Source: a virus
Virus record (IMG/VR): IMGVR_UViG_3300031823_000001
Location: 62,001-126,000 of that record
Reading direction: 5' to 3' (one strand)
DNA length: 64,000 bases
Shown: one piece after another, positions 1 to 64,000 of the stretch
How positions within the stretch are numbered: position 1 is the stretch's first letter
Layout of the letters: each line of letters starts with the position of its first letter
Position numbers and translations under genes: made by a program
Notes under the pieces: model-generated
Told to the model about the DNA's origin: nothing
Seen by the model: only the letters and a program-made list of their open reading frames with translations
The model's database searches: none

Positions 1-23
1 TCTATCCATTGAGCTACGTCCGC
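1..23 (-). tRNA. tRNA 5' end, truncated by window edge
   Basis: The minus strand reads a typical tRNA 5' end: acceptor strand GCGGACG, TA, then a GCTC D-stem. It closely matches the start of the tRNA-Gly(TCC) at 4473. The anticodon lies outside the window, so the isotype is unknown. The array therefore continues to the left. Confidence 0.8.
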
Positions 24-61
24 ATTAACGGGGCGGTCCCCAGGTGCCGCCGGGGACCGCT

Positions 62-140
62 AAGAGGAGGCAGGGCTCGAACCTGCAATGCGTGGGCTGG
101 CATCCCGCGCGCCAACGTCTACCAATTCCGCCACTCCTCA
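62..140 (-). tRNA. tRNA-Leu-like, anticodon unclear
   Basis: The D-arm has the Leu-type sequence GTGGCGGAATTGGTAGACG and the T-loop is canonical (TTCGAGC). The acceptor pairs at six positions with a U-U at 1:72. The anticodon stem TTGGC/GCCAG encloses nine bases (GCGCGGGAT) instead of seven and has no clear U33, so I cannot name the anticodon. It may be an unusual or decayed tRNA. Confidence 0.6.
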
Positions 141-144
141 CCCG

Positions 145-218
145 TGGGCGTACCTGGGATCGAACCAGGGACCTCTTCCGTGTCAGGGAAACGCGCGTTC
201 CGCTGCGCTACACGCCCA
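145..218 (-). tRNA. tRNA-Val(GAC)
   Basis: Clean cloverleaf. The stem TTTCC/GGAAG holds loop CTGACAC, giving anticodon GAC. Acceptor TGGGCGT-type pairing is complete. CCA is not encoded. Confidence 0.9.
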
Positions 219-299
219 GATACCGCAGCCTGTTCAGTCTCAGGTCCGTCCCCGGAGGGATGCGAGTCCCGGGCCTAGGCCCGGGAGGTCGCTGCGGCG

Positions 300-373
300 C
301 GGTCGTGACGGGACTCGAACCCGCGATCTCCTCCTTGACAGGGAGGTGAGCACTCCGTCTGCTCTGCACAACC
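300..373 (-). tRNA. tRNA-Asp(GTC)
   Basis: Acceptor GGTTGTG pairs with CACGACC. The stem CCTCC/GGAGG holds loop CTGTCAA, giving anticodon GTC. The discriminator is G, as expected for Asp. Confidence 0.93.
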
Positions 374-449
374 ATGCCTGCTGCACCTTGGCGTCGGTGC
401 TTCCCTCCCCGGACGGCCCGGGTGGTGTCGGAGCGTGCAGGACCGCTCG

Positions 450-523
450 GCTCCGGTACCTGGACTCGAACCAGGAGGCGCGGATTAACAGTCCGCTCGT
501 TTACCGATTAACGGACACCGGAA
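450..523 (-). tRNA. tRNA-Asn(GTT)
   Basis: Acceptor TTCCGGT pairs with ACCGGAG. The stem GCGGA/TCCGC holds loop CTGTTAA, giving anticodon GTT. The T-loop TTCGAGT is canonical. Confidence 0.92.
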
Positions 524-703
524 TGGTTCCCCGCTTCCGGTCAGCAGTGCGGGGAGAACTGCGTTCCGAAGACCACCGGGAGCGACCCGGTGCCGACCTT
601 GCCCTTTCTGAGAGCCGGCCGGGCCAGGGCCGGTGGACGGCCAGGCGGTAGCGTTCTGCCTCCCTTACACCCGGGCGTAAAGGCGCTAGGCCTGTCTCTC
701 TCG

Positions 704-776
704 TAGCGGAGGCAGGACTTGAACCTGCGACCTCTGGGTTATGAGCCCAGCGAGCTACCGGCTGCTCCACTCCGCG
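704..776 (-). tRNA. initiator tRNA-fMet(CAT)
   Basis: The sequence has the bacterial initiator hallmarks. Position 1:72 is unpaired (C1:U72; C1:A72 is usual), and three G-C pairs (GGG/CCC) close the anticodon loop CTCATAA. The D-arm GAGCAGCCGGTAGCTC matches initiator tRNAs. It would supply a phage copy of the start tRNA. The 1:72 mismatch blocks elongator use in known initiators. Confidence 0.93.
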
Positions 777-891
777 TCGTGCTCCCAGGGTATCCCGGGA
801 GGTATCTGTCTCGCACCTGCGAATTTCAGCCCACCAGTGCAAGCGCCCGGATGCCGTAAGAGGGCCGTCCTCTCGCTCCGGCATCCCCAGG

Positions 892-963
892 TGGCCCCAG
901 ACGGTTCCGACCCGTCTTCTCCTGCTTGAAAGGCAAGCGGCCTAGCCATTGGCCGATGGGGTC
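892..963 (-). tRNA. tRNA-Glu(TTC), divergent T-loop
   Basis: The loop CTTTCAA gives anticodon TTC and the D-arm is GCCAATGGCTAGGC. The T-stem GACGG/CCGTC is intact, but the loop is GTCGGAA rather than TTCGAAT, and the acceptor has an A2:C71 mismatch. It is either functional with unusual T-loop chemistry or decaying. Confidence 0.65.
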
Positions 964-997
964 TAGAATGTTACTCGCCGAGTCGGCTGACAACACC

Positions 998-1003
998 TAT
1001 ACT
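998..1003 (+). promoter_or_regulatory. -10 box TATACT, leaderless start
   Basis: TATACT ends six bases before the ATG at 1010, so transcription should begin at the start codon itself. There is no ribosome-binding site, which fits leaderless initiation. No good -35 box is seen. Confidence 0.5.
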
Positions 1004-1009
1004 TAATTC

Positions 1010-1414
1010 ATGAACACCACCACTCAAGGAGAAATAAGCGAAGGCCACGTCATCGCGCACCTACTGAAGCGCGGCTACGCCGTGTCCATACCATTCGGTA
1101 ACAACCAGCGATATGACCTTGTAATCGATGACGGAAGCCATTTGTGGCGAGCCCAGACAAAAACAGCTCGGCTAGAAAAGGGCTGCCTGGTGTTCAATTG
1201 CAGCAATAACGGATACAAGGGCGTACGCAAGACGTATCAGGGGCAGATCGACCTCTTCCTGATCTACAGCCCACACACAGATAAGGTCTATCGGGTACCC
1301 ATCGAAGCAGCTACTGTCACGTCGATGATGCTGCGTATCGACCCGACCAGGGCAGGGAGCCCCAAGTCACCGAAGCATCCGATCAAGTGGGCTAGCGACT
1401 ACGAGCTGACCTGA
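1010..1414 (+). CDS. PD-(D/E)XK homing-type endonuclease
   Basis: The 134-residue protein has the core of the PDDEXK_5 / I-Ssp6803I-like nuclease family: an N-terminal helix, then RYDLVID (about residues 34-40) supplying the catalytic Asp, then a strand with QTK (about 49-51) in place of the usual ExK. Relatives are homing endonucleases, some of which cut tRNA genes. It is the only gene on the plus strand inside the minus-strand tRNA array and lies between tRNA-Glu(TTC) and tRNA-Glu(CTC). It is lower in GC than its surroundings, which suggests recent arrival. It starts leaderless behind TATACT. Family assignment is fairly sure; the target is inferred. Confidence 0.75.
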   Translation: MNTTTQGEISEGHVIAHLLKRGYAVSIPFGNNQRYDLVIDDGSHLWRAQTKTARLEKGCLVFNCSNNGYKGVRKTYQGQIDLFLIYSPHTDKVYRVPIEAATVTSMMLRIDPTRAGSPKSPKHPIKWASDYELT

Positions 1415-1415
1415 G

Positions 1416-1490
1416 TGGTCCCGACGGGATTCGAACCCGTGTCAGTTGGTTGAGAACCAACCATCCTGAACCTGACTAGACGACAGGACC
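1416..1490 (-). tRNA. tRNA-Glu(CTC)
   Basis: The stem GTTGG/CCAAC holds loop TTCTCAA, giving anticodon CTC. Acceptor GGTCCTG pairs with CGGGACC and the T-loop is canonical. It begins two bases past the nuclease stop codon, in the opposite orientation. Confidence 0.92.
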
Positions 1491-1578
1491 ATGTTCCGCA
1501 CGGCTTGACCGACCGCCGGAGAGCACCCGGGGCTAGCAACCGGGTTCACGGGGCCGTCTTTAAGCGCGGCCGTTCAAG

Positions 1579-1651
1579 TGCGCCATGAGGGTCTCGAACC
1601 CTCGGCCAGCCCCTTAGAAGGAGGCTGCTCTGTCCGCTGAGCTAATGGCGC
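1579..1651 (-). tRNA. tRNA-Arg(TCT)
   Basis: Acceptor GCGCCAT/ATGGCGC is perfect. The stem GCCTC/GGGGC holds loop CTTCTAA, giving anticodon TCT, which reads the AGA codon rare in GC-rich hosts. Confidence 0.92.
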
Positions 1652-1660
1652 AGATGCTAG

Positions 1661-1733
1661 TGGGCCGCCAGGGGATCGAACCCTGAACCCGTCGGTTAAA
1701 AGCCGACAACTCTGCCGATTGAGTTAGCGGCCC
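1661..1733 (-). tRNA. tRNA-Lys(TTT)
   Basis: The stem GTCGG/CCGAC holds loop CTTTTAA, giving anticodon TTT. Acceptor and T-arm are complete; CCA is not encoded. Confidence 0.93.
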
Positions 1734-1784
1734 GCGATCGGTATTCGCCGGGCCTGTTTCTCGTACATGTTTTCTCCGTCCCGG

Positions 1785-1857
1785 TGGGCCGTGTACGGAT
1801 TGAACGCACGACTCTCACCTTATAAGGGTGCCACTCTTACCACTGAGTTAACGGCCC
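1785..1857 (-). tRNA. tRNA-Ile(TAT)
   Basis: The loop CTTATAA gives anticodon TAT, which reads ATA directly without the modified CAT tRNA. The anticodon stem has one G-A mismatch at its base. Confidence 0.88.
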
Positions 1858-1862
1858 CTGAG

Positions 1863-1935
1863 TAGCGGTAGAGGGGATCGAACCCCCGACAACCCGATCA
1901 TGAGTCGGGCGCTCTGCCGACTGAGCTACACCGCC
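1863..1935 (-). tRNA. tRNA-Met(CAT), elongator type
   Basis: The stem CCCGA/TCGGG holds loop CTCATGA. Position 1:72 is a G-U pair, so this is not an initiator. A lysidine-modified Ile role (reading ATA) cannot be excluded, but a dedicated Ile(TAT) is next door. Confidence 0.85.
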
Positions 1936-2021
1936 ATGGCGCACCCGGGGTCCCTCACAGCCTCCTGGCGAGCCAGGCTGCCGACCTACCCATCCGGTCG
2001 TACCCTCCGCCGGGTGCACTG

Positions 2022-2095
2022 TGGGCGAAAGAGGAATTGAACCTCTGACCTCCCGGTTATCAGCCGGACGCTCTAACCAACTGAGCTACCCGCCC
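2022..2095 (-). tRNA. tRNA-Ile(GAT)
   Basis: The stem CCGG/CCGG holds loop CTGATAA, giving anticodon GAT. The D-loop is standard and the T-loop is TTCAATT. Confidence 0.92.
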
Positions 2096-2106
2096 ATTTA
2101 CCTGCG

Positions 2107-2192
2107 CAGAGGATTGAGGTGCCGACCCCCACGGCCCTTCCGGACCGCCGCCGGTTTTCGAGACCGGATGCGCCGCCGGGCGCGAACCCTCC
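2107..2192 (-). tRNA. tRNA-Ser(CGA), divergent
   Basis: Class II length (86 nt). The stem CCGGT/ACCGG holds loop CTCGAAA, giving anticodon CGA. The discriminator is G, as in Ser tRNAs. The T-loop is GTCGGCA, nearly the same departure from TTCGAAT as in tRNA-Glu(TTC) at 892, and the D-arm is short. Confidence 0.65.
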
Positions 2193-2244
2193 ACTATCTG
2201 CGGTCGCCCCTGGGAACGCTTTGCGGCCGGAGCCTTGCACGGGT

Positions 2245-2277
2245 CGCAGCACCCGTAGCGGGGAGTCGAACCCCACG
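2245..2277 (-). other. tRNA 3'-half remnant closed by a hairpin
   Basis: Immediately after tRNA-Ser(GGA) the minus strand reads a T-arm with canonical loop TTCGACT, then TACGGGT. Six bases later comes ACCCGTG, which pairs with it over seven bases. No anticodon arm is present. It looks like the 3' piece of a lost tRNA, or a permuted tRNA too decayed to prove. Confidence 0.4.
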
Positions 2278-2362
2278 CGGAGAGAGCGAGATTTGAACTC
2301 GCGAGGCGTTGCCACCAACACGCTTTCCAGGCGTGCGCCCTAGGCCACTAGGCGACCTCTCC
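2278..2362 (-). tRNA. tRNA-Ser(GGA)
   Basis: Class II. The stem CACGC/GCGTG holds loop CTGGAAA, giving anticodon GGA. There is a long variable arm, discriminator G, and a complete acceptor GGAGAGG. Confidence 0.92.
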
Positions 2363-2524
2363 ATGCACGGCCGGATGACCTCCCGGGTTTCCCCTCGGGG
2401 GCTCGCTCCCGCCTGCCGCTGCCTTGCCGCGCGTCAGCAGCAGCGCAGTCACGAGCTGGAAGGTCATCCAAGTGCCGGTCCCGGCTTCCGGTGTACCCAG
2501 GGTGGGAGCCTGCCGGGACCCGAG

Positions 2525-2609
2525 CGGAGGGAGCGAGATTCGAACTCGCGAGGGCGGACCCAACTGCATTAGCGGTGCAGCGCCATAGGCCGGACTAGGC
2601 GACCCCTCC
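2525..2609 (-). tRNA. tRNA-Ser(GCT)
   Basis: Class II. The stem CTGCA/TGCAG holds loop CCGCTAA, giving anticodon GCT (with C33). There is a long variable arm and discriminator G. Confidence 0.92.
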
Positions 2610-2710
2610 ATGTGCGCTGCTCCCCCAGATCCAGGCTCGGGGTGGTAGCTCCCCGGCATAGTCCTGGAGCGGAGCCGGGGTCGCCAGGGTGCCGCAGCGC
2701 GGGCACCCTG

Positions 2711-2797
2711 TGGTGGGCGAAGAGGGACTTGAACCCTCACATCCTTGCGGGATACACGGGCCTGAACCGTGCGCGTCTGCCGTTCCGCCACACGCCC
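2711..2797 (-). tRNA. tRNA-Leu(CAG), CCA encoded
   Basis: Class II. The stem CACGG/CCGTG holds loop TTCAGGC, giving anticodon CAG. The 3' CCA is in the DNA, one of three such genes here with Leu(CAA) and Pro(GGG). Confidence 0.93.
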
Positions 2798-2915
2798 ATG
2801 GAGTGCTCCGCCAACCCGAAGCCCTCTTAGATCTAGCGTCTCGGCAACCGTCATCTCACCAGCCCGGAGACCTCGGGGCTGGCAGCTCGTGGAGCCTGGT
2901 GTGTTGGCGACGCTG

Positions 2916-2988
2916 AGCGGATAACCGGGTTCGAACCGGCGACATCCACCTTGGGAAGGTGGCGCTCTGCCTGCTGAGCTACATCCGC
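2916..2988 (-). tRNA. tRNA-Gly(CCC)
   Basis: The stem CCACC/GGTGG holds loop TTCCCAA, giving anticodon CCC. Acceptor GCGGATG is complete and the discriminator is U. Confidence 0.93.
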
Positions 2989-3084
2989 ATGACCTGGGGT
3001 CCCCTTCAGGCCGCGTCCGGCCTCGGAGGGCGCTCTGTACCATGGCTCGGGCTTTGGGCCAGCAGAGGCGTGGTACCCCAGTTG

Positions 3085-3156
3085 AGCGGATAACGGGGAT
3101 CGAACCCGCGACCTACACCTTGGCAAGGTGTCGCGCTACCACTGCGCCACATCCGC
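3085..3156 (-). tRNA. tRNA-Gly(GCC)
   Basis: The loop TTGCCAA in stem CACC/GGTG gives anticodon GCC. Its acceptor is nearly identical to Gly(CCC), suggesting duplication followed by anticodon change. Confidence 0.93.
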
Positions 3157-3168
3157 ATGCTTACTGCG

Positions 3169-3241
3169 AGCCCGGAGCCGGATTCGAACCGGCGACCTGC
3201 TCCCTACCATGGAGCCGCTCTGCCGCTGGAGCTATCCGGGC
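3169..3241 (-). tRNA. tRNA-Thr(GGT)
   Basis: The stem GCTCC/GGAGC holds loop ATGGTAG, giving anticodon GGT. Acceptor GCCCGGA/TCCGGGC is perfect. Confidence 0.93.
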
Positions 3242-3252
3242 ATGTTCTTGCG

Positions 3253-3327
3253 CTGGGCGGCAGGGACTCGAACCCCGAACCTCCGGGACCAAAGCCCGGC
3301 GCTCTGCCAAAGTTGAGCTAACGCCCA
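3253..3327 (-). tRNA. tRNA-Gln(TTG)
   Basis: The stem CCGGG/CCCGG holds loop CTTTGGT, giving anticodon TTG. U1:A72 and G73 fit known Gln identity elements. Confidence 0.92.
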
Positions 3328-3332
3328 CTGTG

Positions 3333-3405
3333 AGCCGCCTAACGGATTCGAACCGATGACCCTCCGCTTACAAGGCGACTGCTCTTCCTGCTGAGCTAAG
3401 GCGGC
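3333..3405 (-). tRNA. tRNA-Thr(TGT)
   Basis: The loop CTTGTAA gives anticodon TGT. Acceptor GCCGCCT/AGGCGGC is perfect. Confidence 0.92.
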
Positions 3406-3523
3406 GTAGTCCGGGGTACCCTCCCGGTCCAGGACAACCAAGTACCACAGGCACGATGTTCCACAAGCCTGCCGTCCCCGCTCTGCCGGGCTCATATACG
3501 TTTCGCCCGGTTTATCCTGCCCG

Positions 3524-3610
3524 TGTCCGAGGAGGGAATCGAACCCTCACGCCCGTGGGTATGGGCACTAGCACCTCAAGCTAGCGCGGCTGCCGTTACG
3601 CCACCCGGAC
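3524..3610 (-). tRNA. tRNA-Leu(GAG)
   Basis: Class II. The stem CTAGC/GCTAG holds loop TTGAGGT, giving anticodon GAG. There is a long GC variable arm. Confidence 0.92.
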
Positions 3611-3866
3611 ATAAGTCAGACCTACACCCGGGCCGTACTGCCCGGCATCCTTCTCCCGCTTGTCCAGGCTCGGCCTGGCGAGTTCGGGCAACCTAACGCG
3701 GCCCCGAGGGGTCTCCCCTGCCTCGGTCTGACGATCATGGTGACGGCCTCAGCCCTAGCCGCCACGGGAGCCCCGCCTGTACCTCGCTCCTTCTAACTGC
3801 CGGACGTTTCCACCCTCCGCTACCCGGACGTATCTGCAAGGCCGAAGCCCTCGGTGGGACACTACG

Positions 3867-3939
3867 AGCCCCGGAACGGAATCGAACCGTTGACCTCACC
3901 ATTACGAGTGGCGTGCTCTGCCATCTGAGCTACAGGGGC
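3867..3939 (-). tRNA. tRNA-Thr(CGT)
   Basis: The stem CGCCA/TGGTG holds loop CTCGTAA, giving anticodon CGT. The acceptor has one U6:C67 mismatch. Confidence 0.9.
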
Positions 3940-4016
3940 TGGATGCCGCGCTCGATCCGTCTAAGCTACCGGCCCACGGGCGGACCGGACGGGACTCGAA
4001 CCCGCCTCTACGGCTG
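3940..4016 (-). other. permuted tRNA-like locus (3' half before 5' half)
   Basis: This segment exactly fills the space between tRNA-Gln(CTG) and tRNA-Thr(CGT). In minus-strand order it has anticodon-stem 3' strand GCCGT, a canonical T-arm (GCGGG TTCGAGT CCCGT), acceptor 3' strand CCGGTCC, a 6-base link, acceptor 5' strand GGGCCGG, TA, a D-arm (GCTT...GAGC) and anticodon-stem 5' strand GCGGC. The two acceptor strands pair over 7 bp and the two anticodon strands over 5 bp. Joining the ends would close a 7-base loop ATCCACA with U33 and CCA as anticodon. One base (position 26) is missing against the standard fold. It is either a circularly permuted tRNA or the scar of a tandem tRNA duplication. 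Confidence 0.6.
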
Positions 4017-4092
4017 CTGGGGTACCAGGTCTCGAACCTGGAACCTCGGGCACCAGACGCCCGCGCTCTGCCATTGATTGAGCTATACCCCA
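4017..4092 (-). tRNA. tRNA-Gln(CTG)
   Basis: The stem CGGGC/GCCCG holds loop GTCTGGT, giving anticodon CTG. U1:A72 and G73 match Gln identity. Confidence 0.92.
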
Positions 4093-4119
4093 ATGCGGCG
4101 TTTACCGTCTGCCGTGGAC

Positions 4120-4203
4120 TGGTGGGCAAGGAGGGGGTCGAACCCTCATGTCGAAGACACCGGGACTTGAGGCCGGCGCGTCTGCCTGTTCCGCCACTCG
4201 CCC
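4120..4203 (-). tRNA. tRNA-Leu(CAA), CCA encoded
   Basis: Class II with the Leu D-arm. The loop CTCAAGT gives anticodon CAA, with a C-C mismatch closing the loop. CCA is encoded. Confidence 0.88.
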
Positions 4204-4395
4204 AGAGATTGCGGGGCCTGGCCGCCTTCCCCTTGCCAGCTCAGCGGCCAGGCCCGTGTGGACGGGGACCTGCCGCGAGTCCTGCCTGAGGCCTGAGCAC
4301 CGTCGCCCCACGGCCTGGAACCCTGCCGCACGGGTCTCCTCGCGGGTGGCCCGCGCCGCCCATCAGGAAGATACAGCATTTCAAGCCAGCTCGCG

Positions 4396-4468
4396 TGCGC
4401 CGTGAGGGACTCGAACCCCCGGCCCGCTGATTAAGAGTCAGCAACTCTACCGACTGAGTTAACGGCGC
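4396..4468 (-). tRNA. tRNA-Lys(CTT)
   Basis: The stem CTGA/TCAG holds loop CTCTTAA, giving anticodon CTT. Acceptor GCGCCGT/ACGGCGC is perfect. Confidence 0.93.
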
Positions 4469-4472
4469 CTGG

Positions 4473-4543
4473 AGCGGATGACGGGAGTCGAACCCGCGTG
4501 ACCAGCTTGGAAGGCTGGGGCTCTGCCACTGAGCTACGTCCGC
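4473..4543 (-). tRNA. tRNA-Gly(TCC)
   Basis: The stem CCAGC/GCTGG holds loop CTTCCAA, giving anticodon TCC. It completes a three-member Gly set. Confidence 0.93.
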
Positions 4544-4678
4544 ATGTGCCAATTCCACGGCAGTCCTTCATGACGGAACTGCCTCCCTTAACGCAGGGGT
4601 CACAGGCAACCTTCGCGCCCGGGAGCACTTCACCCCGGGCTGCCGCGATGATCCTGAGTGCACCAGGTCGCTGCATCG

Positions 4679-4736
4679 CACGGTCCCGGGGTTCGAACCC
4701 GGCTCGGCCCGTAGGCCTGGCGTCCCGCCGACCGCT
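4679..4736 (-). other. 58-nt mini tRNA-like structure
   Basis: A perfect T-arm (CCGGG TTCGAAC CCCGG) is followed by GACCGTG, which pairs with AGCGGTC 51 bases upstream at six of seven positions. Between them are only two tight hairpins, GGCG-GGA-CGCC and GGCC-TAC-GGGCC, in place of the D and anticodon arms. No anticodon loop exists. It may be a tRNA mimic or a shrunken pseudogene. Confidence 0.4.
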
Positions 4737-4792
4737 TTTCCGCCCGGGGCGCTTACCGGGCGGTCCAGGTGACGTCCGTACGCCTGTCACCG

Positions 4793-4866
4793 TGGTCACA
4801 GGGGCGATCGAATCCCCGGCCTGTCCCTTTTCAGGGGACCGCTCGTACCGTCTGAGCTATGTGACC
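4793..4866 (-). tRNA. tRNA-Phe(GAA)
   Basis: The stem GTCCC/GGGAC holds loop CTGAAAA, giving anticodon GAA. Acceptor GGTCACA/TGTGACC is perfect. Confidence 0.93.
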
Positions 4867-5031
4867 TTGAGTAGCGCCCCGGGGGTCGAGCCCGGCCCTG
4901 GGCGAGTGACCACCGCAGGTGCCCGGTTACCCCGGGCCTGCGGCGTCCGCCCGCCCTGTGCGTGCCACCACACCAAGCGCGGTACGCGGGTTGCGGTCCC
5001 GCGCTCCGGTGACCCCTGGCCTGGGGTCCCG

Positions 5032-5106
<75 letters not shown>

Positions 5107-5216
5107 TTGAAAGGCAGTGCACCCGGGAAAGCTGCGGGGTACCCCGCGAACCCGGGACATGCGTCCATGCTTCGGCCGACCACCTGGTTCGTCCAGATTC
5201 CTGCCTCGGCACTGCC
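5107..5216 (-). other. structured spacer between two tRNA-Pro genes
   Basis: The 110-base spacer is bounded by an 8-bp inverted repeat, GGCAGTGC at one end and GCACTGCC near the other. Inside are a CCCGGGTTCG T-arm-like piece and the palindrome GCGGGGTACCCCGC. It could fold as one closed structure or hold permuted tRNA remains. No anticodon arm can be assigned. Confidence 0.35.
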
Positions 5217-5291
5217 TGGTCGGGATAGCAGGGGTCGAACCTGCCGCCCCCCGGCCCCCAGCCGGGTGCGCTACCGCTGCGCCATATCCCG
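5217..5291 (-). tRNA. tRNA-Pro(GGG), CCA encoded
   Basis: The stem CCCGG/CCGGG holds loop CTGGGGG, giving anticodon GGG. C1:G72 is present and CCA is encoded. Confidence 0.92.
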
Positions 5292-5574
5292 AAGCGAATC
5301 CCTGGCAGGGCGTGGCCCTTCACTACCGCCGCACTTACGCCGGGGATTCTGTTTGCTCGGTGCCAGGCCCTAGCGTCGCGATCACTTCCTGGTCACCTGC
5401 ACGGTACTGCCGGACGGCTCTCGCCTCCCCGTGCTGTGGATGCGCCTGCCCTTTTATGAGTCCCCGGCAGGTACAGGGAGGTTAACGCCGCCCACCCGGC
5501 CGCCGCATGGCAACCAGGACTACTCCCCCTTGCGCGAGAGGGCTTCGGGGGCTGCGCAAGCCCCAGGCGACTCG

Positions 5575-5645
5575 TCGGGACAGCCGGGAACGAGCCGGCA
5601 CCTTCCTGCTTCCAGAGCAGGGGCTCTGCATTGAGCTACATCCCG
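5575..5645 (-). tRNA. tRNA-Pro(TGG), divergent loops
   Basis: Acceptor CGGGATG/TGTCCCG (C1:G72) and stem CCTGC/GCAGG are intact. Loop TCTGGAA gives anticodon TGG with C33 instead of U33. The T-loop is CTCGTTC. The overall fold is complete. Confidence 0.75.
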
Positions 5646-5750
5646 TCACCCGCGTCCGGAAGCCGTTATCCGGTTATGCATTCGGGCTCGCGGCGCCCGC
5701 CCGGCATCCTCCAGCGCTGAGCCTAGGATTCGCGCTGGCAATCACCAAGG

Positions 5751-5824
5751 TGGAGAAGAGGGGACTCGAACCCCTGACAACCCGGTTGCGGGCCGGGTGC
5801 TCTGCCAGACTGAGCTACATCCCC
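5751..5824 (-). tRNA. tRNA-Ala(CGC), C33
   Basis: The stem CCCGG/CCGGG holds loop CCCGCAA, giving anticodon CGC with C33. The acceptor carries G3:U70, the Ala identity pair. Confidence 0.82.
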
Positions 5825-6070
5825 AGGTACGCCGACGCGACTGTCTCCCGACGTGGTGCGACGCCGCTGACGTTTGGCTAAGGCAGTCAGCTAGCCCGGT
5901 ATAAGCCGGAAGCAGGCAGAGACCCCGCTGACAGGCGGAGGCGGCACCGTCGCGCCGCCCTGGTCTCCCGAAGAAGTCAAGCGCCCGGATCGCTCTCGGA
6001 CCTGCCTACGGACCTCGCTTGGCTAAAGAACATCTTCGTTGCCTTCCAACTAGTATCGGCTTCCGGCCGA
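5825..6070. other. gap in tRNA array
   Basis: No gene, tRNA or clear repeat is recognised in this GC-rich stretch. It lies left of the permuted tRNA-like locus and may hold decayed tRNA sequence. Confidence 0.5.
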
Positions 6071-6169
6071 TCACGGCAGTGCTCTCGCGTTTGGTTACGG
6101 TTCGCCGCACCCGCTGTTGAGCTATGCCCCCTCAGGGGCACCCGGTCTGGGGCCGGGATCGCTGCCTCG
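6071..6169 (-). other. second permuted tRNA-like locus
   Basis: After tRNA-Ala(GGC) the minus strand reads GGCAG, CGAT, a T-stem CCCGG/CCGGG (loop CCCCAGA, not canonical), TGCCCCT, two bases, GGGGGCA, TA, GCTC, a long D-loop of about 32 bases, GAGC, A, CTGCC. The acceptor strands pair over 7 bp, GCTC/GAGC form a D-stem, and CTGCC/GGCAG form a perfect 5-bp anticodon stem. The order is again 3' half then 5' half. The oversized D-loop and odd T-loop argue for decay or a different structured RNA. Confidence 0.45.
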
Positions 6170-6242
6170 TGGAGCCTATCGGATTCGAACCGATGACCTT
6201 CTCCATGCCATGGAGACGCGCTACCAACTGCGCTAAGGCCCC
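6170..6242 (-). tRNA. tRNA-Ala(GGC)
   Basis: The stem TCTCC/GGAGA holds loop ATGGCAT, giving anticodon GGC. G3:U70 is present. Confidence 0.92.
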
Positions 6243-6726
6243 ATTGGAGCCGCCCCCACGGTCGCCGGGTAGCCACGAGGGCAGCCGGGCGCGAGGGCGG
6301 ACTCACTGATCCCTAAGATCCTGACGGCCGAGGCCCGGCGCATCCCGCTGGTGTGAACAGCGGGCCGCCTTATCCTCGAAGTGGATACCGCAGCGAGCAT
6401 CGGGATTCTAGCTGGCGAGGTGCCCGGTACAGGACCGTCTTGCGACAGCCCCAGCCTTTAACGGCTGCTGCTCCCCGGGAGTAGCTGCATTGTCTTTCAC
6501 CACGCCGAAATCTGAGCGACCGAGGAGTACCCGCCGGTTTGTTTCATGACTCCACCAGACGGTAAGTGTCCGTAGGTCTCCTAGCCCGGACGGGTCCCCG
6601 GTCGCTGGCGGCAGGTTGGCACCCTGCCGCATTCGTGTTCCGCTGTTGAGATGTCAAATATCGAGCCGGTTACCGTCCTCGGGGCTCTCGCCCGTCGGCC
6701 GGTGGCTGTAGGACCTTGCGGTCCAG
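6243..6726. other. gap in tRNA array with a decayed tRNA-Gly-like piece
   Basis: No intact gene. Around 6575-6655 (minus strand) there is an 8-bp hairpin GCGGCAGG/CCTGCCGC with loop GTGCCAA, which would be a Gly(GCC) anticodon arm with U33. A D-arm-like piece containing CTCAACAGCGG precedes it, but acceptor strands do not pair. Near 6455-6480 is a shorter hairpin with loop GTTAAA. Both look like tRNA fossils. Confidence 0.4.
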
Positions 6727-6798
6727 CAGGGACGGAGGGGCTCGAACCCCCGGCACGCGGCTTTGGAGACCGCTGCTCTACCACTGAGCTACATCCCT
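6727..6798 (-). tRNA. tRNA-Trp(CCA)
   Basis: The stem GCGGT/GCCGC holds loop CTCCAAA, giving anticodon CCA. A1:U72 and G73 fit Trp. It is the most upstream recognisable tRNA of the array. Confidence 0.93.
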
Positions 6799-7124
6799 AT
6801 GCGCTGTTCAGTTGTACCCCGGAAACGGGAGGAGCCGCCTGCGGTTTTCTCCGCTGGCGGCTCCTGGGTGGTCCGGTTTCCCGTTACCCAGGGAGCCCCC
6901 TGCCGCTGCACGGCCTGTCTTCGGGCTGGACGGCCTTCAGGGCATGCCCTGAGAGCCAGCCCTGAGACTGGTAGCCGCGTGCGGTGGAGAAGGTCATCCC
7001 TGTCCGTTTCATGTGGTCTGCTTGCCGCCGGCCCGCTTGAACGATCCCCTCGCGGGGTCCTCCAGAGGCGGTCTCCGGCGGTTATGGGTCAACCATAGCA
7101 GCCTCTCCCGGCAAGACGCAACGC
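6799..7124. other. gap with a strong hairpin
   Basis: No gene recognised. GGAGCCGCC at 6831-6839 pairs with GGCGGCTCC at 6856-6864 around a 16-base loop. This may terminate transcription or process the tRNA precursor arriving from the right. Confidence 0.4.
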
Positions 7125-7146
7125 TATTACAGGTTTTCTTGCTAAC
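7125..7146 (+). promoter_or_regulatory. copy of the TACAGNTTTTCTTGATAA motif
   Basis: TTACAGGTTTTCTTGCTAA is nearly identical to the motif upstream of the gene at 47659. Here it overlaps the bldC-like stop codon and points into that gene's antisense strand, so its role is unclear. Confidence 0.4.
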
Positions 7147-7369
7147 TCTGCCGGGGGTCCGGGTTCTCTTCCGCCAGCAGGCGCTTCACCTCGGACTCGC
7201 GGAACCTGCGGTGCCCGCCCGGGGTGCGGACCGACCTGATCCTCGGCGGCTTCGCCGCTGCCCAGCGGGTCACCGTCTTGGGATCGACCCGGAAGAGGGC
7301 AGCCACCTCGCCGGGGGTGAGCAGCGGGTCGTCTTGGCCGTCTTTGGGCACGCGAGCAGGAACAGTCAT
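7142..7369 (-). CDS. BldC-like MerR-family DNA-binding protein
   Basis: The 75-residue protein is almost entirely one winged-helix domain with the BldC signature: LLTPGEVAALFRVDPKTVTR (about 18-37), then the wing motif TPGGHRRFRESEV (about 50-62). BldC of Streptomyces binds DNA as head-to-tail oligomers and holds back development. A phage copy could regulate early phage genes or interfere with host development. It lies between the tRNA array and the control region at 7507-7880, which it may bind. No effector domain is present, as in BldC. The family is clear; targets are inferred. Confidence 0.85.
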   Translation of the reverse strand: MTVPARVPKDGQDDPLLTPGEVAALFRVDPKTVTRWAAAKPPRIRSVRTPGGHRRFRESEVKRLLAEENPDPRQS

Positions 7370-7506
7370 GTCAGCTCCTTATGGGGACGTACGATGCTTC
7401 CCTGGCAAGATTGCCCTAAAGAGGCAGGCCAGGACTCAAGTCACATTAGCCGAGGCTGTTTTGTGACCACCGCACACCTGTGCCGCCCGCCGCCGTGCAG
7501 TATCCG

Positions 7507-7640
7507 TGCAATCTTCGTGCGGTCCGCGTGCAATCTTCGTGCGCATATGTGCAGAACGCGATTTCGGTAAAAGCTCCCCAGCAGTGACGTGTGCACATGT
7601 GCAATCTTGAAGCGTCTTATCCGCCAGAAAAATCAGGCCG
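7507..7640 (+). repeat. control element copy A
   Basis: Three GTGCAATCTT repeats, GCAGAACGCGATTTCGGTAA, the palindrome TGCACATGTGCA and a CCGCCAGAAAAATC tail occur in the same order as in the copy at 56899-57040. Confidence 0.7.
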
Positions 7641-7773
7641 AGGACGAAGGTGACTAATGCGGCTAAATTCGCAAATCGGTCACCGCGTGGGAATCAGCCC
7701 GCGTAGCTACCATTAGTTACTTGTGGTATACCAACTGTCGGCTCGCATGCGCGAGACGAGGCTTTGGGCACTT

Positions 7774-7880
7774 TCAGATTGCACATGTGCACATATCCCA
7801 GGTCAGAGTGTTTAACAGAAGACACGTTCTGCACAAAATGTGCACACCGGATTGCACAGGCCCCGCGAAGATTGCACGGC
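7774..7880 (-). repeat. control element copy B (inverted)
   Basis: This is the same element on the minus strand. Positions 7826-7860 match 56917-56951 exactly over 35 bases in inverted orientation. It faces copy A, making a large inverted arrangement. Confidence 0.75.
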
Positions 7881-8086
7881 ACCGGGCCGGCCGCGTAGGG
7901 AGGAACCTCAACACAACACCAAATACAACTATGTACTAATACTTTTTAGAAAATAAGAAGTAGTTATATACATGGTTTAGTTAGTTAGTAGTTGTTACGT
8001 CGAATACTATTTCCTAAGCTAGTTACCCGCCGGTAGCATACGGTACCGTAACCTCGCGTCCCCCTCTGGGTAGCCCTGGAAGGCTC

Positions 8087-8788
8087 ATGGCCGCCCTGAC
8101 CGAGACGCAGGAGATGATCATCTCCCCCAGCCCGGACCGGCTGATCATGCTCGTCCCCGGGCTGTCGGGGAGCCGCGCCCGGAACCTGGCCAACGCGGCA
8201 CTCCGGGAAGCGCGCCGGGTCATGCCGAAGCTGTCCGGGCAGGCGGCCAGCCGGATGTTCCCGCTGTACGGCTCGGGCTACTTCGGCATCGGCTGGCAGG
8301 ACTCCTACGTCTGGTTCCAGGAACAGGGGATCCGGCCGTTCACCATGTTCTCCCTGGCGGGCAAGACAATCCCCATGTGGATCGACGACCCGACGGGCAC
8401 CGAGCGGGAGAAGAACCCGAAGGCCCGGACCCGGGTCACCCTGTCCGGCAAGACCCAGGTGCTGATCTTCCGCAAGGCGGCCATGCCCGGCCAGATGAAA
8501 ACGGTCCGCAAGAAGGTCGCCGGAGGGACCTATGAGGAGAAGAGCGTCCCGCTGTCCTACCCTGGGGCGCCGGGCCGGATCGGCAAGCGCGAGGCTCCTG
8601 CCCCGTGGACCACCCCCGGACGGGTGGCTGGCGCTGTCGCCCGTGGCAACGTCGGGACCCGGTGGCGTCATCCGGGACTGGCGCCGCGCAAGTTCCTGAA
8701 CCACGCGGTGAGCCTCGCCGCGCAGCAGGGCGGCATCAACCCGGAGCGGATCTACGCCGCCGACCGTACCTGGAGAGCCCGGTTCTAG
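8087..8788 (+). CDS. putative neck / tail-completion protein
   Basis: The 233-residue protein has no motif I can name with certainty. It is rich in short basic segments, has an aromatic stretch (FGIGWQDSYVWFQEQ, about 65-79), and ends in a basic tail. It is the first gene of the virion operon, followed by a small protein, a terminator-like protein and the sheath. That position usually holds head-tail joining or tail-completion proteins. The start is the ATG behind CTGGAAGG. Function is inferred from position only. Confidence 0.55.
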   Translation: MAALTETQEMIISPSPDRLIMLVPGLSGSRARNLANAALREARRVMPKLSGQAASRMFPLYGSGYFGIGWQDSYVWFQEQGIRPFTMFSLAGKTIPMWIDDPTGTEREKNPKARTRVTLSGKTQVLIFRKAAMPGQMKTVRKKVAGGTYEEKSVPLSYPGAPGRIGKREAPAPWTTPGRVAGAVARGNVGTRWRHPGLAPRKFLNHAVSLAAQQGGINPERIYAADRTWRARF

Positions 8789-8867
8789 GGGAATCGGCCG
8801 CCTCCCTTAACTCCCGAGAGCCAGGGTGTCTTCTCCTGTTGCAAGCACGCAGCAGACGGAGGATGAC

Positions 8868-9092
8868 ATGTTCAAGGCAGAAAGAGACGACGAGTTCAGC
8901 GGCCACGCGGTGGTCTGCGAGCTGTCGGACGACTACAACAGGGACGGAACTGTCGTCGGTTACACGGTGGGGGAAGAGGCACTGGACGATGCGGCCGAGG
9001 TTGCCCGGTACATGAGCGGGACCGGCCGTCAGCCGCCTCAGGAGATGCGAGAGACCCTGAATTACACCGTGGCAGCCGGAGAGGAGTTCTAG
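8868..9092 (+). CDS. small acidic protein of unknown function
   Basis: A 74-residue acidic protein beginning MFKAERDDEFSG. I chose the ATG at 8868 because CGGAGGAT lies directly before it. A longer in-frame start at 8826 has no ribosome-binding site. It lies between two neck-like genes, so a minor virion or assembly role is possible. No family is recognised. Confidence 0.55.
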   Translation: MFKAERDDEFSGHAVVCELSDDYNRDGTVVGYTVGEEALDDAAEVARYMSGTGRQPPQEMRETLNYTVAAGEEF

Positions 9093-9112
9093 GCAGCCGC
9101 CCCGGAAGGTTC

Positions 9113-9760
9113 ATGACGGGCTACCTCCGGACGATCAAGACGACCGCCGTGAACGCGGTCCAGCAGTCGTTCACGTCCCGGTACCCGGAGCCCGACTCGG
9201 CCGGCGGCACCTCGGAGCAGCCGTTCGTGTCGATCGAGTACCCAGTGGAGGAGGCGCAGTACCCGGCCGTCTGGGTGGACTTCGAGACCAGCGAGCTGCG
9301 CACCGTCGGCATCGCCTACACCCAGACCGACCCGCAGAACAACGCCTACGCCCGCTGGCGGTTCACCGGGCACGCCGTGTTCACCATCGTCGCGATGACG
9401 TCCAACGAGTGCGACATGATCTTCGACCAGATGGTGTCGATGACCGCGTTCGCGGCCCAGTCCGAGTTCCCGTCGGTGTTCCGGCAGACGGTGGAGGCCG
9501 CTCCCCTGGTGGCCAGCGTGTGGTCGTTCGACACCGTGGAGGCCCGCGCGAACGCCGCCGCGCCGGGCACTCCGTGGGGCACGATGGAGGTCATCTACGA
9601 GCGCGGCTTCGCGCTCCAGGTCATCGGCGAGTTCGTCACCGACCCGTACTCGCAGGCGCTGGTCGAGCTGAGCGCGATCGACGTGGTGATGACCGAGGCG
9701 GGCTTCCCGGACTCGACGATCATCCAGATCCCTTCAGGCCAGGTCACCAACACAGGATGA
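9113..9760 (+). CDS. putative tail terminator / neck protein
   Basis: The 215-residue protein directly precedes the sheath gene. It contains an N-terminal region like small tail-terminator proteins (short helix, then strands with FVSIEYPVEEAQYPAVWVDF, about 38-57) and alternates strands throughout. In contractile phages the gene before the sheath commonly caps the tail. The ATG follows the recurring CCCCGGAAGG site by a few bases. Assigned by position and size; sequence family not recognised. Confidence 0.55.
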   Translation: MTGYLRTIKTTAVNAVQQSFTSRYPEPDSAGGTSEQPFVSIEYPVEEAQYPAVWVDFETSELRTVGIAYTQTDPQNNAYARWRFTGHAVFTIVAMTSNECDMIFDQMVSMTAFAAQSEFPSVFRQTVEAAPLVASVWSFDTVEARANAAAPGTPWGTMEVIYERGFALQVIGEFVTDPYSQALVELSAIDVVMTEAGFPDSTIIQIPSGQVTNTG

Positions 9761-9822
9761 TCAGGTCCCTGCTGCCCCGGAAGGAGTGACCACCAGGGCT
9801 GCAAGCGGGAAAGGGACATTTG

Positions 9823-11364
9823 GTGACGATTCCGTCCTTTACGTCATATCAGCCACCGCAAGTGTATGTAACGGACACTTCGATCCCGATCGTCGTGACC
9901 CCGCTGGTGCCCTCCACGGTCCTGACCCTCGTCGGCCCGGCGCTCGGCTACCGCACCGCCGTCCAGTCGCTGCTGCTCTACGCGGCCACCGCGACCGGCC
10001 TGACCTACACGGGCGTGTTCACCACCGCCCAGTCGGGGCCGCCCGTCGTCACGGCCCCGGTGGTCAGCACCCTGACCGGGACGATCCTCACCGTGGGCGT
10101 GGACTACGAGCTGACGGTGACCGCCGACCCGTCGGGCAACGCCGGGCTGGCCACCACGACGATCACCCGGGTCAACACGAGCACGAACGTCTCCGACGGC
10201 CAGCAGGTCTCGGTCACCTACAACTACGCCGACGCCGGCTACTACGCGCCGCAGGTCTTCTACGACCAGCAGAGCGTCATCAACGCCTACGGGCAGCCGT
10301 TCCTGTCGTCGGTGCCGGTGGCCCCGAACGCCTCCCAGGTGGCGAACCCGCTGTCGTGCGCCGCGCAGATCGCGTTCAGCAACGGGGCGACCACGCTGAT
10401 CTGCGTGGCCTGCAACCCGGCCGACGGGTCCCTGGAGCAGCAGCTCACCGCCGCGTACGCCAAGGTGGCGACCACCCCGGCGGCGACGATCGTGGTGCCC
10501 GTCTTCACCGACGACCTGACCCCGAGTTCGGGCACGGTCGCGGCCGAGGCGCAGTCGCTGGCGCAGGCGCTGAACACCGCGATGGTGACCGCGTACAACG
10601 ACGGGTTCCCCAGGATCGGCTTCTTCGGCCTGCCGAGGAACTACAGCGAGGGCGACATCCCGTTGCCGACGCTGGCGGCGAACATCGCCAGCCGCCGCCT
10701 GGTGCTCGCCTACCCGGAGATCGTGCTGCTCTACAACACGGCGACGAGCACGACGTTCCAGGCGTCGGGCTGCTACCTGGCGGTGGCGCTCGGCGCGGTC
10801 CTGTCGTCCCTGCCGGTCAACACCGGCATCACCAACCAGACGGTGCGGGGGACCGGCGGCCTGCCGCAGGCCGAGGTCACCCTGATGACCAACGCGTTCA
10901 TGAACACGGTCGCGGCTTCGGGCGTGTCGGTGTGCTCGCTGAACTACGCGGGGGCGCTGACCTGCCGCCAGGGCCTGACCACTGACATGTCGGCGATCAA
11001 CCGCCAGGAGATCTCGGTGGTGCGCCAGTCCGACTCGCTGTTCGTGGCGGTCAGCCAGGGCCTGATGAACGCGGGCCTGATCGGCCAGCCGATCACGGCG
11101 AACACGGTCAGCGCGGTGCAGGAGGCGGTTCTCGGCATCCTGGAGGGCGCGGTCACCCAGCAGGTGATCATCAGCTACACGAACCTGACGGTGCAGCAGC
11201 AGGCGTACCCGGGCGGCAACCCGACCATCATGAGCGTGACTTTCCAGTACCTGCCGGCGATGCCGCTGAATTTCATCACCGTGCAGATGTCGATCGACCT
11301 CTCGGGCGGCCTGGTGGCCACCCAGTCGCAGCAGAACGCCTCGGGCACCGGGACAGGCGCCTAA
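9823..11364 (+). CDS. contractile tail sheath protein
   Basis: The 513-residue protein polymerises around the tube and contracts on infection. It has the usual sheath layout: an N-terminal PQVYVTDTSIPIVV strand, a variable insertion domain (about 45-150), and a conserved C-terminal domain with a GITNQTVRG-type loop (about 331) and a final strand for subunit linking (INRQEISVVRQSDSLFVAVSQ and FQYLPAMPLNFITV). The start is GTG 9823 or TTG 9820; GGGAAAGGG favours 9823. It shows the phage is a myovirus. The tube gene should follow directly but is separated by a minus-strand island. Confidence 0.88.
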   Translation: MTIPSFTSYQPPQVYVTDTSIPIVVTPLVPSTVLTLVGPALGYRTAVQSLLLYAATATGLTYTGVFTTAQSGPPVVTAPVVSTLTGTILTVGVDYELTVTADPSGNAGLATTTITRVNTSTNVSDGQQVSVTYNYADAGYYAPQVFYDQQSVINAYGQPFLSSVPVAPNASQVANPLSCAAQIAFSNGATTLICVACNPADGSLEQQLTAAYAKVATTPAATIVVPVFTDDLTPSSGTVAAEAQSLAQALNTAMVTAYNDGFPRIGFFGLPRNYSEGDIPLPTLAANIASRRLVLAYPEIVLLYNTATSTTFQASGCYLAVALGAVLSSLPVNTGITNQTVRGTGGLPQAEVTLMTNAFMNTVAASGVSVCSLNYAGALTCRQGLTTDMSAINRQEISVVRQSDSLFVAVSQGLMNAGLIGQPITANTVSAVQEAVLGILEGAVTQQVIISYTNLTVQQQAYPGGNPTIMSVTFQYLPAMPLNFITVQMSIDLSGGLVATQSQQNASGTGTGA

Positions 11365-11371
11365 CTAGCGT

Positions 11372-11782
11372 TCACCACTGGGCGTCCTCGGCTTCCTCGG
11401 CATCGCTGACCGGCCTCCAGCGGGACGACTGGTCTGTCCAGGGGAGGGCCAGGCCGTCTCCCTTGGTGCGCGGCACCAGGTGCACGTGCAAGTGGAAGAC
11501 CGACTGGGTGGCCTCGGCGCCGGCGGAGGTGATCAGGTTGAAGGACCTGATGCCGTTCATTCCCGCCCAGCGGGAGGCGTGTTCTACGGCGAGCCCGGCT
11601 CCGTAGGGCCCGTTTCGCGGGTCGGCGGCGCTTTCGACGTGGGTGGTCGGCACGAACAGCAGGTGCCCCGGGGTGACCGGGTCCAGCGGCTCGAACCAGA
11701 CGATGCTCGGCTGCATCTCCGGCTTTACGAAGGCTTCGTATTCCCCGTGCTCGATGCGCAGGCAGAACGGGCAGCCCATCAC
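11372..11782 (-). CDS. HIT-family nucleotide hydrolase/transferase
   Basis: The 136-residue protein carries the histidine-triad motif FHLHVHLVP (about 97-105), the active site of nucleotide hydrolases and transferases acting on phosphoramidates or adenylylated compounds. CPFC near the N-terminus may bind zinc, as in many HIT proteins. It is the last gene of a minus-strand operon inserted between sheath and tube and overlaps the gene before it by four bases. The substrate is not known. It may process nucleotides during infection. Confidence 0.88.
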   Translation of the reverse strand: MMGCPFCLRIEHGEYEAFVKPEMQPSIVWFEPLDPVTPGHLLFVPTTHVESAADPRNGPYGAGLAVEHASRWAGMNGIRSFNLITSAGAEATQSVFHLHVHLVPRTKGDGLALPWTDQSSRWRPVSDAEEAEDAQW

Positions 11783-11976
11783 GGCACGATCGCCTGCCGC
11801 TCGTGCTCGGCGGCCGTCTGCTCTCGGACGGCGTCGGCGACGTCGAGCAGTGCCCAGCCGACGGCGGTGAGCGCGCCGGCGATGTCTCCCAGTCCGACCC
11901 GGCCGGTGGCTCCCAGGCCTTCCTCGACGGCGTGCAGCATGGCGTCGGCTGCCGCGCGGGGGTGCTGGTTGGTCAT
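11779..11976 (-). CDS. small alanine-rich helical protein
   Basis: The 65-residue protein is strongly alanine-rich and helical (GALTAVGWALLDVADAVREQ, about 35-54). It overlaps the HIT gene by ATGA and has GGAGGAATC right before its ATG. No family is recognised; its place in the operon supports that it is translated. Confidence 0.55.
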   Translation of the reverse strand: MTNQHPRAAADAMLHAVEEGLGATGRVGLGDIAGALTAVGWALLDVADAVREQTAAEHERQAIVP

Positions 11977-12245
11977 GATTCCTCCTGGCTGGGCTTACGG
12001 TCGAATTCCGGGCGGCTGACCCCGGCCGGCCACTTCTCCTGGCAGCCGCGCCTTTGGCATCGCAGGATCACCGGGACTGACCCCGCCTGGACTGTCGTGT
12101 CGGTGCGTTCGAGGTCGAACTTGCTGGTGGCCAGTATGGTGCGCGAGCAGGAGGCGAAGATCTTGTCGCGGACTATGTGGTAGCGGCGCGCTGTGCCGGG
12201 GTGGTTGTAGCTGGTGGCGTCGCGCATCGCCGCCCGGTAGCTCAT
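11973..12245 (-). CDS. small cysteine-containing protein
   Basis: The 90-residue basic protein has CQRRGC (about 63-68) and another Cys near 33, possibly a small metal site. It ends in SQEES because the stop overlaps the shared ribosome-binding junction of the next gene. Function unknown. Confidence 0.55.
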   Translation of the reverse strand: MSYRAAMRDATSYNHPGTARRYHIVRDKIFASCSRTILATSKFDLERTDTTVQAGSVPVILRCQRRGCQEKWPAGVSRPEFDRKPSQEES

Positions 12246-12565
12246 GATTCCTCCTGGCCGGCGGCGAACCGGGACCTGATCCTGGTGCGGATCTCCCGCG
12301 AATCCATTACCTGCTGCCCGGCTTCCCGCCAGGTGACAGGGACGGCCCCGGCCTTTATGGCGGCGAGGCGCTTGGACTCGGTGACGTCGTAGTGCTGCAT
12401 GGGCCAGGGCTTGTCCTGGAACCAGGAGCGGTGCAGCCCGATCTTCGCGGCGAGGGCGTGCAGTTCCTCGATGTCGTCGTCGGGCCCGACGGTGAGGTGG
12501 GACCAGCGGGCGGTGATGCGGCCGACGGTGGCCTTCTGCCGCCAGTCGTCTACGTAGACGGTCAT
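12242..12565 (-). CDS. DUF4031-family protein
   Basis: The 107-residue protein begins MTVYVDDW and continues with WSHLTVGPDDDIEELHALAA (about 22-41) and WFQDKPWPMQHYDVTESKR, the DUF4031 pattern. The family is common in actinobacteria and phages but has no established function. The ATG at 12565 is chosen because GGAGGAATC precedes it and it overlaps the upstream HNH gene by ATGA. An upstream in-frame extension is unlikely to be used. Confidence 0.75.
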   Translation of the reverse strand: MTVYVDDWRQKATVGRITARWSHLTVGPDDDIEELHALAAKIGLHRSWFQDKPWPMQHYDVTESKRLAAIKAGAVPVTWREAGQQVMDSREIRTRIRSRFAAGQEES

Positions 12566-13440
12566 GATTCCTCCTGGTCGGTGACGTGGGCGTAGGAACG
12601 GCGGCTGAGGATATTGCCGAGGGCGGCTTCCTTGATGCCGAAGCGCCCGGCTAGAACGGAGCGCTTCATTCCCTCGGCCCCGAGCCGCCGGATCTCGCGG
12701 ATCTGCTCGTCCGTGAACCGCGCATCGCTGCGGCGCGAGCGTGCCTTCGGCATGTCCCGGCAGATGATCGAGATGTTCGAGTGGTGAACGCCGAACTGCA
12801 ACCCGAGTTCGTGGATGCTCTTCCCCTCGGCTCGCAGGCGCCTGATCTCTGCGGCTTGAGGTGCGGTGAGCTTCCCGCCTGACATGCGGCGCTCGTGGGG
12901 AGCGATCGGCGGAGGATCGGTGATCCATCCCCAGCTCTTGCCCGAGAGCGCGAGCTGGACAGTGTCGAGCTTGCGGTCCAGTTCGGCGGCGATCTTCGGC
13001 GCACTCAGGCCGCCCCGGTAGAGAGTGCGGGCCTTGCGCACTAGGTCGGGACTCAGTGCGTCCTGGCCGCCGATCCCGAGAGACCGGCGCCTGATCGCCT
13101 TGTCGCGGTTATTGTCCGCGACGCTCCCGTCCCTGATGTGCAGCGGACGGCAGCAGGGCGGGTTGTCGCAGTCATGCCTTCCGATCACCGGCATGTACCC
13201 GTGCACCAGGTAGAAGGCGACTCTCTGGGCGTTGACTGTTCCCTTGCGTCCGGTGAGCGGGTTGATCATGCTGACGGCCCCGTAGTTCCCTCTCGGGCGC
13301 TTCCGGGTGGCTCTGAGGAACTCCCAGCAGGACTCGTCGTCGTCGATGATGTTGACCTTCGGCCAAAACTGCCTGTCGGGACCGGGAAGAGTTGTGAGCT
13401 GGCCGTCTCGGAGGACCTGCTCGTACTCGATGATGTTCAC
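12562..13440 (-). CDS. HNH homing endonuclease with three helix-turn-helix repeats
   Basis: The 292-residue protein has an HNH core (HDCDNPPCCRPLHI, about 84-97, then DNNRD) and three C-terminal DNA-reading repeats, each a helix-turn-helix of about 40 residues (about 125-165, 185-220, 235-275). This is the layout of freestanding phage homing endonucleases. It starts at GTG 13440, seven bases after TAGTAT, so it is probably leaderless. The earlier upstream extension lacks HNH content. It sits 60 bases from, and divergent to, the tube gene, whose reading frame is broken near its start. The target site is inferred to be the tube gene. Confidence 0.85.
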   Translation of the reverse strand: MNIIEYEQVLRDGQLTTLPGPDRQFWPKVNIIDDDESCWEFLRATRKRPRGNYGAVSMINPLTGRKGTVNAQRVAFYLVHGYMPVIGRHDCDNPPCCRPLHIRDGSVADNNRDKAIRRRSLGIGGQDALSPDLVRKARTLYRGGLSAPKIAAELDRKLDTVQLALSGKSWGWITDPPPIAPHERRMSGGKLTAPQAAEIRRLRAEGKSIHELGLQFGVHHSNISIICRDMPKARSRRSDARFTDEQIREIRRLGAEGMKRSVLAGRFGIKEAALGNILSRRSYAHVTDQEES

Positions 13441-13447
13441 GAACCCA

Positions 13448-13453
13448 ATACTA
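13448..13453 (-). promoter_or_regulatory. -10 box TAGTAT, leaderless HNH start
   Basis: TAGTAT on the minus strand ends seven bases before the GTG start of the HNH gene, placing the likely transcription start at the start codon. Confidence 0.4.
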
Positions 13454-13499
13454 TCTTGCGAGAGATGGTGTGGCGCGAGGAACGTCCAGAGAGGGGGTG

Positions 13500-14059
13500 G
13501 TGACCACGGCCTCCACGCAAGCGAGAGTAGTCGGATCAGGCTACACTGTGCTGTCATACAACAGCCAGCCTATCGCTTACTGTGAGGGCTGGTTAATTGT
13601 GAGGATAGTGGGCAACGCGCTTTCAGCGATGTCGGCCAGCCTTATCAATTCATCCAGCCCATTGGTGCCGAGCACCCGGTCGAGATTGCCACGTCGCGCG
13701 TGATCTCCGGCGGCACGGTGATGATCACCATCCGCGAGTTGTGGAACCAGCCCGTGTGGTGGCAGCTCGCCGGGCTGACCGGCACCTGGGACATGGTGGA
13801 CATCTTCACCGCCCTGGCGGCCAACCCTAACTACGTCACCGCGTCGATGATTATCAAGCCGCCCGGTACGGAAAGCAACTCGGGTTCCTGGCGAGGCAAG
13901 GTATACCAGAACGTGACAGTCGTAGACATTAACGACGGCGAAACGGTTACCGTCGGGGCTCTGGCGGTCACTAAGGGTATTACCTTCGCGTACACCCACT
14001 ACGTGCCCCTCAACAGCAACCAGTACGGCGCTGGCCTGCTGGGAACCGCCACCGCCTGA
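13500..14059 (+). CDS. tail tube protein, frame interrupted by a 17-nt insertion
   Basis: The tube forms the inner tail channel. The N-terminus (TQARVVGSGYTVLSYNSQPI) reads in one frame to 13586. The rest (EDSGQRAFSDVGQPYQFIQP... to LLGTATA) reads in the -1 frame from about 13601. Removing 17 nt, 13581-13597, restores one 180-residue protein with a continuous tube-like sequence. The insertion is flanked by the direct repeat TGTGAGG. If uncorrected, the first frame runs to a stop at 13701. The GTG start follows GAGAGGGGGT. The protein must be made for a working tail, so bypass, frameshifting or a dead copy should be considered. Confidence 0.75.
13581..13597 (+). repeat. 17-nt repeat-flanked insertion in the tube gene
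   Basis: TGTGAGG occurs at 13581-13587 and 13598-13604. The first copy with the next ten bases is the exact segment whose removal restores the tube frame. The codons TGT GAG are matched on both sides, as take-off and landing codons would be in a ribosomal bypass. Confidence 0.8.
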
Positions 14060-14159
14060 TCCCGGGACAATGCCAGCATTACCAAGGAACCTGGTATTCC
14101 TTCTGGTGCCGATGATAAAATTCCTCTTTGCCTGCCAAGGTAAAGCACAAGGAGGAAAA

Positions 14160-14495
14160 GTGGCGCAGAAGGTACAAGTTGACCAGGTAAGCGACCTGGA
14201 CGGGGTGCCGGCCGACGAGACAGTGAAGTTCTCCCTGGACACCACCGACTACGAGATCGACCTGTCCGCTGTCCAGGCGCAGGAGATGCGCGCCGGGCTG
14301 GCCCCGTTCGTGACGCATGCCCGGAAGCGGCCCGGCCGCCCGCGACGCGGCAAGCGGCGGCCCAGCCGCCCCGACCTGCCGGACATCCGCACGTACGCCA
14401 GGGCCAGGGGATACGACATCAACGAGCGGGGCCGCGTCCCCACCCAGATCATCGACGAGTACGACGCGCTGAAGGGCACCGACGCCGCCCGGTAA
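14160..14495 (+). CDS. lsr2: Lsr2-like nucleoid / gene-silencing protein
   Basis: The 111-residue protein matches actinobacterial Lsr2. The N-terminal dimerisation domain is AQKVQVDQVSDLDG then TVKFSLDTTDYEIDLS. A basic linker (KRPGRPRRGKRRPSRP) follows, then a C-terminal DNA-binding domain with RTYARARGYDINERGRVPTQ containing the RGR hook. Lsr2 coats AT-rich DNA and silences foreign genes. A phage copy may compete with or imitate host Lsr2. The GTG start lies behind AAGGAGG, a strong site. It is placed between tube and chaperone genes. Confidence 0.9.
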   Translation: MAQKVQVDQVSDLDGVPADETVKFSLDTTDYEIDLSAVQAQEMRAGLAPFVTHARKRPGRPRRGKRRPSRPDLPDIRTYARARGYDINERGRVPTQIIDEYDALKGTDAAR

Positions 14496-14551
14496 CCCGC
14501 AGGGCCGCCCCCGGAAGGTAAGAACCCAGATTCTCTTCCGGAGGAGGACCA

Positions 14552-14878
14552 TTGACCACTCCCGCCCCGCCGGCGGCGCCCGTCATCACCACGGACAAGG
14601 CCAGCTACAGCCCCGGCGACCCCATCACCGTGACGGTGGAGTACACCGACCCTGCCAACCCCGGCACCGCCGTGACGATCACCGCGACTGTCACCAACTC
14701 TGACGGCACGACCGCCAGCGGCACGGCCCAGGTCACGGTGGGCGCGACACCCGCCAACCCGCTGCCCGTCTCGGTCACCGACTCGCTCGGCGATGCCTAC
14801 ACCCAGACGAGCAACGAGGCCGGCACCGCCGTGTTCGCCGGCACCATCGGGACCCCTCCGGCCGCCCCGGCAGCGTGA
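14552..14878 (+). CDS. Ig-like beta-sandwich protein
   Basis: The 108-residue protein is mostly one Ig-like repeat (ITTDKASYSPGDPITVTVEY, about 12-31, then TITATVTNSDGTTASGTAQV). Such domains decorate phage capsids or tails and bind surfaces weakly. The start is TTG at 14552 behind GGAGGAGG. It begins a run of overlapping small genes leading to the tail chaperone. Confidence 0.6.
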   Translation: MTTPAPPAAPVITTDKASYSPGDPITVTVEYTDPANPGTAVTITATVTNSDGTTASGTAQVTVGATPANPLPVSVTDSLGDAYTQTSNEAGTAVFAGTIGTPPAAPAA

Positions 14879-14985
14879 TCCTCACCATCGACGTCACAGT
14901 CACCGGCCCGGACGGCTCCACGGCCTCCGGGTCGGTGACCGTTGACGTCACCGACCCGGGAACAGCGGCGGAGGAGCAGGCGTGA
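14875..14985 (+). CDS. small beta-strand protein
   Basis: A 36-residue reading frame starts at GTG overlapping the previous stop (GTGA) and ends overlapping the next start. It reads VTVTGPDGSTASGSVTVDV, similar to the preceding Ig-like strands, so it may be a piece split off that domain. Support is from overlap and composition only. Confidence 0.45.
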   Translation: MILTIDVTVTGPDGSTASGSVTVDVTDPGTAAEEQA

Positions 14986-15164
14986 ACGTCAACGTGAACA
15001 CCAGCGTGGGCGCGGACAAGTCCGTGACCTGCGACATCGTGGTTGACGGCCGCCAGGTGGCCGTTACCTTCGCTGAGGGCGAGATCACCTTCGCTGTCGC
15101 TGCCCCGGGCGGCGACATCACTTTCCAGGTGCCCGAGTCCGTGGTTGCCCTGGAGCCCGCGTGA
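14982..15164 (+). CDS. small protein before tail chaperone
   Basis: A 60-residue, strand-rich acidic protein (VDGRQVAVTFAEGEITFAV, about 22-40). The GTG start overlaps the preceding stop and its stop overlaps the chaperone start. No family recognised; translational coupling supports it. Confidence 0.55.
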   Translation: MNVNVNTSVGADKSVTCDIVVDGRQVAVTFAEGEITFAVAAPGGDITFQVPESVVALEPA

Positions 15165-15703
15165 CCGAGGCATTCCCGGGCGAGGAGACCCCGGCCGGCG
15201 ACGGCCCGACCGACTCGCCCCTGGAGCTGCATGCCGAGCCCCACGACGAGGCCGCCTGGCGCGAGGACTTCACCGGGCTCCTCGTCATGGGCGCGCTGCG
15301 CGGCTGGTTCGAGTGGTGCGGGCACCGCATCGCCATCAAGACCCTCACCACCGAGGAGGAGCTGCTGGTCGCGCAGCTCACCCGCGAGTACGAGGGGGGC
15401 ATCGGCGGGACCAAGGCCTACGCCACGGCGCTGGCCGGGCTGTGCGTGGAGGCGGTGGACCGCCAGCCGATGCCGGTCCCTCTCGGCGAGCACCCCGGCC
15501 AGCCGAACAAGTGGGCGCTGGAGCGGTTCAACTACGCGCTCAGGTGGTACCCGCCGACCATCGACGCGATCTTCGACGCCTACCTCCGGCTGGAGGCCAG
15601 GCAGCGGGACGTCATGGCGGGACTGGGAAAATCCTCGGCCCAGGGGGATGCGACCCCTGGGCTGAGCGCCAGATCCGCCTCGCCGAGCGACGCGGGCTCC
15701 TGA
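15161..15703 (+). CDS. tail assembly chaperone, short form (G-like)
   Basis: The 180-residue protein sits two genes before the tape measure and ends just after a slippery heptamer, as tail assembly chaperones do. The body is helical (LTREYEGGIGGTKAYATALA, about 72-91) and the C-terminus (SSAQGDATPGLS) is a throwaway tail. It binds the tape measure during tail building. The GTG start overlaps the previous gene. Confidence 0.8.
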   Translation: MTEAFPGEETPAGDGPTDSPLELHAEPHDEAAWREDFTGLLVMGALRGWFEWCGHRIAIKTLTTEEELLVAQLTREYEGGIGGTKAYATALAGLCVEAVDRQPMPVPLGEHPGQPNKWALERFNYALRWYPPTIDAIFDAYLRLEARQRDVMAGLGKSSAQGDATPGLSARSASPSDAGS

Positions 15704-16071
15704 CCGGCCGGTCCCTCAACGTCGTCCAGGAGGCCTGCCTGGACGTCCTGTACTTCCTCGACGGCCTCGCCGAGCGCAGGCGCCGCGAGGACATGATCTT
15801 GTCGGCCGCCGTCTCCGGCGGGGTGATCACCCCCGTTCAGGCGTGGCCGGAGTTCTTCGGAATCGACCGGGGCGACCCGGATGTCTTCCCGTCCGCCGGG
15901 ACCGACAACAGCGGCTTCGCCCTGGAGCGCGCCACCCCCGAGTCGTTCGCGGCCGACATGGCCGCCCTGGTGGCGTCGAGCAGGCAGGTGGTGCTGCGCG
16001 AGGGTTCCCAGCAGCCCGTTCCCGCGCCGCAGGAGCAGCACCAGTACGTCCCCGATCCCGAGTGGACCTGA
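15161..16071 (+). CDS. tail assembly chaperone, frameshifted long form (GT-like)
   Basis: A -1 slip at GGGAAAA (15625-15631) joins the short form to the overlapping frame reading KILGPGGCDPWAERQIRLAE and on to 16071, adding about 147 residues. The second frame has a helical region (LNVVQEACLDVLYFLDGLAE) and ends PDPEWT. This matches the G/GT arrangement of lambda and many tailed phages. Frequency of slipping cannot be read from sequence. Confidence 0.8.
15625..15631 (+). other. -1 slippery site GGGAAAA
   Basis: The heptamer is in phase G GGA AAA with the short chaperone frame, the canonical X XXY YYZ form. It leads to the only long overlapping -1 frame. Confidence 0.85.
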
Positions 16072-16142
16072 GAATTATCCGGAAATCTCGTGGGGTAAAC
16101 GCTATCCGCTCACGTATGAGTCTTCAGGAGGACTCATAGAAC

Positions 16143-16307
16143 ATGAACTGCACCCACGAAGAATGCGAGCCTTACAGCTCCTGCCAGGCGCTCACCGACT
16201 GGGAGCGCAGGATCGAGTTCCGCTTCCGCCAGCGGACGGGCCTGCCCGCTGATGATCTCGCCACCGACCCGGTCGCCTGGTACGAGGGGGCGACCGAAAC
16301 GGGATAG
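16143..16307 (+). CDS. small cysteine-containing protein
   Basis: A 54-residue protein begins MNCTHEECEPYSSC and ends WYEGATETG. The ATG at 16143 follows CAGGAGGACTC, a strong ribosome-binding site. Four clustered Cys/His residues suggest a metal site. It lies between the chaperone and tape-measure genes. No family recognised. Confidence 0.6.
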   Translation: MNCTHEECEPYSSCQALTDWERRIEFRFRQRTGLPADDLATDPVAWYEGATETG

Positions 16308-16337
16308 CCGCCGCCCCGGAAGCACGGGAGGCAGAAC

Positions 16338-18749
16338 ATGACGATTCCGTGGCCGGGGGGCCTCGACCGCTCAGTGAACCAGCCCGACCCTGGCCAGCAG
16401 CAGGTCACCCAGGGCCTGAACGCCGTCGTCACCCAGCTCCGCAGCATGAACCAGGCGATCCAGGCGCAGACGTCGATGATGCAGCGGACCATCAACGCCT
16501 CTTCGCGCTTCCAGTCCCCGGGGCAGCAGGCCGCTCACTCGGCCGGCCAGCCGCACATGCGCCAGGACGTCACCCAGGCCCTGGTGGCGGGCGGCGGCAC
16601 CCTGTCGGGGGCCCAGCTCTCCCAGGTCTCCCCGATGAGCGCGATGACCTCCCTGGAGTCGCTCAAGGCATTCGGCGCGCAGCAGCTCGGCCAGTGGATG
16701 GCCGGGATGCCGCTGTACGAGTCGGGCAGCACCCCCGCCGGCATGCCGACCTCGTTCACCCTGCCGCAGCAGTCGAACTACTGGTCCGGCGGCGTCCCGG
16801 GCGACAGCACCCCGGCGGGACCCGAGTACATGGGCCGCCACGCGAGCGGCTACTCCGGTTCTCACCGTGCCTCGCCTGCTGCTCCTGTCGGCGGTAGCGG
16901 AGGCAGCGCAGGAGGCCAGGGCGGCGGCGGAGGAGGCGCAGGAGGTCCTGCCGGGCCGGGCGGCGGCCCTCCTGCCGGAGGAGGCCACGGCGGAGGCGCC
17001 GGGGGCGGCGGAGGAAGCAGCTCCAACCTGAGCCTCCTCCAGCGCGTCGGCGTCCAGGTGGCCGCCTCGGCGGGCGGTCCCGGCACCATCACCAACGCGC
17101 TGCGCAACGTCCCCGGCGTCGGCCTGGCCATGGACGCGGTCAACTCGGTCGCCAACACCTACATCGCGCAGCGCGAGGCCGGCCGGGTCTACCAGAACGT
17201 GGAGGGCGGTTCCAACCTCGGCGCGCAGACCGAGCGGCTGCACGCACTGGCCTACGAGGCGTCCATGTACGGCCGGATGCCGTCCGGCGCCGCCGCGCAG
17301 GCGTTCGGCCAGGTCACCGCGATGGGCTTCAACCAGGCGGCGCAGAACGAGGGCGGCCAGCTCCAGAACCGCCAGTCGGCCCTCAACTTCGCCTACCACA
17401 ACTACACGGCGACCGGCATGGACGTGAACGAGTCCATGGGGTTCCTCGCCTCGGCCAGCCAGAACCCGACAGTCAACCTCAACCAGCTCTCCACCGCGCT
17501 GAACAACCTGTCTACCTCCGCCGGGAAAGCCGGCGTCAACGCCGAGCAGGCCCGGCAGAGCTTCCAGAGCTACTTCAACGCCGCCCTCGGCCAGGGGGCA
17601 GGCAACAGCTCGACCGGCATCGCCCAGGGCATCGCGGGCATGCAGGCGTCGGGAGGCAAGACAATGGCCGGGGTGAACTTCTCCGGGCTGCTGTCCTCGC
17701 AGAACCAGTACCTGCTGTCCGGCCAGAGCGGCCTGTCGGTGCCGCAGCTCCAGCAGATCCAGCGGACCAATCCCGCGCAGTACAACCAGCTCCTGTCCGG
17801 GCAGAGCCTGTCGGAACTCACTTCCAGCGGGCTGATGAGCAGCCAGGAGCAGCAGGGGCTCAAGCAGATGATCTCCCAGGCGGGCGGGACCTCCGCGCTC
17901 CAGGCGAACCCGGACCTCTACAGCCAGATCGTCGGCCAGTTCCTCAACAAGTACCAGACCAGCGGGAACATCAACGAGAACGTCTGGACCGGCTACATCA
18001 ACAGCATGACCGGCTCGAACATGAACAACAACCAGGCCATGCAGTGGATCGTGCAGCAGGTGGCCGGGGTCAACGAGTCGTCTTCCAACGGCAGCCTCGC
18101 CACCAGCCCGACCACCAACGGCGCGAGCGTGCCCGCGAACAAGCTGGGCAGCGCACCGACGGGCAAGGGCGGCCTGGCGCTGCCGTCGCAGCCGGGACTG
18201 ACCGGCCAGCTTTTCCTCGGCGACAAGTCCAAGACGTGGCAGCAGGTCCTCCAGGGCGACAACTCGGCGGCGGCGGCCCCGTACCTGGCGGCCGAGAAGC
18301 AGAGCGGGCAGCGGAACCCGGTGCTGGAGTCGCTGCTCCAGAACACCAGCTCAAGCGACCAGGTGTCCGTGCAGACCGCGACCGGCACCCGGGTCATGAG
18401 CATGGCCGACGCGATGAAGTACTACCCGAACGAACTCCAGGCCGGGAACGTCAACTTCTACGGTTCGAACGGCCAGTCGCTCGGCAACACCGCCGCGCTG
18501 ACCGGCGGCCTGGTCAACACGGGGGCGAATACCGCCGGGGAGGTCCAGCAGAAGGCCGGATCTACTCTGGGCAGCACCCTGTCGGCGTGGCAGAAGGCGC
18601 ACCCGGCGTCCGGCGGGCAGATCACGAACATCGTGGACCTGTCCACCGAGGCGAAGCAGCTCCTGAAGCTGCTGCCGTCTACCAGCAACGCGGCGGCGGC
18701 CACCAGCACCGTCCCTGCGAACACCTACGCCTCGCAGGCGAGCCGCTGA
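16338..18749 (+). CDS. tape measure protein
   Basis: The 803-residue protein follows the chaperone pair and has tape-measure features: long helical Gln/Ala/Ser-rich stretches, a Gly-Gly-rich disordered segment (about 175-225), and repeated LSGQS/QQL motifs (about 455-520). It sets tail length. At about 0.15 nm per residue it predicts a tail of roughly 120 nm. No lytic domain is seen in it; those are in the hub and in the next gene. The ATG follows GGGAGGCAG. Confidence 0.82.
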   Translation: MTIPWPGGLDRSVNQPDPGQQQVTQGLNAVVTQLRSMNQAIQAQTSMMQRTINASSRFQSPGQQAAHSAGQPHMRQDVTQALVAGGGTLSGAQLSQVSPMSAMTSLESLKAFGAQQLGQWMAGMPLYESGSTPAGMPTSFTLPQQSNYWSGGVPGDSTPAGPEYMGRHASGYSGSHRASPAAPVGGSGGSAGGQGGGGGGAGGPAGPGGGPPAGGGHGGGAGGGGGSSSNLSLLQRVGVQVAASAGGPGTITNALRNVPGVGLAMDAVNSVANTYIAQREAGRVYQNVEGGSNLGAQTERLHALAYEASMYGRMPSGAAAQAFGQVTAMGFNQAAQNEGGQLQNRQSALNFAYHNYTATGMDVNESMGFLASASQNPTVNLNQLSTALNNLSTSAGKAGVNAEQARQSFQSYFNAALGQGAGNSSTGIAQGIAGMQASGGKTMAGVNFSGLLSSQNQYLLSGQSGLSVPQLQQIQRTNPAQYNQLLSGQSLSELTSSGLMSSQEQQGLKQMISQAGGTSALQANPDLYSQIVGQFLNKYQTSGNINENVWTGYINSMTGSNMNNNQAMQWIVQQVAGVNESSSNGSLATSPTTNGASVPANKLGSAPTGKGGLALPSQPGLTGQLFLGDKSKTWQQVLQGDNSAAAAPYLAAEKQSGQRNPVLESLLQNTSSSDQVSVQTATGTRVMSMADAMKYYPNELQAGNVNFYGSNGQSLGNTAALTGGLVNTGANTAGEVQQKAGSTLGSTLSAWQKAHPASGGQITNIVDLSTEAKQLLKLLPSTSNAAAATSTVPANTYASQASR

Positions 18750-18881
18750 CCACGGACTTCACCTGAATCCCGGGCGCAGCGCGTTACCCTCGTGTTACTT
18801 TCCAGGCTTGTACGCCGGCTAGGCTCCGGCCCCGCTCGCGGGACCCCGGCCCGAGGCCGTCCCTGCGAGGTCTGGAGCCCG

Positions 18882-19535
18882 ATGCGCACCGTCCCGCCGA
18901 GCCAGCGCCAGGTCTACTTCGCGGGGGCGCTGACCGCCGCCGCCGTAGCCTTCGTCTCCCCGCCCCTCCACCTGCCGTCGTCTGCCCCGGGCGCCGCCCT
19001 CGACGCCGTCGTGGTGAAACCGTCCCGCACCGCAGAGCAGCCCGTCCTGACCGGGCCGCAGGTGTTCGCCTCCTACCGCGCCCGGCACCGCCAGACGGCG
19101 CCCCGGGTCCAGGTCCCGGCGCCCCGCGTGTCGGACGACCTCGAATCGGCTGCGGTCATCCCCTCCCCGCCGCCCCCGCAGCCCTCCCAGGCCGCTCAGC
19201 CCGCGAGCACCGCCCAGGCGTCTCCTTACCCGTCCTACTCCGACCTGCCCTCGCAGAGCGGCGCATACGGCTCGCCAGGGGCGCAGAGCGGTTCCTCCGG
19301 CAGCACCAGCTCGTTCCAGGCGTGCGTCATCGCCCGCGAGTCCGGCGGCAACCCCCAGGTCATGAACGCCTCCGGGCACTACGGCCTCTACCAGTTCAGC
19401 GCTTCGACCTGGGCGGAGTACGGCGGCAACCCCGCCGACTTCGGCAATGCCTCCGCAGCGGAGCAGAACCAGGTATTCGCCAACGCCATGGCGGCCGGCG
19501 GCGAGTCGAACTGGGCGCCGTACGACGGCTGCTAG
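18882..19535 (+). CDS. secreted transglycosylase-like protein
   Basis: The 217-residue protein has an N-terminal hydrophobic segment (YFAGALTAAAVAFVSPPL, about 10-27), a Pro/Ser-rich linker, and a C-terminal lysozyme-like domain: CVIARESGGNPQVMNASGHYG (Glu in ARESGG is the likely catalytic acid), LYQFSASTWAEYGG, ending WAPYDGC. It resembles Rpf/transglycosylase-SLT domains that cut peptidoglycan. The start is the ATG after GAGGTCTGGAG; an earlier frame from 18792 adds a basic stretch and is less likely. It may be a virion wall-piercing enzyme or act on the host surface. Confidence 0.7.
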   Translation: MRTVPPSQRQVYFAGALTAAAVAFVSPPLHLPSSAPGAALDAVVVKPSRTAEQPVLTGPQVFASYRARHRQTAPRVQVPAPRVSDDLESAAVIPSPPPPQPSQAAQPASTAQASPYPSYSDLPSQSGAYGSPGAQSGSSGSTSSFQACVIARESGGNPQVMNASGHYGLYQFSASTWAEYGGNPADFGNASAAEQNQVFANAMAAGGESNWAPYDGC

Positions 19536-20032
19536 CGGCGGGGGAGGCCCGCCGCGATCCACGCATCGAGCCGCCTCTTCCCCTCCGGCCCGGCTGGCGG
19601 CAGGGACTGAAGCGCCTCCCAGTCGAACGGGAACGGCCAGCCGGGGTCACCCGACGGCAGCTCCAGCGGACGCGGCGGCTTCTGGTTCCTGCTCCTGATC
19701 GCCGCCCGCACCGGGTCGCTCCACGACGAGTCTGCCTGGTCACGGGAGAAGTCGGTGGCCCCGAGGACTACAAGGCCGAGGGGCGGGCTTCCGGCTACGC
19801 GAAACGGCCCGGTCCCGTCCCGGTACCTGCTCGGCCACGCACCGAGCCTGACAGTAGGGGACGGCACGGTCTGCGAACCGTGCACCCGGTTGTCCCACAG
19901 CCGGGTGCGCTTGCCCTTCTTGCCCGGCCGCCAGTTTCTGCCCATCATCAGGCTCGCGCCCGGGTGCTGCGGGCACGGACCCTTTGCGGCCCAGCCGCAC
20001 TCGGTGCACAGGTACTTCGGGCGGGCGCTCAC
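19532..20032 (-). CDS. zinc-ribbon-like protein of unknown function
   Basis: The 166-residue basic protein begins with YLCTECGWAAKGPCPQH (about 7-23), a likely zinc ribbon of CxxC-x6-CxxH type. The rest is Pro/Arg-rich, with WPFPFDWEAL near the C-terminus. It ends within the plus-strand gene's stop. It is the third of a three-gene minus-strand island interrupting the baseplate genes. No function assigned. Confidence 0.6.
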   Translation of the reverse strand: MSARPKYLCTECGWAAKGPCPQHPGASLMMGRNWRPGKKGKRTRLWDNRVHGSQTVPSPTVRLGAWPSRYRDGTGPFRVAGSPPLGLVVLGATDFSRDQADSSWSDPVRAAIRSRNQKPPRPLELPSGDPGWPFPFDWEALQSLPPAGPEGKRRLDAWIAAGLPRR

Positions 20033-20034
20033 TG

Positions 20035-20316
20035 CTAGCTCCTCACTGCCCGGAAGACGCGCTCGCGGCGGCCGTCCGGGTGCACGAGGTACACCCGGTC
20101 CTGGATGCTGTAGGTGCCCTGGCCGCCGCTGCTCGCGGTCGGCTGAGTACGCTCCAGGTCTTCCAGTCGCCTCTGCGCGTCGAGGAGGGCCTCCTGCGGG
20201 CTGGCGTACTCCGGCTTCATCCCGTCCAGGGTGCTGCGCCCGTCCACCACGTTGACGTCTCCGAGCGGGTAGTCCTCCTCAGAGAACGCGTCGTAGCCTG
20301 CCAGCTTCCAGGTCAC
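20035..20316 (-). CDS. small protein of unknown function
   Basis: The 93-residue protein starts at GTG overlapping the preceding stop (GTGA). It contains a helix (PQEALLDAQRRLEDLERTQP, about 40-59) and a C-terminal strand pair (YLVHPDGRRERVFRAVRS). No family recognised. Confidence 0.6.
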   Translation of the reverse strand: MTWKLAGYDAFSEEDYPLGDVNVVDGRSTLDGMKPEYASPQEALLDAQRRLEDLERTQPTASSGGQGTYSIQDRVYLVHPDGRRERVFRAVRS

Positions 20317-20672
20317 TGCCCGCCCCTTTCCGGCCCCATCACGCTGTCGGTGAGGCGCCCGGACCACTCCCGGTTGTACTTCGCCCACTCGTGGTGCGCT
20401 GTCTCCATGACGGCGAACTGGATCAGGGCCGCTTCTCCCGGGCTGAGCCCGAGGCGCCGGGACGCGCGGTTCAGTTCGCCGGCGAACCAGATGACGATCA
20501 TCGCGGCCGGGACGGCGAACAGGATCAGCGCGGCGGCGCCCCACCGGACCATCCCGTTGAGCGCGCCCGGGTCGGCCCACGCCGAGTAGTGAAGTCCCTC
20601 GTACCCGGCGGCGACCAGGCACCCGAGGCCGCCTGCGATCGATGCGAGTGCTGCTGCTGTCTTCGGCTTCAT
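20313..20672 (-). CDS. two-helix membrane protein
   Basis: The 119-residue protein has two hydrophobic segments (about 6-23 and about 45-65, WGAAALILFAVPAAMIVIWF) followed by a charged helical tail. It could be a holin-like or superinfection-exclusion protein, but position gives no proof. It is first in the minus-strand island; its ATG is next to the divergent promoter motif at 20681. Confidence 0.6.
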   Translation of the reverse strand: MKPKTAAALASIAGGLGCLVAAGYEGLHYSAWADPGALNGMVRWGAAALILFAVPAAMIVIWFAGELNRASRRLGLSPGEAALIQFAVMETAHHEWAKYNREWSGRLTDSVMGPERGGQ

Positions 20673-20680
20673 GCTGAGAT

Positions 20681-20699
20681 TATAGCTTTTCTTGATAAT
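20681..20699 (+). promoter_or_regulatory. TACAG-TTTTCTTGATAA-type promoter motif
   Basis: TATAGCTTTTCTTGATAAT lies 41 bases upstream of the ATG at 20741, with GATAAT as the likely -10. Confidence 0.55.
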
Positions 20700-20740
20700 C
20701 GCCCGCTACCCCTTAACCCCCGGAAGCAGCGGAGGTGCTC

Positions 20741-21349
20741 ATGGGAACGGCGACGCTCGGCTACCCGAACGGCCCCTCGGTGGCGTTCAGGATCGACCCT
20801 GACCTCATCGACTGGACGTGGGCCGTGCAGACGAACGTAGTAGAGACCATCGGCGGCCGGGTGATCCAGGTCCTCGGCGCGTCCCTGGACGACCTTACCG
20901 TCCAGGGCAGCCTCGGCCAGGACCACGCGGACAAGGTCACCGGGGAGAGCTGGCAGCAGGCCCAGGCGTTCCTCACCACCGTCACCGCGATCATGGAGCA
21001 GCAGGCCTCCGACGCCACCACGAACGCCCTGATGCACCCCCCGGCGGTGTTCACCTACCCGCCGAAGGGCTGGCGGTGGAACGTCTACGTCAAGTCGCTG
21101 ACCGACCCCGACGGGAGCAGCTCGGTCATCCTCAAGCCGGGCAAGGTAAACCAGCGCTACGTGCTGACCCTGTTCATCGTCAACGAGAGCGCGAGCCTGA
21201 CGGCCGCCGGGACCACGGCCAACGGCGCGCTCGCCCAGCAGTCAACCCTGGCGATCTCCCAGTTCATGGCCAGGATCAGCGACGGCGTCGGGTGGACGGC
21301 CAACAAGTACACCGGCATCTACACCGGCAGCACGCCGCCCGGCACCTGA
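20741..21349 (+). CDS. tail / baseplate-associated protein
   Basis: The 202-residue protein follows the tape-measure region. It has a strand-rich N-terminus (SVAFRIDPDLIDWTWAVQTN), a middle helix with WQQAQAFLTTVTAIMEQQAS (about 72-91), and a region FTYPPKGWRWNVYVKSL like tail peripheral proteins that bind the hub or LysM-like adaptors. The ATG follows GGAGGTGCTC. Baseplate role inferred from neighbours. Confidence 0.6.
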   Translation: MGTATLGYPNGPSVAFRIDPDLIDWTWAVQTNVVETIGGRVIQVLGASLDDLTVQGSLGQDHADKVTGESWQQAQAFLTTVTAIMEQQASDATTNALMHPPAVFTYPPKGWRWNVYVKSLTDPDGSSSVILKPGKVNQRYVLTLFIVNESASLTAAGTTANGALAQQSTLAISQFMARISDGVGWTANKYTGIYTGSTPPGT

Positions 21350-21383
21350 CTCCGCCCCCGGAAGCACCGGAGGAGGATCAGCG

Positions 21384-21626
21384 ATGCCGTTCAATACCCC
21401 GCCCGCCTGGGGCGCAGACGTCCCGATCTCGATGCCGCTCCCCGCCGCCGAGCCGGTCATGGTCGATATGTACGGCTTCGGGATGACCCAGTACCGGCTG
21501 GTGCACTCCCTGTCCCAGGCGGACTACGAGTCGCTCGCCGTCCCCGTGTACGCCCCGGCCAGCCCGACCGGCGCCGTGGTGGCCGGCGATGCGGGCCTTG
21601 ACGCCACCGGGAAGTCGTCGGGCTGA
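21384..21626 (+). CDS. small baseplate-module protein
   Basis: The 80-residue protein reads MPFNTPPAWGADVPISMPLP and contains FGMTQYRLVHSLSQADYES. A strong GGAGGAGG precedes it and its stop overlaps the next start (TGATGG). No family recognised; part of the tail operon. Confidence 0.6.
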   Translation: MPFNTPPAWGADVPISMPLPAAEPVMVDMYGFGMTQYRLVHSLSQADYESLAVPVYAPASPTGAVVAGDAGLDATGKSSG

Positions 21627-22384
21627 TGGCGCGCCAGGGGCTGAACGGGACCCTCACCTACACCGACGGGACCACGGCGTACACCTACCAGGTCCGGGTC
21701 GGACAGGTCGGCTACGGGGTGGACATGATCTACGCCGAGGACCAGGCGCGCACCCAGCGGAGCTTCTACCCGCACCGCACCGCCAACCAGCAGTTCTCCG
21801 TCCAGGTGCTGCTGCTGAACTGGGACGAGCGCAACGACCTGATGACCTGGATGTCGAGCTACGCCCAGTACGCGCTCGACCCGACTGCCGTCCGCACTGT
21901 CTTCCCGTTCATGCAGGTGGTCTGCCCGGTGCGGAACTTCAACCAGCAGGGGATGCCGCTGAAGGGATACGAGTGGGGGGCGCACTCCGGGATGATGGCG
22001 TTCTCCCCGGTGTTCACCTTCGAGGCGGCCCAGTCGCCGGGGCAGAACTCCCTCTCGGTCGTCACCAGCTCCGTGGTCAACGCGGCCAGCGCCTTCGCCA
22101 GCGACCCGGCCGTCCAGTACTTCTACCCGTTCTCCACGCAGCTTTCGGCCAGCCAGGTCCCGCAGGACTACGGCCAGGTGGTCCCGTCTCCTGGCACCGT
22201 GCCGCCCGCGCAGACCGCTCCCGGACCGGACAACCCGCCCGCCGGGGTGAGCCAGTCGCAGTGGACCAACGCCCTCGGCGCGGTCGGCGTGGTCAACCCC
22301 GGCACCGTCGCCGGGCCGGCTTACCCGCCTGCCGGGAGCGCCGCCGATGCGGCCACCTCCCCGGGCATCTCCCTGGGGGGCTGA
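21626..22384 (+). CDS. baseplate protein, tail-adaptor-like
   Basis: The 252-residue protein has an N-terminal beta domain with RTQRSFYPHRTANQQFSVQV (about 48-67), a pattern seen in proteins packing against the hub, and a Pro/Gly-rich C-terminus. It precedes the hub gene by two bases. Function inferred from order. Confidence 0.55.
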   Translation: MARQGLNGTLTYTDGTTAYTYQVRVGQVGYGVDMIYAEDQARTQRSFYPHRTANQQFSVQVLLLNWDERNDLMTWMSSYAQYALDPTAVRTVFPFMQVVCPVRNFNQQGMPLKGYEWGAHSGMMAFSPVFTFEAAQSPGQNSLSVVTSSVVNAASAFASDPAVQYFYPFSTQLSASQVPQDYGQVVPSPGTVPPAQTAPGPDNPPAGVSQSQWTNALGAVGVVNPGTVAGPAYPPAGSAADAATSPGISLGG

Positions 22385-22386
22385 CC

Positions 22387-25011
22387 GTGGCGGTGTTCAT
22401 GTACGCGCCGGGGATCGCGATCTACATCTCGACGCAGAATAACGGGATCATCGATGTCAGCAACGACGTCACCCAGGGGACCCTGGTGCGCCGCAGCGAC
22501 GGGGTCTCGACGTTCTCCTTCAACCTCCAGAACCCGTTCCGCAAGTACCAGGGGATCTTCACCCCGAACGACCGGATCATCGTGATGATGAAGCGGGTGT
22601 CCTGGGTCCGGGTTTTCACCGGCTACCTGAACCAGGTGCCGCTGGTCACGGCGTGGCCGTCAACGGTGCAGCTCACAGCCTCCTGCTCCCTCAAGCGGCT
22701 CCAGTACTGGTTCTGGGACCCGGGCCTCCCCGCCTCGCAGAACATGGTCGCCCAGGCTATGGCGACCGCAGCCAACCCCGACGACGGCGGCACCTCGGCG
22801 GCCGTGCTCGCGATCCTCCAGAACGTGGTCGGCTGGCCCTCCAGCAAGGTCCACATCGCCGGGGTGCCGCAGGGCTGGTCCGCCTGGGCCTACAAGATCG
22901 CCCAGCAGGTGGAGGGGGAGCTGTCCTCGGCGGACACCCTGGCACAGCAGCTTTACGCTGCGCTCGGGGCGGGCGGAACCGTCGGCGGGGTGACCGGCGG
23001 CGGGGTGACCGTCCCGTCGAACGCGCTGGCCGCCGGGACCTACGCCGGGCAGTCGCTGACCACCGCGCAGGTGCAGACGGCCACTCTCATCTACAACACC
23101 GTGATCCAGATGGGCGGGTCCGTCAACGACGCGATCGTCGCGATCATGACCGCCTACCAGGAGAGCCGGCTGGGTGCCAACACCGGCTCCAGCCCCAGCG
23201 CCATCGGGCTGTTCCAGCAGAACCCGGCGGACGGGTGGGGCACCGCCGCGCAGCTCGCCAACAACACCACGGCGACCCAGGCGTTCGCGAAAGTGCTCCT
23301 CGGCATCACCAACAGGTCCACGATGACCGACGCCCAGCAGGCGCAGGCGGTGCAGCGGTCGGCCGACGGCTCGCTGTACGCCCAGTGGCAGACGATGGCC
23401 ACCGACCTGGTGGACTCGCTGACGACCACCGGGGCCTCCTCGGTGGCGAACACCCCGGCTGCCGCCGCCACCGCCGCGACCAAGACCGGGAAGGCGTCCG
23501 GGGCGCAGCTCCTCGGGACGGCGCTGAACCTGGTGGACACCTACTCGATTCCCTACCAGGAGGGAAACGACTCGGCCTACAACGCGGCCGTCCCTACCGT
23601 GCTGGACTGCTCGTCGTTCACCCAGTGGGTCTACTACCACACGCTCGGCTCCATCGGCTCGATGCCGCGCACCTCCCAGGAGCAGTCCGCCTGGGCCACG
23701 GAGATCCCCGTCGCCCAGGCGCTCAACACCCCGGGCGCGCTGCTGTTCTACGGCACCCCCGGCACCTCCTCCCACGTGGAGATCTCCTGCGGCACCGGCA
23801 GCAGCAGCGTCGGGGCGCATACCACCGGCACCTATGCCGGGGTGGTCGGCGCCGGGGCCTACAGCAACGCCAACCCCTACGGGTTCGCCTTCGGCGGCCT
23901 CGCCCCGAACATCGACTACTCGGCGACGCCGGGCACTTCCCCCGCCTACGCCTCGGTGCCGGCCAACGGGGCGGCCCTGGCGGCGGGATCGCCCGCCAGC
24001 ACCAACCCGCTGGCCGCGACCACCCCGGGCGCGGAGCTGGCCGCCGAGGGGCTCCAGGTCAACCCGTCGTCCTCCGAGCCCTGGTACAACCCGACGAACG
24101 AGTTCGACAAGCTCTTCGGCAGCTCCCCGTGGATTCCGACGTTCGACACCGACGCGCAGCTCACCGCGCAGATCCTCACCGGCCCCCGCGCGCTGATGGC
24201 CGACAGCCCGCTGCTGCCGTACCTGAAGAACCTGTTCGCCTCGTGCATGCGCTCGTACTGCTCGGCGCCGAACGGCGACCTGATGGCCTGGTTCCCGGAT
24301 TTCTACGGCATCTGGGGCACGGCGGCGATCATGCAGATCGAGTCGATCGAGCTTCAGGACTTCACCGTCTACTGGGACGACGAGCAGCTCATCACGCACC
24401 AGTTCGTGGTGGGCGCGCCGCAGAACCAGATCGACCTCGGGTCAGGAACGGTGTCCAGCGTCTCGATCACCGCCCCGAGCGGCACCCAGTCGATCCCCCA
24501 GGACCTGCTGCTGGCGATGTCAACCACCGGGATCGCCAGCATCGACTTCCCTGCCATCATGTACGCGCTGTTCGGCCTGGACGCCACCTCCACGGCAGCG
24601 AAGTCGTTCACCCAGTACGTCTACAACCGCTTCGGCGCGCGGCCCGACATGGAGCAGCTCCCGGGACTGGCGGGACCGTCGGGGGAGTTCTTCGGGGCGC
24701 TTTTCCTGTTCATGCGGAGCTGGGCCTACCAGTACAACGCAGATATCCCGATGACTTTCATGCCTGAGCTGTGGCCTGGAATGCTTATCCAGGTCCCTGA
24801 TTTCAGCTTCCAGGCCTACGTCACCACGGTGACCCATACCTTTCAGATGGGCGAGGGCGGCTTCTTCGACACCACCGTCAATATCGCCGCCCCGTCCCGC
24901 ATCCCGGGCAGCGGCAACGATTCCGGCGGCCAGCTCATCGGCCTCCCGGTAGCCGGCGGACTGGTCTCCCCGGGAAGCACGCCGGCCCCGGCGGCAGGGA
25001 CGGGCGGCTGA
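22387..25011 (+). CDS. baseplate hub with transglycosylase and NlpC/P60 domains
   Basis: The 874-residue protein begins with a hub-type beta domain (FSFNLQNPFRKYQGIFTPND, about 41-60). Next is a lysozyme-like transglycosylase (IVAIMTAYQESRLGANTG, about 249-266, then SAIGLFQQNPADGWG). Then comes an NlpC/P60 peptidase with catalytic Cys in LDCSSFTQWVYYHTLG (about 404-419) and His in SSHVEIS (about 460). The C-terminal hub domain closes the ring. The enzymes should open glycan and peptide bonds of the wall during DNA entry. The GTG start is two bases after the preceding stop. Confidence 0.85.
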   Translation: MAVFMYAPGIAIYISTQNNGIIDVSNDVTQGTLVRRSDGVSTFSFNLQNPFRKYQGIFTPNDRIIVMMKRVSWVRVFTGYLNQVPLVTAWPSTVQLTASCSLKRLQYWFWDPGLPASQNMVAQAMATAANPDDGGTSAAVLAILQNVVGWPSSKVHIAGVPQGWSAWAYKIAQQVEGELSSADTLAQQLYAALGAGGTVGGVTGGGVTVPSNALAAGTYAGQSLTTAQVQTATLIYNTVIQMGGSVNDAIVAIMTAYQESRLGANTGSSPSAIGLFQQNPADGWGTAAQLANNTTATQAFAKVLLGITNRSTMTDAQQAQAVQRSADGSLYAQWQTMATDLVDSLTTTGASSVANTPAAAATAATKTGKASGAQLLGTALNLVDTYSIPYQEGNDSAYNAAVPTVLDCSSFTQWVYYHTLGSIGSMPRTSQEQSAWATEIPVAQALNTPGALLFYGTPGTSSHVEISCGTGSSSVGAHTTGTYAGVVGAGAYSNANPYGFAFGGLAPNIDYSATPGTSPAYASVPANGAALAAGSPASTNPLAATTPGAELAAEGLQVNPSSSEPWYNPTNEFDKLFGSSPWIPTFDTDAQLTAQILTGPRALMADSPLLPYLKNLFASCMRSYCSAPNGDLMAWFPDFYGIWGTAAIMQIESIELQDFTVYWDDEQLITHQFVVGAPQNQIDLGSGTVSSVSITAPSGTQSIPQDLLLAMSTTGIASIDFPAIMYALFGLDATSTAAKSFTQYVYNRFGARPDMEQLPGLAGPSGEFFGALFLFMRSWAYQYNADIPMTFMPELWPGMLIQVPDFSFQAYVTTVTHTFQMGEGGFFDTTVNIAAPSRIPGSGNDSGGQLIGLPVAGGLVSPGSTPAPAAGTGG

Positions 25012-26576
25012 TGGCCGCGCCGCGCCCGGCCCTCAACGGCGCCACCACCTCCGTCGGCTTCACCACCAAGCTGGTCACCATCCAGTCAGTCAGCCCGGAC
25101 GGCAAGACGGCGGTCTGCGTAGACCGGCAGAATACCCAGGTCAGCGTCCCCATGCTGGTGCAGCGCAGTAAGGGAGTTCTGCCCGCTGCCGGGGAAACGT
25201 GGCTGGTCACCCAGGATCTCGGCCAGTGGACGTTCGCGGCGGTCGTCGCGCAGTCGCCGGCTCAGTTCCAGACCGTCGCCCAGTCCAGCGGCGTCTACAG
25301 CGGGGGGACTGTCCCGGGCAACCCGACTGTCGGCGAGCTGTGGGTGAACTCCGCGCTGGGCAACATCGTCTCGGTGTGGAACGGCACCGACTGGGAGCCC
25401 CTCCAGTTCGGCGGCACCGCCATCCAGCCGGGCAGCCTGACCTCGGAGCAGCTTTCCGCCGAGGCGAACATCGCCGCCTCCCAGGTGAACTTCACCGCCT
25501 CCGACATCGGCGGGCGCACCACCACGATCTCGGCTACCGCGCCGCCGGACCCGTCGTTCGGCGACCTGTGGTACGACGCGGAGAACGGCTACCAGCTCAA
25601 CCAGTGGGACGGCACCGAGTGGATTCCCTACCAGTGGGGAACCCAGGCTATCGCCGCCAACTCGGTTACCACCGAACTGCTCGCCGCCGAGGCGGTCACC
25701 GCCGAGCAGATGGCCGCCGGGATCATCTACGGCGGGATCATCGACGGCACCATCGTGGACGCTGCGACGTTCATCGGCAGCACGTTCGAGGGCACCGACT
25801 TCATCCTCAACAGCGTCGGCGGGTACTGGTACACCACCACTCCGGGCGCCGGCGACCTGGTAGTGAGCATCACCGCGCAGGCGGGGACCGACCCGGAGGG
25901 GAACACCACCGAAGGCGGCGTCACCATCTACCAGGGCGGCGCCCGCCTCCAGCTCCACGTCAACACCTCTGTCAGCGCCCCCGCGATCGAGATGCCGACC
26001 GGCGCGGCGTCGGAATCCGGGGGCGCCGCCATCTACACCTGGGTCCCGAACCCGGGGGCGCCTTCCGAGGGCCTGATCTCCTACTGGCAGGGACCGGGGT
26101 CGTCTTTCGACGGCAAGTCAGTCGCCATCCAGTTGACCAGCTCTAACGCTGACGGCTCGAAGCTCGCCCAGGGCGGCCTCGTCATAGACGGCGGGATCGT
26201 GGCCTACTGGGACGTTAACGGCCTTTACTCCACGGCCACGTGGGCGAACATGAGCCTTTCGAACGGCTGGTCGGTGAGCGGCACCGGGTTCGCCGAGTAC
26301 AAGCTGGGACTGGACAGGATGGTCCACGTCCGGTTCGGCGGCCTGGGTCCCGGCACCACGGCCAACGGCACCACGATCTGGACGCCGCCGTCGGGCCTCG
26401 TCCCGACTTTCACCGGCACCATGAGCTTCCCCATCGCTGTCGGGTACTCGGGGACCGCGCCTGCCTACGGCTCCACCCCTGAGGTTGTCTTCAGGGGCGG
26501 CAGCATGCAGTGCTTCAACATAAGCACCGGGACGGTCGCCAACATCGCGGGGACGTTCTCGTACCCCCTGGACTGA
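25011..26576 (+). CDS. central spike / minor tail protein
   Basis: The 521-residue protein begins with an OB-fold-like segment (VTIQSVSPDGKTAVCVDRQN, about 22-41; VSVPMLVQRSKGVLPAAGET), as in spike proteins of the gpV/gp5 type. It then has two repeated GELWVNSA...WNGTDWEP / GDLWYDAE...WDGTEWIP units and a long glycine-rich beta region. It follows the hub and overlaps its stop. It probably forms the puncturing or distal tip, but exact role is inferred. Confidence 0.65.
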   Translation: MAAPRPALNGATTSVGFTTKLVTIQSVSPDGKTAVCVDRQNTQVSVPMLVQRSKGVLPAAGETWLVTQDLGQWTFAAVVAQSPAQFQTVAQSSGVYSGGTVPGNPTVGELWVNSALGNIVSVWNGTDWEPLQFGGTAIQPGSLTSEQLSAEANIAASQVNFTASDIGGRTTTISATAPPDPSFGDLWYDAENGYQLNQWDGTEWIPYQWGTQAIAANSVTTELLAAEAVTAEQMAAGIIYGGIIDGTIVDAATFIGSTFEGTDFILNSVGGYWYTTTPGAGDLVVSITAQAGTDPEGNTTEGGVTIYQGGARLQLHVNTSVSAPAIEMPTGAASESGGAAIYTWVPNPGAPSEGLISYWQGPGSSFDGKSVAIQLTSSNADGSKLAQGGLVIDGGIVAYWDVNGLYSTATWANMSLSNGWSVSGTGFAEYKLGLDRMVHVRFGGLGPGTTANGTTIWTPPSGLVPTFTGTMSFPIAVGYSGTAPAYGSTPEVVFRGGSMQCFNISTGTVANIAGTFSYPLD

Positions 26577-26601
26577 CCGCCCGGAAGAGGGGGAGGTGGT
26601 C

Positions 26602-27036
26602 GTGAGAGATCTCCAGCTAGCCGGCGGGGACCTGGTCGCGTCCGGGCGAGGGTTCGCGACTGTGACCGGGGCCGGCTACGTCCGTCAGCGGGTCGCCTGC
26701 GCCCTGTCCGAGCCGTACGGCAGCGACCCGTACAACCCGGGGTGGGGGTCGGCCCTGACCGGGTGGCTCGGCGCGCCGCAGACCTCAAGCACCCAGGCGA
26801 TGGTCGCCTCCGAGGCGCAGCGGGTGCTCAGCGGGCTGATGGCCGCTCAGCAGCTCGTGCTCAAGTCGGCGGCGATGACCAACACCCGGAGCCAGCTCAA
26901 CAGCGCGGACGTCATCGCCTCGGTCAACAGCGTCACCGCCTCGGCCGGGTCCCGGCCCGACGCGGTGCAGGTCACCGTCACCCTCACCACCATGGGCGGC
27001 CAGCAGGTCCAGGCATCGCGGACGGTCAGCGCCTGA
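26602..27036 (+). CDS. gp25-like baseplate wedge protein
   Basis: The 144-residue protein has the gp25/lysozyme-like wedge pattern: RDLQLAGGDLVASGRGFATV, RQRVACALSEPYGSDPYNPG (about 31-50), then helices and a final strand pair (VQVTVTLTTMGGQQV). In contractile systems it joins the wedge to the sheath. The start is GTG 26602 behind GGGGGAGG; GTG 26596 is possible. Directly downstream lies a minus-strand homing nuclease, then the J-like gene. Confidence 0.72.
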   Translation: MRDLQLAGGDLVASGRGFATVTGAGYVRQRVACALSEPYGSDPYNPGWGSALTGWLGAPQTSSTQAMVASEAQRVLSGLMAAQQLVLKSAAMTNTRSQLNSADVIASVNSVTASAGSRPDAVQVTVTLTTMGGQQVQASRTVSA

Positions 27037-27038
27037 TG

Positions 27039-27443
27039 CTAGGACGGCAGCGGGTTGAGGTAGGCGTGCTCTCCGAACAGCTCCAGGGCAGCCTCGTTGT
27101 AGGCGCGGGCGCAGGCTTCCTGGCTGTCCGAGTGCAGGATGGTCCGAGTCTTTCCTTTTATGGTGATGCGGGCGCGCCACTTATTCATCTGCTTGTCCCA
27201 TCCGACCCCCTTGTACTTAGAGGTGTGCCGCGTAAGGTCCGGTCTTCTGTTCTTGTCATTGTGCAGGCCGTCGCGCAGGTTGCGGCGGCGGTTGTCCAGC
27301 GTGTCATGGAAGATGTGATCCGTGCGCGGGTATCCGGTGATCATCGAGTGCATGGAGATGATCTTGTAACCTCCGCCGATCTGACGGATGGCGGTGCGAG
27401 CGTACGGCCCGTTGGTACGTCCGTTGCGCTTGATTTCAAGCAC
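27039..27443 (-). CDS. HNH-AP2 homing endonuclease
   Basis: The 134-residue protein has an HNH core (MHSMITGYPRTDHIFHDTLD, about 32-51, then NRRRNLRDG) followed by an AP2-type DNA-binding domain (YKGVGWDKQMNKWRARITIK, about 80-99, ending NEAALELFGEHAYLN). This is the common layout of phage freestanding homing endonucleases. It sits between gp25-like and J-like wedge genes in the opposite orientation. The J-like gene next to it carries a 7-nt frame-breaking insertion. Start is GTG 27443; no ribosome-binding site is obvious. Confidence 0.88.
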   Translation of the reverse strand: MLEIKRNGRTNGPYARTAIRQIGGGYKIISMHSMITGYPRTDHIFHDTLDNRRRNLRDGLHNDKNRRPDLTRHTSKYKGVGWDKQMNKWRARITIKGKTRTILHSDSQEACARAYNEAALELFGEHAYLNPLPS

Positions 27444-27594
27444 GTGTCACCTGTGCCTGATGACCAGCTCGTAATCTTCGACGTCGATTCGTGCGACTCT
27501 CCCGGCTGCCTTCTTGCCGGACAGGGGAACCTCGATATGCGCCGTCGCCAATGGTGGGCCTCCGTGCTCATCGTCTCTAAGGGGGTGATGCACC

Positions 27595-29422
27595 TTGGCA
27601 AGCCAGTCTGATATTTCATCTCAGATCATCTCGGTCCTGGCGGCTAGCGAACCTGACCTTGACACCACCGTCGGTTCCGTGACCCGCAAGATCATCGACG
27701 CAGTTGCAGCTTCGATCTCAACTGCTTCGCTGGACCAGCAGATGTTGGCTTATCAATTAGCAATACGATATCAACTCGATGACCGGCGCCGCGCTCGACT
27801 CTTTCGTCCAGCTTTTCGGGATGTCCCGCTACCCGGCCACCCGGGCGGTCGGCACGGTTTCCTTCACCCGGGGCACCGCTGTCGATACCGCGACGGTCCC
27901 CTCCGGCCTCCAGATCGCCTCCGAAGACGGGTCGGTGGTAGCCGTCACCCTGACCGCCGTGATTCTCGACCCGGCGGCACTGAGCGGCACCGCGCCCGTC
28001 CAGGTGGTCACCGCCGGCCCGCAGGGCAACGTCGCCACCGGGACTCTCACACAGGTCCAGAGCCCGGTCGCCGAGATCACCGCCTGCACCAACGTCACCC
28101 CGCTGACCGGGGGGGCCAACCAGGAGACCGACACCCAGCTCCAGGCCCGGTGGAAGGCGACCGTCTTCAAGTCCATGGCCGGGACCAGCCAGATGTTCAT
28201 CGGCATCGCGACCAACGACCCGGACTGCACCGCCGCCAACGTGGTGGACGGGGCGACGAGGTTCCGCGAGCAGGTCCAGATCGCCAGCGGCGCGGCCACC
28301 TCCACGGTCTCCGACGCCCAGTACACCTACCCGTCGGGCCAGGTGGTCGGCCGGGACATCGACAACGGGGACGTCGCCGCGCCGGGCACCCAGTACATCT
28401 GGGACTACACAGCCGACCCGCCCTCGATCTCTGTCATCGACGCGAGCTACTTCCCCAACGCCGAGCTGGTTGACCTGTCGTTCCTCTACATGGACACCTA
28501 CTCGCGCAATTCGGCCGCCGCAGGGATCTACAGCCGGGTGGACGTCTGGTGCGCCGGCAGCCGCCCGGCGGCGGCTTCTGCGACGGTCAACTACCACAAC
28601 GCCACCACGTTCTCCAGCACCACCACCTCAAACTGGTACACGGGGGGCTTCGTGCGGCCCGACGGCACCGCGCCGGCCACGGGGAACGTCTTCGTCGCGC
28701 TGCCCTGGGGGCCGATCGTCACCCTGCCGCCGGTTCTGGTAGTCAACGGCGTCACCTACGGCCTGGCCACCCCCGTCTACCCGCTCGGCTCGGTGTCCGG
28801 CGGGGTCACCTACGCCTACCAGATCGTGCACCGCACCGGGGCGTTCGGCTGGAGCCCGTACTCTGACTTCGGCCTTGAGTGGGACGCTGCCTACCAGCCG
28901 CCCTCAGGGTCCGCGATCACCCTGAGCGAGAACTACACCTACAACAACGTCCCGGCCGCCATCCAGGCGGACCTGGAGAACTGGCGGCTGGCCGGCCAGG
29001 ACGTCCTCGCCCACCAGGGCATCCCGGTTTCCCTCCAGTTCTCCCTCGCGGTCATCTTCGACCCGAGCGTCACCCAGTCGGTCACCCAGACCTCGATCAA
29101 CACCAGCCTCCAGACCTATCTGTCGCAGCTCGGGTTCAACTCGCGGATCTACCCCTCCAGCGTCATCCAGGCAGTGGAGAGCACCCCGGGCGTCATCGCC
29201 TCCCGGTTCCTCACCGGGGCCGACTACCCCGCCTGGAACTCTGCGGCCCCCGACAACTTCAATGTCGGCATCCAGCAGGTCTACGAGGGCGTGGTGGCAC
29301 AGAGCTACGTGGACAGCGGGGGCAACCCGGTAGACGTCGCCCTCGGTGCGGCCCAGCTCCCGACGTTCGGCGGCGCGGTCGTCGTGCCGAAGGCTGGTAA
29401 CACCATGGGGCCGTTCAGCTAG
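27595..29422 (+). CDS. J-like baseplate wedge protein, frame interrupted by a 7-nt insertion
   Basis: The protein is the wedge component that joins hub to fibres. The N-terminal part (SQIISVLAASEPDLDTTVGS...LDQQMLAYQ) reads in one frame to 27756. The rest (YDINSMTGAALDSFVQLFGM... to NTMGPFS) reads in the +1 frame from about 27764. Removing seven bases, CAATTAG (27754-27760), gives one continuous protein of about 606 residues. CAAT repeats flank the insertion and the matched codon CAA lies on both sides. The start is probably TTG 27595. The N-terminal part is lower in GC than the rest, as expected near a homing tract. Confidence 0.75.
27754..27760 (+). repeat. 7-nt repeat-flanked insertion in the J-like gene
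   Basis: CAATTAG is followed by a second CAAT. Its removal restores the wedge frame. In the downstream frame a TAG stop (27758-27760) lies immediately before the CAA that resumes the protein. Confidence 0.8.
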
Positions 29423-29453
29423 ACTGACGGCGGTCTCCTTGGACCAGGGGTTG

Positions 29454-29485
29454 GTGTCCCGCAGCGCGTCAACGCTGCGGGACAC
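29454..29485 (+). terminator. hairpin 1 of a tandem pair
   Basis: A perfect 13-bp stem (GTGTCCCGCAGCG / CGCTGCGGGACAC) with a 6-base loop is followed by TTTC. It lies 32 bases after the J-like stop. Confidence 0.6.
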
Positions 29486-29531
29486 TTTCGTCCGCGTAGA
29501 GTGGTACTGCCTTTCTGGCTTGGGGATCGCA

Positions 29532-29561
29532 CGTCCCGCAGCGTTGGCGCGCTGCGGGGCG
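29532..29561 (+). terminator. hairpin 2 of a tandem pair
   Basis: A 12-bp stem (CGTCCCGCAGCG / CGCTGCGGGGCG) with a 6-base loop is followed by TTTCC. It shares the CCCGCAGCG core with the hairpin 80 bases upstream. Confidence 0.5.
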
Positions 29562-29617
29562 TTTCCATGCCTGAGGGCAACTGGTCCTTCCTCCGCACGG
29601 AAGCAGGAGGAGGGAGC

Positions 29618-30973
29618 ATGCCGCAGGTACTCACCGGCACAGTGAACAGCGGGGTCATCAGCAACGGCGGGACTGACCTGTTCAGCTACCCGAACGTGCA
29701 GCAGGGCTCGGTGCTTGGCCTCCAGACGCCGTCCACCCAGCCGCTGCCGCCGGGCACCGCCACCGCGACCAACCTGATCAGCCCGCCGCTCCAGGTGGCC
29801 TCGCAGCTCCCCAACTTCCCGTCGAACGTCTACGACGTCTCCCCGACGAGCATGCTCTACCACTTCATGGCGGCGCTGCTGGGCGACGCGGGCACCGGGC
29901 AGCTCCTCAAGCGGAACATGATCTCCCGCCTCCAGCAGGCGATCACCAGCACCCACTTCTACGACCTGGACAGCTTCTACGGAGCGCTGTTCGGCGCGCA
30001 GCGCGGTCCCTCGGGCTCCCTGCCCGAGAACCCGAACACCGGCCAGCCGGTCAGCCCCTACACCGACCTGGCGTCCCCGGACGGCTGGGACGAGATCGAG
30101 GCGGCCGACGCCACGTTCCGGGAGCGGATCATCCAGCTTGCCCGCGCGATCACCCTCGGCGGCACGATGCCGGGCATGATCGCCCTGGCCGAGGCGGTCA
30201 CCGGGGTCACCTGCCAGGGCTGGGAGGCGTGGCGGCTCGGCGCGGCCGGGGGGCCGGACACGGTGACCTGGCAGGACGTCACCACCTCCTACTCCACCTG
30301 GCTGGCGACGGCCGGCCAGACCTGGGGCGCGATCGACGGCTACGTGCCGGACATCAACGTCAACGGCGTCCCCAGCGCTGTGGTGGTCGAGCCCCGCAAG
30401 CAGTACAACTCAACGCCCGAGGGCGCGGCCGAGCAGGGCAGCGACATGTTCGGGGTGCTGTCGGTGGTGGAGGTGCTCCGGCCGGCCGCGAGCATCGTCA
30501 GCTTCACCGACGGGATCTCCACGATGGTGCCGCTGACGATCGCCGGAGCATGGGCCGACTCGCAGAACTGGGAGCTGACGCACACCGTCACCCCGCCGGA
30601 TGCCTCTGTCCCTGCCTACTCGGCGGTAGCGAACTCCTACCAGGGCGTGAACGCCGGGCAGCTCCCCGCCGGGTCCTACGTCCAGCCACGGCCGCCGCTG
30701 TCGCGCTCGGGGTCGGGACAGTACAGCTACGCCCAGGAGGTCACCTCGGTGTCCTCCCGGGCCGTGCAGGGCTGGAACCCGGGCAGCGCGCAGGTCACCG
30801 ACGGGCAGAACTTCCAGTCGGTCGTGTTCCCCGGGGGCGCCGTCGGCCAGTACCAGGCCGCCCAGGGGGTCATGACGCCCGGCCGTGCCGGCTCGGCCCG
30901 CGCCGCCTCCAGCGTGGCCGTCAAGTGCGCCCCTTACTCCGGCCCCCGCGTCCCGGTGGCACGCGCGTCATGA
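29618..30973 (+). CDS. baseplate-module protein, wedge or fibre connector
   Basis: The 451-residue protein starts at ATG 29618 behind GGAGGAGGG. The region about 60-190 is helical (MLYHFMAALLGDAGTGQLLK; DEIEAADATFRERIIQLARA), similar to tail-protein I / gp7-like connectors that follow J. The C-terminus is beta-rich. It overlaps the next gene by ATGA. Role inferred from order. Confidence 0.6.
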   Translation: MPQVLTGTVNSGVISNGGTDLFSYPNVQQGSVLGLQTPSTQPLPPGTATATNLISPPLQVASQLPNFPSNVYDVSPTSMLYHFMAALLGDAGTGQLLKRNMISRLQQAITSTHFYDLDSFYGALFGAQRGPSGSLPENPNTGQPVSPYTDLASPDGWDEIEAADATFRERIIQLARAITLGGTMPGMIALAEAVTGVTCQGWEAWRLGAAGGPDTVTWQDVTTSYSTWLATAGQTWGAIDGYVPDINVNGVPSAVVVEPRKQYNSTPEGAAEQGSDMFGVLSVVEVLRPAASIVSFTDGISTMVPLTIAGAWADSQNWELTHTVTPPDASVPAYSAVANSYQGVNAGQLPAGSYVQPRPPLSRSGSGQYSYAQEVTSVSSRAVQGWNPGSAQVTDGQNFQSVVFPGGAVGQYQAAQGVMTPGRAGSARAASSVAVKCAPYSGPRVPVARAS

Positions 30974-33900
30974 CGAACTCTTTCGCCACTCCGGGCGCGT
31001 TCGCGATCCCCTCCACCGCGCCCGTCTACATCGACGGCATCCCGGCTGGCTCGGTCACCCCGGCGTCGTCGTCGGCCCAGTCGCAGCAGCGGTTCTGGTC
31101 CAGCCAGCCGCGCTACGCCGGGGACCAGACCGCCGAGGAGCTGGTCATCTCCCTCGGCCAGCCCCGGTACGTCAACTACGTCGCGTGCGAGCTGCCCCAT
31201 TTCCCGCACGCGGCCTACTTCTGGTGGTGGGACGGGGCGCAGTGGCAGTACCTGACCACCGCCAGCGGCATGCAGCTCATGATCATCACCAGCGGCTCGG
31301 TCCCCGCCCTGGTGGAGAACGCCGCTGCCCTGGGCGCCGGGATGAACCCCTACCACTACGGCGCGGGCCACTGGGTGAAGCACGACGAGCTGATCGTCCC
31401 GGTGACCACCTCCAAGATCCTCGTCCACCTCCAGCGGCCTGCCTCCCAGGCGGGCCAGCAGGTGCCCTGCGACCCCCACGGCCAGCCGGTGCCCTACCCG
31501 CTCGGCTGCCGGAACTTCGACCTCGGCTGCCGCGTCACCCAGCGGTCCCACGTGCCGCCCACGCTGCGGGACCCGGTGACGCTCAGCCAACGGCAGCCGT
31601 TCACGACCTCCTCCGACGTGAACGGCTCTGCGGTGCAGGTGGCGGTCCGGGAGAACCGGGCCGCCGACCTGCTCCAGGGCGGCACCTGGCGTTCCGCGCC
31701 GCAGCCCACCGCCGACTCGGTGGTGAACCTCTACATCGACGGCCGTGACGCAGACGGCAGCCCGCAGCTCGTCAGTGCCTTCAACCTCCAGCCGGTGACC
31801 TCCGGCGTCCGGTACAACCTCTACTACTCCGCCGACCCGCCCCCGGCCACGGCGACTTTCAGCGCGCTCGACGACCCGATCTCCTCCGGGCTGCTCAGCC
31901 CCGGCGGCTCCCAGTTCCCCGCGACCACCGGGCAGGGCATCTCCTTCGGGCAGGCGCCTGGGTGGCTCGACCTGTCCAACCAGGCGGCCGGGACGAACTC
32001 CTCCAGTCCCTGGTGGTGCGGGATCGAGGTCATGCCGCAGTTCAGCTCCGACGACGCCGGCACTTACGTCGTCGTGGACGGCGGGTCGTTCCAGCTTTCC
32101 TTCTCCGACGGAACCTGGCAGGTGACCGTCCCCGACCCGGACAGCCCCCAGGCAGTCCCGTCGGGCGGGGTGCTCGGCCAGTGGCAGTTCAGCTTCAGCC
32201 GGGGCGACCGCCTCCAGTTCTGCCACGGCTACGACGGGAACTACCTGTTCGCGTGGAGCCCGCAGGGCGGCCTGTGCCAGTCGGGGGCCACCTCCCCGCC
32301 GCCGTCCCCGGCGTTCCGCTTCGGCGCGCTCCGGTACATCGACCCGTCCGAGCAGGTCCTGGCCGGGAACTACATCCTGACCTGCTTCATCCTCAAGCAG
32401 GCGCTGGCCGACCTGTCCGACGGCATCCCGGGCGACTTCACGAGCTTCGCCGCCGGGGCCTCCGCGTACTGCACCGCGCCCGCCGGGGCACCCTCGACCA
32501 ACAACGCGGTCGCCCGGTTCCACCCCCAGTGGGTGCTCGGCAATGTCTGCCCGTGGGGTTTCGTGGGCGGTCCCGGGTCGTCGTTCGCGGCCTGCAACTG
32601 GGTCCAGGTCCCGCGCACCTACGTCCTGGCAGCCGGGTACGCCGAATTTGACGCGACCCTGGCAAGCTGCTGGAAGTTCGAGTTCACCTCCCTCCAGGCG
32701 GAGAACTACGACTACCTGGTGCCCGGTCCCCTGGACGGGCAGTACTTCCCGCCGCAGGCACAGCCGGCAGCCGCCCAGCAGAACCCGACCACCCCGGCGC
32801 AGCTCGACACCGGGCTGACCGTCGGCACTTCGATGGCGGCGGCTTTCCGGCTCGGCGACGCACCGCCGTCGTGGGCCGCTTCCCCGTCGCCCGGTACCGT
32901 GCTGGGCACCGAAGCGCTGTACGGCACCGACCCGCTCGCGGCGGCCCGCATGCAGCAGCAGGGCGGCGCACTGTACGGCTTCCAGCAGTGGCAGCCCGCC
33001 CAGGTGATCCCCGCCGGCTCCGGTCCGAGCGCCTACCAGCAGCAGAGCGTCCCGGTCAGCGGCCGGATCGCCTACTTCGTCGCCGTCTCCTCCGTCGCCA
33101 TGTACGCGATCGACTACACCCAGGCCGACGACACCCCGCAGTACCAGGAGACCTTCGCCACTCTCGACAACGTGGACGTCTCCAGCTTCGCGTTCGGCGG
33201 GTGGGACCTCCAGCCGGGCACCGGCCTGTTCACTCCGAGCAACCTGTCCCCGGCGGGCGCGACCGCGCAGAGCGTCGTGCTCAGCTCCACGCACCAGGTC
33301 ACCGGGCTCCAGTTCGCCACCGTCCAGTCCAACCCGGTCCAGCTCCTGGACGACTCGGACTTCGCCCAGGACGGCTTCCCGAGCTGGGGTCCCGTCGGCG
33401 ACGCCGTGCCCCTGGCGCCTTCCCCGCAGGAGTCCCAGCTCGGCATCATGGTCCAGGTGGCCCGGGGCGGCGCCCCGTCTGTCACCACTGCCTACGCCCC
33501 GGGGAGCTGGGAATACCTGGAGTCCACGTACGCCTCCTGGCAGCTCCTGGAGGCTGGGGTGCCCGCGTGGATCGACCTCGGGCTGCCGGCTGCCTCGTCG
33601 TCCTTCGGCGGCATCGGCTACACCGGAACCCCGGTGGCCACCTCGCCCGGCGGGCGCCTGTACACCGCCGCCCGGGTGTTCTCCCCGGTCGCCCTCACCG
33701 CGCCGCTGTACCTCCAGCTCCTGGACGGGGCGACCGGCACCGTCATCGCCGAGGCGGAGCAGGCAGTGGCGGGCGGGGCGGTTACCGAGTGGTTCGCGGG
33801 CTTCACCGTAGGCCAGTACACCGCCTCGACCAACACCTGGACCGACGTCGCCGGCGATTACGCCGCCTGGAGCGACACCGAGGGGCTGACCTGGAGCCAG

Positions 33901-35424
33901 GTCGATACCACCGTCGCGCCGCTGGGCGTCACCGTCACCGCCCAGGTGATCCAGAAGACGTCCACCGCCGACACCTGGGACGTGGACAACGTCAGCGTGT
34001 TCGACGACGCGATCACCTGGCAGTTCAGCAACGACGGCGGCGCGAGCTGGTACGACTCCTACGACATCCGCAACAACCCCTCCGGGGCGCTCGTCTTCCC
34101 CGCCCCGGCCCAGGGGCAGGGCAACCAGCTCATGTGGCGGGTGACCGGGTACCGGCCCGGTCTGGTGGTCTCCGGCCTGACGGTGCGCCCCTGGTACCAG
34201 ACCTGGCCGCGCGGCATCCCCCCGAAGCCCGCCGGGGTCGGCCACGGGCCAAACATGTCGCCTGCCGACCAGTACACCACCGTCGAGGACGACCCCCGCT
34301 GGGCGATGAGCAGCGGCCCGGTCCCGGACGACTGGTACTTCGCCGTGCGGCAGATCCTCGGGGTGTCGGTCGCGCCGAACAACTTCCCCGCCGGGCTGCC
34401 CGTCCCGGCTACGGCCGAGATCGGCGCCGGCTTCGCCTGGGAGCCCGAGCCCCCCGTGGTGCTCCCGCAGACGTGGACCGACATCTACACGGACACCTAC
34501 ACCGACTCCTACGCCCTGGCCGACGGCGGCGACGTCTACACCGACACGTACTGCGACGTCTACGGGATCAACAACCCGGTCGTCACCGGCACCGAGCGGA
34601 CCGGGGCGGCTGCCTTCTCCGCCAGCGCCACCGCCAGCGCCACGGCGGTCCGCATCGCAGCCCAGGCCTGCGTTCTCGGGACGGACCTCGGGGCGGTCGC
34701 CGCCTCCGACTCCTCGGTTTCCGCCTGGATCTCCGGCACCGGCCAGCCGGTCCTGGCGCGGCGCATCGCCCTGGGCAACCAGATCCCGGCCAGCCTCGCC
34801 GCGTCCGACGCGGCCGGGGACGCCGGGGTCCGCAGGGTGCTGTTCGACGTCCGGCCGGACGCCACCACCACCCCGGCCCAGCTCACGGCGTTCCTGGCGA
34901 GCTGCCAGGCAGGCGGCCTGGAAGCGTCTGTCTCCATCTGGGCGGGCGCGGACACCGCATTCGCCAACCCGTCGGACTGGCTGGCGCTGCTGCCCGCCTA
35001 CGTCAGCGCGGTGCGGGTCAACGGCTACCAGCATGTCCTGGCCGTCTCGAACGCGGCGATGACCAGCGGGTGGCTGAGCACCTGGTACCCGGGCGACGCC
35101 CTGGTGGACGTCATCGCGCCGACGTTCTGGTGCAGCGGCCCGGCGCCGGGGTCAGGCGCTCCCACCCTGGCCGGGGCCGCCGCGTTCGCGGACGCGCACG
35201 GCATGCCGTTCGGCCTGAGCAGCTTCGGGGCCGACCACGTGGCCCACAGCGCGAAGCAGTGCGAGGCGTTCACCGCCTACGTGCAGAAGTTCTTCACCGC
35301 CCGGAAGCAGCAGGCGAAGCCGTGCTCGGACCTGTTCTGGCTGGGCACCGGGAACTACTCCGTCCTCACCGCGCCGTCCGGGGTGCTGGCGGCGTGGCAG
35401 GCCATGGCCGCAGCGCTCGACTGA
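30970..35424 (+). CDS. large tail/fibre protein with glycosidase-like C-terminus
   Basis: The 1,484-residue protein is the largest in the virion module. The N-terminal half has several beta-sandwich segments of LamG/carbohydrate-binding type (WWCGIEVMPQFSSDDAGTYV, about 345-364; repeated later). The middle has a threonine/tyrosine-aspartate run (TDIYTDTYTDSYALADGG, about 1174-1191). The last 200 residues resemble a TIM-barrel glycoside hydrolase: VRRVLFDVRPDATTTPAQLT, VDVIAPTFWCSGP, HGMPFGLSSFGAD. It may bind and degrade a surface glycan. Exact enzyme family is not certain. Confidence 0.6.
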   Translation: MTNSFATPGAFAIPSTAPVYIDGIPAGSVTPASSSAQSQQRFWSSQPRYAGDQTAEELVISLGQPRYVNYVACELPHFPHAAYFWWWDGAQWQYLTTASGMQLMIITSGSVPALVENAAALGAGMNPYHYGAGHWVKHDELIVPVTTSKILVHLQRPASQAGQQVPCDPHGQPVPYPLGCRNFDLGCRVTQRSHVPPTLRDPVTLSQRQPFTTSSDVNGSAVQVAVRENRAADLLQGGTWRSAPQPTADSVVNLYIDGRDADGSPQLVSAFNLQPVTSGVRYNLYYSADPPPATATFSALDDPISSGLLSPGGSQFPATTGQGISFGQAPGWLDLSNQAAGTNSSSPWWCGIEVMPQFSSDDAGTYVVVDGGSFQLSFSDGTWQVTVPDPDSPQAVPSGGVLGQWQFSFSRGDRLQFCHGYDGNYLFAWSPQGGLCQSGATSPPPSPAFRFGALRYIDPSEQVLAGNYILTCFILKQALADLSDGIPGDFTSFAAGASAYCTAPAGAPSTNNAVARFHPQWVLGNVCPWGFVGGPGSSFAACNWVQVPRTYVLAAGYAEFDATLASCWKFEFTSLQAENYDYLVPGPLDGQYFPPQAQPAAAQQNPTTPAQLDTGLTVGTSMAAAFRLGDAPPSWAASPSPGTVLGTEALYGTDPLAAARMQQQGGALYGFQQWQPAQVIPAGSGPSAYQQQSVPVSGRIAYFVAVSSVAMYAIDYTQADDTPQYQETFATLDNVDVSSFAFGGWDLQPGTGLFTPSNLSPAGATAQSVVLSSTHQVTGLQFATVQSNPVQLLDDSDFAQDGFPSWGPVGDAVPLAPSPQESQLGIMVQVARGGAPSVTTAYAPGSWEYLESTYASWQLLEAGVPAWIDLGLPAASSSFGGIGYTGTPVATSPGGRLYTAARVFSPVALTAPLYLQLLDGATGTVIAEAEQAVAGGAVTEWFAGFTVGQYTASTNTWTDVAGDYAAWSDTEGLTWSQVDTTVAPLGVTVTAQVIQKTSTADTWDVDNVSVFDDAITWQFSNDGGASWYDSYDIRNNPSGALVFPAPAQGQGNQLMWRVTGYRPGLVVSGLTVRPWYQTWPRGIPPKPAGVGHGPNMSPADQYTTVEDDPRWAMSSGPVPDDWYFAVRQILGVSVAPNNFPAGLPVPATAEIGAGFAWEPEPPVVLPQTWTDIYTDTYTDSYALADGGDVYTDTYCDVYGINNPVVTGTERTGAAAFSASATASATAVRIAAQACVLGTDLGAVAASDSSVSAWISGTGQPVLARRIALGNQIPASLAASDAAGDAGVRRVLFDVRPDATTTPAQLTAFLASCQAGGLEASVSIWAGADTAFANPSDWLALLPAYVSAVRVNGYQHVLAVSNAAMTSGWLSTWYPGDALVDVIAPTFWCSGPAPGSGAPTLAGAAAFADAHGMPFGLSSFGADHVAHSAKQCEAFTAYVQKFFTARKQQAKPCSDLFWLGTGNYSVLTAPSGVLAAWQAMAAALD

Positions 35425-35434
35425 GGAGGATGAC

Positions 35435-37036
35435 GTGAGAGCCCACTACCGAGCGCCGGTCACCAGCACCACGGGGCTGTACCTGGCCGGGACTGCCGTC
35501 ACGGTACTTGAAAACGGCACTACCACCCCGGTCGGGCTGCCGCTCTACGTGGACGGCACCACCTCCGACCTGCTGTCCAACCCGTTCATCACCCAGGACG
35601 GGACCATCAACTTCTACATGGACTCTCCGCAGCGGGTGGACATCCAGATCGCTCCGCCGGGCGAGTCGTCGGTGATCATCCCGGATATCGACGTCCAGGT
35701 CTCCTCCCTCACCACGGTCAGCCTGGTGTTCACGGGCACCGGCACCCAGTCCACCGCTGTCGGCAACGACTCGGCCGCCGCCGGGAACCAGGGGGCCGCC
35801 TTCGGCGACTCGTCGTCTGCCGGGGGAGCTTCGTCCCTGGCGGCCGGCCAGGCCGCCTCCGCCTCCGGGTCTTCTTCCACGGCAGTCGGCCAGCAGGCGG
35901 TCGTCGCCGGCAGCTCGTCTGTCGCCGTCGGCCAGCGGTCGGCCGCCTCCGGCCAGCAGGCGACCGCCCTGGGCACCGCCGCGAGCGCGGCGGCGAACAA
36001 CTCCGTCGCCGTCGGCGGCAGCGCCACCGCCGGAGGGACCGGCGCGGTCGCCCTTGGGCAGGGAGCCAGCGCCTCAGGGACCAACTCCGTCGCGATCGGC
36101 CAGGGGGCCAGCGCCAGCGGGAACAACCAGGTCGTGCTCGGGGGCGCCTCCTCCGAGGTCGTGATCCCGGGCACCCTGTCGGCGCCGGGCGCCATCGCGT
36201 TCTACGGGATCTTCGGCAGCGGATCGGGCGGAGCCGTCACCCTGGACGGCACAACCTCCTACTCCGGGCTGACCCTCGCCGGGTCCGTGTACACGATGAC
36301 CGAGGTCTTCCTGGAGGCCGCGCCGTCGTCCCTGACGGTCAACTCCGGGGTGACCCTCAACACCGCCGGGCTGCCCCTCCAGGTCAACGGGCCGCTGGTC
36401 AACAACGGGACGATCTCCAACAACGGCGGCCCGGCGTCGGGCTCTTCGGCGGGCGCGCTCGCCGGGAAACTGCTGTACGGGGCGTTCACCGGGGCGGCGG
36501 CAGGTACCGGGGCGGGCGCGGCAGCCGGGGCCTCGCCGGCCACTGCGGCCGGCGCGGGCGGCAACGGCGGCAGCAGCCCGGCCGAGGGATCGGGCGGCAG
36601 CGGCGGGACGGTGACGTCCTCCTCGGGCACCGTCCCCTGGCGCAGTCCTTACGCTGTCCTTACGGGTATAGCCGCCCTCGCCGGTCTCGCCGCCGCGCTT
36701 TGCGGCGGGGCCGGGGGAGGGTCGGGGTCCGGTGACGGGGCTAACCCGGGCGGGGCCGGAGGGGCAGGCGGCGGCGTTGTCGCCGTCTTCGCGCGATCTG
36801 TCGTCAACAACGGCGTGATCTCGGCAAACGGGGGTGCCGGGGCCACCCCGATCGCCGGGAACTGCGGCGGCGGCGGAGGAGGCGGCGGCGGGACCGTGGT
36901 CACCGTCACGGTCACTCCGGTCAGCGGCGGCGGGTCGGCCACCGCGTCGGCGGGTACCGCCGGAGGCGGCCACGGGACGGGATCGGCAGGGACAAACGGA
37001 TCTTCCGGGCAGGTTATCCAGCAGCTTGCGGCGTGA
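35435..37036 (+). CDS. tail fibre with YadA-head-like repeats and Gly-rich tip
   Basis: The 533-residue protein starts at GTG behind GAGGATGAC. After an N-terminal attachment domain (about 1-95) come about ten 14-residue repeats of the form NSVAIGQGASASG (about 100-240), the left-handed beta-roll of YadA-type trimeric adhesins. The C-terminal third is very glycine-rich (GGNGGSS, GGGGGGGG runs), as in phage fibre tips. A receptor-binding trimer is likely. A terminator lies 65 bases after the stop. Confidence 0.72.
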   Translation: MRAHYRAPVTSTTGLYLAGTAVTVLENGTTTPVGLPLYVDGTTSDLLSNPFITQDGTINFYMDSPQRVDIQIAPPGESSVIIPDIDVQVSSLTTVSLVFTGTGTQSTAVGNDSAAAGNQGAAFGDSSSAGGASSLAAGQAASASGSSSTAVGQQAVVAGSSSVAVGQRSAASGQQATALGTAASAAANNSVAVGGSATAGGTGAVALGQGASASGTNSVAIGQGASASGNNQVVLGGASSEVVIPGTLSAPGAIAFYGIFGSGSGGAVTLDGTTSYSGLTLAGSVYTMTEVFLEAAPSSLTVNSGVTLNTAGLPLQVNGPLVNNGTISNNGGPASGSSAGALAGKLLYGAFTGAAAGTGAGAAAGASPATAAGAGGNGGSSPAEGSGGSGGTVTSSSGTVPWRSPYAVLTGIAALAGLAAALCGGAGGGSGSGDGANPGGAGGAGGGVVAVFARSVVNNGVISANGGAGATPIAGNCGGGGGGGGGTVVTVTVTPVSGGGSATASAGTAGGGHGTGSAGTNGSSGQVIQQLAA

Positions 37037-37100
37037 CGCAACTGGATTTCTTGCACGTGCGCCCTGTATTGTCTGTTCCGAGGAATCGCGCAAGCGCTGA

Positions 37101-37136
37101 AGAGCCCCCTCAGGCGACCAGAGGGGGCTCTTGCTT
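37101..37136. terminator. bidirectional terminator
   Basis: AGAGCCCCCTC and GAGGGGGCTCT pair over 11 bp with a 9-base loop, followed by TTGCTTTTT. It separates the convergent fibre and helicase genes. Confidence 0.85.
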
Positions 37137-37146
37137 TTTGCGGTGA

Positions 37147-39180
37147 CTAGCGGGACTTGCCGAGGAAATCGGCTGCCTCCTTCGGGTCGGTGGTGCGGGT
37201 CGCCGGCGGGAGCGCCTCCATGATCCGGCGGCCGTAGGCCTTGCTGTTCAGCCGGGGGTCCAGGATGGCGACTACGCCCTTGTCCTCTACGTGGCGGATC
37301 AGGCGGCCGAACGCCTGGGTGAGGACCAGGGTCATCTCCGGGACGGCCAGGTGGTCGAAGCCGGCCCGCTCGCTGTGGTAGCGCCGGACCAGCACCTCCT
37401 CGCGTGCCTTGTGCACCAGGTCGGTCGGCGGGGTGAACGGGAGCTTGTCGAGGACCACCAGCCGCAGCGCGCTGCCCTGGATGTCCACGCCCTCGAAGAA
37501 CGTGCGGAGGGCGAACAGGACCGCGTGCCCGTCCTCCTTCATGAGGCGGACCAGCTCGCCGGGCGTGGAGTCGCCCTGCTTCATGACCAGCAGCCCCTGG
37601 TCGCGGAAGTCGTCGGCGAGCACCTGGTAGGCCTCGTTCATCGCGTTCCTTGAGGTGAATAGCAGCAGCGCCCCGCCGCCGGACGCGTTGACCAGGTACT
37701 TAGTCGCTCCCTGCGAGTAGGCCCGCCACGCGACCATCGTCTTCTGGAGCGGCTCCGGCTTGCCCTTCTCCGGGGTGAACAGCACCGCCTGGGCGGGGTA
37801 GTCGAACGGCGATCCGGCGTCGAACTCCCGGGCCTCGCCCTTGTCCAGGCCCACGGTCTCCTCCATGAAGGAGAAGCTCTTCCCTGTGGCGAGGGTGGCA
37901 GACATCAGGACGGTGGGGATGGAGTCCCACAGCACCTTGCGCAGGAACGGGCCGACATCGACGGGGGCGGAGCACAGGAGGACGCGCTCGCGGCGCTCCC
38001 CCCGGAATGTCTTGATCTCCAGCTCGGCCCAGCGCACCGTCTCGCCCTCAGGGCTGGTGGTGTAGGCCCGGATGCGGTCCAGCATGTTCGCCGAGCGGCG
38101 CAGCATCCGGGTCTTGGCCGTCTTCTGGCGGTCGTCGAAGGGGCGCTTGGAGCCGACCTCCTCCCGCGCCGCCCAGATAGCCTGGGAGAGGGCGATGAAG
38201 TAGGGGCCGAGGTCATCGATCAGCATCTTCTGCGACAGGGCCATCGGGTCGGCCTGTCCCCGGTTCTTGTCCTTGACCCAGGTGCGGTAGGCGACAGTGA
38301 GGTGGTTCCACAGGGAGTCGGCGGCCTGCTTGACCTCTAGGGCCAGGGCGTGCTCCAGGTTCTCGCGCTGCATGTACGCGCCCATGTCCTTAGCCAGGTT
38401 GACGAGGCTGCCCTGGCCGATCGTGTCCTCGATCGCGCTCCGGGTGACCTCGGGGAGGGTGTGCCCTTCGTCGATGACGACGCGACCGATCTCGCCGAGG
38501 AGCTGCACGTTGCCCTCGGAGATGTCGCGGAGGGCGAGGTCCCGCAGGAGGTAGGCGGTGTTGGTGATCACGATGTTCGCGTCGGCGGCCTTCGCCTTCG
38601 CGCGCTCGGCGATGCAGACGTCCCCGAACGGGCAGTTCTTCTTGCCCGGGCACTCGTCGCTGGAGATGGAGAACGGCCGCCATTCCTCGTCGGGCAGAAG
38701 CGGGAAGTCCTCCCGGTCGGTGACGCGCAGTTCCCGGACGGCCTCGGGGGTGCTCAGCTCCTGCACCCGCGCGATGACTTCAGCCTGGCGCGTGGTGGGG
38801 GCGGTGACCTGCTCCATCTGGAGGTGGCACGGGTAGTTGGCCCGGCCCTTGATGACGGCCCAGGTGAAGGGGACCCCCAGGTACTTCTCCAGGAACGGCA
38901 GGTCCTTGCCCGCGTACTGTGACTGGAGTGCCTTGGTGGCCGTGGCGACGATGGTGCGCTCACCTGAGAGGATGTGGGCGATCAGGGCGGCGAGGGACTT
39001 GCCGGTGCCGGTGCCCGCCTGGCAGAGCCCGTGGCCGCCGTCCGCGATGACCGTCTCGATCTCGGCGGCGAGGGCCTCCTGGTGCGCCCGGCAGGTGTAC
39101 CCGGGCAGGTTCGCGGCGAGGACCTCCTGGGCCTCGGCGAACGTCGTGGGGACCTTCACGGTCTCGGTCGTCTCCGTCAT
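37147..39180 (-). CDS. DinG/XPD-like helicase
   Basis: The 677-residue SF2 helicase has Walker A in QAGTGTGKSLAAL (about 44-56), four cysteines for an iron-sulphur cluster (C near 110, and CPGKKNCPFGDVC about 178-190), the DEGHTLPE box (about 232) and motif VI QAFGRLIRH near the C-terminus. Relatives unwind DNA or DNA/RNA hybrids in repair. ATG 39180 is chosen because AGGAGGAAGATC precedes it. The promoter motif at 39234-39255 points to it. Confidence 0.88.
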   Translation of the reverse strand: MTETTETVKVPTTFAEAQEVLAANLPGYTCRAHQEALAAEIETVIADGGHGLCQAGTGTGKSLAALIAHILSGERTIVATATKALQSQYAGKDLPFLEKYLGVPFTWAVIKGRANYPCHLQMEQVTAPTTRQAEVIARVQELSTPEAVRELRVTDREDFPLLPDEEWRPFSISSDECPGKKNCPFGDVCIAERAKAKAADANIVITNTAYLLRDLALRDISEGNVQLLGEIGRVVIDEGHTLPEVTRSAIEDTIGQGSLVNLAKDMGAYMQRENLEHALALEVKQAADSLWNHLTVAYRTWVKDKNRGQADPMALSQKMLIDDLGPYFIALSQAIWAAREEVGSKRPFDDRQKTAKTRMLRRSANMLDRIRAYTTSPEGETVRWAELEIKTFRGERRERVLLCSAPVDVGPFLRKVLWDSIPTVLMSATLATGKSFSFMEETVGLDKGEAREFDAGSPFDYPAQAVLFTPEKGKPEPLQKTMVAWRAYSQGATKYLVNASGGGALLLFTSRNAMNEAYQVLADDFRDQGLLVMKQGDSTPGELVRLMKEDGHAVLFALRTFFEGVDIQGSALRLVVLDKLPFTPPTDLVHKAREEVLVRRYHSERAGFDHLAVPEMTLVLTQAFGRLIRHVEDKGVVAILDPRLNSKAYGRRIMEALPPATRTTDPKEAADFLGKSR

Positions 39181-39233
39181 GATCTTCCTCCTGGCTCTCA
39201 GGGACACCCCCGGAAGGGCTACAGCCCTATCCT

Positions 39234-39255
39234 ATTATCAAGAAGTCCTGTATTA
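39234..39255 (-). promoter_or_regulatory. TACAG-TTTTCTTGATAA-type promoter motif
   Basis: Minus strand reads TAATACAGGACTTCTTGATAAT, 53 bases upstream of the DinG-like start. GATAAT is the likely -10. Confidence 0.6.
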
Positions 39256-39282
39256 CAACCAGTATATCGGGGCACAGTCCGG

Positions 39283-39288
39283 TATTCT
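39283..39288 (+). promoter_or_regulatory. -10 box TATTCT, leaderless start
   Basis: TATTCT ends six bases before the ATG at 39295; no ribosome-binding site is present, so the SNF2-like gene is probably leaderless. Confidence 0.4.
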
Positions 39289-39294
39289 CGGAAT

Positions 39295-40881
39295 ATGCCT
39301 GCACAGGGAGAGCCGCACCCGGAGTGGCCCCCGGGCATCCTTTTCAAGCCCACCTACGACATCGACTGGCAGTACGACTTCATCGCCAAGATGTTCCTCA
39401 TGGGGCGCGCCGTGGTCGCCGCCGATATGGGGCTCGGCAAGTCGGTGATGGCGCTCGGCGCCGCCGCAGTCGCGTTCGAGTACGAGCAGACAGACCTCGT
39501 GCTGGTCGTGTGCGAGAAGAACAAGCTGTCGGAGTGGGTGCGGGACCTCGGCCGGTTCACCCGGCTGTCGGCCGCTCTCTACTACGGGCCGAGGCCGAGG
39601 CGCAGGAAGCTCCTCGACGGGGAACTCCCGCAGGTCCTGGTCACCACCTACGAGACGGCCCGGACCGACAGCGCGGTCTTCCCGCCAAAAAAGAGCCGCT
39701 CCCGGACGCTCACCCCTGGCCCGCTGCTGGAGGCCATGGCGGGCAAGCGGGTCATGCTGGTCTACGACGAAGTGACCAAGATCGGCCACGGCCGGTCCTC
39801 CAACCTCTACAAGGCCCACAAGTGGCTGGAGGAGCAGCTCCGCGCGGCCTGCAAAGAGACTCGCGTCCTCGGCCTGACGGGCACCCCCATGGATACCGAC
39901 CTCGACGGGGTGCTCAACGAGATGCGGGTGGTGGTGCCGCGCGCCATGCCGACGATCAAGGAGTACGAGGAGCGGGTAGTGCGCAGCCGGGACATCTACG
40001 GCCGCCCTCTGTACCGGCCCGAGGGGAAGGAGTGGTTCCGGGCGCGGTGCGAGCCCCACATCCTGCGCAAGCGCAAGAGCGACCCTGACGTCCGCGAGCA
40101 GTTCCCGCCGCTGCTGGAAGAATTCCGCCGCCTCCAGATGCACGACGACCAGTACAGGCTCTACCGGATGCTGGAGGACCTGGCCTGGGACGAGAAGGGG
40201 AGCAAGCTCGACGCCCCCGCCGGGCTCCAGCTCGCCCTGCGCCTGGTAGCCGGGGACCCGCTCGCCCTCCTGGAAGCGGCCCGCAACGGGGAGTCGGAGT
40301 TCCTGGCGATGCTCGCCGAGGAGCTGGGGGAGGACCTGGAGCGGTGCTCGTCGGCCAAGGCTGAGGAGCTGGTCTCGATGTCTGACATCGTGACGTCCGG
40401 CGGCGGAAAGCTGATGGTCTTCACCTGGTTCGCGCACACCGTGATGCCCGTGTTGCAGCGCAGGCTCGGCGACCGCCAGGTGTTCACCTACCACGGCGGC
40501 ATGACGTCGGCTGAGCAGGACCGCCAGCTCGCCCTGTTCGAGGCCTGCGGGGGCGGCGCCGTCCTGCTGGCCAGCGACGCCGCGAAGCGGGGCATCAACG
40601 TCCCCTTCGTGGACGTCATCGCCGAGTACGAGCCGGCCTCCAAGCATTCCGACCGGGTGCAGCGCGCCAACCGGGGCCACCGGCTGGGGAGAGTCAACCC
40701 GCTGACCTTCGTCACCTTCGTCCTCGAATCGACGATCGAGTCCACCTCCAGCATCAGCAGCGTCCTGGGGCGCAACGCCGACCAGGACTTCCTGCTGCGC
40801 GACGACGAGGCCGATGGCTACACTACGGCCGACGACCGGCGCGAGCTGTACGCGCAGGCGCGGCCGAGGAAGGCGGGTTAA
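39295..40881 (+). CDS. SNF2-like helicase/ATPase
   Basis: The 528-residue SF2 protein has Walker A VVAADMGLGKSVMALG (about 41-56), a DEVTK Walker B (about 157), motif III GLTGTPMDTD (about 193-202), and a C-terminal helicase lobe (VFTYHGGMTSAEQDRQLALF, about 396-415; VQRANRGHRLGR, about 457-468). Phage SNF2 proteins help recombination or repair. It is divergent from the DinG-like gene. The start is ATG 39295. Confidence 0.87.
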   Translation: MPAQGEPHPEWPPGILFKPTYDIDWQYDFIAKMFLMGRAVVAADMGLGKSVMALGAAAVAFEYEQTDLVLVVCEKNKLSEWVRDLGRFTRLSAALYYGPRPRRRKLLDGELPQVLVTTYETARTDSAVFPPKKSRSRTLTPGPLLEAMAGKRVMLVYDEVTKIGHGRSSNLYKAHKWLEEQLRAACKETRVLGLTGTPMDTDLDGVLNEMRVVVPRAMPTIKEYEERVVRSRDIYGRPLYRPEGKEWFRARCEPHILRKRKSDPDVREQFPPLLEEFRRLQMHDDQYRLYRMLEDLAWDEKGSKLDAPAGLQLALRLVAGDPLALLEAARNGESEFLAMLAEELGEDLERCSSAKAEELVSMSDIVTSGGGKLMVFTWFAHTVMPVLQRRLGDRQVFTYHGGMTSAEQDRQLALFEACGGGAVLLASDAAKRGINVPFVDVIAEYEPASKHSDRVQRANRGHRLGRVNPLTFVTFVLESTIESTSSISSVLGRNADQDFLLRDDEADGYTTADDRRELYAQARPRKAG

Positions 40882-40882
40882 C

Positions 40883-41227
40883 GTGCGGCGGACGTCCGAC
40901 ATCGTGGCACAGATGGTCAAGCAGGCCATAGGCGACCTGGACATCCTCGCGGTTGACCGCGATGCCGTCGAGTGGGAGGTCATCCCGTTCGTGAACCCCG
41001 GCGCCTCTGTCTGCTGGCTGCTCGGCATCGGCCTGCCTGTCCCGGCAGTCGGAGACACCATCATGCCGTTCGTCCGGCTGTCCGATCCGCACAGCCGGGA
41101 GGAGGTCGCCCGGACCGTCCAGGCCCTCTACCGCACCGTGGCCATGCAGGTCCTCGGCGTCTCCGGTGACGCGACGAAGGCCGCCGAGGAACTCCGCACC
41201 TCTCCCGGCGGCCTGATCGTGCCGTAA
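40883..41227 (+). CDS. protein of unknown function
   Basis: A 114-residue protein starting at GTG one base after the SNF2-like stop. It has a hydrophobic central segment (VNPGASVCWLLGIGLPVPAV, about 38-57) and a helical C-terminal half. No family recognised; it is coupled to the helicase gene. Confidence 0.55.
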   Translation: MRRTSDIVAQMVKQAIGDLDILAVDRDAVEWEVIPFVNPGASVCWLLGIGLPVPAVGDTIMPFVRLSDPHSREEVARTVQALYRTVAMQVLGVSGDATKAAEELRTSPGGLIVP

Positions 41228-41245
41228 CCGCGCCCCGGAAGGGGT

Positions 41246-42238
41246 GTGACCGGAACTACCTCTTTCCTCGTTGACTGCTCTTCGTACCAGGGTGTCCCCG
41301 CCTGGGCGAAGGCCGCCGCCGTGTGCGCCGGCGGGGCAGAGAAGGTCACTGAGGGCACCGGCTATACGAACCCCGACTGGAACGCGTCGAAGACCGCGCT
41401 CCAGCAACTGGCCGCGCACGGGTTCGTGCCGCTGGCCTACCTGTTCCTCGACGCCGGGCCCGGTGCCGCGCAGGCGCAGTACTTCGCGAGCAAGGCCGGG
41501 AGCCTCACGGGCTGGGGCATCGCGATCGACCTGGAGCGCTCCTCCGGCAGCCCCACTGTCGCCCAGGCTCAGGACTGCGCCGCCGAGCTGCGCAAGCTCT
41601 ACCCGGCCCACCCGATAGGCGGGTACGCGCCGCACTGGTACACGGGCGGAGCGAACCTGTCGTTCTGCGACTGGCTGTGGGCCAGCGAGTACGTGAACGG
41701 GTCGGGCGACCCGGGCGTGCTCTACAAGTCGGTCCCGGCCACCTGGTGGGCGCCGTACGGCGGCAAGGCACCGCTGCTTCTCCAGTTCACCTCCTCAGCG
41801 ACCGTCGCCGGGATCAGCGGCCCGGTTGACTGCTCCGCGTTCGCCGGGACCGGAGCGCAGCTCGCCTCGCACGTCCTGCCGGAGCCGGCCGCCCCGCCGA
41901 AGCCGGCTGCTCCCCCCGCACCCAAGGAGGCGGCCGTGTCCGACCCGGGCGTCCTGTTCCAGCTCAACCACGACAGCCTGCCGCTCGACGTCCCAGTCGC
42001 CGGGGCGCTCCCGTCGCAGGACTTCCGGATGGTGGTCACCGGGGACACCGGGGCGGTGACGACGGCGACCGCCTGGTTCACCGACGGGTCAGCCGCCCAG
42101 CAGCTCTCCTTCGCCCTCCATAACGGCCAGTCGGCCAGCGTCGTCTTCCGCCGGCCGTGGAGCGGGGTGAGCACCGTCAGGTTCCAGCGGCAGGACACCA
42201 AGACCGCTCTCTCCGCGTCCGTCTTCATCCGCTTCTAA
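41246..42238 (+). CDS. GH25-type endolysin
   Basis: The 330-residue protein begins with a GH25 muramidase domain: FLVDCSSYQGVPAW (catalytic-site Asp, about 6-19), GIAIDLERSS (about 91-100, acidic pair), and HWYTGGANLSFCDWLWASEY (about 131-150). An Ala-Pro linker (about 213-232) joins a C-terminal beta domain, probably for wall or carbohydrate binding. It lacks a signal peptide, so it would need a holin. The GTG start is behind CCGGAAGGGG. Glycan cleavage is well supported; the order of host lysis genes is unclear. Confidence 0.8.
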   Translation: MTGTTSFLVDCSSYQGVPAWAKAAAVCAGGAEKVTEGTGYTNPDWNASKTALQQLAAHGFVPLAYLFLDAGPGAAQAQYFASKAGSLTGWGIAIDLERSSGSPTVAQAQDCAAELRKLYPAHPIGGYAPHWYTGGANLSFCDWLWASEYVNGSGDPGVLYKSVPATWWAPYGGKAPLLLQFTSSATVAGISGPVDCSAFAGTGAQLASHVLPEPAAPPKPAAPPAPKEAAVSDPGVLFQLNHDSLPLDVPVAGALPSQDFRMVVTGDTGAVTTATAWFTDGSAAQQLSFALHNGQSASVVFRRPWSGVSTVRFQRQDTKTALSASVFIRF

Positions 42239-42268
42239 GCCCCAGAAGGATCAGGAGGGAGTCATCCC

Positions 42269-42475
42269 ATGTCAGTACAGCCTGCCGGGCCCGTCCGGGC
42301 CCTGCGCGAGTGCGACGAGTGCCACGGCATCGACGACCTGGGCCATCACCAGGTGGTGGTGCCCGGGGAGGACGGCAGCCTGGTGGTCGCCAGCCGTCAC
42401 TTCGCGTGCTGTGCCGGCAGCGGGTGCCCCGACGGAAGCTGCAACGCGATCCTTACGGGAGCACCAGGTGTCTAA
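42269..42475 (+). CDS. small cysteine-rich protein
   Basis: The 68-residue protein has CDECHGIDD (about 15-23) and FACCAGSGCPDGSC (about 46-59), six to seven cysteines able to bind zinc. ATG follows AGGAGGGAGTC. Its stop overlaps the next start. Function unknown. Confidence 0.6.
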   Translation: MSVQPAGPVRALRECDECHGIDDLGHHQVVVPGEDGSLVVASRHFACCAGSGCPDGSCNAILTGAPGV

Positions 42476-42860
42476 CCTCGACCAGACCTTCAGCAACTCG
42501 CTGCTCCAGGCCAGCGTGGGAGGCAGCTTCACTGCTCCGACCACGCCGATCACCTGCCGCCTGATGACGGCGACCGGGACGAACACCAGCAACGGCACGG
42601 AGCTGGCGACCAGCGGCGGCTACACCAGCGGCACCGGGGCGCCGCAGGTGACGTTCGCCTCGGCGTCGGCGGGCTCGATGGCCTCCAACGTCGCCGTCAC
42701 CGTCACCAACATGCCGGCCACGACGATCAACGCCGTGGAGCTGTGGGACTCCGAGGGCAGCCCCAAGCGGCTGTGGTGGGGGCCGCTGACCTCGGCGAAG
42801 ACCACCAACGCCGGGGACACCTTCACGATCGCGTCGGGGTCGCTCACCCTGGCCATGTAA
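42468..42860 (+). CDS. beta-rich surface protein
   Basis: A 130-residue Ser/Thr/Gly-rich protein, mostly strands (VTVTNMPATTINAVELWDSE, about 80-99). The GTG start overlaps the previous gene. It belongs to a group of three small surface-type genes after the endolysin; a tail or capsid decoration role is possible. Confidence 0.55.
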   Translation: MSNLDQTFSNSLLQASVGGSFTAPTTPITCRLMTATGTNTSNGTELATSGGYTSGTGAPQVTFASASAGSMASNVAVTVTNMPATTINAVELWDSEGSPKRLWWGPLTSAKTTNAGDTFTIASGSLTLAM

Positions 42861-42869
42861 GGAGCCGTC

Positions 42870-43148
42870 ATGGCCGAGACCCCCACCAGCCTGTCGTACG
42901 CGGGCAACTCCACTGCCTCCGACCTGACGGCCAACGGGAGCACGGTCACGATCGGCCCGCTGAACGTCACCATGGCGGGCTTCGATCTCACCGGCACCCA
43001 GGCGGAGTGCGTCCTCGGGCGCGGCGGCGGATCGGCCGACGAGCCGGCCGGGAACACCGCGAGCGGGTCCACCGACTACGGCTTCACCGACACGACCTAC
43101 ACGCTGACGGCGGCGCAGGTCCAGGCCGGGAGCCTTATGGGAGCGTGA
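42870..43148 (+). CDS. small beta-rich surface protein
   Basis: A 92-residue acidic Thr/Ser-rich protein. ATG follows AAGGAGCC. Similar composition to its neighbours; no family recognised. Confidence 0.55.
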   Translation: MAETPTSLSYAGNSTASDLTANGSTVTIGPLNVTMAGFDLTGTQAECVLGRGGGSADEPAGNTASGSTDYGFTDTTYTLTAAQVQAGSLMGA

Positions 43149-43152
43149 GGCG

Positions 43153-44697
43153 GTGGCCAACTACCGTCTTTTCCCTTCGACGAGCGGCCCGGCGCTTACC
43201 AGCTACACGGGCAAGTTCATGGCGGGGGTCGCCTTCCAGGTCACCGAGGGCGCTACCTGGCTGTCTGGTTTCTGGTGGTGGGTTCCCGCCGGGGGCGATA
43301 CCGCCGCCCAGGAGTTCTGCCTCTGGCAGCTCACCGCCGGGCTCGCGGGCATCGTCGTGCCCGCGACCACGGTCACGTCCGGGACGCTGACCGCCGGGGC
43401 GTGGAACTACGTCGCGCTCGCTTCCCCGGTGGGGCTTACGCCGGGAATCCCCTACCTGGCTGAGACCGCGTACACCGCCGCCCACGGCTTCCCTGAGACG
43501 CACGGCCAGTTCGGCAGCGGGGACCCGTACTCCGCAGGAATCACCAACGGCCCCCTGTCGGCCTACTCGGACGCGTCCGGGTCGAACCCGGCGCCGTCCG
43601 GCTGGGTGACCCAGGGGTCTTTCGGCACCGCCTACAGCGTCCCTACCTCCGGTATCCCCAACCTGGGGTCGGACAGCAGCAGCAACTTCTGGCTGGACGT
43701 CCAGGTCACCGACACGCTCCCCGCAGGAGGAAGCTACCGGCTGTGGCCGTCGCTGCCGCTGCCGCAGGGGATGATCCAGGACTCGGCCGCGAACTTCACC
43801 CTGGCGACCGAGTTCGTCCTCTCCGGGTCGTGCTCGCTGGACAACATCTGGTTCTACTCCCCCTCCGGCGCGCCTAACCTGCCGACAGAATGCGGCATCC
43901 TCGGCCAGACCTCCCAGGCGCTGGTCAGCGGCACGCACGTCACCTCTCCCTCCTGGTCGGGGGCGGCCGGGTCGGGGTGGGTAGCGCACGCCTACACCGG
44001 GGTCACGCTGCCCGCCGGGGCCTACCGGGTCGCGGTGGCCAACTCCGACGGCACCGCCGGGGCATGGAACGACGCGACCGTCGATTACTTCCTCACCGGG
44101 GCCGGGTCGGCGGGACTCACCGCAGGGCCGTTGTCGGCCCCGCCGAACAGCACGGCGGGCAGCCCCGGCCAGGGGTCCTACAACTCCGGTGCAACCCTGG
44201 CGTGGCCCGGCACGTTCGACACCGGCCACGCGCCGTCTTACTGGGTGGACGTCGAGGTCACACCTGGAGCCACCATCGACTCCGGGTCAGCCGCCCTGGC
44301 CGCGCTGCCGTCACTCGCGGCAGCCGGCACCCGGACAGTCCTCGCTTCAGCTCACGTCACCGCCGCCTCTTCGCTTTCGGCGCCCGGGACAAGAGCGGTT
44401 CCCGCTGCCGCCGCGCTGTCGGCACCGGGGGCGCTGTCGGCTCACGGCACGCTGTCGGTCCGCGCCGCCGCCTCGGCGGCTGCGCTGGCGCGGCTCTCGG
44501 CGGCAGGGGCGGTTCCGGTCACCGCTGGTGCGGCACTGGGTGCTTCCGCCGTATTGACGTGCTCTTATCTTCCCGCACGAATCGTGATCGCCGCGAATAT
44601 CATGTTCCCAGATAACCAGTCTGGGATATACGGGGCCAGTGAGGCTGAGACGACCGTAATAGTCCCTGGCGTGACAGACGGGATTTACAGCTCATGA
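43153..44697 (+). CDS. protein with two DUF4082-like domains
   Basis: The 514-residue protein has two copies of a beta-sandwich of about 190 residues, each opening with a LWPS/LFPS strand and containing an aromatic WFYSPSG/FWWWVPA strand and closing in YWVDVEV/FWLDVQV. This matches the DUF4082 pattern found beside carbohydrate-binding proteins. The C-terminal 130 residues are Ala/Ser/Leu repeats (ALPSLAAAGTRTV). It is a likely virion decoration or receptor-binding protein. Confidence 0.62.
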   Translation: MANYRLFPSTSGPALTSYTGKFMAGVAFQVTEGATWLSGFWWWVPAGGDTAAQEFCLWQLTAGLAGIVVPATTVTSGTLTAGAWNYVALASPVGLTPGIPYLAETAYTAAHGFPETHGQFGSGDPYSAGITNGPLSAYSDASGSNPAPSGWVTQGSFGTAYSVPTSGIPNLGSDSSSNFWLDVQVTDTLPAGGSYRLWPSLPLPQGMIQDSAANFTLATEFVLSGSCSLDNIWFYSPSGAPNLPTECGILGQTSQALVSGTHVTSPSWSGAAGSGWVAHAYTGVTLPAGAYRVAVANSDGTAGAWNDATVDYFLTGAGSAGLTAGPLSAPPNSTAGSPGQGSYNSGATLAWPGTFDTGHAPSYWVDVEVTPGATIDSGSAALAALPSLAAAGTRTVLASAHVTAASSLSAPGTRAVPAAAALSAPGALSAHGTLSVRAAASAAALARLSAAGAVPVTAGAALGASAVLTCSYLPARIVIAANIMFPDNQSGIYGASEAETTVIVPGVTDGIYSS

Positions 44698-45335
44698 GCA
44701 TGCAGCAGCACTCGGCAGCCACCGCCCTGCTCGCCGACCCTTCCGTGCGCGCCGACCCGGGACAGTCTTTCAGCACAGTGCAGCGCGGATATCACAAGGG
44801 CGAGGTAGACGACTGGGTGCGTTCGGCCCTGTCGGAAATCGACCGTCTCGGGCGCCAGGTAACCGCATTCCTCAGTCACGAGGCGTCCAGCCCCCAGGGG
44901 CAGAAGCTCCTGTCCGAGCTGATGCAGCTCGCCGCCGACGAGGTGACGGGTCAGCGGGCGGCTGCCGTAGAGGAAATCGAGCAGATGATCGCCGGGGCGC
45001 ACCAGCAGTCCGACGGGATCATCGCCGACGCCCGCAGGCAGGCCGAGCAGATCACCGGCAGCGCCACCCAGCAGTCCAGCTCGCTGATCAGCAACGCCCG
45101 CGCCGACGCCAAGAAGACCACCGACAAGGCCGAGGCTTACGCCGCCGCCGTCCGGGAGGCCGCCGAGGCGCGCCTGACGCAGCTCGTCCGGCTCCACGAC
45201 GACGGGATCGCCAGGCTCTCGCAGGTCAACGAGGTGACCGGCAAGATGCTCGCAGCGGAGAGCCAGCGGGGGTCCCTCGCCGACGAGGTGACCAGGGCTC
45301 TCGCCCCGATCACCTCTGCCGCCGAGCAGCGCTAG
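44694..45335 (+). CDS. DivIVA-like coiled-coil protein
   Basis: The 213-residue protein has a DivIVA-type N-terminal motif FSTVQRGYHKGEVDDWVRSA (about 24-43) and then one long coiled coil (EIEQMIAGAHQQSDGIIADA, about 90-109, to the end). DivIVA sits at hyphal tips and directs polar growth in Streptomyces. The phage protein lacks a clear membrane-inserting loop but could be recruited to host polarity sites. Its start overlaps the preceding stop, and it ends one base before the convergent FtsK/TraB-like gene. Confidence 0.72.
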   Translation: MSMQQHSAATALLADPSVRADPGQSFSTVQRGYHKGEVDDWVRSALSEIDRLGRQVTAFLSHEASSPQGQKLLSELMQLAADEVTGQRAAAVEEIEQMIAGAHQQSDGIIADARRQAEQITGSATQQSSSLISNARADAKKTTDKAEAYAAAVREAAEARLTQLVRLHDDGIARLSQVNEVTGKMLAAESQRGSLADEVTRALAPITSAAEQR

Positions 45336-47390
45336 CTACTCGCCTTCGACGTTCGGTCCCGGGCCGGCCTTCCAGCAGCGGTACCGGGGGTGGTGCACCA
45401 CCTCGTTGTCCCTGTCTTCCGCCAGCCACTTGTGCAGGGTTTCCCGCGCCGGGGCGATCCCCTCCTGGTCGAGCATGTTCCAGATCACCTGGGCGCTGGC
45501 CCCGTCCACCGGCCGGCCCGCGAGGAACTCCCGCATCCTGATCCGCCCGGGATGCAGGTCCTTCTCCGGGTCGGTCAGCCCGCCCCCTTTGACGACCTCG
45601 TCGAAGCGGTCCGTTCCGCCGCTGTCGCCGCTGTACCCGTTCAGGGCGCTGCCGGCCGCCAGGGCCATCGCCGGGACCTTCAGGACGCCGTTCTGCTGCG
45701 CCCGCGCCCAGCGCTGCGCGTACCCGGTGCCCAGCGCCCGCGCGGTCATCGCGTCCAGCCGGGGACGCACCGGGGCGGTGTCGATTTCCGACTGGTAGAC
45801 CGGGCACTCCGGCGGGCACAGCGGGTTGTCGTCGTCTTCGCCGCACACCTTGTCGATGTGGTCGTGGTGCAGGAACTTGGACGGCTGGCTGGCGCGCGGC
45901 CCCCGGCCCATCATGCCGACGCCGGGTGTCTGCGCGAGGAACTGGAGCTGGCGCCCGGCCAGATGGGGCAGGTCGGGGACGATCCAGCTCAGCTCGCTGA
46001 GCTGGCTGGGCCGCAGCGCGAACCTGACGTCGATGTTCGCCTTCATGTCGGTGCTGCCCCCGGCCGAGGTGGTGCCCCGCTGCGACGCCCAGACGGTGGT
46101 GACCGCCTCCGACCGGCCCTTGCGGGTGATCTCGATGCCCTGCTTGATGAACCAGTTATTGGTCATGGCGTCCGCCTGGCCGGCCCGTTCGAGGTCTCCC
46201 CTGGTCCCCGAGATGTCGCTGAACAGGTCGGCCATCTCGTCGCAGACCAGGATGATCTGCGGCCGGCCGGCGGACGGCTTGATCTTGCTCCGGCCGATGC
46301 CCGAGTTCATTCGTACCTCGGTCGCGGCGATGACCGCCTCGATCATCAGCGTCGCCTCGGCCCGGTCGGTGGCGATCCAGTCGATCGGCGGCATCCCGGT
46401 GCGGCCTTCCTCCCACGCCTGGAACCAGGGCTTGATCGCCCGGCCGCCCTTCATGTCGATGGCCCAGATCACCGTGTCCACGCAGCTCGCAAGCTGGGCG
46501 ATGAGCACGTTGATCAGGTTGCTCTTCCCGGACCCGGTGGAGCCGACGATCATGATGTGGACCTCGCGGACCGGCACCTTCAGGTACGAGCCGTCCTCCT
46601 GGACGCCGACCACGATCTCCTCGGTGCAGGTCCGGGACCGCACCTCCGGGGTGAGCAGGTGGGTGCCCTCCATGCCGTCCTGCTCGCGGAGCTTCATGAG
46701 CACCTCAGAGGAGGTGGCGCCGGCCTCGAACATGCAGGCCCCCTCCTGCGACTGGAGGGCTACCTCGAAGTTGCGGGCCTTAGCCCGGAAGTCATCGATG
46801 GTGACCTTGCCGGACTGGGGGAGCCGGATGCGCACCTGGCGGCCCCAGCGTTCCTCGGTGAGTCCGGTGACTTCCACCGGGACGACCTCACCCGTGATCG
46901 GGTGCACGCCGGCGGTGATGCCGAAGTCGGCGAACATCGTGGCGAACAGCTCCCGCTGGACCTGGTTCTCGTCGGGCTCCGGAGCGATCATGAGGGGCTC
47001 GGGCACGGCGGTGAGCGCGATGGGCTCCTTCTTCGGGTGCCGCCTGTGCCAGGCGGCGACGCCCAGGGGGACGAACGCGAACGCGCCCGCGAGGAAGCCG
47101 CCGATGACGTTCCCGTGCCACAGGCCGGCGGCCTGCGCCCAGGCGGTCCAGCCGCCGAGGAAGCCGCCGAAGCCGAACAGGTAAAACGGGAAGAGCTTGC
47201 GCCCGGTGACGCTCCACGTCACGAGCGCGGTACCCGTCGAGGCGATGATCTCCGACGCGGGGAGCACCCACCCGGGAGCGCTTGTCCCCGAGAGGATGGC
47301 CTCGGCCCCGAGCGCGGCAACGGTGGCCAGGCTGATCCACTCAGCCGGGTGACCGTACTTCTGGTAACCCCCCTCAGGCTCCTCTTCCAC
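45336..47390 (-). CDS. FtsK/TraB-like DNA translocase
   Basis: The 684-residue protein has three or four membrane helices (about 15-110), a Walker A VGSTGSGKSNLINVL (about 285-299), a Walker B IILVCDEMADLF (about 375-386), and a C-terminal winged-helix region (REFLAGRPVDGASAQVIWNM...HKWLAED, about 600-650). The plan matches TraB proteins that move double-stranded plasmid DNA between Streptomyces hyphae, and FtsK/SpoIIIE pumps. The start is GTG. It is divergent from a DUF2637 gene, and GACCCGGA octamers, like TraB recognition sites, lie in the gap. Confidence 0.82.
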   Translation of the reverse strand: MEEEPEGGYQKYGHPAEWISLATVAALGAEAILSGTSAPGWVLPASEIIASTGTALVTWSVTGRKLFPFYLFGFGGFLGGWTAWAQAAGLWHGNVIGGFLAGAFAFVPLGVAAWHRRHPKKEPIALTAVPEPLMIAPEPDENQVQRELFATMFADFGITAGVHPITGEVVPVEVTGLTEERWGRQVRIRLPQSGKVTIDDFRAKARNFEVALQSQEGACMFEAGATSSEVLMKLREQDGMEGTHLLTPEVRSRTCTEEIVVGVQEDGSYLKVPVREVHIMIVGSTGSGKSNLINVLIAQLASCVDTVIWAIDMKGGRAIKPWFQAWEEGRTGMPPIDWIATDRAEATLMIEAVIAATEVRMNSGIGRSKIKPSAGRPQIILVCDEMADLFSDISGTRGDLERAGQADAMTNNWFIKQGIEITRKGRSEAVTTVWASQRGTTSAGGSTDMKANIDVRFALRPSQLSELSWIVPDLPHLAGRQLQFLAQTPGVGMMGRGPRASQPSKFLHHDHIDKVCGEDDDNPLCPPECPVYQSEIDTAPVRPRLDAMTARALGTGYAQRWARAQQNGVLKVPAMALAAGSALNGYSGDSGGTDRFDEVVKGGGLTDPEKDLHPGRIRMREFLAGRPVDGASAQVIWNMLDQEGIAPARETLHKWLAEDRDNEVVHHPRYRCWKAGPGPNVEGE

Positions 47391-47402
47391 TGTTGCCTCT
47401 CC

Positions 47403-47465
47403 TGTGACCCGGAGTGTGACCCGGAGTGTGACTGTGACTGTGACTTATCTACTTTCCCAGATAAC
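47403..47465. promoter_or_regulatory. TGTGAC repeat cluster with two GACCCGGA octamers
   Basis: TGTGAC occurs five times between 47403 and 47446. The first two copies carry GACCCGGA at 47406-47413 and 47418-47425, 12 bp apart. The palindromic TTATCT...AGATAA follows at 47443-47464. It lies directly upstream of the FtsK/TraB-like start. As I recall, GACCCGGA is the recognition octamer reported for TraB of Streptomyces plasmid pSVH1. Confidence 0.6.
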
Positions 47466-47600
47466 GAGAACTGTGACGAGCGCCGGGATCTTCCCTGGCG
47501 GCGCGCCGGCGTCACACTGTCCCGGCGCACCAGTGCGCCAGGACCCGCCACCTGACGCGCCGCCTCACACTCTGGCGCGCACCAGATTCGGTAGACACAT

Positions 47601-47619
47601 TACAGGTTTTCTTGATAAG
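47601..47619 (+). promoter_or_regulatory. TACAG-TTTTCTTGATAA-type promoter motif
   Basis: TACAGGTTTTCTTGATAAG lies 40 bases upstream of ATG 47659. With TAGACA 16 bases before GATAAG it makes a reasonable -35/-10 pair. Confidence 0.6.
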
Positions 47620-47658
47620 TTGGAAGCCGCAAGGAACGAGCAGCCAAAGGAGCACCGA

Positions 47659-49026
47659 ATGAACGCGCCAGTTACCGCACCAGAGACAGATCCCGTCGCC
47701 GCAGCCCGCAACGCGGTGCGCACCAGGTGGAGCGCGCACCAGTCGCAGCAGGCGGTGCGCCAGGCGGCGCGGGAGGAAGAGCGCGCCATCAGGGACGAGC
47801 GGCGCGGGGCGCGCCGGGAAATGCGCCGGCTGCACCGGGAAGACCGCGCCGACCGCACCGCCGCTGCCGCTGGTGCAGCCGGCGGGTGGGTGCGCCGCGC
47901 CGCGCCGGTAGTCGGTGCGGCCGTACCTGTCGCCCTCGTGAACGCCACCGCCTTCGTCGGCCAGTTCGCCTACATCAGGGACCACGTGCCGTGGGTTCTC
48001 CCCGGGCAGATCCTGGTGGCCGCCACCTTCGAGTCGGTCGCCGTCTACCTGGCCTGGCACGCGCACATGGCGATGATGAAGAACGACTCGGCGACCCGCC
48101 TCAAGCTGGGCGCCCAGCTCTTCGCCCTGATCATGGCCGCGATGAACTACAGCCACTACGCCGTCCACTGGCGTCCCACTGTCCTGGCCGTGGGCCTGGG
48201 CCTGATGTCGCTGCTGTCCCCGTCGCTGTGGGGCATCTACTCCCGGCGCGCCGCCCGCGACAAGCTGATGGAGCGCGGCCTGATCGAGGAGCACGCGGTG
48301 CGCCTCGGCGCGAACCGCTGGACGTGGCACCCGGTGCGCTCCGTTGCCGTCATGTGGCGCGCCACCTGGGTCGGCGAGAACGACCCGAAGCGCGCCATCG
48401 GCCTGTACGAGTCGGCGCAGGTCTCGCGCCGCGCCATCCGGTCGGCGCGCCGCGCCAGCGACGGCGCGCCAGGTGCGCCGCGCCAGGGTGGCGCGCCAGA
48501 GGCGGCGCAGCCCGCGCCGGTACCCGCGCCGCGCCAGGAGGCCATCGCGGCTGGCGCGCCACTGGCGCAGGAGTCCCCGGCCGCGCCGCTGCCAGTCGGC
48601 ACCGACGGCACGCCGCTCCAGTGGCCGGGCCTGGCGCAGTACGCGCAGCAATCGGCCCCGGCCGCCCTGATCCCCGGCACCACCCTGAACGGCCACCCGG
48701 TCGCGGACGTGAAGGCTATTGCGGAACTGGCCGCGACGCCTACCCTGAGTGCATCGCACCCGATTGACCCGCAGCGCGTCGTTGATGCCGAGCTGCACCT
48801 GGCGGGACTTGCCGTCAGCGACCTGCCGTCTGAGCGCGTTGTCTCGCGGATTCTCTGCCCCGAGCACGACCACCGCCGCCACGCCAAGGCGCTGCTCCAG
48901 GCGCGCCGCGCCGCCGGCCAGGACCCGCTCCCCGCGTTTGTCCAGCGTCAGCGCCCGGCGCACGCCCCCACGGTCATCGCCACCCCTGCCGCTACCCTCC
49001 CAGGAGGCATCCAGGCTCATGGCTAG
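47659..49026 (+). CDS. DUF2637-type membrane protein
   Basis: The 455-residue protein has a basic coiled N-terminus (about 20-70), then three to four membrane helices (AAPVVGAAVPVALVNATAFV, ILVAATFESVAVYLAW, LFALIMAAMNYSHYAV, about 80-190) in the DUF2637 pattern, and a long Ala/Pro-rich C-terminus. DUF2637 proteins are typical of Streptomyces conjugative plasmids. It is paired divergently with the TraB/FtsK-like gene. ATG follows AAAGGAGC. Confidence 0.75.
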   Translation: MNAPVTAPETDPVAAARNAVRTRWSAHQSQQAVRQAAREEERAIRDERRGARREMRRLHREDRADRTAAAAGAAGGWVRRAAPVVGAAVPVALVNATAFVGQFAYIRDHVPWVLPGQILVAATFESVAVYLAWHAHMAMMKNDSATRLKLGAQLFALIMAAMNYSHYAVHWRPTVLAVGLGLMSLLSPSLWGIYSRRAARDKLMERGLIEEHAVRLGANRWTWHPVRSVAVMWRATWVGENDPKRAIGLYESAQVSRRAIRSARRASDGAPGAPRQGGAPEAAQPAPVPAPRQEAIAAGAPLAQESPAAPLPVGTDGTPLQWPGLAQYAQQSAPAALIPGTTLNGHPVADVKAIAELAATPTLSASHPIDPQRVVDAELHLAGLAVSDLPSERVVSRILCPEHDHRRHAKALLQARRAAGQDPLPAFVQRQRPAHAPTVIATPAATLPGGIQAHG

Positions 49027-50818
49027 CATCCTCCCGTCGTCCCCGCCGCCGTCCGGGTCCCGGCTCCACCTCGCAAGGAGAGCCGGGATCGGCGTCTGCG
49101 CAGGCGCCGTCGTGCTCGGCGGCCTGGGGCACGTCATCGGCTGGAAGTCAGCCGGCATCCTCGCGGCGTGCGCCGCTGGGGCCGCCGCGCTGTTCTTCCT
49201 CGTGCGCGGCATCCGCCAGCGCAGGTCCGGCGGCCTTCCCCCGGGCTTGCGGGGACTGCCCCCGGGCCTGCGGGGCGGCGGCCGGATTCCCGGCCTCCCG
49301 CGCGGCCTCGGCCGTGGCGGTCTGCCCCGGGGGCTCGGCCGTGGCGGCCTGCCTCGCGGATTTCCCCGTGGCGGCCTGCCTCGCGGATTTCCCCGTGGCG
49401 GCCTGAAGATGCCCCGGGGAGTTGGACGCGGCCGTCTCCCGGGCGGGATGCGGTCGTCTCTCCCCAAGGGGATGCGTGCCCCGGCGTCGCGCTCGCGCAT
49501 GCCCGGCCTGGCGTCCCGTTCCGGCCGCAGTGCCGGTCCCGGCCGCAGCAAGGGCGCACTCCCGGGCGGCTCGCGCAGCAAGTTCCGGCCGCGCGCGGCT
49601 GGCGCTCCGGCGTTCCGTTCCTCGCGGGCCAGCGGGCGCCCCGGAGCCCGGGCCGGCTCGCGTGCCGGGTCGCCGGGATCTTCGCGCAGAAGCGGCGGGA
49701 TCGGCTCGCGCGCTTCCGGCGGCCTGCCCCGCAGCGGGCGCACCTGGGGCGGCCGGCGTTCCGGGCTCGGGTCCGGCAGTGCCCGCACCGGAAGATCCCG
49801 CTCCCCGGGCGCCAGGCCCGGCGCTCCGGCGCGGGTGAACGGCTGGCGCAGGGCCGTCCCACCGAGGATGCGCCCCGCGTCGTGGACCGGCGGCACGCCC
49901 GCCCCGGCGCGCGGGTGGCGCAAGCTCATTCCGCCGCGCCTGCGCCCGGCCGCACCGGGCACTATCCCGAACCCGTCCGCCGGCGCGACCAGGCGGCGCG
50001 GTACCAGGCGCAGGAACAACTTGAACAAGCCGCCCCGCGTCCGGCTGCGGCGCCGCTGGTTCCGCCGGCCGGGGCGCCGGGTGAAGGGACCGAGGCCGGT
50101 GCGTACGCACAAGCTGCGGCCGTTCACCCAGGCGTGGCTCCTTCACCATGTCGGCCGGTACGGCCGGCGCCGCAACCGGAGGCAGACGGCGCGGCAGGCC
50201 CGCAGGACAGCCAGCACACGCCGGAGATCAATTCGCGGCAGGATGCGCAGAATGCAGGCTTTCTTGATAAGGTGGAGGCTCAGAAAGAAGAACAGGACGC
50301 AGGCACCGAGCGCTCCGGTGGGTCCGGCGGTAACCATTACGCCGCCGAGCAGGACCGCCGACCCGGATGCTCACCGCCGGCCCCGGCCGGCCCGTCCGCG
50401 CCCAGGACCCGCCGCTCCGGCCGGAGCGCCTTTCGCGGGCCAGCCGAGTTCCCCAACCGGAGGACAAATGCCCAATGTCACCTCTGCTCCGATCGAGCAG
50501 GTTATCGAGGCGATCAACTCCGCCTTCGGCAACTTCAACCCCGAGAGCGTCGTCCCCGACGTGGAGGCGTTCCTGGAGAACCTTCCCAAGGTGTTCGACG
50601 CTCTCGACGCCAACATCAAGAAGGTCGCCGGCCGTATGGACGAGGACCTGCCGGTCCACAAGGACGTAGGCGAGGCGCTGCGCGAGCTTATCCCCCCGCT
50701 CGGCGGCCTGTCCGAGCGGGCCGAGGAGGCCTACACGACCTTCAAGAACCGTCACGCGCAGGAGCTGGACCAGCACTACAACCCGCGCCCGCACGAGGAG
50801 GCCTGGAACCGGCGGTAG
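49019..50818 (+). CDS. very basic membrane protein, C-terminal part may be a separate product
   Basis: The 599-residue frame starts at ATG overlapping the DUF2637 stop. It has an N-terminal membrane helix pair (about 20-60) then long Arg/Gly/Pro tracts with GLPRG repeats (about 75-135) and Arg-rich helices. The last 116 residues (MPNVTSAPIEQVIEAINSAF...) are acidic and helical, unlike the rest. ATG 50468 has its own GGAGGA site and the promoter motif at 50253-50271 lies upstream, so this part is probably also made alone. A transfer-spread (Spd-like) role is possible from neighbours. Confidence 0.55.
   Translation: MASILPSSPPPSGSRLHLARRAGIGVCAGAVVLGGLGHVIGWKSAGILAACAAGAAALFFLVRGIRQRRSGGLPPGLRGLPPGLRGGGRIPGLPRGLGRGGLPRGLGRGGLPRGFPRGGLPRGFPRGGLKMPRGVGRGRLPGGMRSSLPKGMRAPASRSRMPGLASRSGRSAGPGRSKGALPGGSRSKFRPRAAGAPAFRSSRASGRPGARAGSRAGSPGSSRRSGGIGSRASGGLPRSGRTWGGRRSGLGSGSARTGRSRSPGARPGAPARVNGWRRAVPPRMRPASWTGGTPAPARGWRKLIPPRLRPAAPGTIPNPSAGATRRRGTRRRNNLNKPPRVRLRRRWFRRPGRRVKGPRPVRTHKLRPFTQAWLLHHVGRYGRRRNRRQTARQARRTASTRRRSIRGRMRRMQAFLIRWRLRKKNRTQAPSAPVGPAVTITPPSRTADPDAHRRPRPARPRPGPAAPAGAPFAGQPSSPTGGQMPNVTSAPIEQVIEAINSAFGNFNPESVVPDVEAFLENLPKVFDALDANIKKVAGRMDEDLPVHKDVGEALRELIPPLGGLSERAEEAYTTFKNRHAQELDQHYNPRPHEEAWNRR
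49343..49405 (+). repeat. tandem 27-nt coding repeats
   Basis: Two exact 27-base units (49343-49369, 49370-49396) and a partial third encode the GLPRGFPRG repeats of the basic membrane protein. Confidence 0.8.
50253..50271 (+). promoter_or_regulatory. TACAG-TTTTCTTGATAA-type promoter motif
   Basis: TGCAGGCTTTCTTGATAAG lies inside the basic-protein frame, 197 bases before ATG 50468. The next 30 bases also resemble those after the 47601 copy. Confidence 0.45.
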
Positions 50819-50835
50819 CGGGCGATCCCCTCAGC

Positions 50836-50880
50836 AGAGGGCGGGACGGTCTCCTCCCCAGGCCGTCCCGCCCTCTTTTA
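50836..50880 (+). terminator. intrinsic terminator
   Basis: A 14-bp stem (AGAGGGCGGGACGG / CCGTCCCGCCCTCT) with a 13-base loop is followed by TTTTA, 17 bases after the transfer-module stop. Confidence 0.85.
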
Positions 50881-50894
50881 CGTCCTTGTGCAGA

Positions 50895-50913
50895 TACAGC
50901 TTTTCTTGATAAT
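50895..50913 (+). promoter_or_regulatory. TACAG-TTTTCTTGATAA-type promoter motif
   Basis: TACAGCTTTTCTTGATAAT. GATAAT ends eight bases before ATG 50922, so the transcript is probably leaderless. TTGTGC 16 bases upstream may be the -35. Confidence 0.65.
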
Positions 50914-50921
50914 CTGCTCCC

Positions 50922-51227
50922 ATGACGAACAGCGCTGCCCCCACCCTGGTCATCACCGGGACGGCCGTCCAGTGGGACGGACGCCCGGTCGCCCGGCTTC
51001 TCTGGTCGGGCCGCTGCCTGAAGGTGGAGAACCTCCGGGGCCGTGGCCTCGGGCGCCTCATTCCGGCCGGATACACCGAGGGCCGCCCCGACGACGGAAG
51101 CGGCCTGTACGACGCGTGGACGGCCAAGCACCCTCACGTGCACACCCCCAGCGACACGGTCATCGCCAGGGACAAGAGACTGGCCGAGGGCATCGCCCTC
51201 ATCATCAAGGAGAGCACCAGTGGCTGA
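50922..51227 (+). CDS. protein of unknown function
   Basis: A 101-residue basic protein with an N-terminal strand set (TLVITGTAVQWDGRPVARLL, about 8-27) and a C-terminal helix. It has no ribosome-binding site and is probably leaderless. It begins a run of three overlapping small genes. No family recognised. Confidence 0.6.
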   Translation: MTNSAAPTLVITGTAVQWDGRPVARLLWSGRCLKVENLRGRGLGRLIPAGYTEGRPDDGSGLYDAWTAKHPHVHTPSDTVIARDKRLAEGIALIIKESTSG

Positions 51228-51573
51228 CAGAGACATCAGGAACCTGCCGGTCTGGGGCCAGGTCCTGGTCCGCAGGCTTGAGGGCGAGCGCGACCGCGCC
51301 CGCCGCGACCTGGAAGATTACAAGGCCCGGGAGACCGCAACGCTGGAAGACAGCACTGTGGTCGCCGATCCCTACGGCGAGTGCCCCCGCCCCCTGGGGA
51401 AGGACCCGTCAGTCCACTTCAACGGCAGGGACATCTCGTTCTGCATTGAATTCGACAGCGCCGAGGGCATCCTGACCGTCACGGCGACCGGCTCCGGCCC
51501 GGCTGCCGGGAGCGGCCTCGCGGTCTACCCCTGGACCTCCAACGGCATCCGGCTGAAGGGCGGCCGTCCGTGA
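51220..51573 (+). CDS. protein of unknown function
   Basis: A 117-residue protein with an N-terminal charged helix (VLVRRLEGERDRARRDLEDY, about 14-33) and a beta-rich C-terminal half. The GTG start overlaps the preceding gene. No family recognised. Confidence 0.55.
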   Translation: MADRDIRNLPVWGQVLVRRLEGERDRARRDLEDYKARETATLEDSTVVADPYGECPRPLGKDPSVHFNGRDISFCIEFDSAEGILTVTATGSGPAAGSGLAVYPWTSNGIRLKGGRP

Positions 51574-51884
51574 GCGACCGTGACCTCTTCGACCACATCT
51601 GGCATTCTGACCGGACGGGCGGCTGGGTGACAGAGCTGCGCACCAGCGGGAGGTGGGCCGTCGTGCCCGTCTCCGCCCTGGTCGGCAAGACGGTGAACAT
51701 CGGCGACAAGGACGGCGGCGTCTACGAGGGCGTCACCCTGACGGCGTTCGACGAGCAGACGGGATACCTGACGCTCGAAGGGGGCATCAGCGGGTCGTGC
51801 TTCCGGCCGGAGGAGGCGAAGCCTTTGCAGCGCCCCGAGCGCCTGCTGGCGCACGATGTCGCCCGGGGCTTCGTCCATCCTTGA
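51570..51884 (+). CDS. protein of unknown function
   Basis: A 104-residue protein starting at GTG overlapping the prior stop. Strand-rich centre (WAVVPVSALVGKTVNIGDKD, about 29-48), possibly an SH3- or Sm-like barrel. No firm family. Confidence 0.55.
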   Translation: MSDRDLFDHIWHSDRTGGWVTELRTSGRWAVVPVSALVGKTVNIGDKDGGVYEGVTLTAFDEQTGYLTLEGGISGSCFRPEEAKPLQRPERLLAHDVARGFVHP

Positions 51885-51899
51885 AGCCTGTTGCACCAA

Positions 51900-51918
51900 T
51901 ACAAGTTTTCTTGATAAA
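51900..51918 (+). promoter_or_regulatory. TACAG-TTTTCTTGATAA-type promoter motif
   Basis: TACAAGTTTTCTTGATAAA, with TTGCAC 16 bases before GATAAA, the best -35/-10 spacing of the set. It lies 38 bases before ATG 51957. Confidence 0.65.
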
Positions 51919-51956
51919 GTCGGTCTAGGACACCACCCACAGGAGGGAAACACGCG

Positions 51957-52697
51957 ATGACCGAGACGGACGAGCGGGCGGCGGGCACTGCCAAGGAGCT
52001 TGAGCAGGTAGCCCCCGGCTCGCTGGCGTACGCGACGGCGACAGACCCGACCAAGAAGTGGGACCTCGCGAAGCTGGCCGGGATGCTCGGCGGCGACGCG
52101 GAGCCCCCGAAGGTCACCCCGCAGCCCAAGCCGGCCGAGCCGGTGAAGATCACCCCGGAACTGAGGGCGGCCCTGCGCCGGCTCCCCGAGGTGTTCGGCG
52201 GCGTGGCCCCGACTGAGCCCCGCAAGCTGGAGGCCGCCGAAGTCAAGCGGCTCACCGACGAGCGCGACGTGCTCAGCCAGGTGATCACCGCCCTGGGCAA
52301 CCGGGACAAGGACATCGACGAGGCCATGCGCACCCACATGGACTACCTGGCCCCCGAGGGCGCCCCGGTGATCGCCGACGGCGTGGCCAAGGGCCACCGG
52401 CTCCTCGCTAAGGACGGCGAGCCCTTCGAGGTTCCCGTCGAGGGCTACGAGGACGCCTGGCAGCAGCGCAAGGTGCACGGCCGGGCCGACATGAGCATCG
52501 GCGTCCTCGCCGACCTCCTGGTGGCGGAAAAGATCACCAAGGAGGAGTTCATGTCCCTCACCGCGCAGGTGCGGGTCCTGGACGAGGACAGGATCAAGCG
52601 GGCGGTCCGAAGGAACCCGGCCCGGGTCCTGTCCATCCTCAAGGCGATCACCCTCCGCAAGGGCGACACCGCCCAACTGGTGCCGCCGAAGAAGTAG
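51957..52697 (+). CDS. protein of unknown function, replication region
   Basis: The 246-residue acidic protein has a disordered start, helices (VKRLTDERDVLSQVITALGN, about 96-115), and a C-terminal segment (ITKEEFMSLTAQVRVLDEDR). ATG follows AGGAGGGAAAC. It is monocistronic: promoter before, terminator after. Its expression unit suggests an abundant early protein. No family recognised. Confidence 0.6.
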   Translation: MTETDERAAGTAKELEQVAPGSLAYATATDPTKKWDLAKLAGMLGGDAEPPKVTPQPKPAEPVKITPELRAALRRLPEVFGGVAPTEPRKLEAAEVKRLTDERDVLSQVITALGNRDKDIDEAMRTHMDYLAPEGAPVIADGVAKGHRLLAKDGEPFEVPVEGYEDAWQQRKVHGRADMSIGVLADLLVAEKITKEEFMSLTAQVRVLDEDRIKRAVRRNPARVLSILKAITLRKGDTAQLVPPKK

Positions 52698-52706
52698 GCA
52701 CTCCGG

Positions 52707-52740
52707 GGACGCCCGGCCCCTGACCGGGGGCCGGGCGTCC
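52707..52740 (+). terminator. intrinsic terminator-like hairpin
   Basis: A 14-bp stem (GGACGCCCGGCCCC / GGGGCCGGGCGTCC) with a 6-base loop, ten bases after the stop. No T-run follows, so termination may be weak or factor-aided. Confidence 0.65.
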
Positions 52741-52758
52741 TCCCGTACCAAGAGAGAG

Positions 52759-53187
52759 ATGATGACAATCGAAACGAACGTCGTCCCCGCTGAGGCCGTT
52801 CCGCCGTTCATGGTCACCGAAGAGATGATCAACGAGCGCGACTGGAGCCGGGGGCAGGCGCCTTTCTACCGGGTGGCGGAGGTGGCGAAGTTCTTCTTCG
52901 GCATGTCCGAGTCGTGGCTGCGGCTGAAACTGCGGCCGGACGAAGACCACCCCGACACCTGGTTCGTCCTGCGCGGGGAGCGGATCGACATCCGTCGCAA
53001 CAACCCGGACAAGGACGACTCCTCGCGCGTCTTCACTCTCGCGGACATCGAGCCCATGGCATGGTCCCTGCGCCGCTTCGGTGCGATCAGCAGGCTGCGC
53101 CTCGCCCAGATCCTGCGGGTAGTAGAAGCGGAGGCGTTCCTGTACGGGCTGTTCACGCCCCCGGCGCCTGAGGAAGAGCCCGAGTGA
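52759..53187 (+). CDS. helix-turn-helix DNA-binding protein
   Basis: The 142-residue protein has YRVAEVAKFFFGMSESWLRL (about 36-55), a MerR/excisionase-like helix-turn-helix, followed by a wing and VFTLADIEPMAWSLRRFGAI. Similar small HTH proteins are common in actinophages. It overlaps the flap nuclease gene (GTGA). A replication or regulatory role is inferred. Confidence 0.6.
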   Translation: MMTIETNVVPAEAVPPFMVTEEMINERDWSRGQAPFYRVAEVAKFFFGMSESWLRLKLRPDEDHPDTWFVLRGERIDIRRNNPDKDDSSRVFTLADIEPMAWSLRRFGAISRLRLAQILRVVEAEAFLYGLFTPPAPEEEPE

Positions 53188-54062
53188 CGGCGCCTCCTCC
53201 GCTGATGGCGGTGGACGGCACCGGGCTGCTGGTCCGGTGCTCCCGGGCCGCCGCCCGCACCGGGATGCACGCCCCCGACGGCACGCCCACGGGAGCGCTG
53301 ACGCTGTTCGTCGGCTCCCTGGCGTCCATGGTGCGGGAGGTCCGGCCGTTGTACTTCCTGGTCGCCTGGGACGGGGCGAACGGGAGGGCCTGGCGGCGCG
53401 CGATCTGCCCGGAGTACAAGGCCAACAGGCTTCCGTTCCCGGACAAGCGCCCGGTGGAGAGCGAGCAGGTACGCGAGTTCTGCACTGCCGCAGGGATCGC
53501 CCAGTGGTGCATGGACGACTTCGAGGCGGACGACCTGCTTGCCGCCGCCGCCCGGCTGTCCGGCCGGGACCTCCCGGGCTGCGACGTGGTGCTGTGCTCC
53601 GACGACCGCGACGTGCTCCAGCTCATCGAGCCGGGCCGGGTGCGCGTGCGCACCTTCGGCAGCGGCGGCATGACAGCCGACACCCTGAGCGTCATCGAAG
53701 AGTGGGGCGTCTACCCGGAGCACCTGCCGTCCCTGCGCGCCCTCGCGGGCGACCCGAGCGACGGAATCCCCGGGCTGCCCGGGGTGGGCCCGGTGAGGGC
53801 CGCACTGATGCTCCAGCAGGCCGGGTTCTCCTGGCCGCTGCCGGAGGCGGTTCTTCCCGACCCGGCGCAGCACGCGCAGGCACAGGCATGGCACGACATC
53901 ATGACCCTGCACGGCGCCCCGGAGACCCCCGAAGGCCACGATGCTACCGGAATCCTTGATATCCGCCAGACAGCCTGGACGCGCGGTAACATCCTCCCCG
54001 TACTTGAAAAGTACGGGATGCGTGTTTTGGCGGAAAGGTGGTCGAAAAGCGCTCTCTGGTAA
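53184..54062 (+). CDS. 5'-3' exonuclease / flap endonuclease-like
   Basis: The 292-residue protein has FEN/PIN acidic motifs: LMAVDGTGLLVRC (about 7-19), MDDFEADDLLAAA (about 111-123), VLCSDDRDVLQLI (about 136-148), and the helix-hairpin-helix GDPSDGIPGLPGVGPVRAAL (about 191-210). It would remove RNA primers and flaps. The GTG start overlaps the previous stop. Confidence 0.87.
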   Translation: MTAPPPLMAVDGTGLLVRCSRAAARTGMHAPDGTPTGALTLFVGSLASMVREVRPLYFLVAWDGANGRAWRRAICPEYKANRLPFPDKRPVESEQVREFCTAAGIAQWCMDDFEADDLLAAAARLSGRDLPGCDVVLCSDDRDVLQLIEPGRVRVRTFGSGGMTADTLSVIEEWGVYPEHLPSLRALAGDPSDGIPGLPGVGPVRAALMLQQAGFSWPLPEAVLPDPAQHAQAQAWHDIMTLHGAPETPEGHDATGILDIRQTAWTRGNILPVLEKYGMRVLAERWSKSALW

Positions 54063-54190
54063 TTAAAGTTCAGCTTGACCGGCGCATTATCCCGGTCATA
54101 GCCTCTCCCTACACGGCGTGAATTCCCCGAGCGGGGGCCAGACGCCGCTTCAGCCTTTTGCGGTTCCTCAACCTGAAAGGTCAGTGAGTC

Positions 54191-54502
54191 ATGTCGCCGA
54201 CTCTCGACTTTGCACTGCCGTCCCCTCAGACGGTCACCCGGGACTCTTTCCCGGGATTCGTCCAGGACGAGATCCTCCGGACCTCCGGACCCCAGCCTCC
54301 CTGCCCGGCCGCCCGGGACATCCTCTTCGCCTTCTGGGACCGATTCGGCCCGAGCAAGACGATGGACGTGTGCTCCCTCGTGTTCGGCCCGCAGCACCGT
54401 GGTATCTGGCGCAGCGCGCCGGTTACCCCGCTGCGCTTCGCCGAGCGCCAGGACGAGTTCTTCGCGCTCCCGCTCCTGGAGGGCGGTGACTGCCTTGAGT
54501 GA
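54191..54502 (+). CDS. small protein of unknown function
   Basis: The 103-residue protein reads MSPTLDFALPSPQTVTRDSF and contains AARDILFAFWDRFGPSKTMD, then an acidic C-terminus. ATG follows AAAGGTCAGTGAGTC. Its stop overlaps the primase-helicase start, so the two are coupled. Confidence 0.6.
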   Translation: MSPTLDFALPSPQTVTRDSFPGFVQDEILRTSGPQPPCPAARDILFAFWDRFGPSKTMDVCSLVFGPQHRGIWRSAPVTPLRFAERQDEFFALPLLEGGDCLE

Positions 54503-56897
54503 GGAGATCGCCGGCGGCGACCTCGGCACCGGCTACCTGACCCCCCCGGAGGAAGACCGCCGCGCCGAGCTGTGCAGCGCAGCGCTTCACTACGCCCGCG
54601 ACCTGCGCTTCGCTGTCATCCCCGTCCGGTGGATGGAGAACGGCGCGTGCTCCTGCCCGCGCGGGATCGAGTGCCCGTCCCCGGGCAAGCACCCGGTGCA
54701 CGAGCACTGGCCCGACACCGCCACCGCCGACCCGCTGGAGGTGGCGCACTGGTGGCGGCCGGTGCCGCCGGACGCCAACCCGTCCGAGTGGTGGCCGAAG
54801 GCGAACATCGGCATCGTGACCGGCCGCAAGTCCGGCATCTGGGTGCTCGACGTGGACTCCTACAACGGCGGGGACCACCGGCTCGCCGGGTACGAGAACC
54901 GCCACGGCGACCTCCCCGAGACACGCCTGCACCGCACCGGCTCCAACGGCGTGCACTACTTCTTCGCCCACCCCGGGTTCGACGTCCGCAACAACGCCAG
55001 CACGATGCTCGGCCAGGGCCTTGACCTGCGCGGCGAGCGCGGCTTCGTCGTCGCTCCCCCCTCGGTGTCCGCCAAGGGCATCTACGAGCTGAACCCCGCG
55101 CACGACATCGCCCCGGCAGCCGCCCCGGCGTGGCTGCTCGACCTGCTGCGCGAGTACGACAAGCAGCAGAACGGCGAGGCGCTCGCGGGCAGGATGCCCG
55201 AGATCGCCGGGTCCGGCACCCGCCGGTACGCGGAGGCGGCGCTGCGCGCGGAGGCCGAGCGGATGCGCAAGGCCGGCCCGGGCTACCGCAACGACACTCT
55301 CAACCAGTGCGCGTTCAGCCTCGGCACTCTCGGCGGGGCCGGGCTCCTGGAGGAGGCCACGGCATTCGCCGCGCTGCGCGAGGCCGCCTGCGACTCCGGG
55401 CTGGGCGAAGGCGAGATCCGGGCTACCTTCATGTCCGGCTGGAAGGCCGGCCTGGAGAACCCCCGGCAGGTGCAGTGGCAGGCCATGCAGGGCGAGTGGC
55501 CGACCCGCGCCCGCACCGAGTTCGGCCTGGCCGACAGGTTCGCCGACCACTGGGGAGAGCTGGTGCGCTGGTGCCCGGAGCGCGCCACCTGGATGACTTA
55601 CCACCAGGGCGTCTGGATGACCGACGCCCCGCAGGCGGGCGAGTGGTACGCCCAGATGATGATCCGCTCGCTGGAGGACACCGAGGGACTGTCCTACGAG
55701 GAGGAACCGGGAACCGCTCCCGACGGGGAGACCGAGACGCCGTCCCCGCGCGCCATGTTCAGCGAGTGGGTCGCCAAGCAGCAGACGAGGAAGGCGGTCA
55801 GCGCCGCCGCCCGGCTGGCGACCGGCCTTCCCCTGATGCGCATGGCCCAGTCCACCTTCGACGTGGACCCGATGAAGCTGAACGTCAGGAACGGCGTGGT
55901 TGACCTGGCGACCGGGGAGTGCACCGAGCACTCTCCGGACTACCGGATGACTCTCCAGGCGAATGCGTACTACCGCCGGGGCGAGGCCGCGCCGCAGTGG
56001 GACGAGTTCCTGCGGCGGGTGCAGCCTGACCCGGAGATGCGCGCTTACCTCCAGCGGGTAGCCGGCTACTGCGCGACCGGCCGTACCGACGAGCAGGCCA
56101 TGTTCCTGTGGCACGGCTCGGGGGCGAACGGCAAGTCCGTCGCCCAGGCGGTTCTCGCCCACGTGCTGGGCGGCTACGCGCAGACGATGCCGGTGTCCAC
56201 CCTGATGGCCAGCTCCATGGACGACCGCATCCCCAACGACGTTGCCCGGATGGCGGGCAAGCGGTTCCTGGTGGCCAGCGAGACCAAGGCAGGCAGGGCC
56301 CTCGACGAGCCGCGCCTGAAGCAGCTCACCGGAGGGGACACGATCGCGGCCCGGTACATGCGGGCCGAGTACTTCGAGTTCAAGCCGGTCGGCAAGATCC
56401 AGCTCACCACCAACCACCTGCCGAAGATGAGCGACGACGCGGCCACCTGGCGGCGCATCCACCTGATCCTGTGGGGCGTCGTCATCCCTGAGCACGAGCG
56501 GGACGGCTTCCTCCAGGAGCGGCTGATCGCGGAGGAGTCCGCCGGCATCCTCAACTGGATCATCGAGGGGGCCCTGGCCTGGCAGGCAGACGGCCTGAAC
56601 CCGCCGGAGGGCGTGCTGGCGGCCAAGGAGGCCTACCGCGTCGAGGAGGACGTGGTGCAGCAGTTCATCGAGGCGATGATCGACGTGGTGGACCCGGTGG
56701 CCCGGCACGTGGGCCGCAGCACGGCGGAGATCCACTCGGCCTTCGAGAACTGGGCGGCCAGCGAGCACCTCGGGGCGGACGGCAAGCTCGGACAGAGGGC
56801 GCTGACCTCGCGGCTGCGGAAGCGCGGCTTCGAGTACGTGCGAAGGGGCGGCTGGGCCGGGTTCCCGGGGCTCCAGGTGAGGTCGCTCCTGGGCTGA
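54495..56897 (+). CDS. primase-polymerase / SF3 (D5-like) helicase
   Basis: The 800-residue protein combines an archaeo-eukaryotic primase domain (NIGIVTGRKSGIWVLDVDSY, about 102-121, with the DxD pair; GSNGVHYFFAHP), a D5 linker region, and an SF3 helicase with Walker A WHGSGANGKSVAQAV (about 537-551) and a Walker B/C region (MAGKRFLVASETKAGRALDE, about 583-602; IQLTTNHLPKM). It should prime and unwind at the phage origin. Start TTG 54495 or GTG 54486. It is followed directly by copy C of the control element. Confidence 0.87.
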   Translation: MSEEIAGGDLGTGYLTPPEEDRRAELCSAALHYARDLRFAVIPVRWMENGACSCPRGIECPSPGKHPVHEHWPDTATADPLEVAHWWRPVPPDANPSEWWPKANIGIVTGRKSGIWVLDVDSYNGGDHRLAGYENRHGDLPETRLHRTGSNGVHYFFAHPGFDVRNNASTMLGQGLDLRGERGFVVAPPSVSAKGIYELNPAHDIAPAAAPAWLLDLLREYDKQQNGEALAGRMPEIAGSGTRRYAEAALRAEAERMRKAGPGYRNDTLNQCAFSLGTLGGAGLLEEATAFAALREAACDSGLGEGEIRATFMSGWKAGLENPRQVQWQAMQGEWPTRARTEFGLADRFADHWGELVRWCPERATWMTYHQGVWMTDAPQAGEWYAQMMIRSLEDTEGLSYEEEPGTAPDGETETPSPRAMFSEWVAKQQTRKAVSAAARLATGLPLMRMAQSTFDVDPMKLNVRNGVVDLATGECTEHSPDYRMTLQANAYYRRGEAAPQWDEFLRRVQPDPEMRAYLQRVAGYCATGRTDEQAMFLWHGSGANGKSVAQAVLAHVLGGYAQTMPVSTLMASSMDDRIPNDVARMAGKRFLVASETKAGRALDEPRLKQLTGGDTIAARYMRAEYFEFKPVGKIQLTTNHLPKMSDDAATWRRIHLILWGVVIPEHERDGFLQERLIAEESAGILNWIIEGALAWQADGLNPPEGVLAAKEAYRVEEDVVQQFIEAMIDVVDPVARHVGRSTAEIHSAFENWAASEHLGADGKLGQRALTSRLRKRGFEYVRRGGWAGFPGLQVRSLLG

Positions 56898-56898
56898 C

Positions 56899-57040
56899 GT
56901 GCAATCTTGCCGGGGTCCTGTGCAATCCGGTGTGCACATTTTGTGCAGAACATGTTTTCGGTAAAACTGAATAACAGGCGAAGTGTGCACATGTGCAATC
57001 TTTACCCCGCTGATCCTCCAGAAAAAAATCCGGAGGATCG
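56899..57040 (+). repeat. control element copy C
   Basis: This copy has GTGCAATCTT, GTGCAATCCGG, TGTGCACA, GCAGAACATGTTTTCGG and TGTGCACATGTGCAATCTT, matching copies A and B. A hairpin GATCCTCC/GGAGGATC (57012-57039) with an A-rich loop closes it. It lies between the primase-helicase and the gene at 57130. Confidence 0.75.
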
Positions 57041-57129
57041 TACGGGCATGTAATTGCACATACCGGATTTACGGCTGCATAAGTCACTTTAATACTGCGC
57101 AGTACCATATCCGCAAAGGAGGAAACACC

Positions 57130-57312
57130 ATGGCAATCCGCAAGACAGGGGCCGTCACCGGCCAGGTCACCGAGGTGGAGCAGGAGCCGCAGGAGCAGAT
57201 CTCCGCCACGGCCGCCCGCTGGCCGCAGGACTACGAAGCCGCCCCCGTCACCTGGGACGACATCCAGGAGGAAGCCCTGGCGGCCGAGAACAAGGCGGCC
57301 GACCAGGAGTGA
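57130..57312 (+). CDS. small acidic protein
   Basis: A 60-residue acidic protein with a strong AAAGGAGGAAAC site before the ATG. It is the first gene downstream of control element copy C and overlaps the J-domain-like gene (GTGA). Function unknown. Confidence 0.65.
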   Translation: MAIRKTGAVTGQVTEVEQEPQEQISATAARWPQDYEAAPVTWDDIQEEALAAENKAADQE

Positions 57313-58238
57313 ACGGCCCGTTCGCCTTCCGTGGCCCTGACGGGGAGATCGACCTGGAGGAGGCCCTCGGGCCGCACCTCCGGCACTACGTCGCGGTCAT
57401 GGTGTCGGGCGCGAACGGGTCGAGAGCGCAGGTCCTGGCCATCGGCCGCACCGAGACGCCGCACGGGACCCTGCTCCGCCAGGGGTTCGGCCGCCCTGTC
57501 CGGGCGTCCTCGTGCGGCGAGGTTGTCCGGCAGCCGCAGTGGTCGTGGGACGTCTGCGCTTACTACCTGCTCCTCGGAGTCCGCTGGACGGCGGCCAAGC
57601 GGGAAATCCGCCTCGCCTACAAGGCACTGTGGAAGCGGTCGGGCGGCGTGCAGGACGAGCGGCTCACCTACGCGGTCTCCCAGCTCACCGACGACCGGGT
57701 GCGCCGCGCCTACGACCTGGTGCCGCTCGGGGGCGTCTTCCTGCGCGACCGGGACACCGCCGAGCGGCTCAAGAAGGCTGCGGTCGCCGAGGCGGTCCGC
57801 CGGATGACCGAGGAGGGCGAGGAGTTCACCGCCGACGAGGTGCTGGAGGAGATGGGGCTCCGCAACGAGCCGGCGCCCCCGCAGAGCGCGAAGCCGCCGG
57901 AAGAGGCGCCGCCGGGGCGCCAGGAGCCACCGGAGAGCCGCTGGGGACTGGCGTGGGGTCATTACCTGCTGTCCGGCCCCCAGGGCCCCCCGCAGGCTGA
58001 CGCGGCTCTCCTGGAGGCCTGGCAGGGCCTGGTCGCCGCCGCGCTGCGCGAGCGCGGGATCAGCACCGGCTTCGCCGTCGGAGTCGGCTTCGGCGACACC
58101 CCTAAAGTGTTGCGCGATATCAATGAACCCTGTATCTTCGTGATGACAGAAAAAGGGGCTAGCCCGGATAAGGCGAGAGACGCCGTGGAAATGGGCATAT
58201 CCCTTGGCTACGTCGGAAACAACGCAGGAGGGAATTAA
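57309..58238 (+). CDS. J-domain-like protein without HPD
   Basis: The 309-residue protein has a DnaJ-type helical segment: YYLLLGVRWTAAKREIRLAY (about 84-103), then LTYAVSQLTDDRVRRAYDLV (about 118-137). The HPD tripeptide needed to stimulate Hsp70 is replaced by a KRSGG stretch. The C-terminal half is Pro-rich then helical. It may be an adaptor for replication proteins. The GTG start overlaps the previous gene. Confidence 0.65.
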   Translation: MNGPFAFRGPDGEIDLEEALGPHLRHYVAVMVSGANGSRAQVLAIGRTETPHGTLLRQGFGRPVRASSCGEVVRQPQWSWDVCAYYLLLGVRWTAAKREIRLAYKALWKRSGGVQDERLTYAVSQLTDDRVRRAYDLVPLGGVFLRDRDTAERLKKAAVAEAVRRMTEEGEEFTADEVLEEMGLRNEPAPPQSAKPPEEAPPGRQEPPESRWGLAWGHYLLSGPQGPPQADAALLEAWQGLVAAALRERGISTGFAVGVGFGDTPKVLRDINEPCIFVMTEKGASPDKARDAVEMGISLGYVGNNAGGN

Positions 58239-58240
58239 CA

Positions 58241-59209
58241 GTGCCGAATTATTCAAAGGGCACCAAGAAGGCGGAGGAAGTCGCCGAGGAGAACCGTTCC
58301 TCGGGCTTCTACCGGGTCAAGACGATGATCATGAAGGCCGGCGAAGGGCCGTGGTATCTCCGGCTCCTCACCGACCTGGACGAGATGACGTCGGCCGACA
58401 CCCACATGTTCTGCGATACCAAGCCCAAGCCTCCGGAGTTCAAGGGCGACAACTGGCCGAAGGCCATGCCGGCGGTCTGCCGGAACGACCGGATGTTCCG
58501 CGTCCTCGACGCGGACGGGCGGCCCACCGACCAGTTCGAAGAGGACGAGGAGGGCGGCGGCACCTACGGCGACTGCTACATCCACGACCGTGACCGGGGC
58601 AAGGTCCGCGAGGGCAAGTTCAAGCGGGACAAGTCCGTTCCCGACTGGCAGACCTACAGTCTGGCCGTCGTCCGCGAGCCCATCCTCGACCCGGTGAGCA
58701 AGCGCCCGATCGGCTACCGGGACGCCGAAGACGAGTTCAAGATGCCCGACGGGTCGATCAAGAAGATCCCCCGGCTGGTCATCGTCTCCCAGAAGCACCG
58801 CAACTTCTGGAGCGGCGTCGAGGCCGCGCTGTTCGAGGGCGGCCCTCTCGGCGCCCGCGACATCAGGATCACCCGCAAGGAGAACGACTACAGCTTCGGC
58901 GTGTCGTCCCCCGATCCGAAGCTGTACCCGGGGTCGGACGCGTGGAAGCGCTACACCGAGGCCATCGAGCTGGTCGGGTTCGACCTGGACGAGCACATCC
59001 TCGAACTGGCTAGCAAGGACTGGTACGACCGCTGGTTCGTCGAGGGCGCGGTCCCGAAGGACGGCTACGCCCGGTCCGAGGACACCACCGAGGAAGCCTC
59101 CGACGCCGTCGCCGGGACAGAGGCAGCCGAGAAGATCGACCCGGAGAGGGTGGACGTCTTCGCCGAGCAGCTCAGGTCGGCCCGCTCGACGGCCGCCGCC
59201 TCAGCCTGA
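58241..59209 (+). CDS. putative single-stranded DNA-binding protein
   Basis: The 322-residue protein has a compact, OB-like N-terminal region (GPWYLRLLTDLDEMTSADTH, about 36-55; CYIHDRDRGKVREGKF) with paired Cys residues, and an acidic, Ala/Glu-rich C-terminal tail. That layout fits gp32-like ssDNA-binding proteins, and it lies between replication genes. GTG follows GGAGGGAATT. A terminator follows. The assignment is inferred from layout and context. Confidence 0.55.
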   Translation: MPNYSKGTKKAEEVAEENRSSGFYRVKTMIMKAGEGPWYLRLLTDLDEMTSADTHMFCDTKPKPPEFKGDNWPKAMPAVCRNDRMFRVLDADGRPTDQFEEDEEGGGTYGDCYIHDRDRGKVREGKFKRDKSVPDWQTYSLAVVREPILDPVSKRPIGYRDAEDEFKMPDGSIKKIPRLVIVSQKHRNFWSGVEAALFEGGPLGARDIRITRKENDYSFGVSSPDPKLYPGSDAWKRYTEAIELVGFDLDEHILELASKDWYDRWFVEGAVPKDGYARSEDTTEEASDAVAGTEAAEKIDPERVDVFAEQLRSARSTAAASA

Positions 59210-59219
59210 CCGTCCCCGG

Positions 59220-59260
59220 AACCCCGGCCCGCGACCTCGCACCTGTCGCGGGCCGGGGTT
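59220..59260 (+). terminator. intrinsic terminator
   Basis: A 16-bp stem (AACCCCGGCCCGCGAC / GTCGCGGGCCGGGGTT) with a 9-base loop, followed by TCT, just after the SSB-like gene. Confidence 0.8.
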
Positions 59261-59278
59261 TCTGGTCCTGGAGGAACG

Positions 59279-62200
59279 ATGGCCTTCGCTGACCTGCACG
59301 TCCACTCCGAGTACTCCGTCCTCGACGGCCTGAGCACCACCGCCGAGATCGCCCGCCGGGTCGCCGAGAACGGCGGCACCGCCGCAGCCCTGACCGACCA
59401 CGGGGGCTGCTTCGGTCATGTCCAGTGGCAGCGCGACGCCGATGCCGCCGGGATCAAGCCAGTCTTCGGGATCGAGACTTACTTCCGCCCCGACCGGCTG
59501 GCGCGTCCCGCCGAGGGCGACAAGGAGGCGCAGAAGCGCCTTGTCAACGGCGACCACCTGATTCTCCTCGCCCAGGGAGACAAGGGGCTGCACGACCTGT
59601 GGGCGGCTTCCACCGAGGCGTACGTCTCCGGCTTCTACGGCCGCCCCCGGATGGACTGGGCCCTGCTGGAGGAGTTCGGCTCCGACCTGATCTGCACGAC
59701 CTCCTGCCTCAGCGGCATCATCGCCGACGACATAAAGCACGGCCGGGTGAACCAGGTGATCACCGCGCTCGACCGGCTCAAGTCGATCTTCGGGGACCGG
59801 CTGTTCCTGGAGATCCAGGGCAACGAGCTGGCTGAGCAGAGGTACATGAACAAGGCGCTCGCCGAGGTCAGCGAGATCATGGGCATCCCCGTGATCGCCA
59901 CGAGCGACGCCCATTACCCGGGCGCAGCGGAGAAGGACCTGCACCGGACCTGGATGGCCTGCCAGTCGGGCAAGCGCAACGACGACTACTGGCACTTCTC
60001 CGGGATGCTGGCGGAGGACCAGCTCCGGGGGTTCCTCGGCTACCTGGACCCGAAGGTAGTCGATAAGGCCGTCTGGAACACCAGCGAGATCGCCGCCCGC
60101 TGCACTGCCCGCATCGGCGGCCACGCCGAGCCGCCGGTATTCACCCCCGGCGGCACCCCTGAAGACGACGCCCGCGCGCTGCGCGCGATGTGCGAGGCCA
60201 ACCGGGGGCTGGTGGACCACCTGGGCCGCGAGTACCGCGACCGCGAAGACCGCGAGTTCGAGGTGGTCACCGGGAAGGGCCTGGCCGGCTGTTACCTGAT
60301 CGTCGAGGACCTTATCCGGTTCGCCCGCAGCCAGGGGCGCCTCGTCGGACCGGGGCGCGGGTCGGCTGCCGGGTCGCTCATGAGCTACCTGCTGGGCATC
60401 ACGAGCGTTGACCCGATCAAGACCGGGCTGCTGTTCGAGCGGTTCCTCACGAAGGGCCGGGAGGCCCTCCCGGACTTCGACCTGGACTTCGCCTCCAGCG
60501 CCCGCGCCCCGATCCAGGACTACGCCGTGAGCAAGTACGGCGCCGACCACGTCGTCCGCGTCGGAACCATCATGCGGTACGGCGCCAAGGGCATCCTCAA
60601 CAAGCTGCTGTCGATTGAGGCAGATCGTTACCGCACCCTGAATACCGGCCCTTACGGGGACGCGGGCGGTCAGCGCCAGGCACTTGCCGACCAGTGCAAG
60701 GCCGATGCATCCGTCATCGGGAAGATCGTCGACCAGGCGGAGGCGGGCACCGCAGGCCTGGGACTCCCCTGGGAAGAGATCATGCAGGACCCGGAGATCG
60801 CTGAGTACCGGGAGAAGTACCCGCAGGTCTTCGCGACCGCCGAGCGGCTCCAGGGCCGCGTCTACGCCCAGGGCCAGCACCCGGCCGGGCTGATCATCTC
60901 CCCGGGCCGCGTGCTGACCGGGGCGATGCCGATGCGGCATGCCAAGCCGGGCGACAAGCTGCTGGTCTCCCAGTGGGACTACCGTGCGGCCGAGGACCTC
61001 AATCTGCTGAAGCTCGACATCCTGACTCTGCGCACACTGGATACGGCGGAGACGGCCGTCAGGCTGGTGGAGGAGCGCACCGGCATCCGGCTCGACCCGC
61101 GCTCCTGGGACATCGAGCATCTCGACCCCCAGGTCTACGACGCCGTGGACACGGGGCAGACGCTGGGCGTCTTCCAGCTTGAGACGCGGCTGTGCTCCGA
61201 CTACGCCCGCCGCATGAGGCCGCGCACCCTCGCCCACCTCGCCGACCTGACCACCTTCATCCGCCCGGGGCCGCGCAACTCCGGCGCGACGGAGAAGTAC
61301 CTGGCCCGGTTCCTGGGGACCGAGGAGGTGGAGTACGCGCACCCGCTGCTGAAGGAGCTGCTGAGCAGCACCTACGGGGTGATGCTGTACCAGGAGCAGG
61401 TGATGCTGGCCTGCATGATCCTGGCCGGGTACTCCGAGCTGGAAGCCGACGGGGTGCGCAAGATCCTCGGCAAGAAGCTGGTGTCCAAGATCGAGGCGGC
61501 CGGGCAGGAGTTCATCCGCCGGGCGGTAGAGCGCGGCCACGACGAGGAGCAGATGACTGCCCTGTGGGCGGACATGGCGGAGTTCGGCCGTTATGCCTTC
61601 AACAAGGCACACGGCTACTCCTACGGGGTGCTCAGCTACTGGACTGCGTGGCTGAAGGAGCACTACCCGGCGGAGTTCCTCACCGCCGTCATGTCCACGG
61701 TGGACATGGACCGGCTGCCGGAGTTCGCCATGGAGGCGCGCCGGATCGGCCTGACGGTGCTGCCGCCGGACGTCTCCTGCTGCCAGGGCGGGTTCACCTG
61801 CCAGGGGATCACCGTCCGCTACGGGCTGCTGGCTATCCCCACGGTGGGGGAGGCGGCGGTGAGGACGATCGTCCGCGCCCAGCCGTACAGCTCCTACGCC
61901 GACTTCCTGGCCCGCTCGGGGGCGAACGCGGGGGTGACTTACGCCCTGGCGAAGGCGGGCGCGCTGGACAGCCTGGTGCCCAGCCGCAAGGGCCTGGTGC
62001 GGGTAATCGAGTCCGACCGGGACGGGACCTCGGTGCGGTGCGTGCACAAGACCGACGAGGCGGCGGGCCCCGGCGGCCTGCCGTGCGGATTCGGCTGGGA
62101 GGCCGACCAGCGGGAGCAGGAGGAGCAGCACGCGCGGCTGATGGCCCCGCGCCTCGCCGACGGCAGGAAGGCGCTGAAGCTCGCCGTCAAGCCGCCTCCG

Positions 62201-62695
62201 GCCCGGTGCACCAGAGCGTGCCGCCGCTACACCCCGCCGTCGCTGCCGGGCATGGCGGCGTGGGGCGAGTACCCGCCGGACGCCCTGTTCCGGGCTGACA
62301 TGGAGGTCTACGGCACCTGGATGACGGAGGCGGTTTTCGCGCAGCTCGACACCCTGTCTGAGGGCCTGCGCGAGCAGGCGCGGGAGATGGGCCGGCTGCT
62401 GGTGACCGCCGCGCCGGGGACCTACCCGGCGGCGGCCGTGTTCGCCGGCGCCCGCAGCGCCGTCACCAGGACCGGGAGCACGATGTGGTGGGTGCGGCTG
62501 CTCACCGAGGCGAGCGTGCTCGACCTGGCGTGCTTCTCCCCGCGCCGGGAGGAGGACCTGGACGTGCCGGGGATGGTCCGGCGGCTGCGGCAGGGGACCC
62601 TGGTGCAGGCCGAGGTGAAGAAGCGCTCGTACATGAGCAGGTCCGGTCCCCGGATGGGATGGAACCTGACGGCTGTCTACCCGCTGGGAGGATAA
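59279..62695 (+). CDS. dnaE: DNA polymerase III alpha subunit
   Basis: The 1,138-residue protein has an N-terminal PHP domain (FADLHVHSEYSVLDG, about 3-17; ALTDHGGCFG) and the C-family polymerase core: GPGRGSAAGSLMSYLLGITS (about 357-376) and the catalytic LPDFDLDFAS (about 398-407). It continues through QGQHPAGLIISP and TTFIRPGPRNSGA to a shortened C-terminus. Length is near bacterial DnaE. A phage-encoded replicative polymerase implies considerable replication autonomy. The ATG follows GGAGGAACG. Confidence 0.93.
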   Translation: MAFADLHVHSEYSVLDGLSTTAEIARRVAENGGTAAALTDHGGCFGHVQWQRDADAAGIKPVFGIETYFRPDRLARPAEGDKEAQKRLVNGDHLILLAQGDKGLHDLWAASTEAYVSGFYGRPRMDWALLEEFGSDLICTTSCLSGIIADDIKHGRVNQVITALDRLKSIFGDRLFLEIQGNELAEQRYMNKALAEVSEIMGIPVIATSDAHYPGAAEKDLHRTWMACQSGKRNDDYWHFSGMLAEDQLRGFLGYLDPKVVDKAVWNTSEIAARCTARIGGHAEPPVFTPGGTPEDDARALRAMCEANRGLVDHLGREYRDREDREFEVVTGKGLAGCYLIVEDLIRFARSQGRLVGPGRGSAAGSLMSYLLGITSVDPIKTGLLFERFLTKGREALPDFDLDFASSARAPIQDYAVSKYGADHVVRVGTIMRYGAKGILNKLLSIEADRYRTLNTGPYGDAGGQRQALADQCKADASVIGKIVDQAEAGTAGLGLPWEEIMQDPEIAEYREKYPQVFATAERLQGRVYAQGQHPAGLIISPGRVLTGAMPMRHAKPGDKLLVSQWDYRAAEDLNLLKLDILTLRTLDTAETAVRLVEERTGIRLDPRSWDIEHLDPQVYDAVDTGQTLGVFQLETRLCSDYARRMRPRTLAHLADLTTFIRPGPRNSGATEKYLARFLGTEEVEYAHPLLKELLSSTYGVMLYQEQVMLACMILAGYSELEADGVRKILGKKLVSKIEAAGQEFIRRAVERGHDEEQMTALWADMAEFGRYAFNKAHGYSYGVLSYWTAWLKEHYPAEFLTAVMSTVDMDRLPEFAMEARRIGLTVLPPDVSCCQGGFTCQGITVRYGLLAIPTVGEAAVRTIVRAQPYSSYADFLARSGANAGVTYALAKAGALDSLVPSRKGLVRVIESDRDGTSVRCVHKTDEAAGPGGLPCGFGWEADQREQEEQHARLMAPRLADGRKALKLAVKPPPARCTRACRRYTPPSLPGMAAWGEYPPDALFRADMEVYGTWMTEAVFAQLDTLSEGLREQAREMGRLLVTAAPGTYPAAAVFAGARSAVTRTGSTMWWVRLLTEASVLDLACFSPRREEDLDVPGMVRRLRQGTLVQAEVKKRSYMSRSGPRMGWNLTAVYPLGG

Positions 62696-62701
62696 AAGCG
62701 A

Positions 62702-62720
62702 TACAATCTTTCCAGATAAA
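62702..62720 (+). promoter_or_regulatory. variant TACA-TTTC-GATAA promoter motif
   Basis: TACAATCTTTCCAGATAAA keeps the TACA, TTTC and GATAA blocks of the motif and lies 15 bases before the recA ATG. Confidence 0.5.
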
Positions 62721-62734
62721 AAGAAAGGACGAGA

Positions 62735-63838
62735 ATGCCTCCTAAGCCGCCGCCGGTAGGAACGTCGAAAGCTAAGTCCCTCAGAGGCTTCGCCCTGGAA
62801 ATGCAGTCCCGTTACGGGCAGAAGCGGATTGCCAACGGGCCGCCGCCGGTCATCGTCCCTACCGGGTCCCTGAACCTGGACCGGGCACTGCGAGTCGGCG
62901 GCTGGCAGCTCGGCCGCGTGTACGAGATCGTCGGCCCCAAGGACTCGGGCAAGTCCAGCCTGGTGATCGCCTCCATGGTCAGCTTCCTGGAGGCATTCCC
63001 CGACAAGGGAGCCGGCTACGTCAACATCGAGAACACCTTCGACCCGGACCGGGCGACTGAGATGGGACTGGACTGCTCGGACGAGGCCATCGCGAGCGGC
63101 CGGTGGGCGCCCCTGCTCCCGGCTAATACCGAGGAGGCCAGCGACATGGCGCGGGACTACTGCGCCAGCGGTTTCTACTCGGTGCTCGTAGTTGACTCGG
63201 TCGGCGGAATGGAGTCCCAGCGCGTCCTGGACAAGAGCGCCGCCGAGGACACGATGGGCAAGAACGCCCAGGTCATCACCAAGATGACCAAGCACCTGTC
63301 CACTCTGGCGCGGCTTAACCAGTGCACCGTCCTGCTGGTCAACCAGCAGCGGGCCAATTTCTCCTCCTACGGCGGACCGCAGTCGGCCGGCCCGATGGCG
63401 ATGCAGTACTCCACCACCGCGAAAGTCGAGATGTCGATGCGGGCGTCCGCCGACAACGGCGACATCCGGAAGCTGAAGCTGCCGGGCGACGACGAGCCCG
63501 TGGCGGTCAGCCAGCGGCACGTGGCCAGGATCACCAGGGCGAAGAACACCCTGGCGGGCGGCCGGACAGCGCAGCTATTCATCAACAAGGTCGGCACGGA
63601 GCAGTACGGGCCGCCGGGGATCGACTACTCCGACGAGTACCTCACGATCGGCTCGGCTCAGGGAGTCGTTAAGGCCTCCGGGGCCTGGTACACGTTCCCG
63701 GACGGCGGCCGGGCCAACGGCCGTGACAAGGGCGCGGCTTACCTGCGGGAGCACCCGGAGGTCATGAAGCAAGTCCGGGAGGCCATCGACTTCGATGCCC
63801 CGGTAGAAGAGCTAGAAGGAGCGACGGATGCCAGCTAA
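62735..63838 (+). CDS. recA: RecA recombinase
   Basis: The 367-residue protein has the RecA core: PTGSLNLDRALRVGGWQLGR (about 43-62), Walker A VGPKDSGKSSLV (about 69-80; the usual form is GPESSGKT), Walker B VLVVDSVGGMESQ, and L2 region VNQQRANFSSYGG. It mediates strand exchange. The ATG follows AAAGGACGAGA. Its end overlaps the next gene by 11 bases. Confidence 0.93.
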   Translation: MPPKPPPVGTSKAKSLRGFALEMQSRYGQKRIANGPPPVIVPTGSLNLDRALRVGGWQLGRVYEIVGPKDSGKSSLVIASMVSFLEAFPDKGAGYVNIENTFDPDRATEMGLDCSDEAIASGRWAPLLPANTEEASDMARDYCASGFYSVLVVDSVGGMESQRVLDKSAAEDTMGKNAQVITKMTKHLSTLARLNQCTVLLVNQQRANFSSYGGPQSAGPMAMQYSTTAKVEMSMRASADNGDIRKLKLPGDDEPVAVSQRHVARITRAKNTLAGGRTAQLFINKVGTEQYGPPGIDYSDEYLTIGSAQGVVKASGAWYTFPDGGRANGRDKGAAYLREHPEVMKQVREAIDFDAPVEELEGATDAS

Positions 63839-64000
63839 CCCGAGTACCGCCGAGATGGGGCGGCGTCACGTGGAGCGCGCAGCCGAGGCCCTCGGGTGCG
63901 TTCCCTCGTCCGGCAGCGGCAACAGGTGGCAGAACCCCGCCGACGGGCGTTCCCCGCACGACAAGCCCTACCCGCTTGCCCTGGAGGGCAAGTCCACCCG
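63828..64000 (+). CDS. putative PD-(D/E)XK nuclease / resolvase-like, cut by window end
   Basis: The first 57 residues read MPANPSTAEMGRRHVERAAE, then SGSGNRWQNPADGRSPHDKP and LEGKST. The GSGN-x-D-x-E-x-K spacing resembles Holliday-junction resolvase-like or VRR nucleases. Its overlap with recA supports a recombination role. The C-terminus is outside the window. Confidence 0.5.
   Translation, partial: MPANPSTAEMGRRHVERAAEALGCVPSSGSGNRWQNPADGRSPHDKPYPLALEGKST

What the first reader, a model, noticed from the sequence alone, without database searches (positions are those of the whole stretch)
13440..14059. Tube gene broken by a 17-nt repeat-flanked insertion beside an HNH homing nuclease
Reading directly, the tail tube protein is continuous only if 17 nt (13581-13597) are skipped. 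The insertion is bounded by TGTGAGG repeats, so TGT GAG codons match before and after. The divergent HNH gene starts 60 bases upstream. In phage T4, homing nuclease mobA and the 50-nt ribosomal bypass in gene 60 form one mobile unit. The parallel suggests a much shorter bypass, or a scar that blocks the nuclease site. The tube is essential, so a simple knockout is unlikely in a viable phage.
Basis: partly seen in the sequence, partly recalled or inferred. Interest (0 to 1): 0.87.

Follow-up and report, generated by a model that had tools for sequence, protein, structure and literature searches.

The report
Rare-codon ribosome skip in phage genes
An essential tail gene of this soil phage is interrupted by eight bases that begin with the phage's rarest codon, and matching interruptions in relatives and in isolated Streptomyces phages suggest that ribosomes stall at that codon, slide to a look-alike codon and carry on, next to a DNA-cutting gene that probably spreads the interruption.

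Summary
The tail tube frame is really broken, but by 8 nt (TTAATTGT, 13593-13600), not 17: intact relatives read PIAYC-EGW-EDSGQR, so the first TGTGAGG copy is native. Five relatives' tubes are broken too (six breaks), always by short inserts that put an in-frame TTA, nearly absent from these genomes, directly after the last native codon. Two more structural genes show the same, including a baseplate-J gene in this window (27757-27763). Isolated Streptomyces phages (phiHau3, GreenWeasel, BroPlease, Triumph) and Streptomyces prophages carry it in their terminase. Over 23 distinct breaks, the last three inserted bases repeat the first two bases of the pre-TTA codon in 19 (chance 1/16 each). Best reading: ribosomes stall at UUA, peptidyl-tRNA slides 2-15 nt and re-pairs, giving the exact native protein. 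A UUA-linked bypass was already proposed for the phiHau3 terminase; T4 gene 60/mobA is the homing parallel. New here: several structural genes, an unrelated phage group, a cognate-landing rule, and a tie to HNH genes: all 8 tubes with an HNH gene directly upstream are broken (5) or synonymously recoded (3); all 18 tubes flush with the sheath gene are intact. Translation itself is inferred, not shown.

The parts
13497..13592 (+). 5' part of the tail tube gene (frame 1; GTG start at 13497 or 13500), ending in the take-off codon TGG 13590-13592
   Evidence: Translation matches intact relatives up to ...AYCEGW
13593..13600 (+). 8-nt insert TTAATTGT: in-frame UUA (13593-13595), then AT, then landing codon TGT (13598-13600; matches take-off TGG in its first two bases)
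   Evidence: Absent from intact relatives; relatives carry other TTA-first inserts at the same site
13601..14059 (+). 3' part of the tail tube gene, resumed in another frame at GAG 13601, no stop until 14057-14059
   Evidence: PHROG 2756 6e-24; 70-94% identical relatives; dN/dS about 0.07-0.13 in comparisons with other tubes
12562..13440 (-). HNH endonuclease gene, divergent, 59 nt upstream of the tube
   Evidence: PHROG HNH families 1e-15 to 1e-10; Pfam HNH_3 below cut-off, helix-turn-helix domains; homologues directly upstream of broken or recoded tubes
27595..27756 (+). 5' part of a baseplate-J gene (TTG start), ending in take-off codon CAA 27754-27756
   Evidence: Matches intact orthologues up to ...MLAYQ
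27757..27763 (+). second element of this genome: 7-nt insert TTAGCAA = UUA + G + landing codon CAA (identical to take-off CAA)
   Evidence: tblastn of orthologues gives +7 nt (sequence)
27764..29422 (+). 3' part of the baseplate-J gene, resumed at TAC 27764
   Evidence: Pfam Baseplate_J 2e-26; PHROG baseplate wedge 5e-34
27039..27443 (-). HNH-AP2 endonuclease gene, divergent, directly upstream of the baseplate-J gene
   Evidence: PHROG 99 HNH endonuclease 2e-25; Pfam AP2 3e-6, below its cut-off
9820..11364 (+). Tail sheath gene; in most relatives the tube follows it within 40 nt, here separated by the HNH cassette
   Evidence: PHROG tail sheath 5e-41; gap table
61..6798 (-). Cluster of 34 tRNA genes, none reading UUA
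   Evidence: ARAGORN

Best explanation
The 8-nt insert is a UUA-primed translational bypass element. The ribosome reads the tube mRNA to Trp (UGG, 13590-13592) and meets UUA, the genome's rarest codon, for which the phage has no tRNA gene and which, if the host is Streptomyces-like, is served by a scarce tRNA. With the A site empty, peptidyl-tRNA detaches, slides 8 nt and re-pairs at UGU (13598-13600); translation resumes at GAG (13601), so the protein keeps exactly the native residues ...CEGW|EDSGQR... Such elements are minimally UUA + one nucleotide + a codon like the take-off codon. They recur in essential genes next to HNH endonuclease genes, probably because the insert together with synonymous recoding makes the gene immune to the nuclease and is copied with it during homing. 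Shown: the anatomy, the TTA rule, the take-off/landing match, the HNH association, purifying selection, presence in plaque-forming phages. Inferred: that bypass occurs, that scarce tRNA-Leu(UAA) drives it, that the insert blocks cleavage.
For: (1) Ten breaks in three genes across six genomes (tube 7, gene X 2, baseplate J 1) were found by homology, not by looking for TTA; in all ten the codon right after the last native codon is TTA. TTA is used 0-9 times per genome (3 of 45,694 codons in G000, mostly at doubtful ORF ends), and no phage tRNA-Leu(UAA) was found. [quoted passage not shown] (3) phiHau3, GreenWeasel, BroPlease and Triumph, deposited complete genomes with named Streptomyces hosts, carry the same elements in their single terminase gene; at the second terminase site, not selected for TTA, three of three distinct inserts obey both rules. 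(4) All five hits of a gap-tolerant pattern among 84,980 prokaryote genomes are Streptomyces. (5) No second tube copy; dN/dS about 0.06-0.20 downstream of breaks. (6) Of 28 tubes, 18 flush with the sheath have no break, 10 with interposed DNA have 6 broken; all 8 with an HNH gene are broken or 5'-recoded.
Against: No protein or RNA data. In this very tube the landing codon (UGU) mismatches tRNA-Trp at the third position; one break (TGT to TAC) matches one base only, and three land on codons with one mismatch in the first two positions. No common RNA structure was found. TTA is rare mainly because of 70% G+C. Metagenome contigs do not prove viability, and two relatives with breaks carry almost no tRNA genes, so a full phage tRNA set is not required. 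No homologue of the four HNH query proteins was found in the terminase loci, so the HNH link is not universal. The host of this phage is unknown.
Confidence: 0.8

Rival explanations
1. Nuclease scar: the insert is an error-prone repair product of HNH cutting, the tube is simply dead, and the contig is a defective or minority genome.
For: HNH gene adjacent; inserts lie at a few recurrent sites; metagenome contig.
Against: Random scars would not all start with in-frame TTA nor end in a copy of the take-off codon; plaque-forming Streptomyces phages carry the same elements in the terminase; the frame downstream stays intact under purifying selection.
Confidence: 0.07
2. Developmental gate: the element exists chiefly to tie an essential gene to the host's tRNA-Leu(UAA) level (bldA in Streptomyces). 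When UUA is decoded, the frame is lost; when the tRNA is scarce, bypass occurs and phage assembly proceeds. Homing is incidental. (This shares the bypass step with the best explanation and differs on purpose.)
For: UUA is the shared feature; prophage hits are all Streptomyces; a review of recoding links the phiHau3 case to the host's unusual decoding of UUA (PMC5009743).
Against: Strong HNH and recoding association in the tube set; the elements are polymorphic among close relatives, which suits a mobile or tolerated insert better than a fixed switch.
Confidence: 0.35
3. Conventional +1/-1 ribosomal frameshifting rather than sliding: the ribosome decodes UUA and slips within the insert, adding a few extra residues.
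For: Most inserts are 1 or 2 mod 3 (22 of 23), and tail genes often use frameshifting.
Against: One insert is 15 nt with an in-frame TAG; no shared slippery heptamer seen; a simple frameshift does not predict that the last three inserted bases copy the take-off codon.
Confidence: 0.1
4. Sequencing or assembly artefact.
For: The window comes from a metagenome contig.
Against: Independent records and separately isolated phages carry rule-obeying inserts.
Confidence: 0.02
5. RNA-level removal of the insert (processing or mini-intron).
For: Would also restore the native protein.
Against: Inserts of 2-15 nt are far too short for known introns; two inserts are only TT.
Confidence: 0.03

Closest known systems
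Putative UUA-linked bypass in the terminase of Streptomyces phage phiHau3 and prophage StrepC.1 (reviewed in PMC5009743; primary paper, from memory Smith et al. 2013 J Bacteriol, not held)
   Same: Essential phage gene broken in frame, UUA directly after the take-off codon, Streptomyces host; the same two rules hold when the phiHau3 sequence is re-read.
   Different: The window's cases lie in tail tube and baseplate J of an unrelated phage of about 160 kb, with shorter inserts, and next to HNH genes; the phiHau3 terminase has no homologous HNH gene nearby.
Phage T4 gene 60 bypass with mobA homing endonuclease
   Same: Non-coding insert skipped to join two frames; matched take-off and landing codons; slow or stop codon after take-off; homing HNH gene in the neighbourhood; insert thought to protect against cleavage (PMC5009743).
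   Different: 50 nt instead of 2-15; T4 uses a stop codon, a nascent-peptide signal and stem-loops (PMC11194080); here UUA takes the place of the stop and no common peptide or structure is seen.
Mitochondrial bypass inserts of Magnusiomyces capitatus
   Same: Many short frame-disrupting inserts that translation restores (PMC5009743).
   Different: Mitochondrial, 81 sites; no UUA rule known to me; not linked to phage HNH genes.
Hungry-codon slippage and sliding in E. coli (laboratory phenomenon)
   Same: An A-site codon lacking charged tRNA provokes peptidyl-tRNA slippage or sliding.
   Different: There it is a starvation error; the review states that no examples are known of such frameshifting serving trans-frame proteins with starvation-specific function. 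Here it would be used by essential genes.

Membership tests
UUA-linked bypass of phiHau3 type | In-frame UUA immediately 3' of the last native codon | tested here: met
   TGG|TTA at 13593 and CAA|TTA at 27757; phiHau3 GGC|TTA and TCT|TTA
UUA-linked bypass of phiHau3 type | Insert ends in a codon the take-off tRNA can re-pair with | tested here: met
   19 of 23 distinct breaks match in the first two bases; the window tube is TGG to TGT (third base differs), the window J is CAA to CAA
UUA-linked bypass of phiHau3 type | Streptomyces (bldA) host | tested here: inconclusive
   Terminase relatives are all Streptomyces; no cellular genome matched the tube; Lsr2-like gene and tube relatives in Mycobacterium, Gordonia and Rhodococcus phages suggest an actinobacterial host
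UUA-linked bypass of phiHau3 type | Full-length protein actually made | not testable with these tools
   Needs virion mass spectrometry or a reporter
T4 gene 60 bypass / mobA cassette | Take-off codon followed by a stop codon | tested here: not met
   The codon after take-off is UUA in every case
T4 gene 60 bypass / mobA cassette | Matched take-off and landing codons | tested here: met
   with exceptions stated
T4 gene 60 bypass / mobA cassette | Take-off and 5' stem-loops | tested here: inconclusive
   Hairpins at some sites (L005, phiHau3 site 2), none at others
T4 gene 60 bypass / mobA cassette | KKYK nascent-peptide signal | tested here: not met
   Absent from the tube N-terminus; the broken tubes, X and J share no obvious peptide before the break
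T4 gene 60 bypass / mobA cassette | Adjacent homing endonuclease whose site the insert interrupts | tested here: inconclusive
   HNH gene adjacent; cleavage site not determined
Group I intron or intein | Insert long enough to carry splicing machinery | tested here: not met
   Inserts are 2-15 nt

The most novel reading that the evidence does not exclude
UUA-primed micro-bypass elements (2-15 nt, minimally UUA + N + cognate codon) are a recurrent class of natural ribosome-sliding sites in actinobacterial phages, placed in essential structural genes as part of HNH homing cassettes, and they make virion assembly depend on scarcity of the host's UUA-decoding tRNA.
Probability: 0.5. Interest if true: 0.92.

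Novelty: new variant of a known kind. Interest (0 to 1): 0.82.

Why it matters
Natural programmed bypass rests on very few cases. This set gives a simple sequence rule (sense codon UUA, then a copy of the take-off codon), many naturally varied examples of 2 to 15 nt, and cultivable phages with laboratory Streptomyces hosts. It would show a rare sense codon doing the job of the stop codon in T4, make sliding at hungry codons a used mechanism rather than an error, connect recoding with homing endonuclease immunity for a second time, and tie phage assembly to a developmentally regulated tRNA. It would also correct annotation: split terminases and missing tube genes in such phages are probably whole genes.

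Tried and rejected
17-nt insertion between TGTGAGG repeats: rejected, because the first repeat and GGCTGG are native. Second tube copy as rescue: none. Full phage tRNA set as a requirement: rejected, G004 and G014 have one or two tRNA genes. Active avoidance of TTA: not claimed, G+C content explains its rarity. Shared RNA hairpin: mean folding excess is weak. Structure of the tube: AlphaFold2 model of an intact relative had pLDDT 45, so no fold search was made. Host through prophage search with the tube: no hit. Scan for the HNH family gave 80 loci but no further breaks outside the known genomes. Tube-pattern scan found only G004, G006 and four other contigs that were not followed up. Non-TTA breaks: one well-supported case, G004 near 105878 in a 1,498-aa tail protein, probably a 1-nt error or loss in G/C-rich DNA.

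Full report
Setting. The window is positions 62001-126000 of a 161,740-base virus record, G000. It encodes a contractile-tail phage: tail sheath (9820-11364), tube (about 13497-14059), Lsr2-like protein (14160-14495), tail assembly chaperone (15161-15703), a long ORF in the tape-measure position (16338-18749) and a baseplate-J protein (27595-29422). Thirty-four tRNA genes lie at 61-6798.

The observation. The tube frame is broken, but by 8 nt rather than 17. Thirteen IMG/VR relatives (70-94% identical) show that the native protein reads PIAYCEGWEDSGQRAF. In the window TGG (13590-13592) is followed by TTAATTGT (13593-13600) and then GAG GAT AGT GGG (13601 on). No second tube gene was found in this record or in the 13 relatives.

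Relatives are broken by the same rule. Among the relatives, tubes of G004 (L006), G006 (L008), G003 (L005), G007 (L009, two sites) and G014 (L135) are also out of frame. Written as take-off codon | insert | resume codon: G000 TGG|TTAATTGT|GAG; G004 TGG|TTAATGC|GAG; G006 TGG|TTACCTGG|GAG; G003 TCT|TTAGGAGCCTAGTCT|GGT; G007 TGT|TTAC|GAG and TTT|TT|ATC; G014 CAG|TTACTTAG|TTC. A genome-wide tblastn comparison added gene X, a conserved protein of about 206 aa of unknown function encoded downstream of the tube (PHROG 2786): G004 CTC|TT|ACC and G006 CTA|TTACAAAGCTC|ACC. It also added a baseplate-J gene in the window itself: CAA|TTAGCAA|TAC at 27754-27766. These ten breaks were found by homology alone, and in all ten the in-frame codon right after the last native codon is TTA. 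TTA is the rarest or second-rarest codon in all but one (a 22-kb fragment) of the 14 records (3 of 45,694 in G000), and the listed occurrences are mostly near the ends of doubtful ORF calls. No record has a recognised tRNA-Leu(UAA) gene, though many have 33-41 tRNA genes. The rarity follows largely from about 70% G+C, so I do not claim avoidance; the point is that TTA sits exactly at the breaks. One well-supported break without TTA (G004 near 105878) gives the background.

Landing rule. If peptidyl-tRNA slides over the insert, the landing codon is the last three bases before the resume codon. [quoted passage not shown] Two inserts of only TT (CTC|TT|ACC, TTT|TT|ATC) fit a +2 slide onto CTT and TTT.

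Isolated phages. A review of recoding mentions that Streptomyces phage phiHau3 and prophage StrepC.1 probably use bypassing at a key UUA codon in the terminase (PMC5009743). I fetched phiHau3 and compared it with R4. Its terminase has two breaks, GGC|TTACTCCGGT|AAG and TCT|TTAACGGTCC|ACG, each with UUA directly after take-off and a landing codon read by the same kind of tRNA. GreenWeasel carries both, BroPlease and Triumph the first only; these three are annotated as separate ORFs. A pattern scan of IMG/VR found twelve terminase records with TTA at the first site (phiHau3's own among them), with inserts of 7, 8 or 10 nt; the landing codon is Gly in all but one of the distinct inserts. This scan was conditioned on TTA but not on landing. 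At the second site, conditioned on neither, L318 (TCC|TTAGCGGTCC|ACG) and L339 (TCT|TTAGTCC|ACG) obey both rules. A gap-tolerant pattern over 84,980 prokaryote genomes found five hits, all in Streptomyces. Over all 23 distinct breaks, 19 match in the first two bases (binomial 9e-20) and 22 in at least two of three. Related sequences are not fully independent, so these figures overstate significance, but inserts differ between genes and sites.

Link to homing. Twenty-eight tube loci were classed by the gap to the sheath gene. In 18 the gap is at most 40 nt and none is broken. In 10 DNA is interposed and six are broken (Fisher, by arithmetic, 5.6e-4, ignoring kinship). Eight of these ten have an HNH gene directly upstream: five are broken (one of them, L008, beside an HNH gene with an internal deletion) and three (L130, L132, L134) are intact. 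The remaining two are G007, with a DNA methylase gene, broken, and L117, with no HNH gene found, intact. All eight HNH-flanked tubes plus G007 have lower G+C at third positions in the first 45 codons (difference -0.15 to -0.36) than the other 15 tubes compared (-0.13 to +0.11). Synonymous recoding next to a homing gene is the usual sign of a co-converted, cleavage-resistant tract (T4 background on co-conversion: PMC2988022). The HNH proteins beside G000, G004 and G012 tubes are homologous (44-70% identical). The baseplate-J gene has an HNH-AP2 gene directly upstream. Gene X of G006 keeps a fossil: the old GC-rich 5' end of X fused to what looks like the C-terminal end of an HNH gene, followed by a new recoded X start and then the UUA insert.

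Still coding. Downstream of the breaks dN/dS is about 0.06-0.20 in comparisons that involve broken tubes, similar to intact pairs (0.18-0.30), with no stop codon. Breaks may be recent, so this is support, not proof.

Mechanism. Shown by sequence: in-frame UUA, landing-codon match, exact restoration of the native protein, HNH and recoding association, presence in plaque-forming phages. [quoted passage not shown], PMC2000904), the A site stays empty, peptidyl-tRNA detaches, slides and re-pairs. Inferred too: the insert and recoding protect the gene from the HNH nuclease and spread with it. A second possible role, not exclusive, is that the element permits assembly only while the UUA tRNA is scarce.

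Limits. The window's own tube has a third-position mismatch at landing (tRNA-Trp on UGU). There is no common RNA structure and no protein evidence. The host is unknown: the tube found no cellular genome, though the Lsr2-like gene and relatives in Mycobacterium, Gordonia and Rhodococcus phages point to actinobacteria. The primary phiHau3 paper is not held, so I cannot say whether both sites and the landing match were already described there.

Verdict. A real, non-random feature; a new variant of a known but rare and little-tested kind. Compared with the phiHau3 proposal it adds three structural genes in an unrelated phage group, up to two elements per genome, a quantitative landing rule, a frequent compact form of 7 nt (UUA + N + codon), and the connection to HNH homing genes.

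Noticed in passing
window 61-6798: 34 tRNA genes in one cluster (40 in the whole record), covering most codon families but never UUA or CUA leucine.
   Followed up: partly
window 11973-13440 (- strand): Three consecutive minus-strand genes end in Gln-Glu-Glu-Ser; the sequence encoding it (CAGGAGGAAAGC-like) probably doubles as the ribosome-binding site of the next gene.
   Followed up: no
window 11372-11782 and 12245-12928 (- strand): Cargo genes between sheath and tube: a small protein with a HLHVHL motif (HIT-like, by eye) and a DUF4031 protein (Pfam 1e-19).
   Followed up: partly
G006 about 33590-33860 (- strand; L111): Fossil of an HNH invasion of gene X: old 5' end of X fused to what looks like an HNH C-terminus, followed by a new recoded X start and a UUA insert.
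   Followed up: partly
L264, L265, L266 (Triumph, GreenWeasel, BroPlease): Terminases annotated as two or three separate ORFs are probably single genes joined by UUA bypass.
   Followed up: yes
G004 near 105878 (- strand): Frame change without TTA in a 1,498-aa tail protein in G/C-rich DNA; perhaps a 1-nt sequencing error.
   Followed up: partly
G001 and G008 records: ARAGORN reports tRNA-like genes with 2-nt or 4-nt anticodons (gt, gaag, gcaa); possible odd anticodon loops or false calls.
   Followed up: no
G007 27944-29210: The twice-broken tube follows a cassette with an N6/N4 DNA methylase (Pfam 2e-19) and no HNH homologue, perhaps a different protection route.
   Followed up: partly
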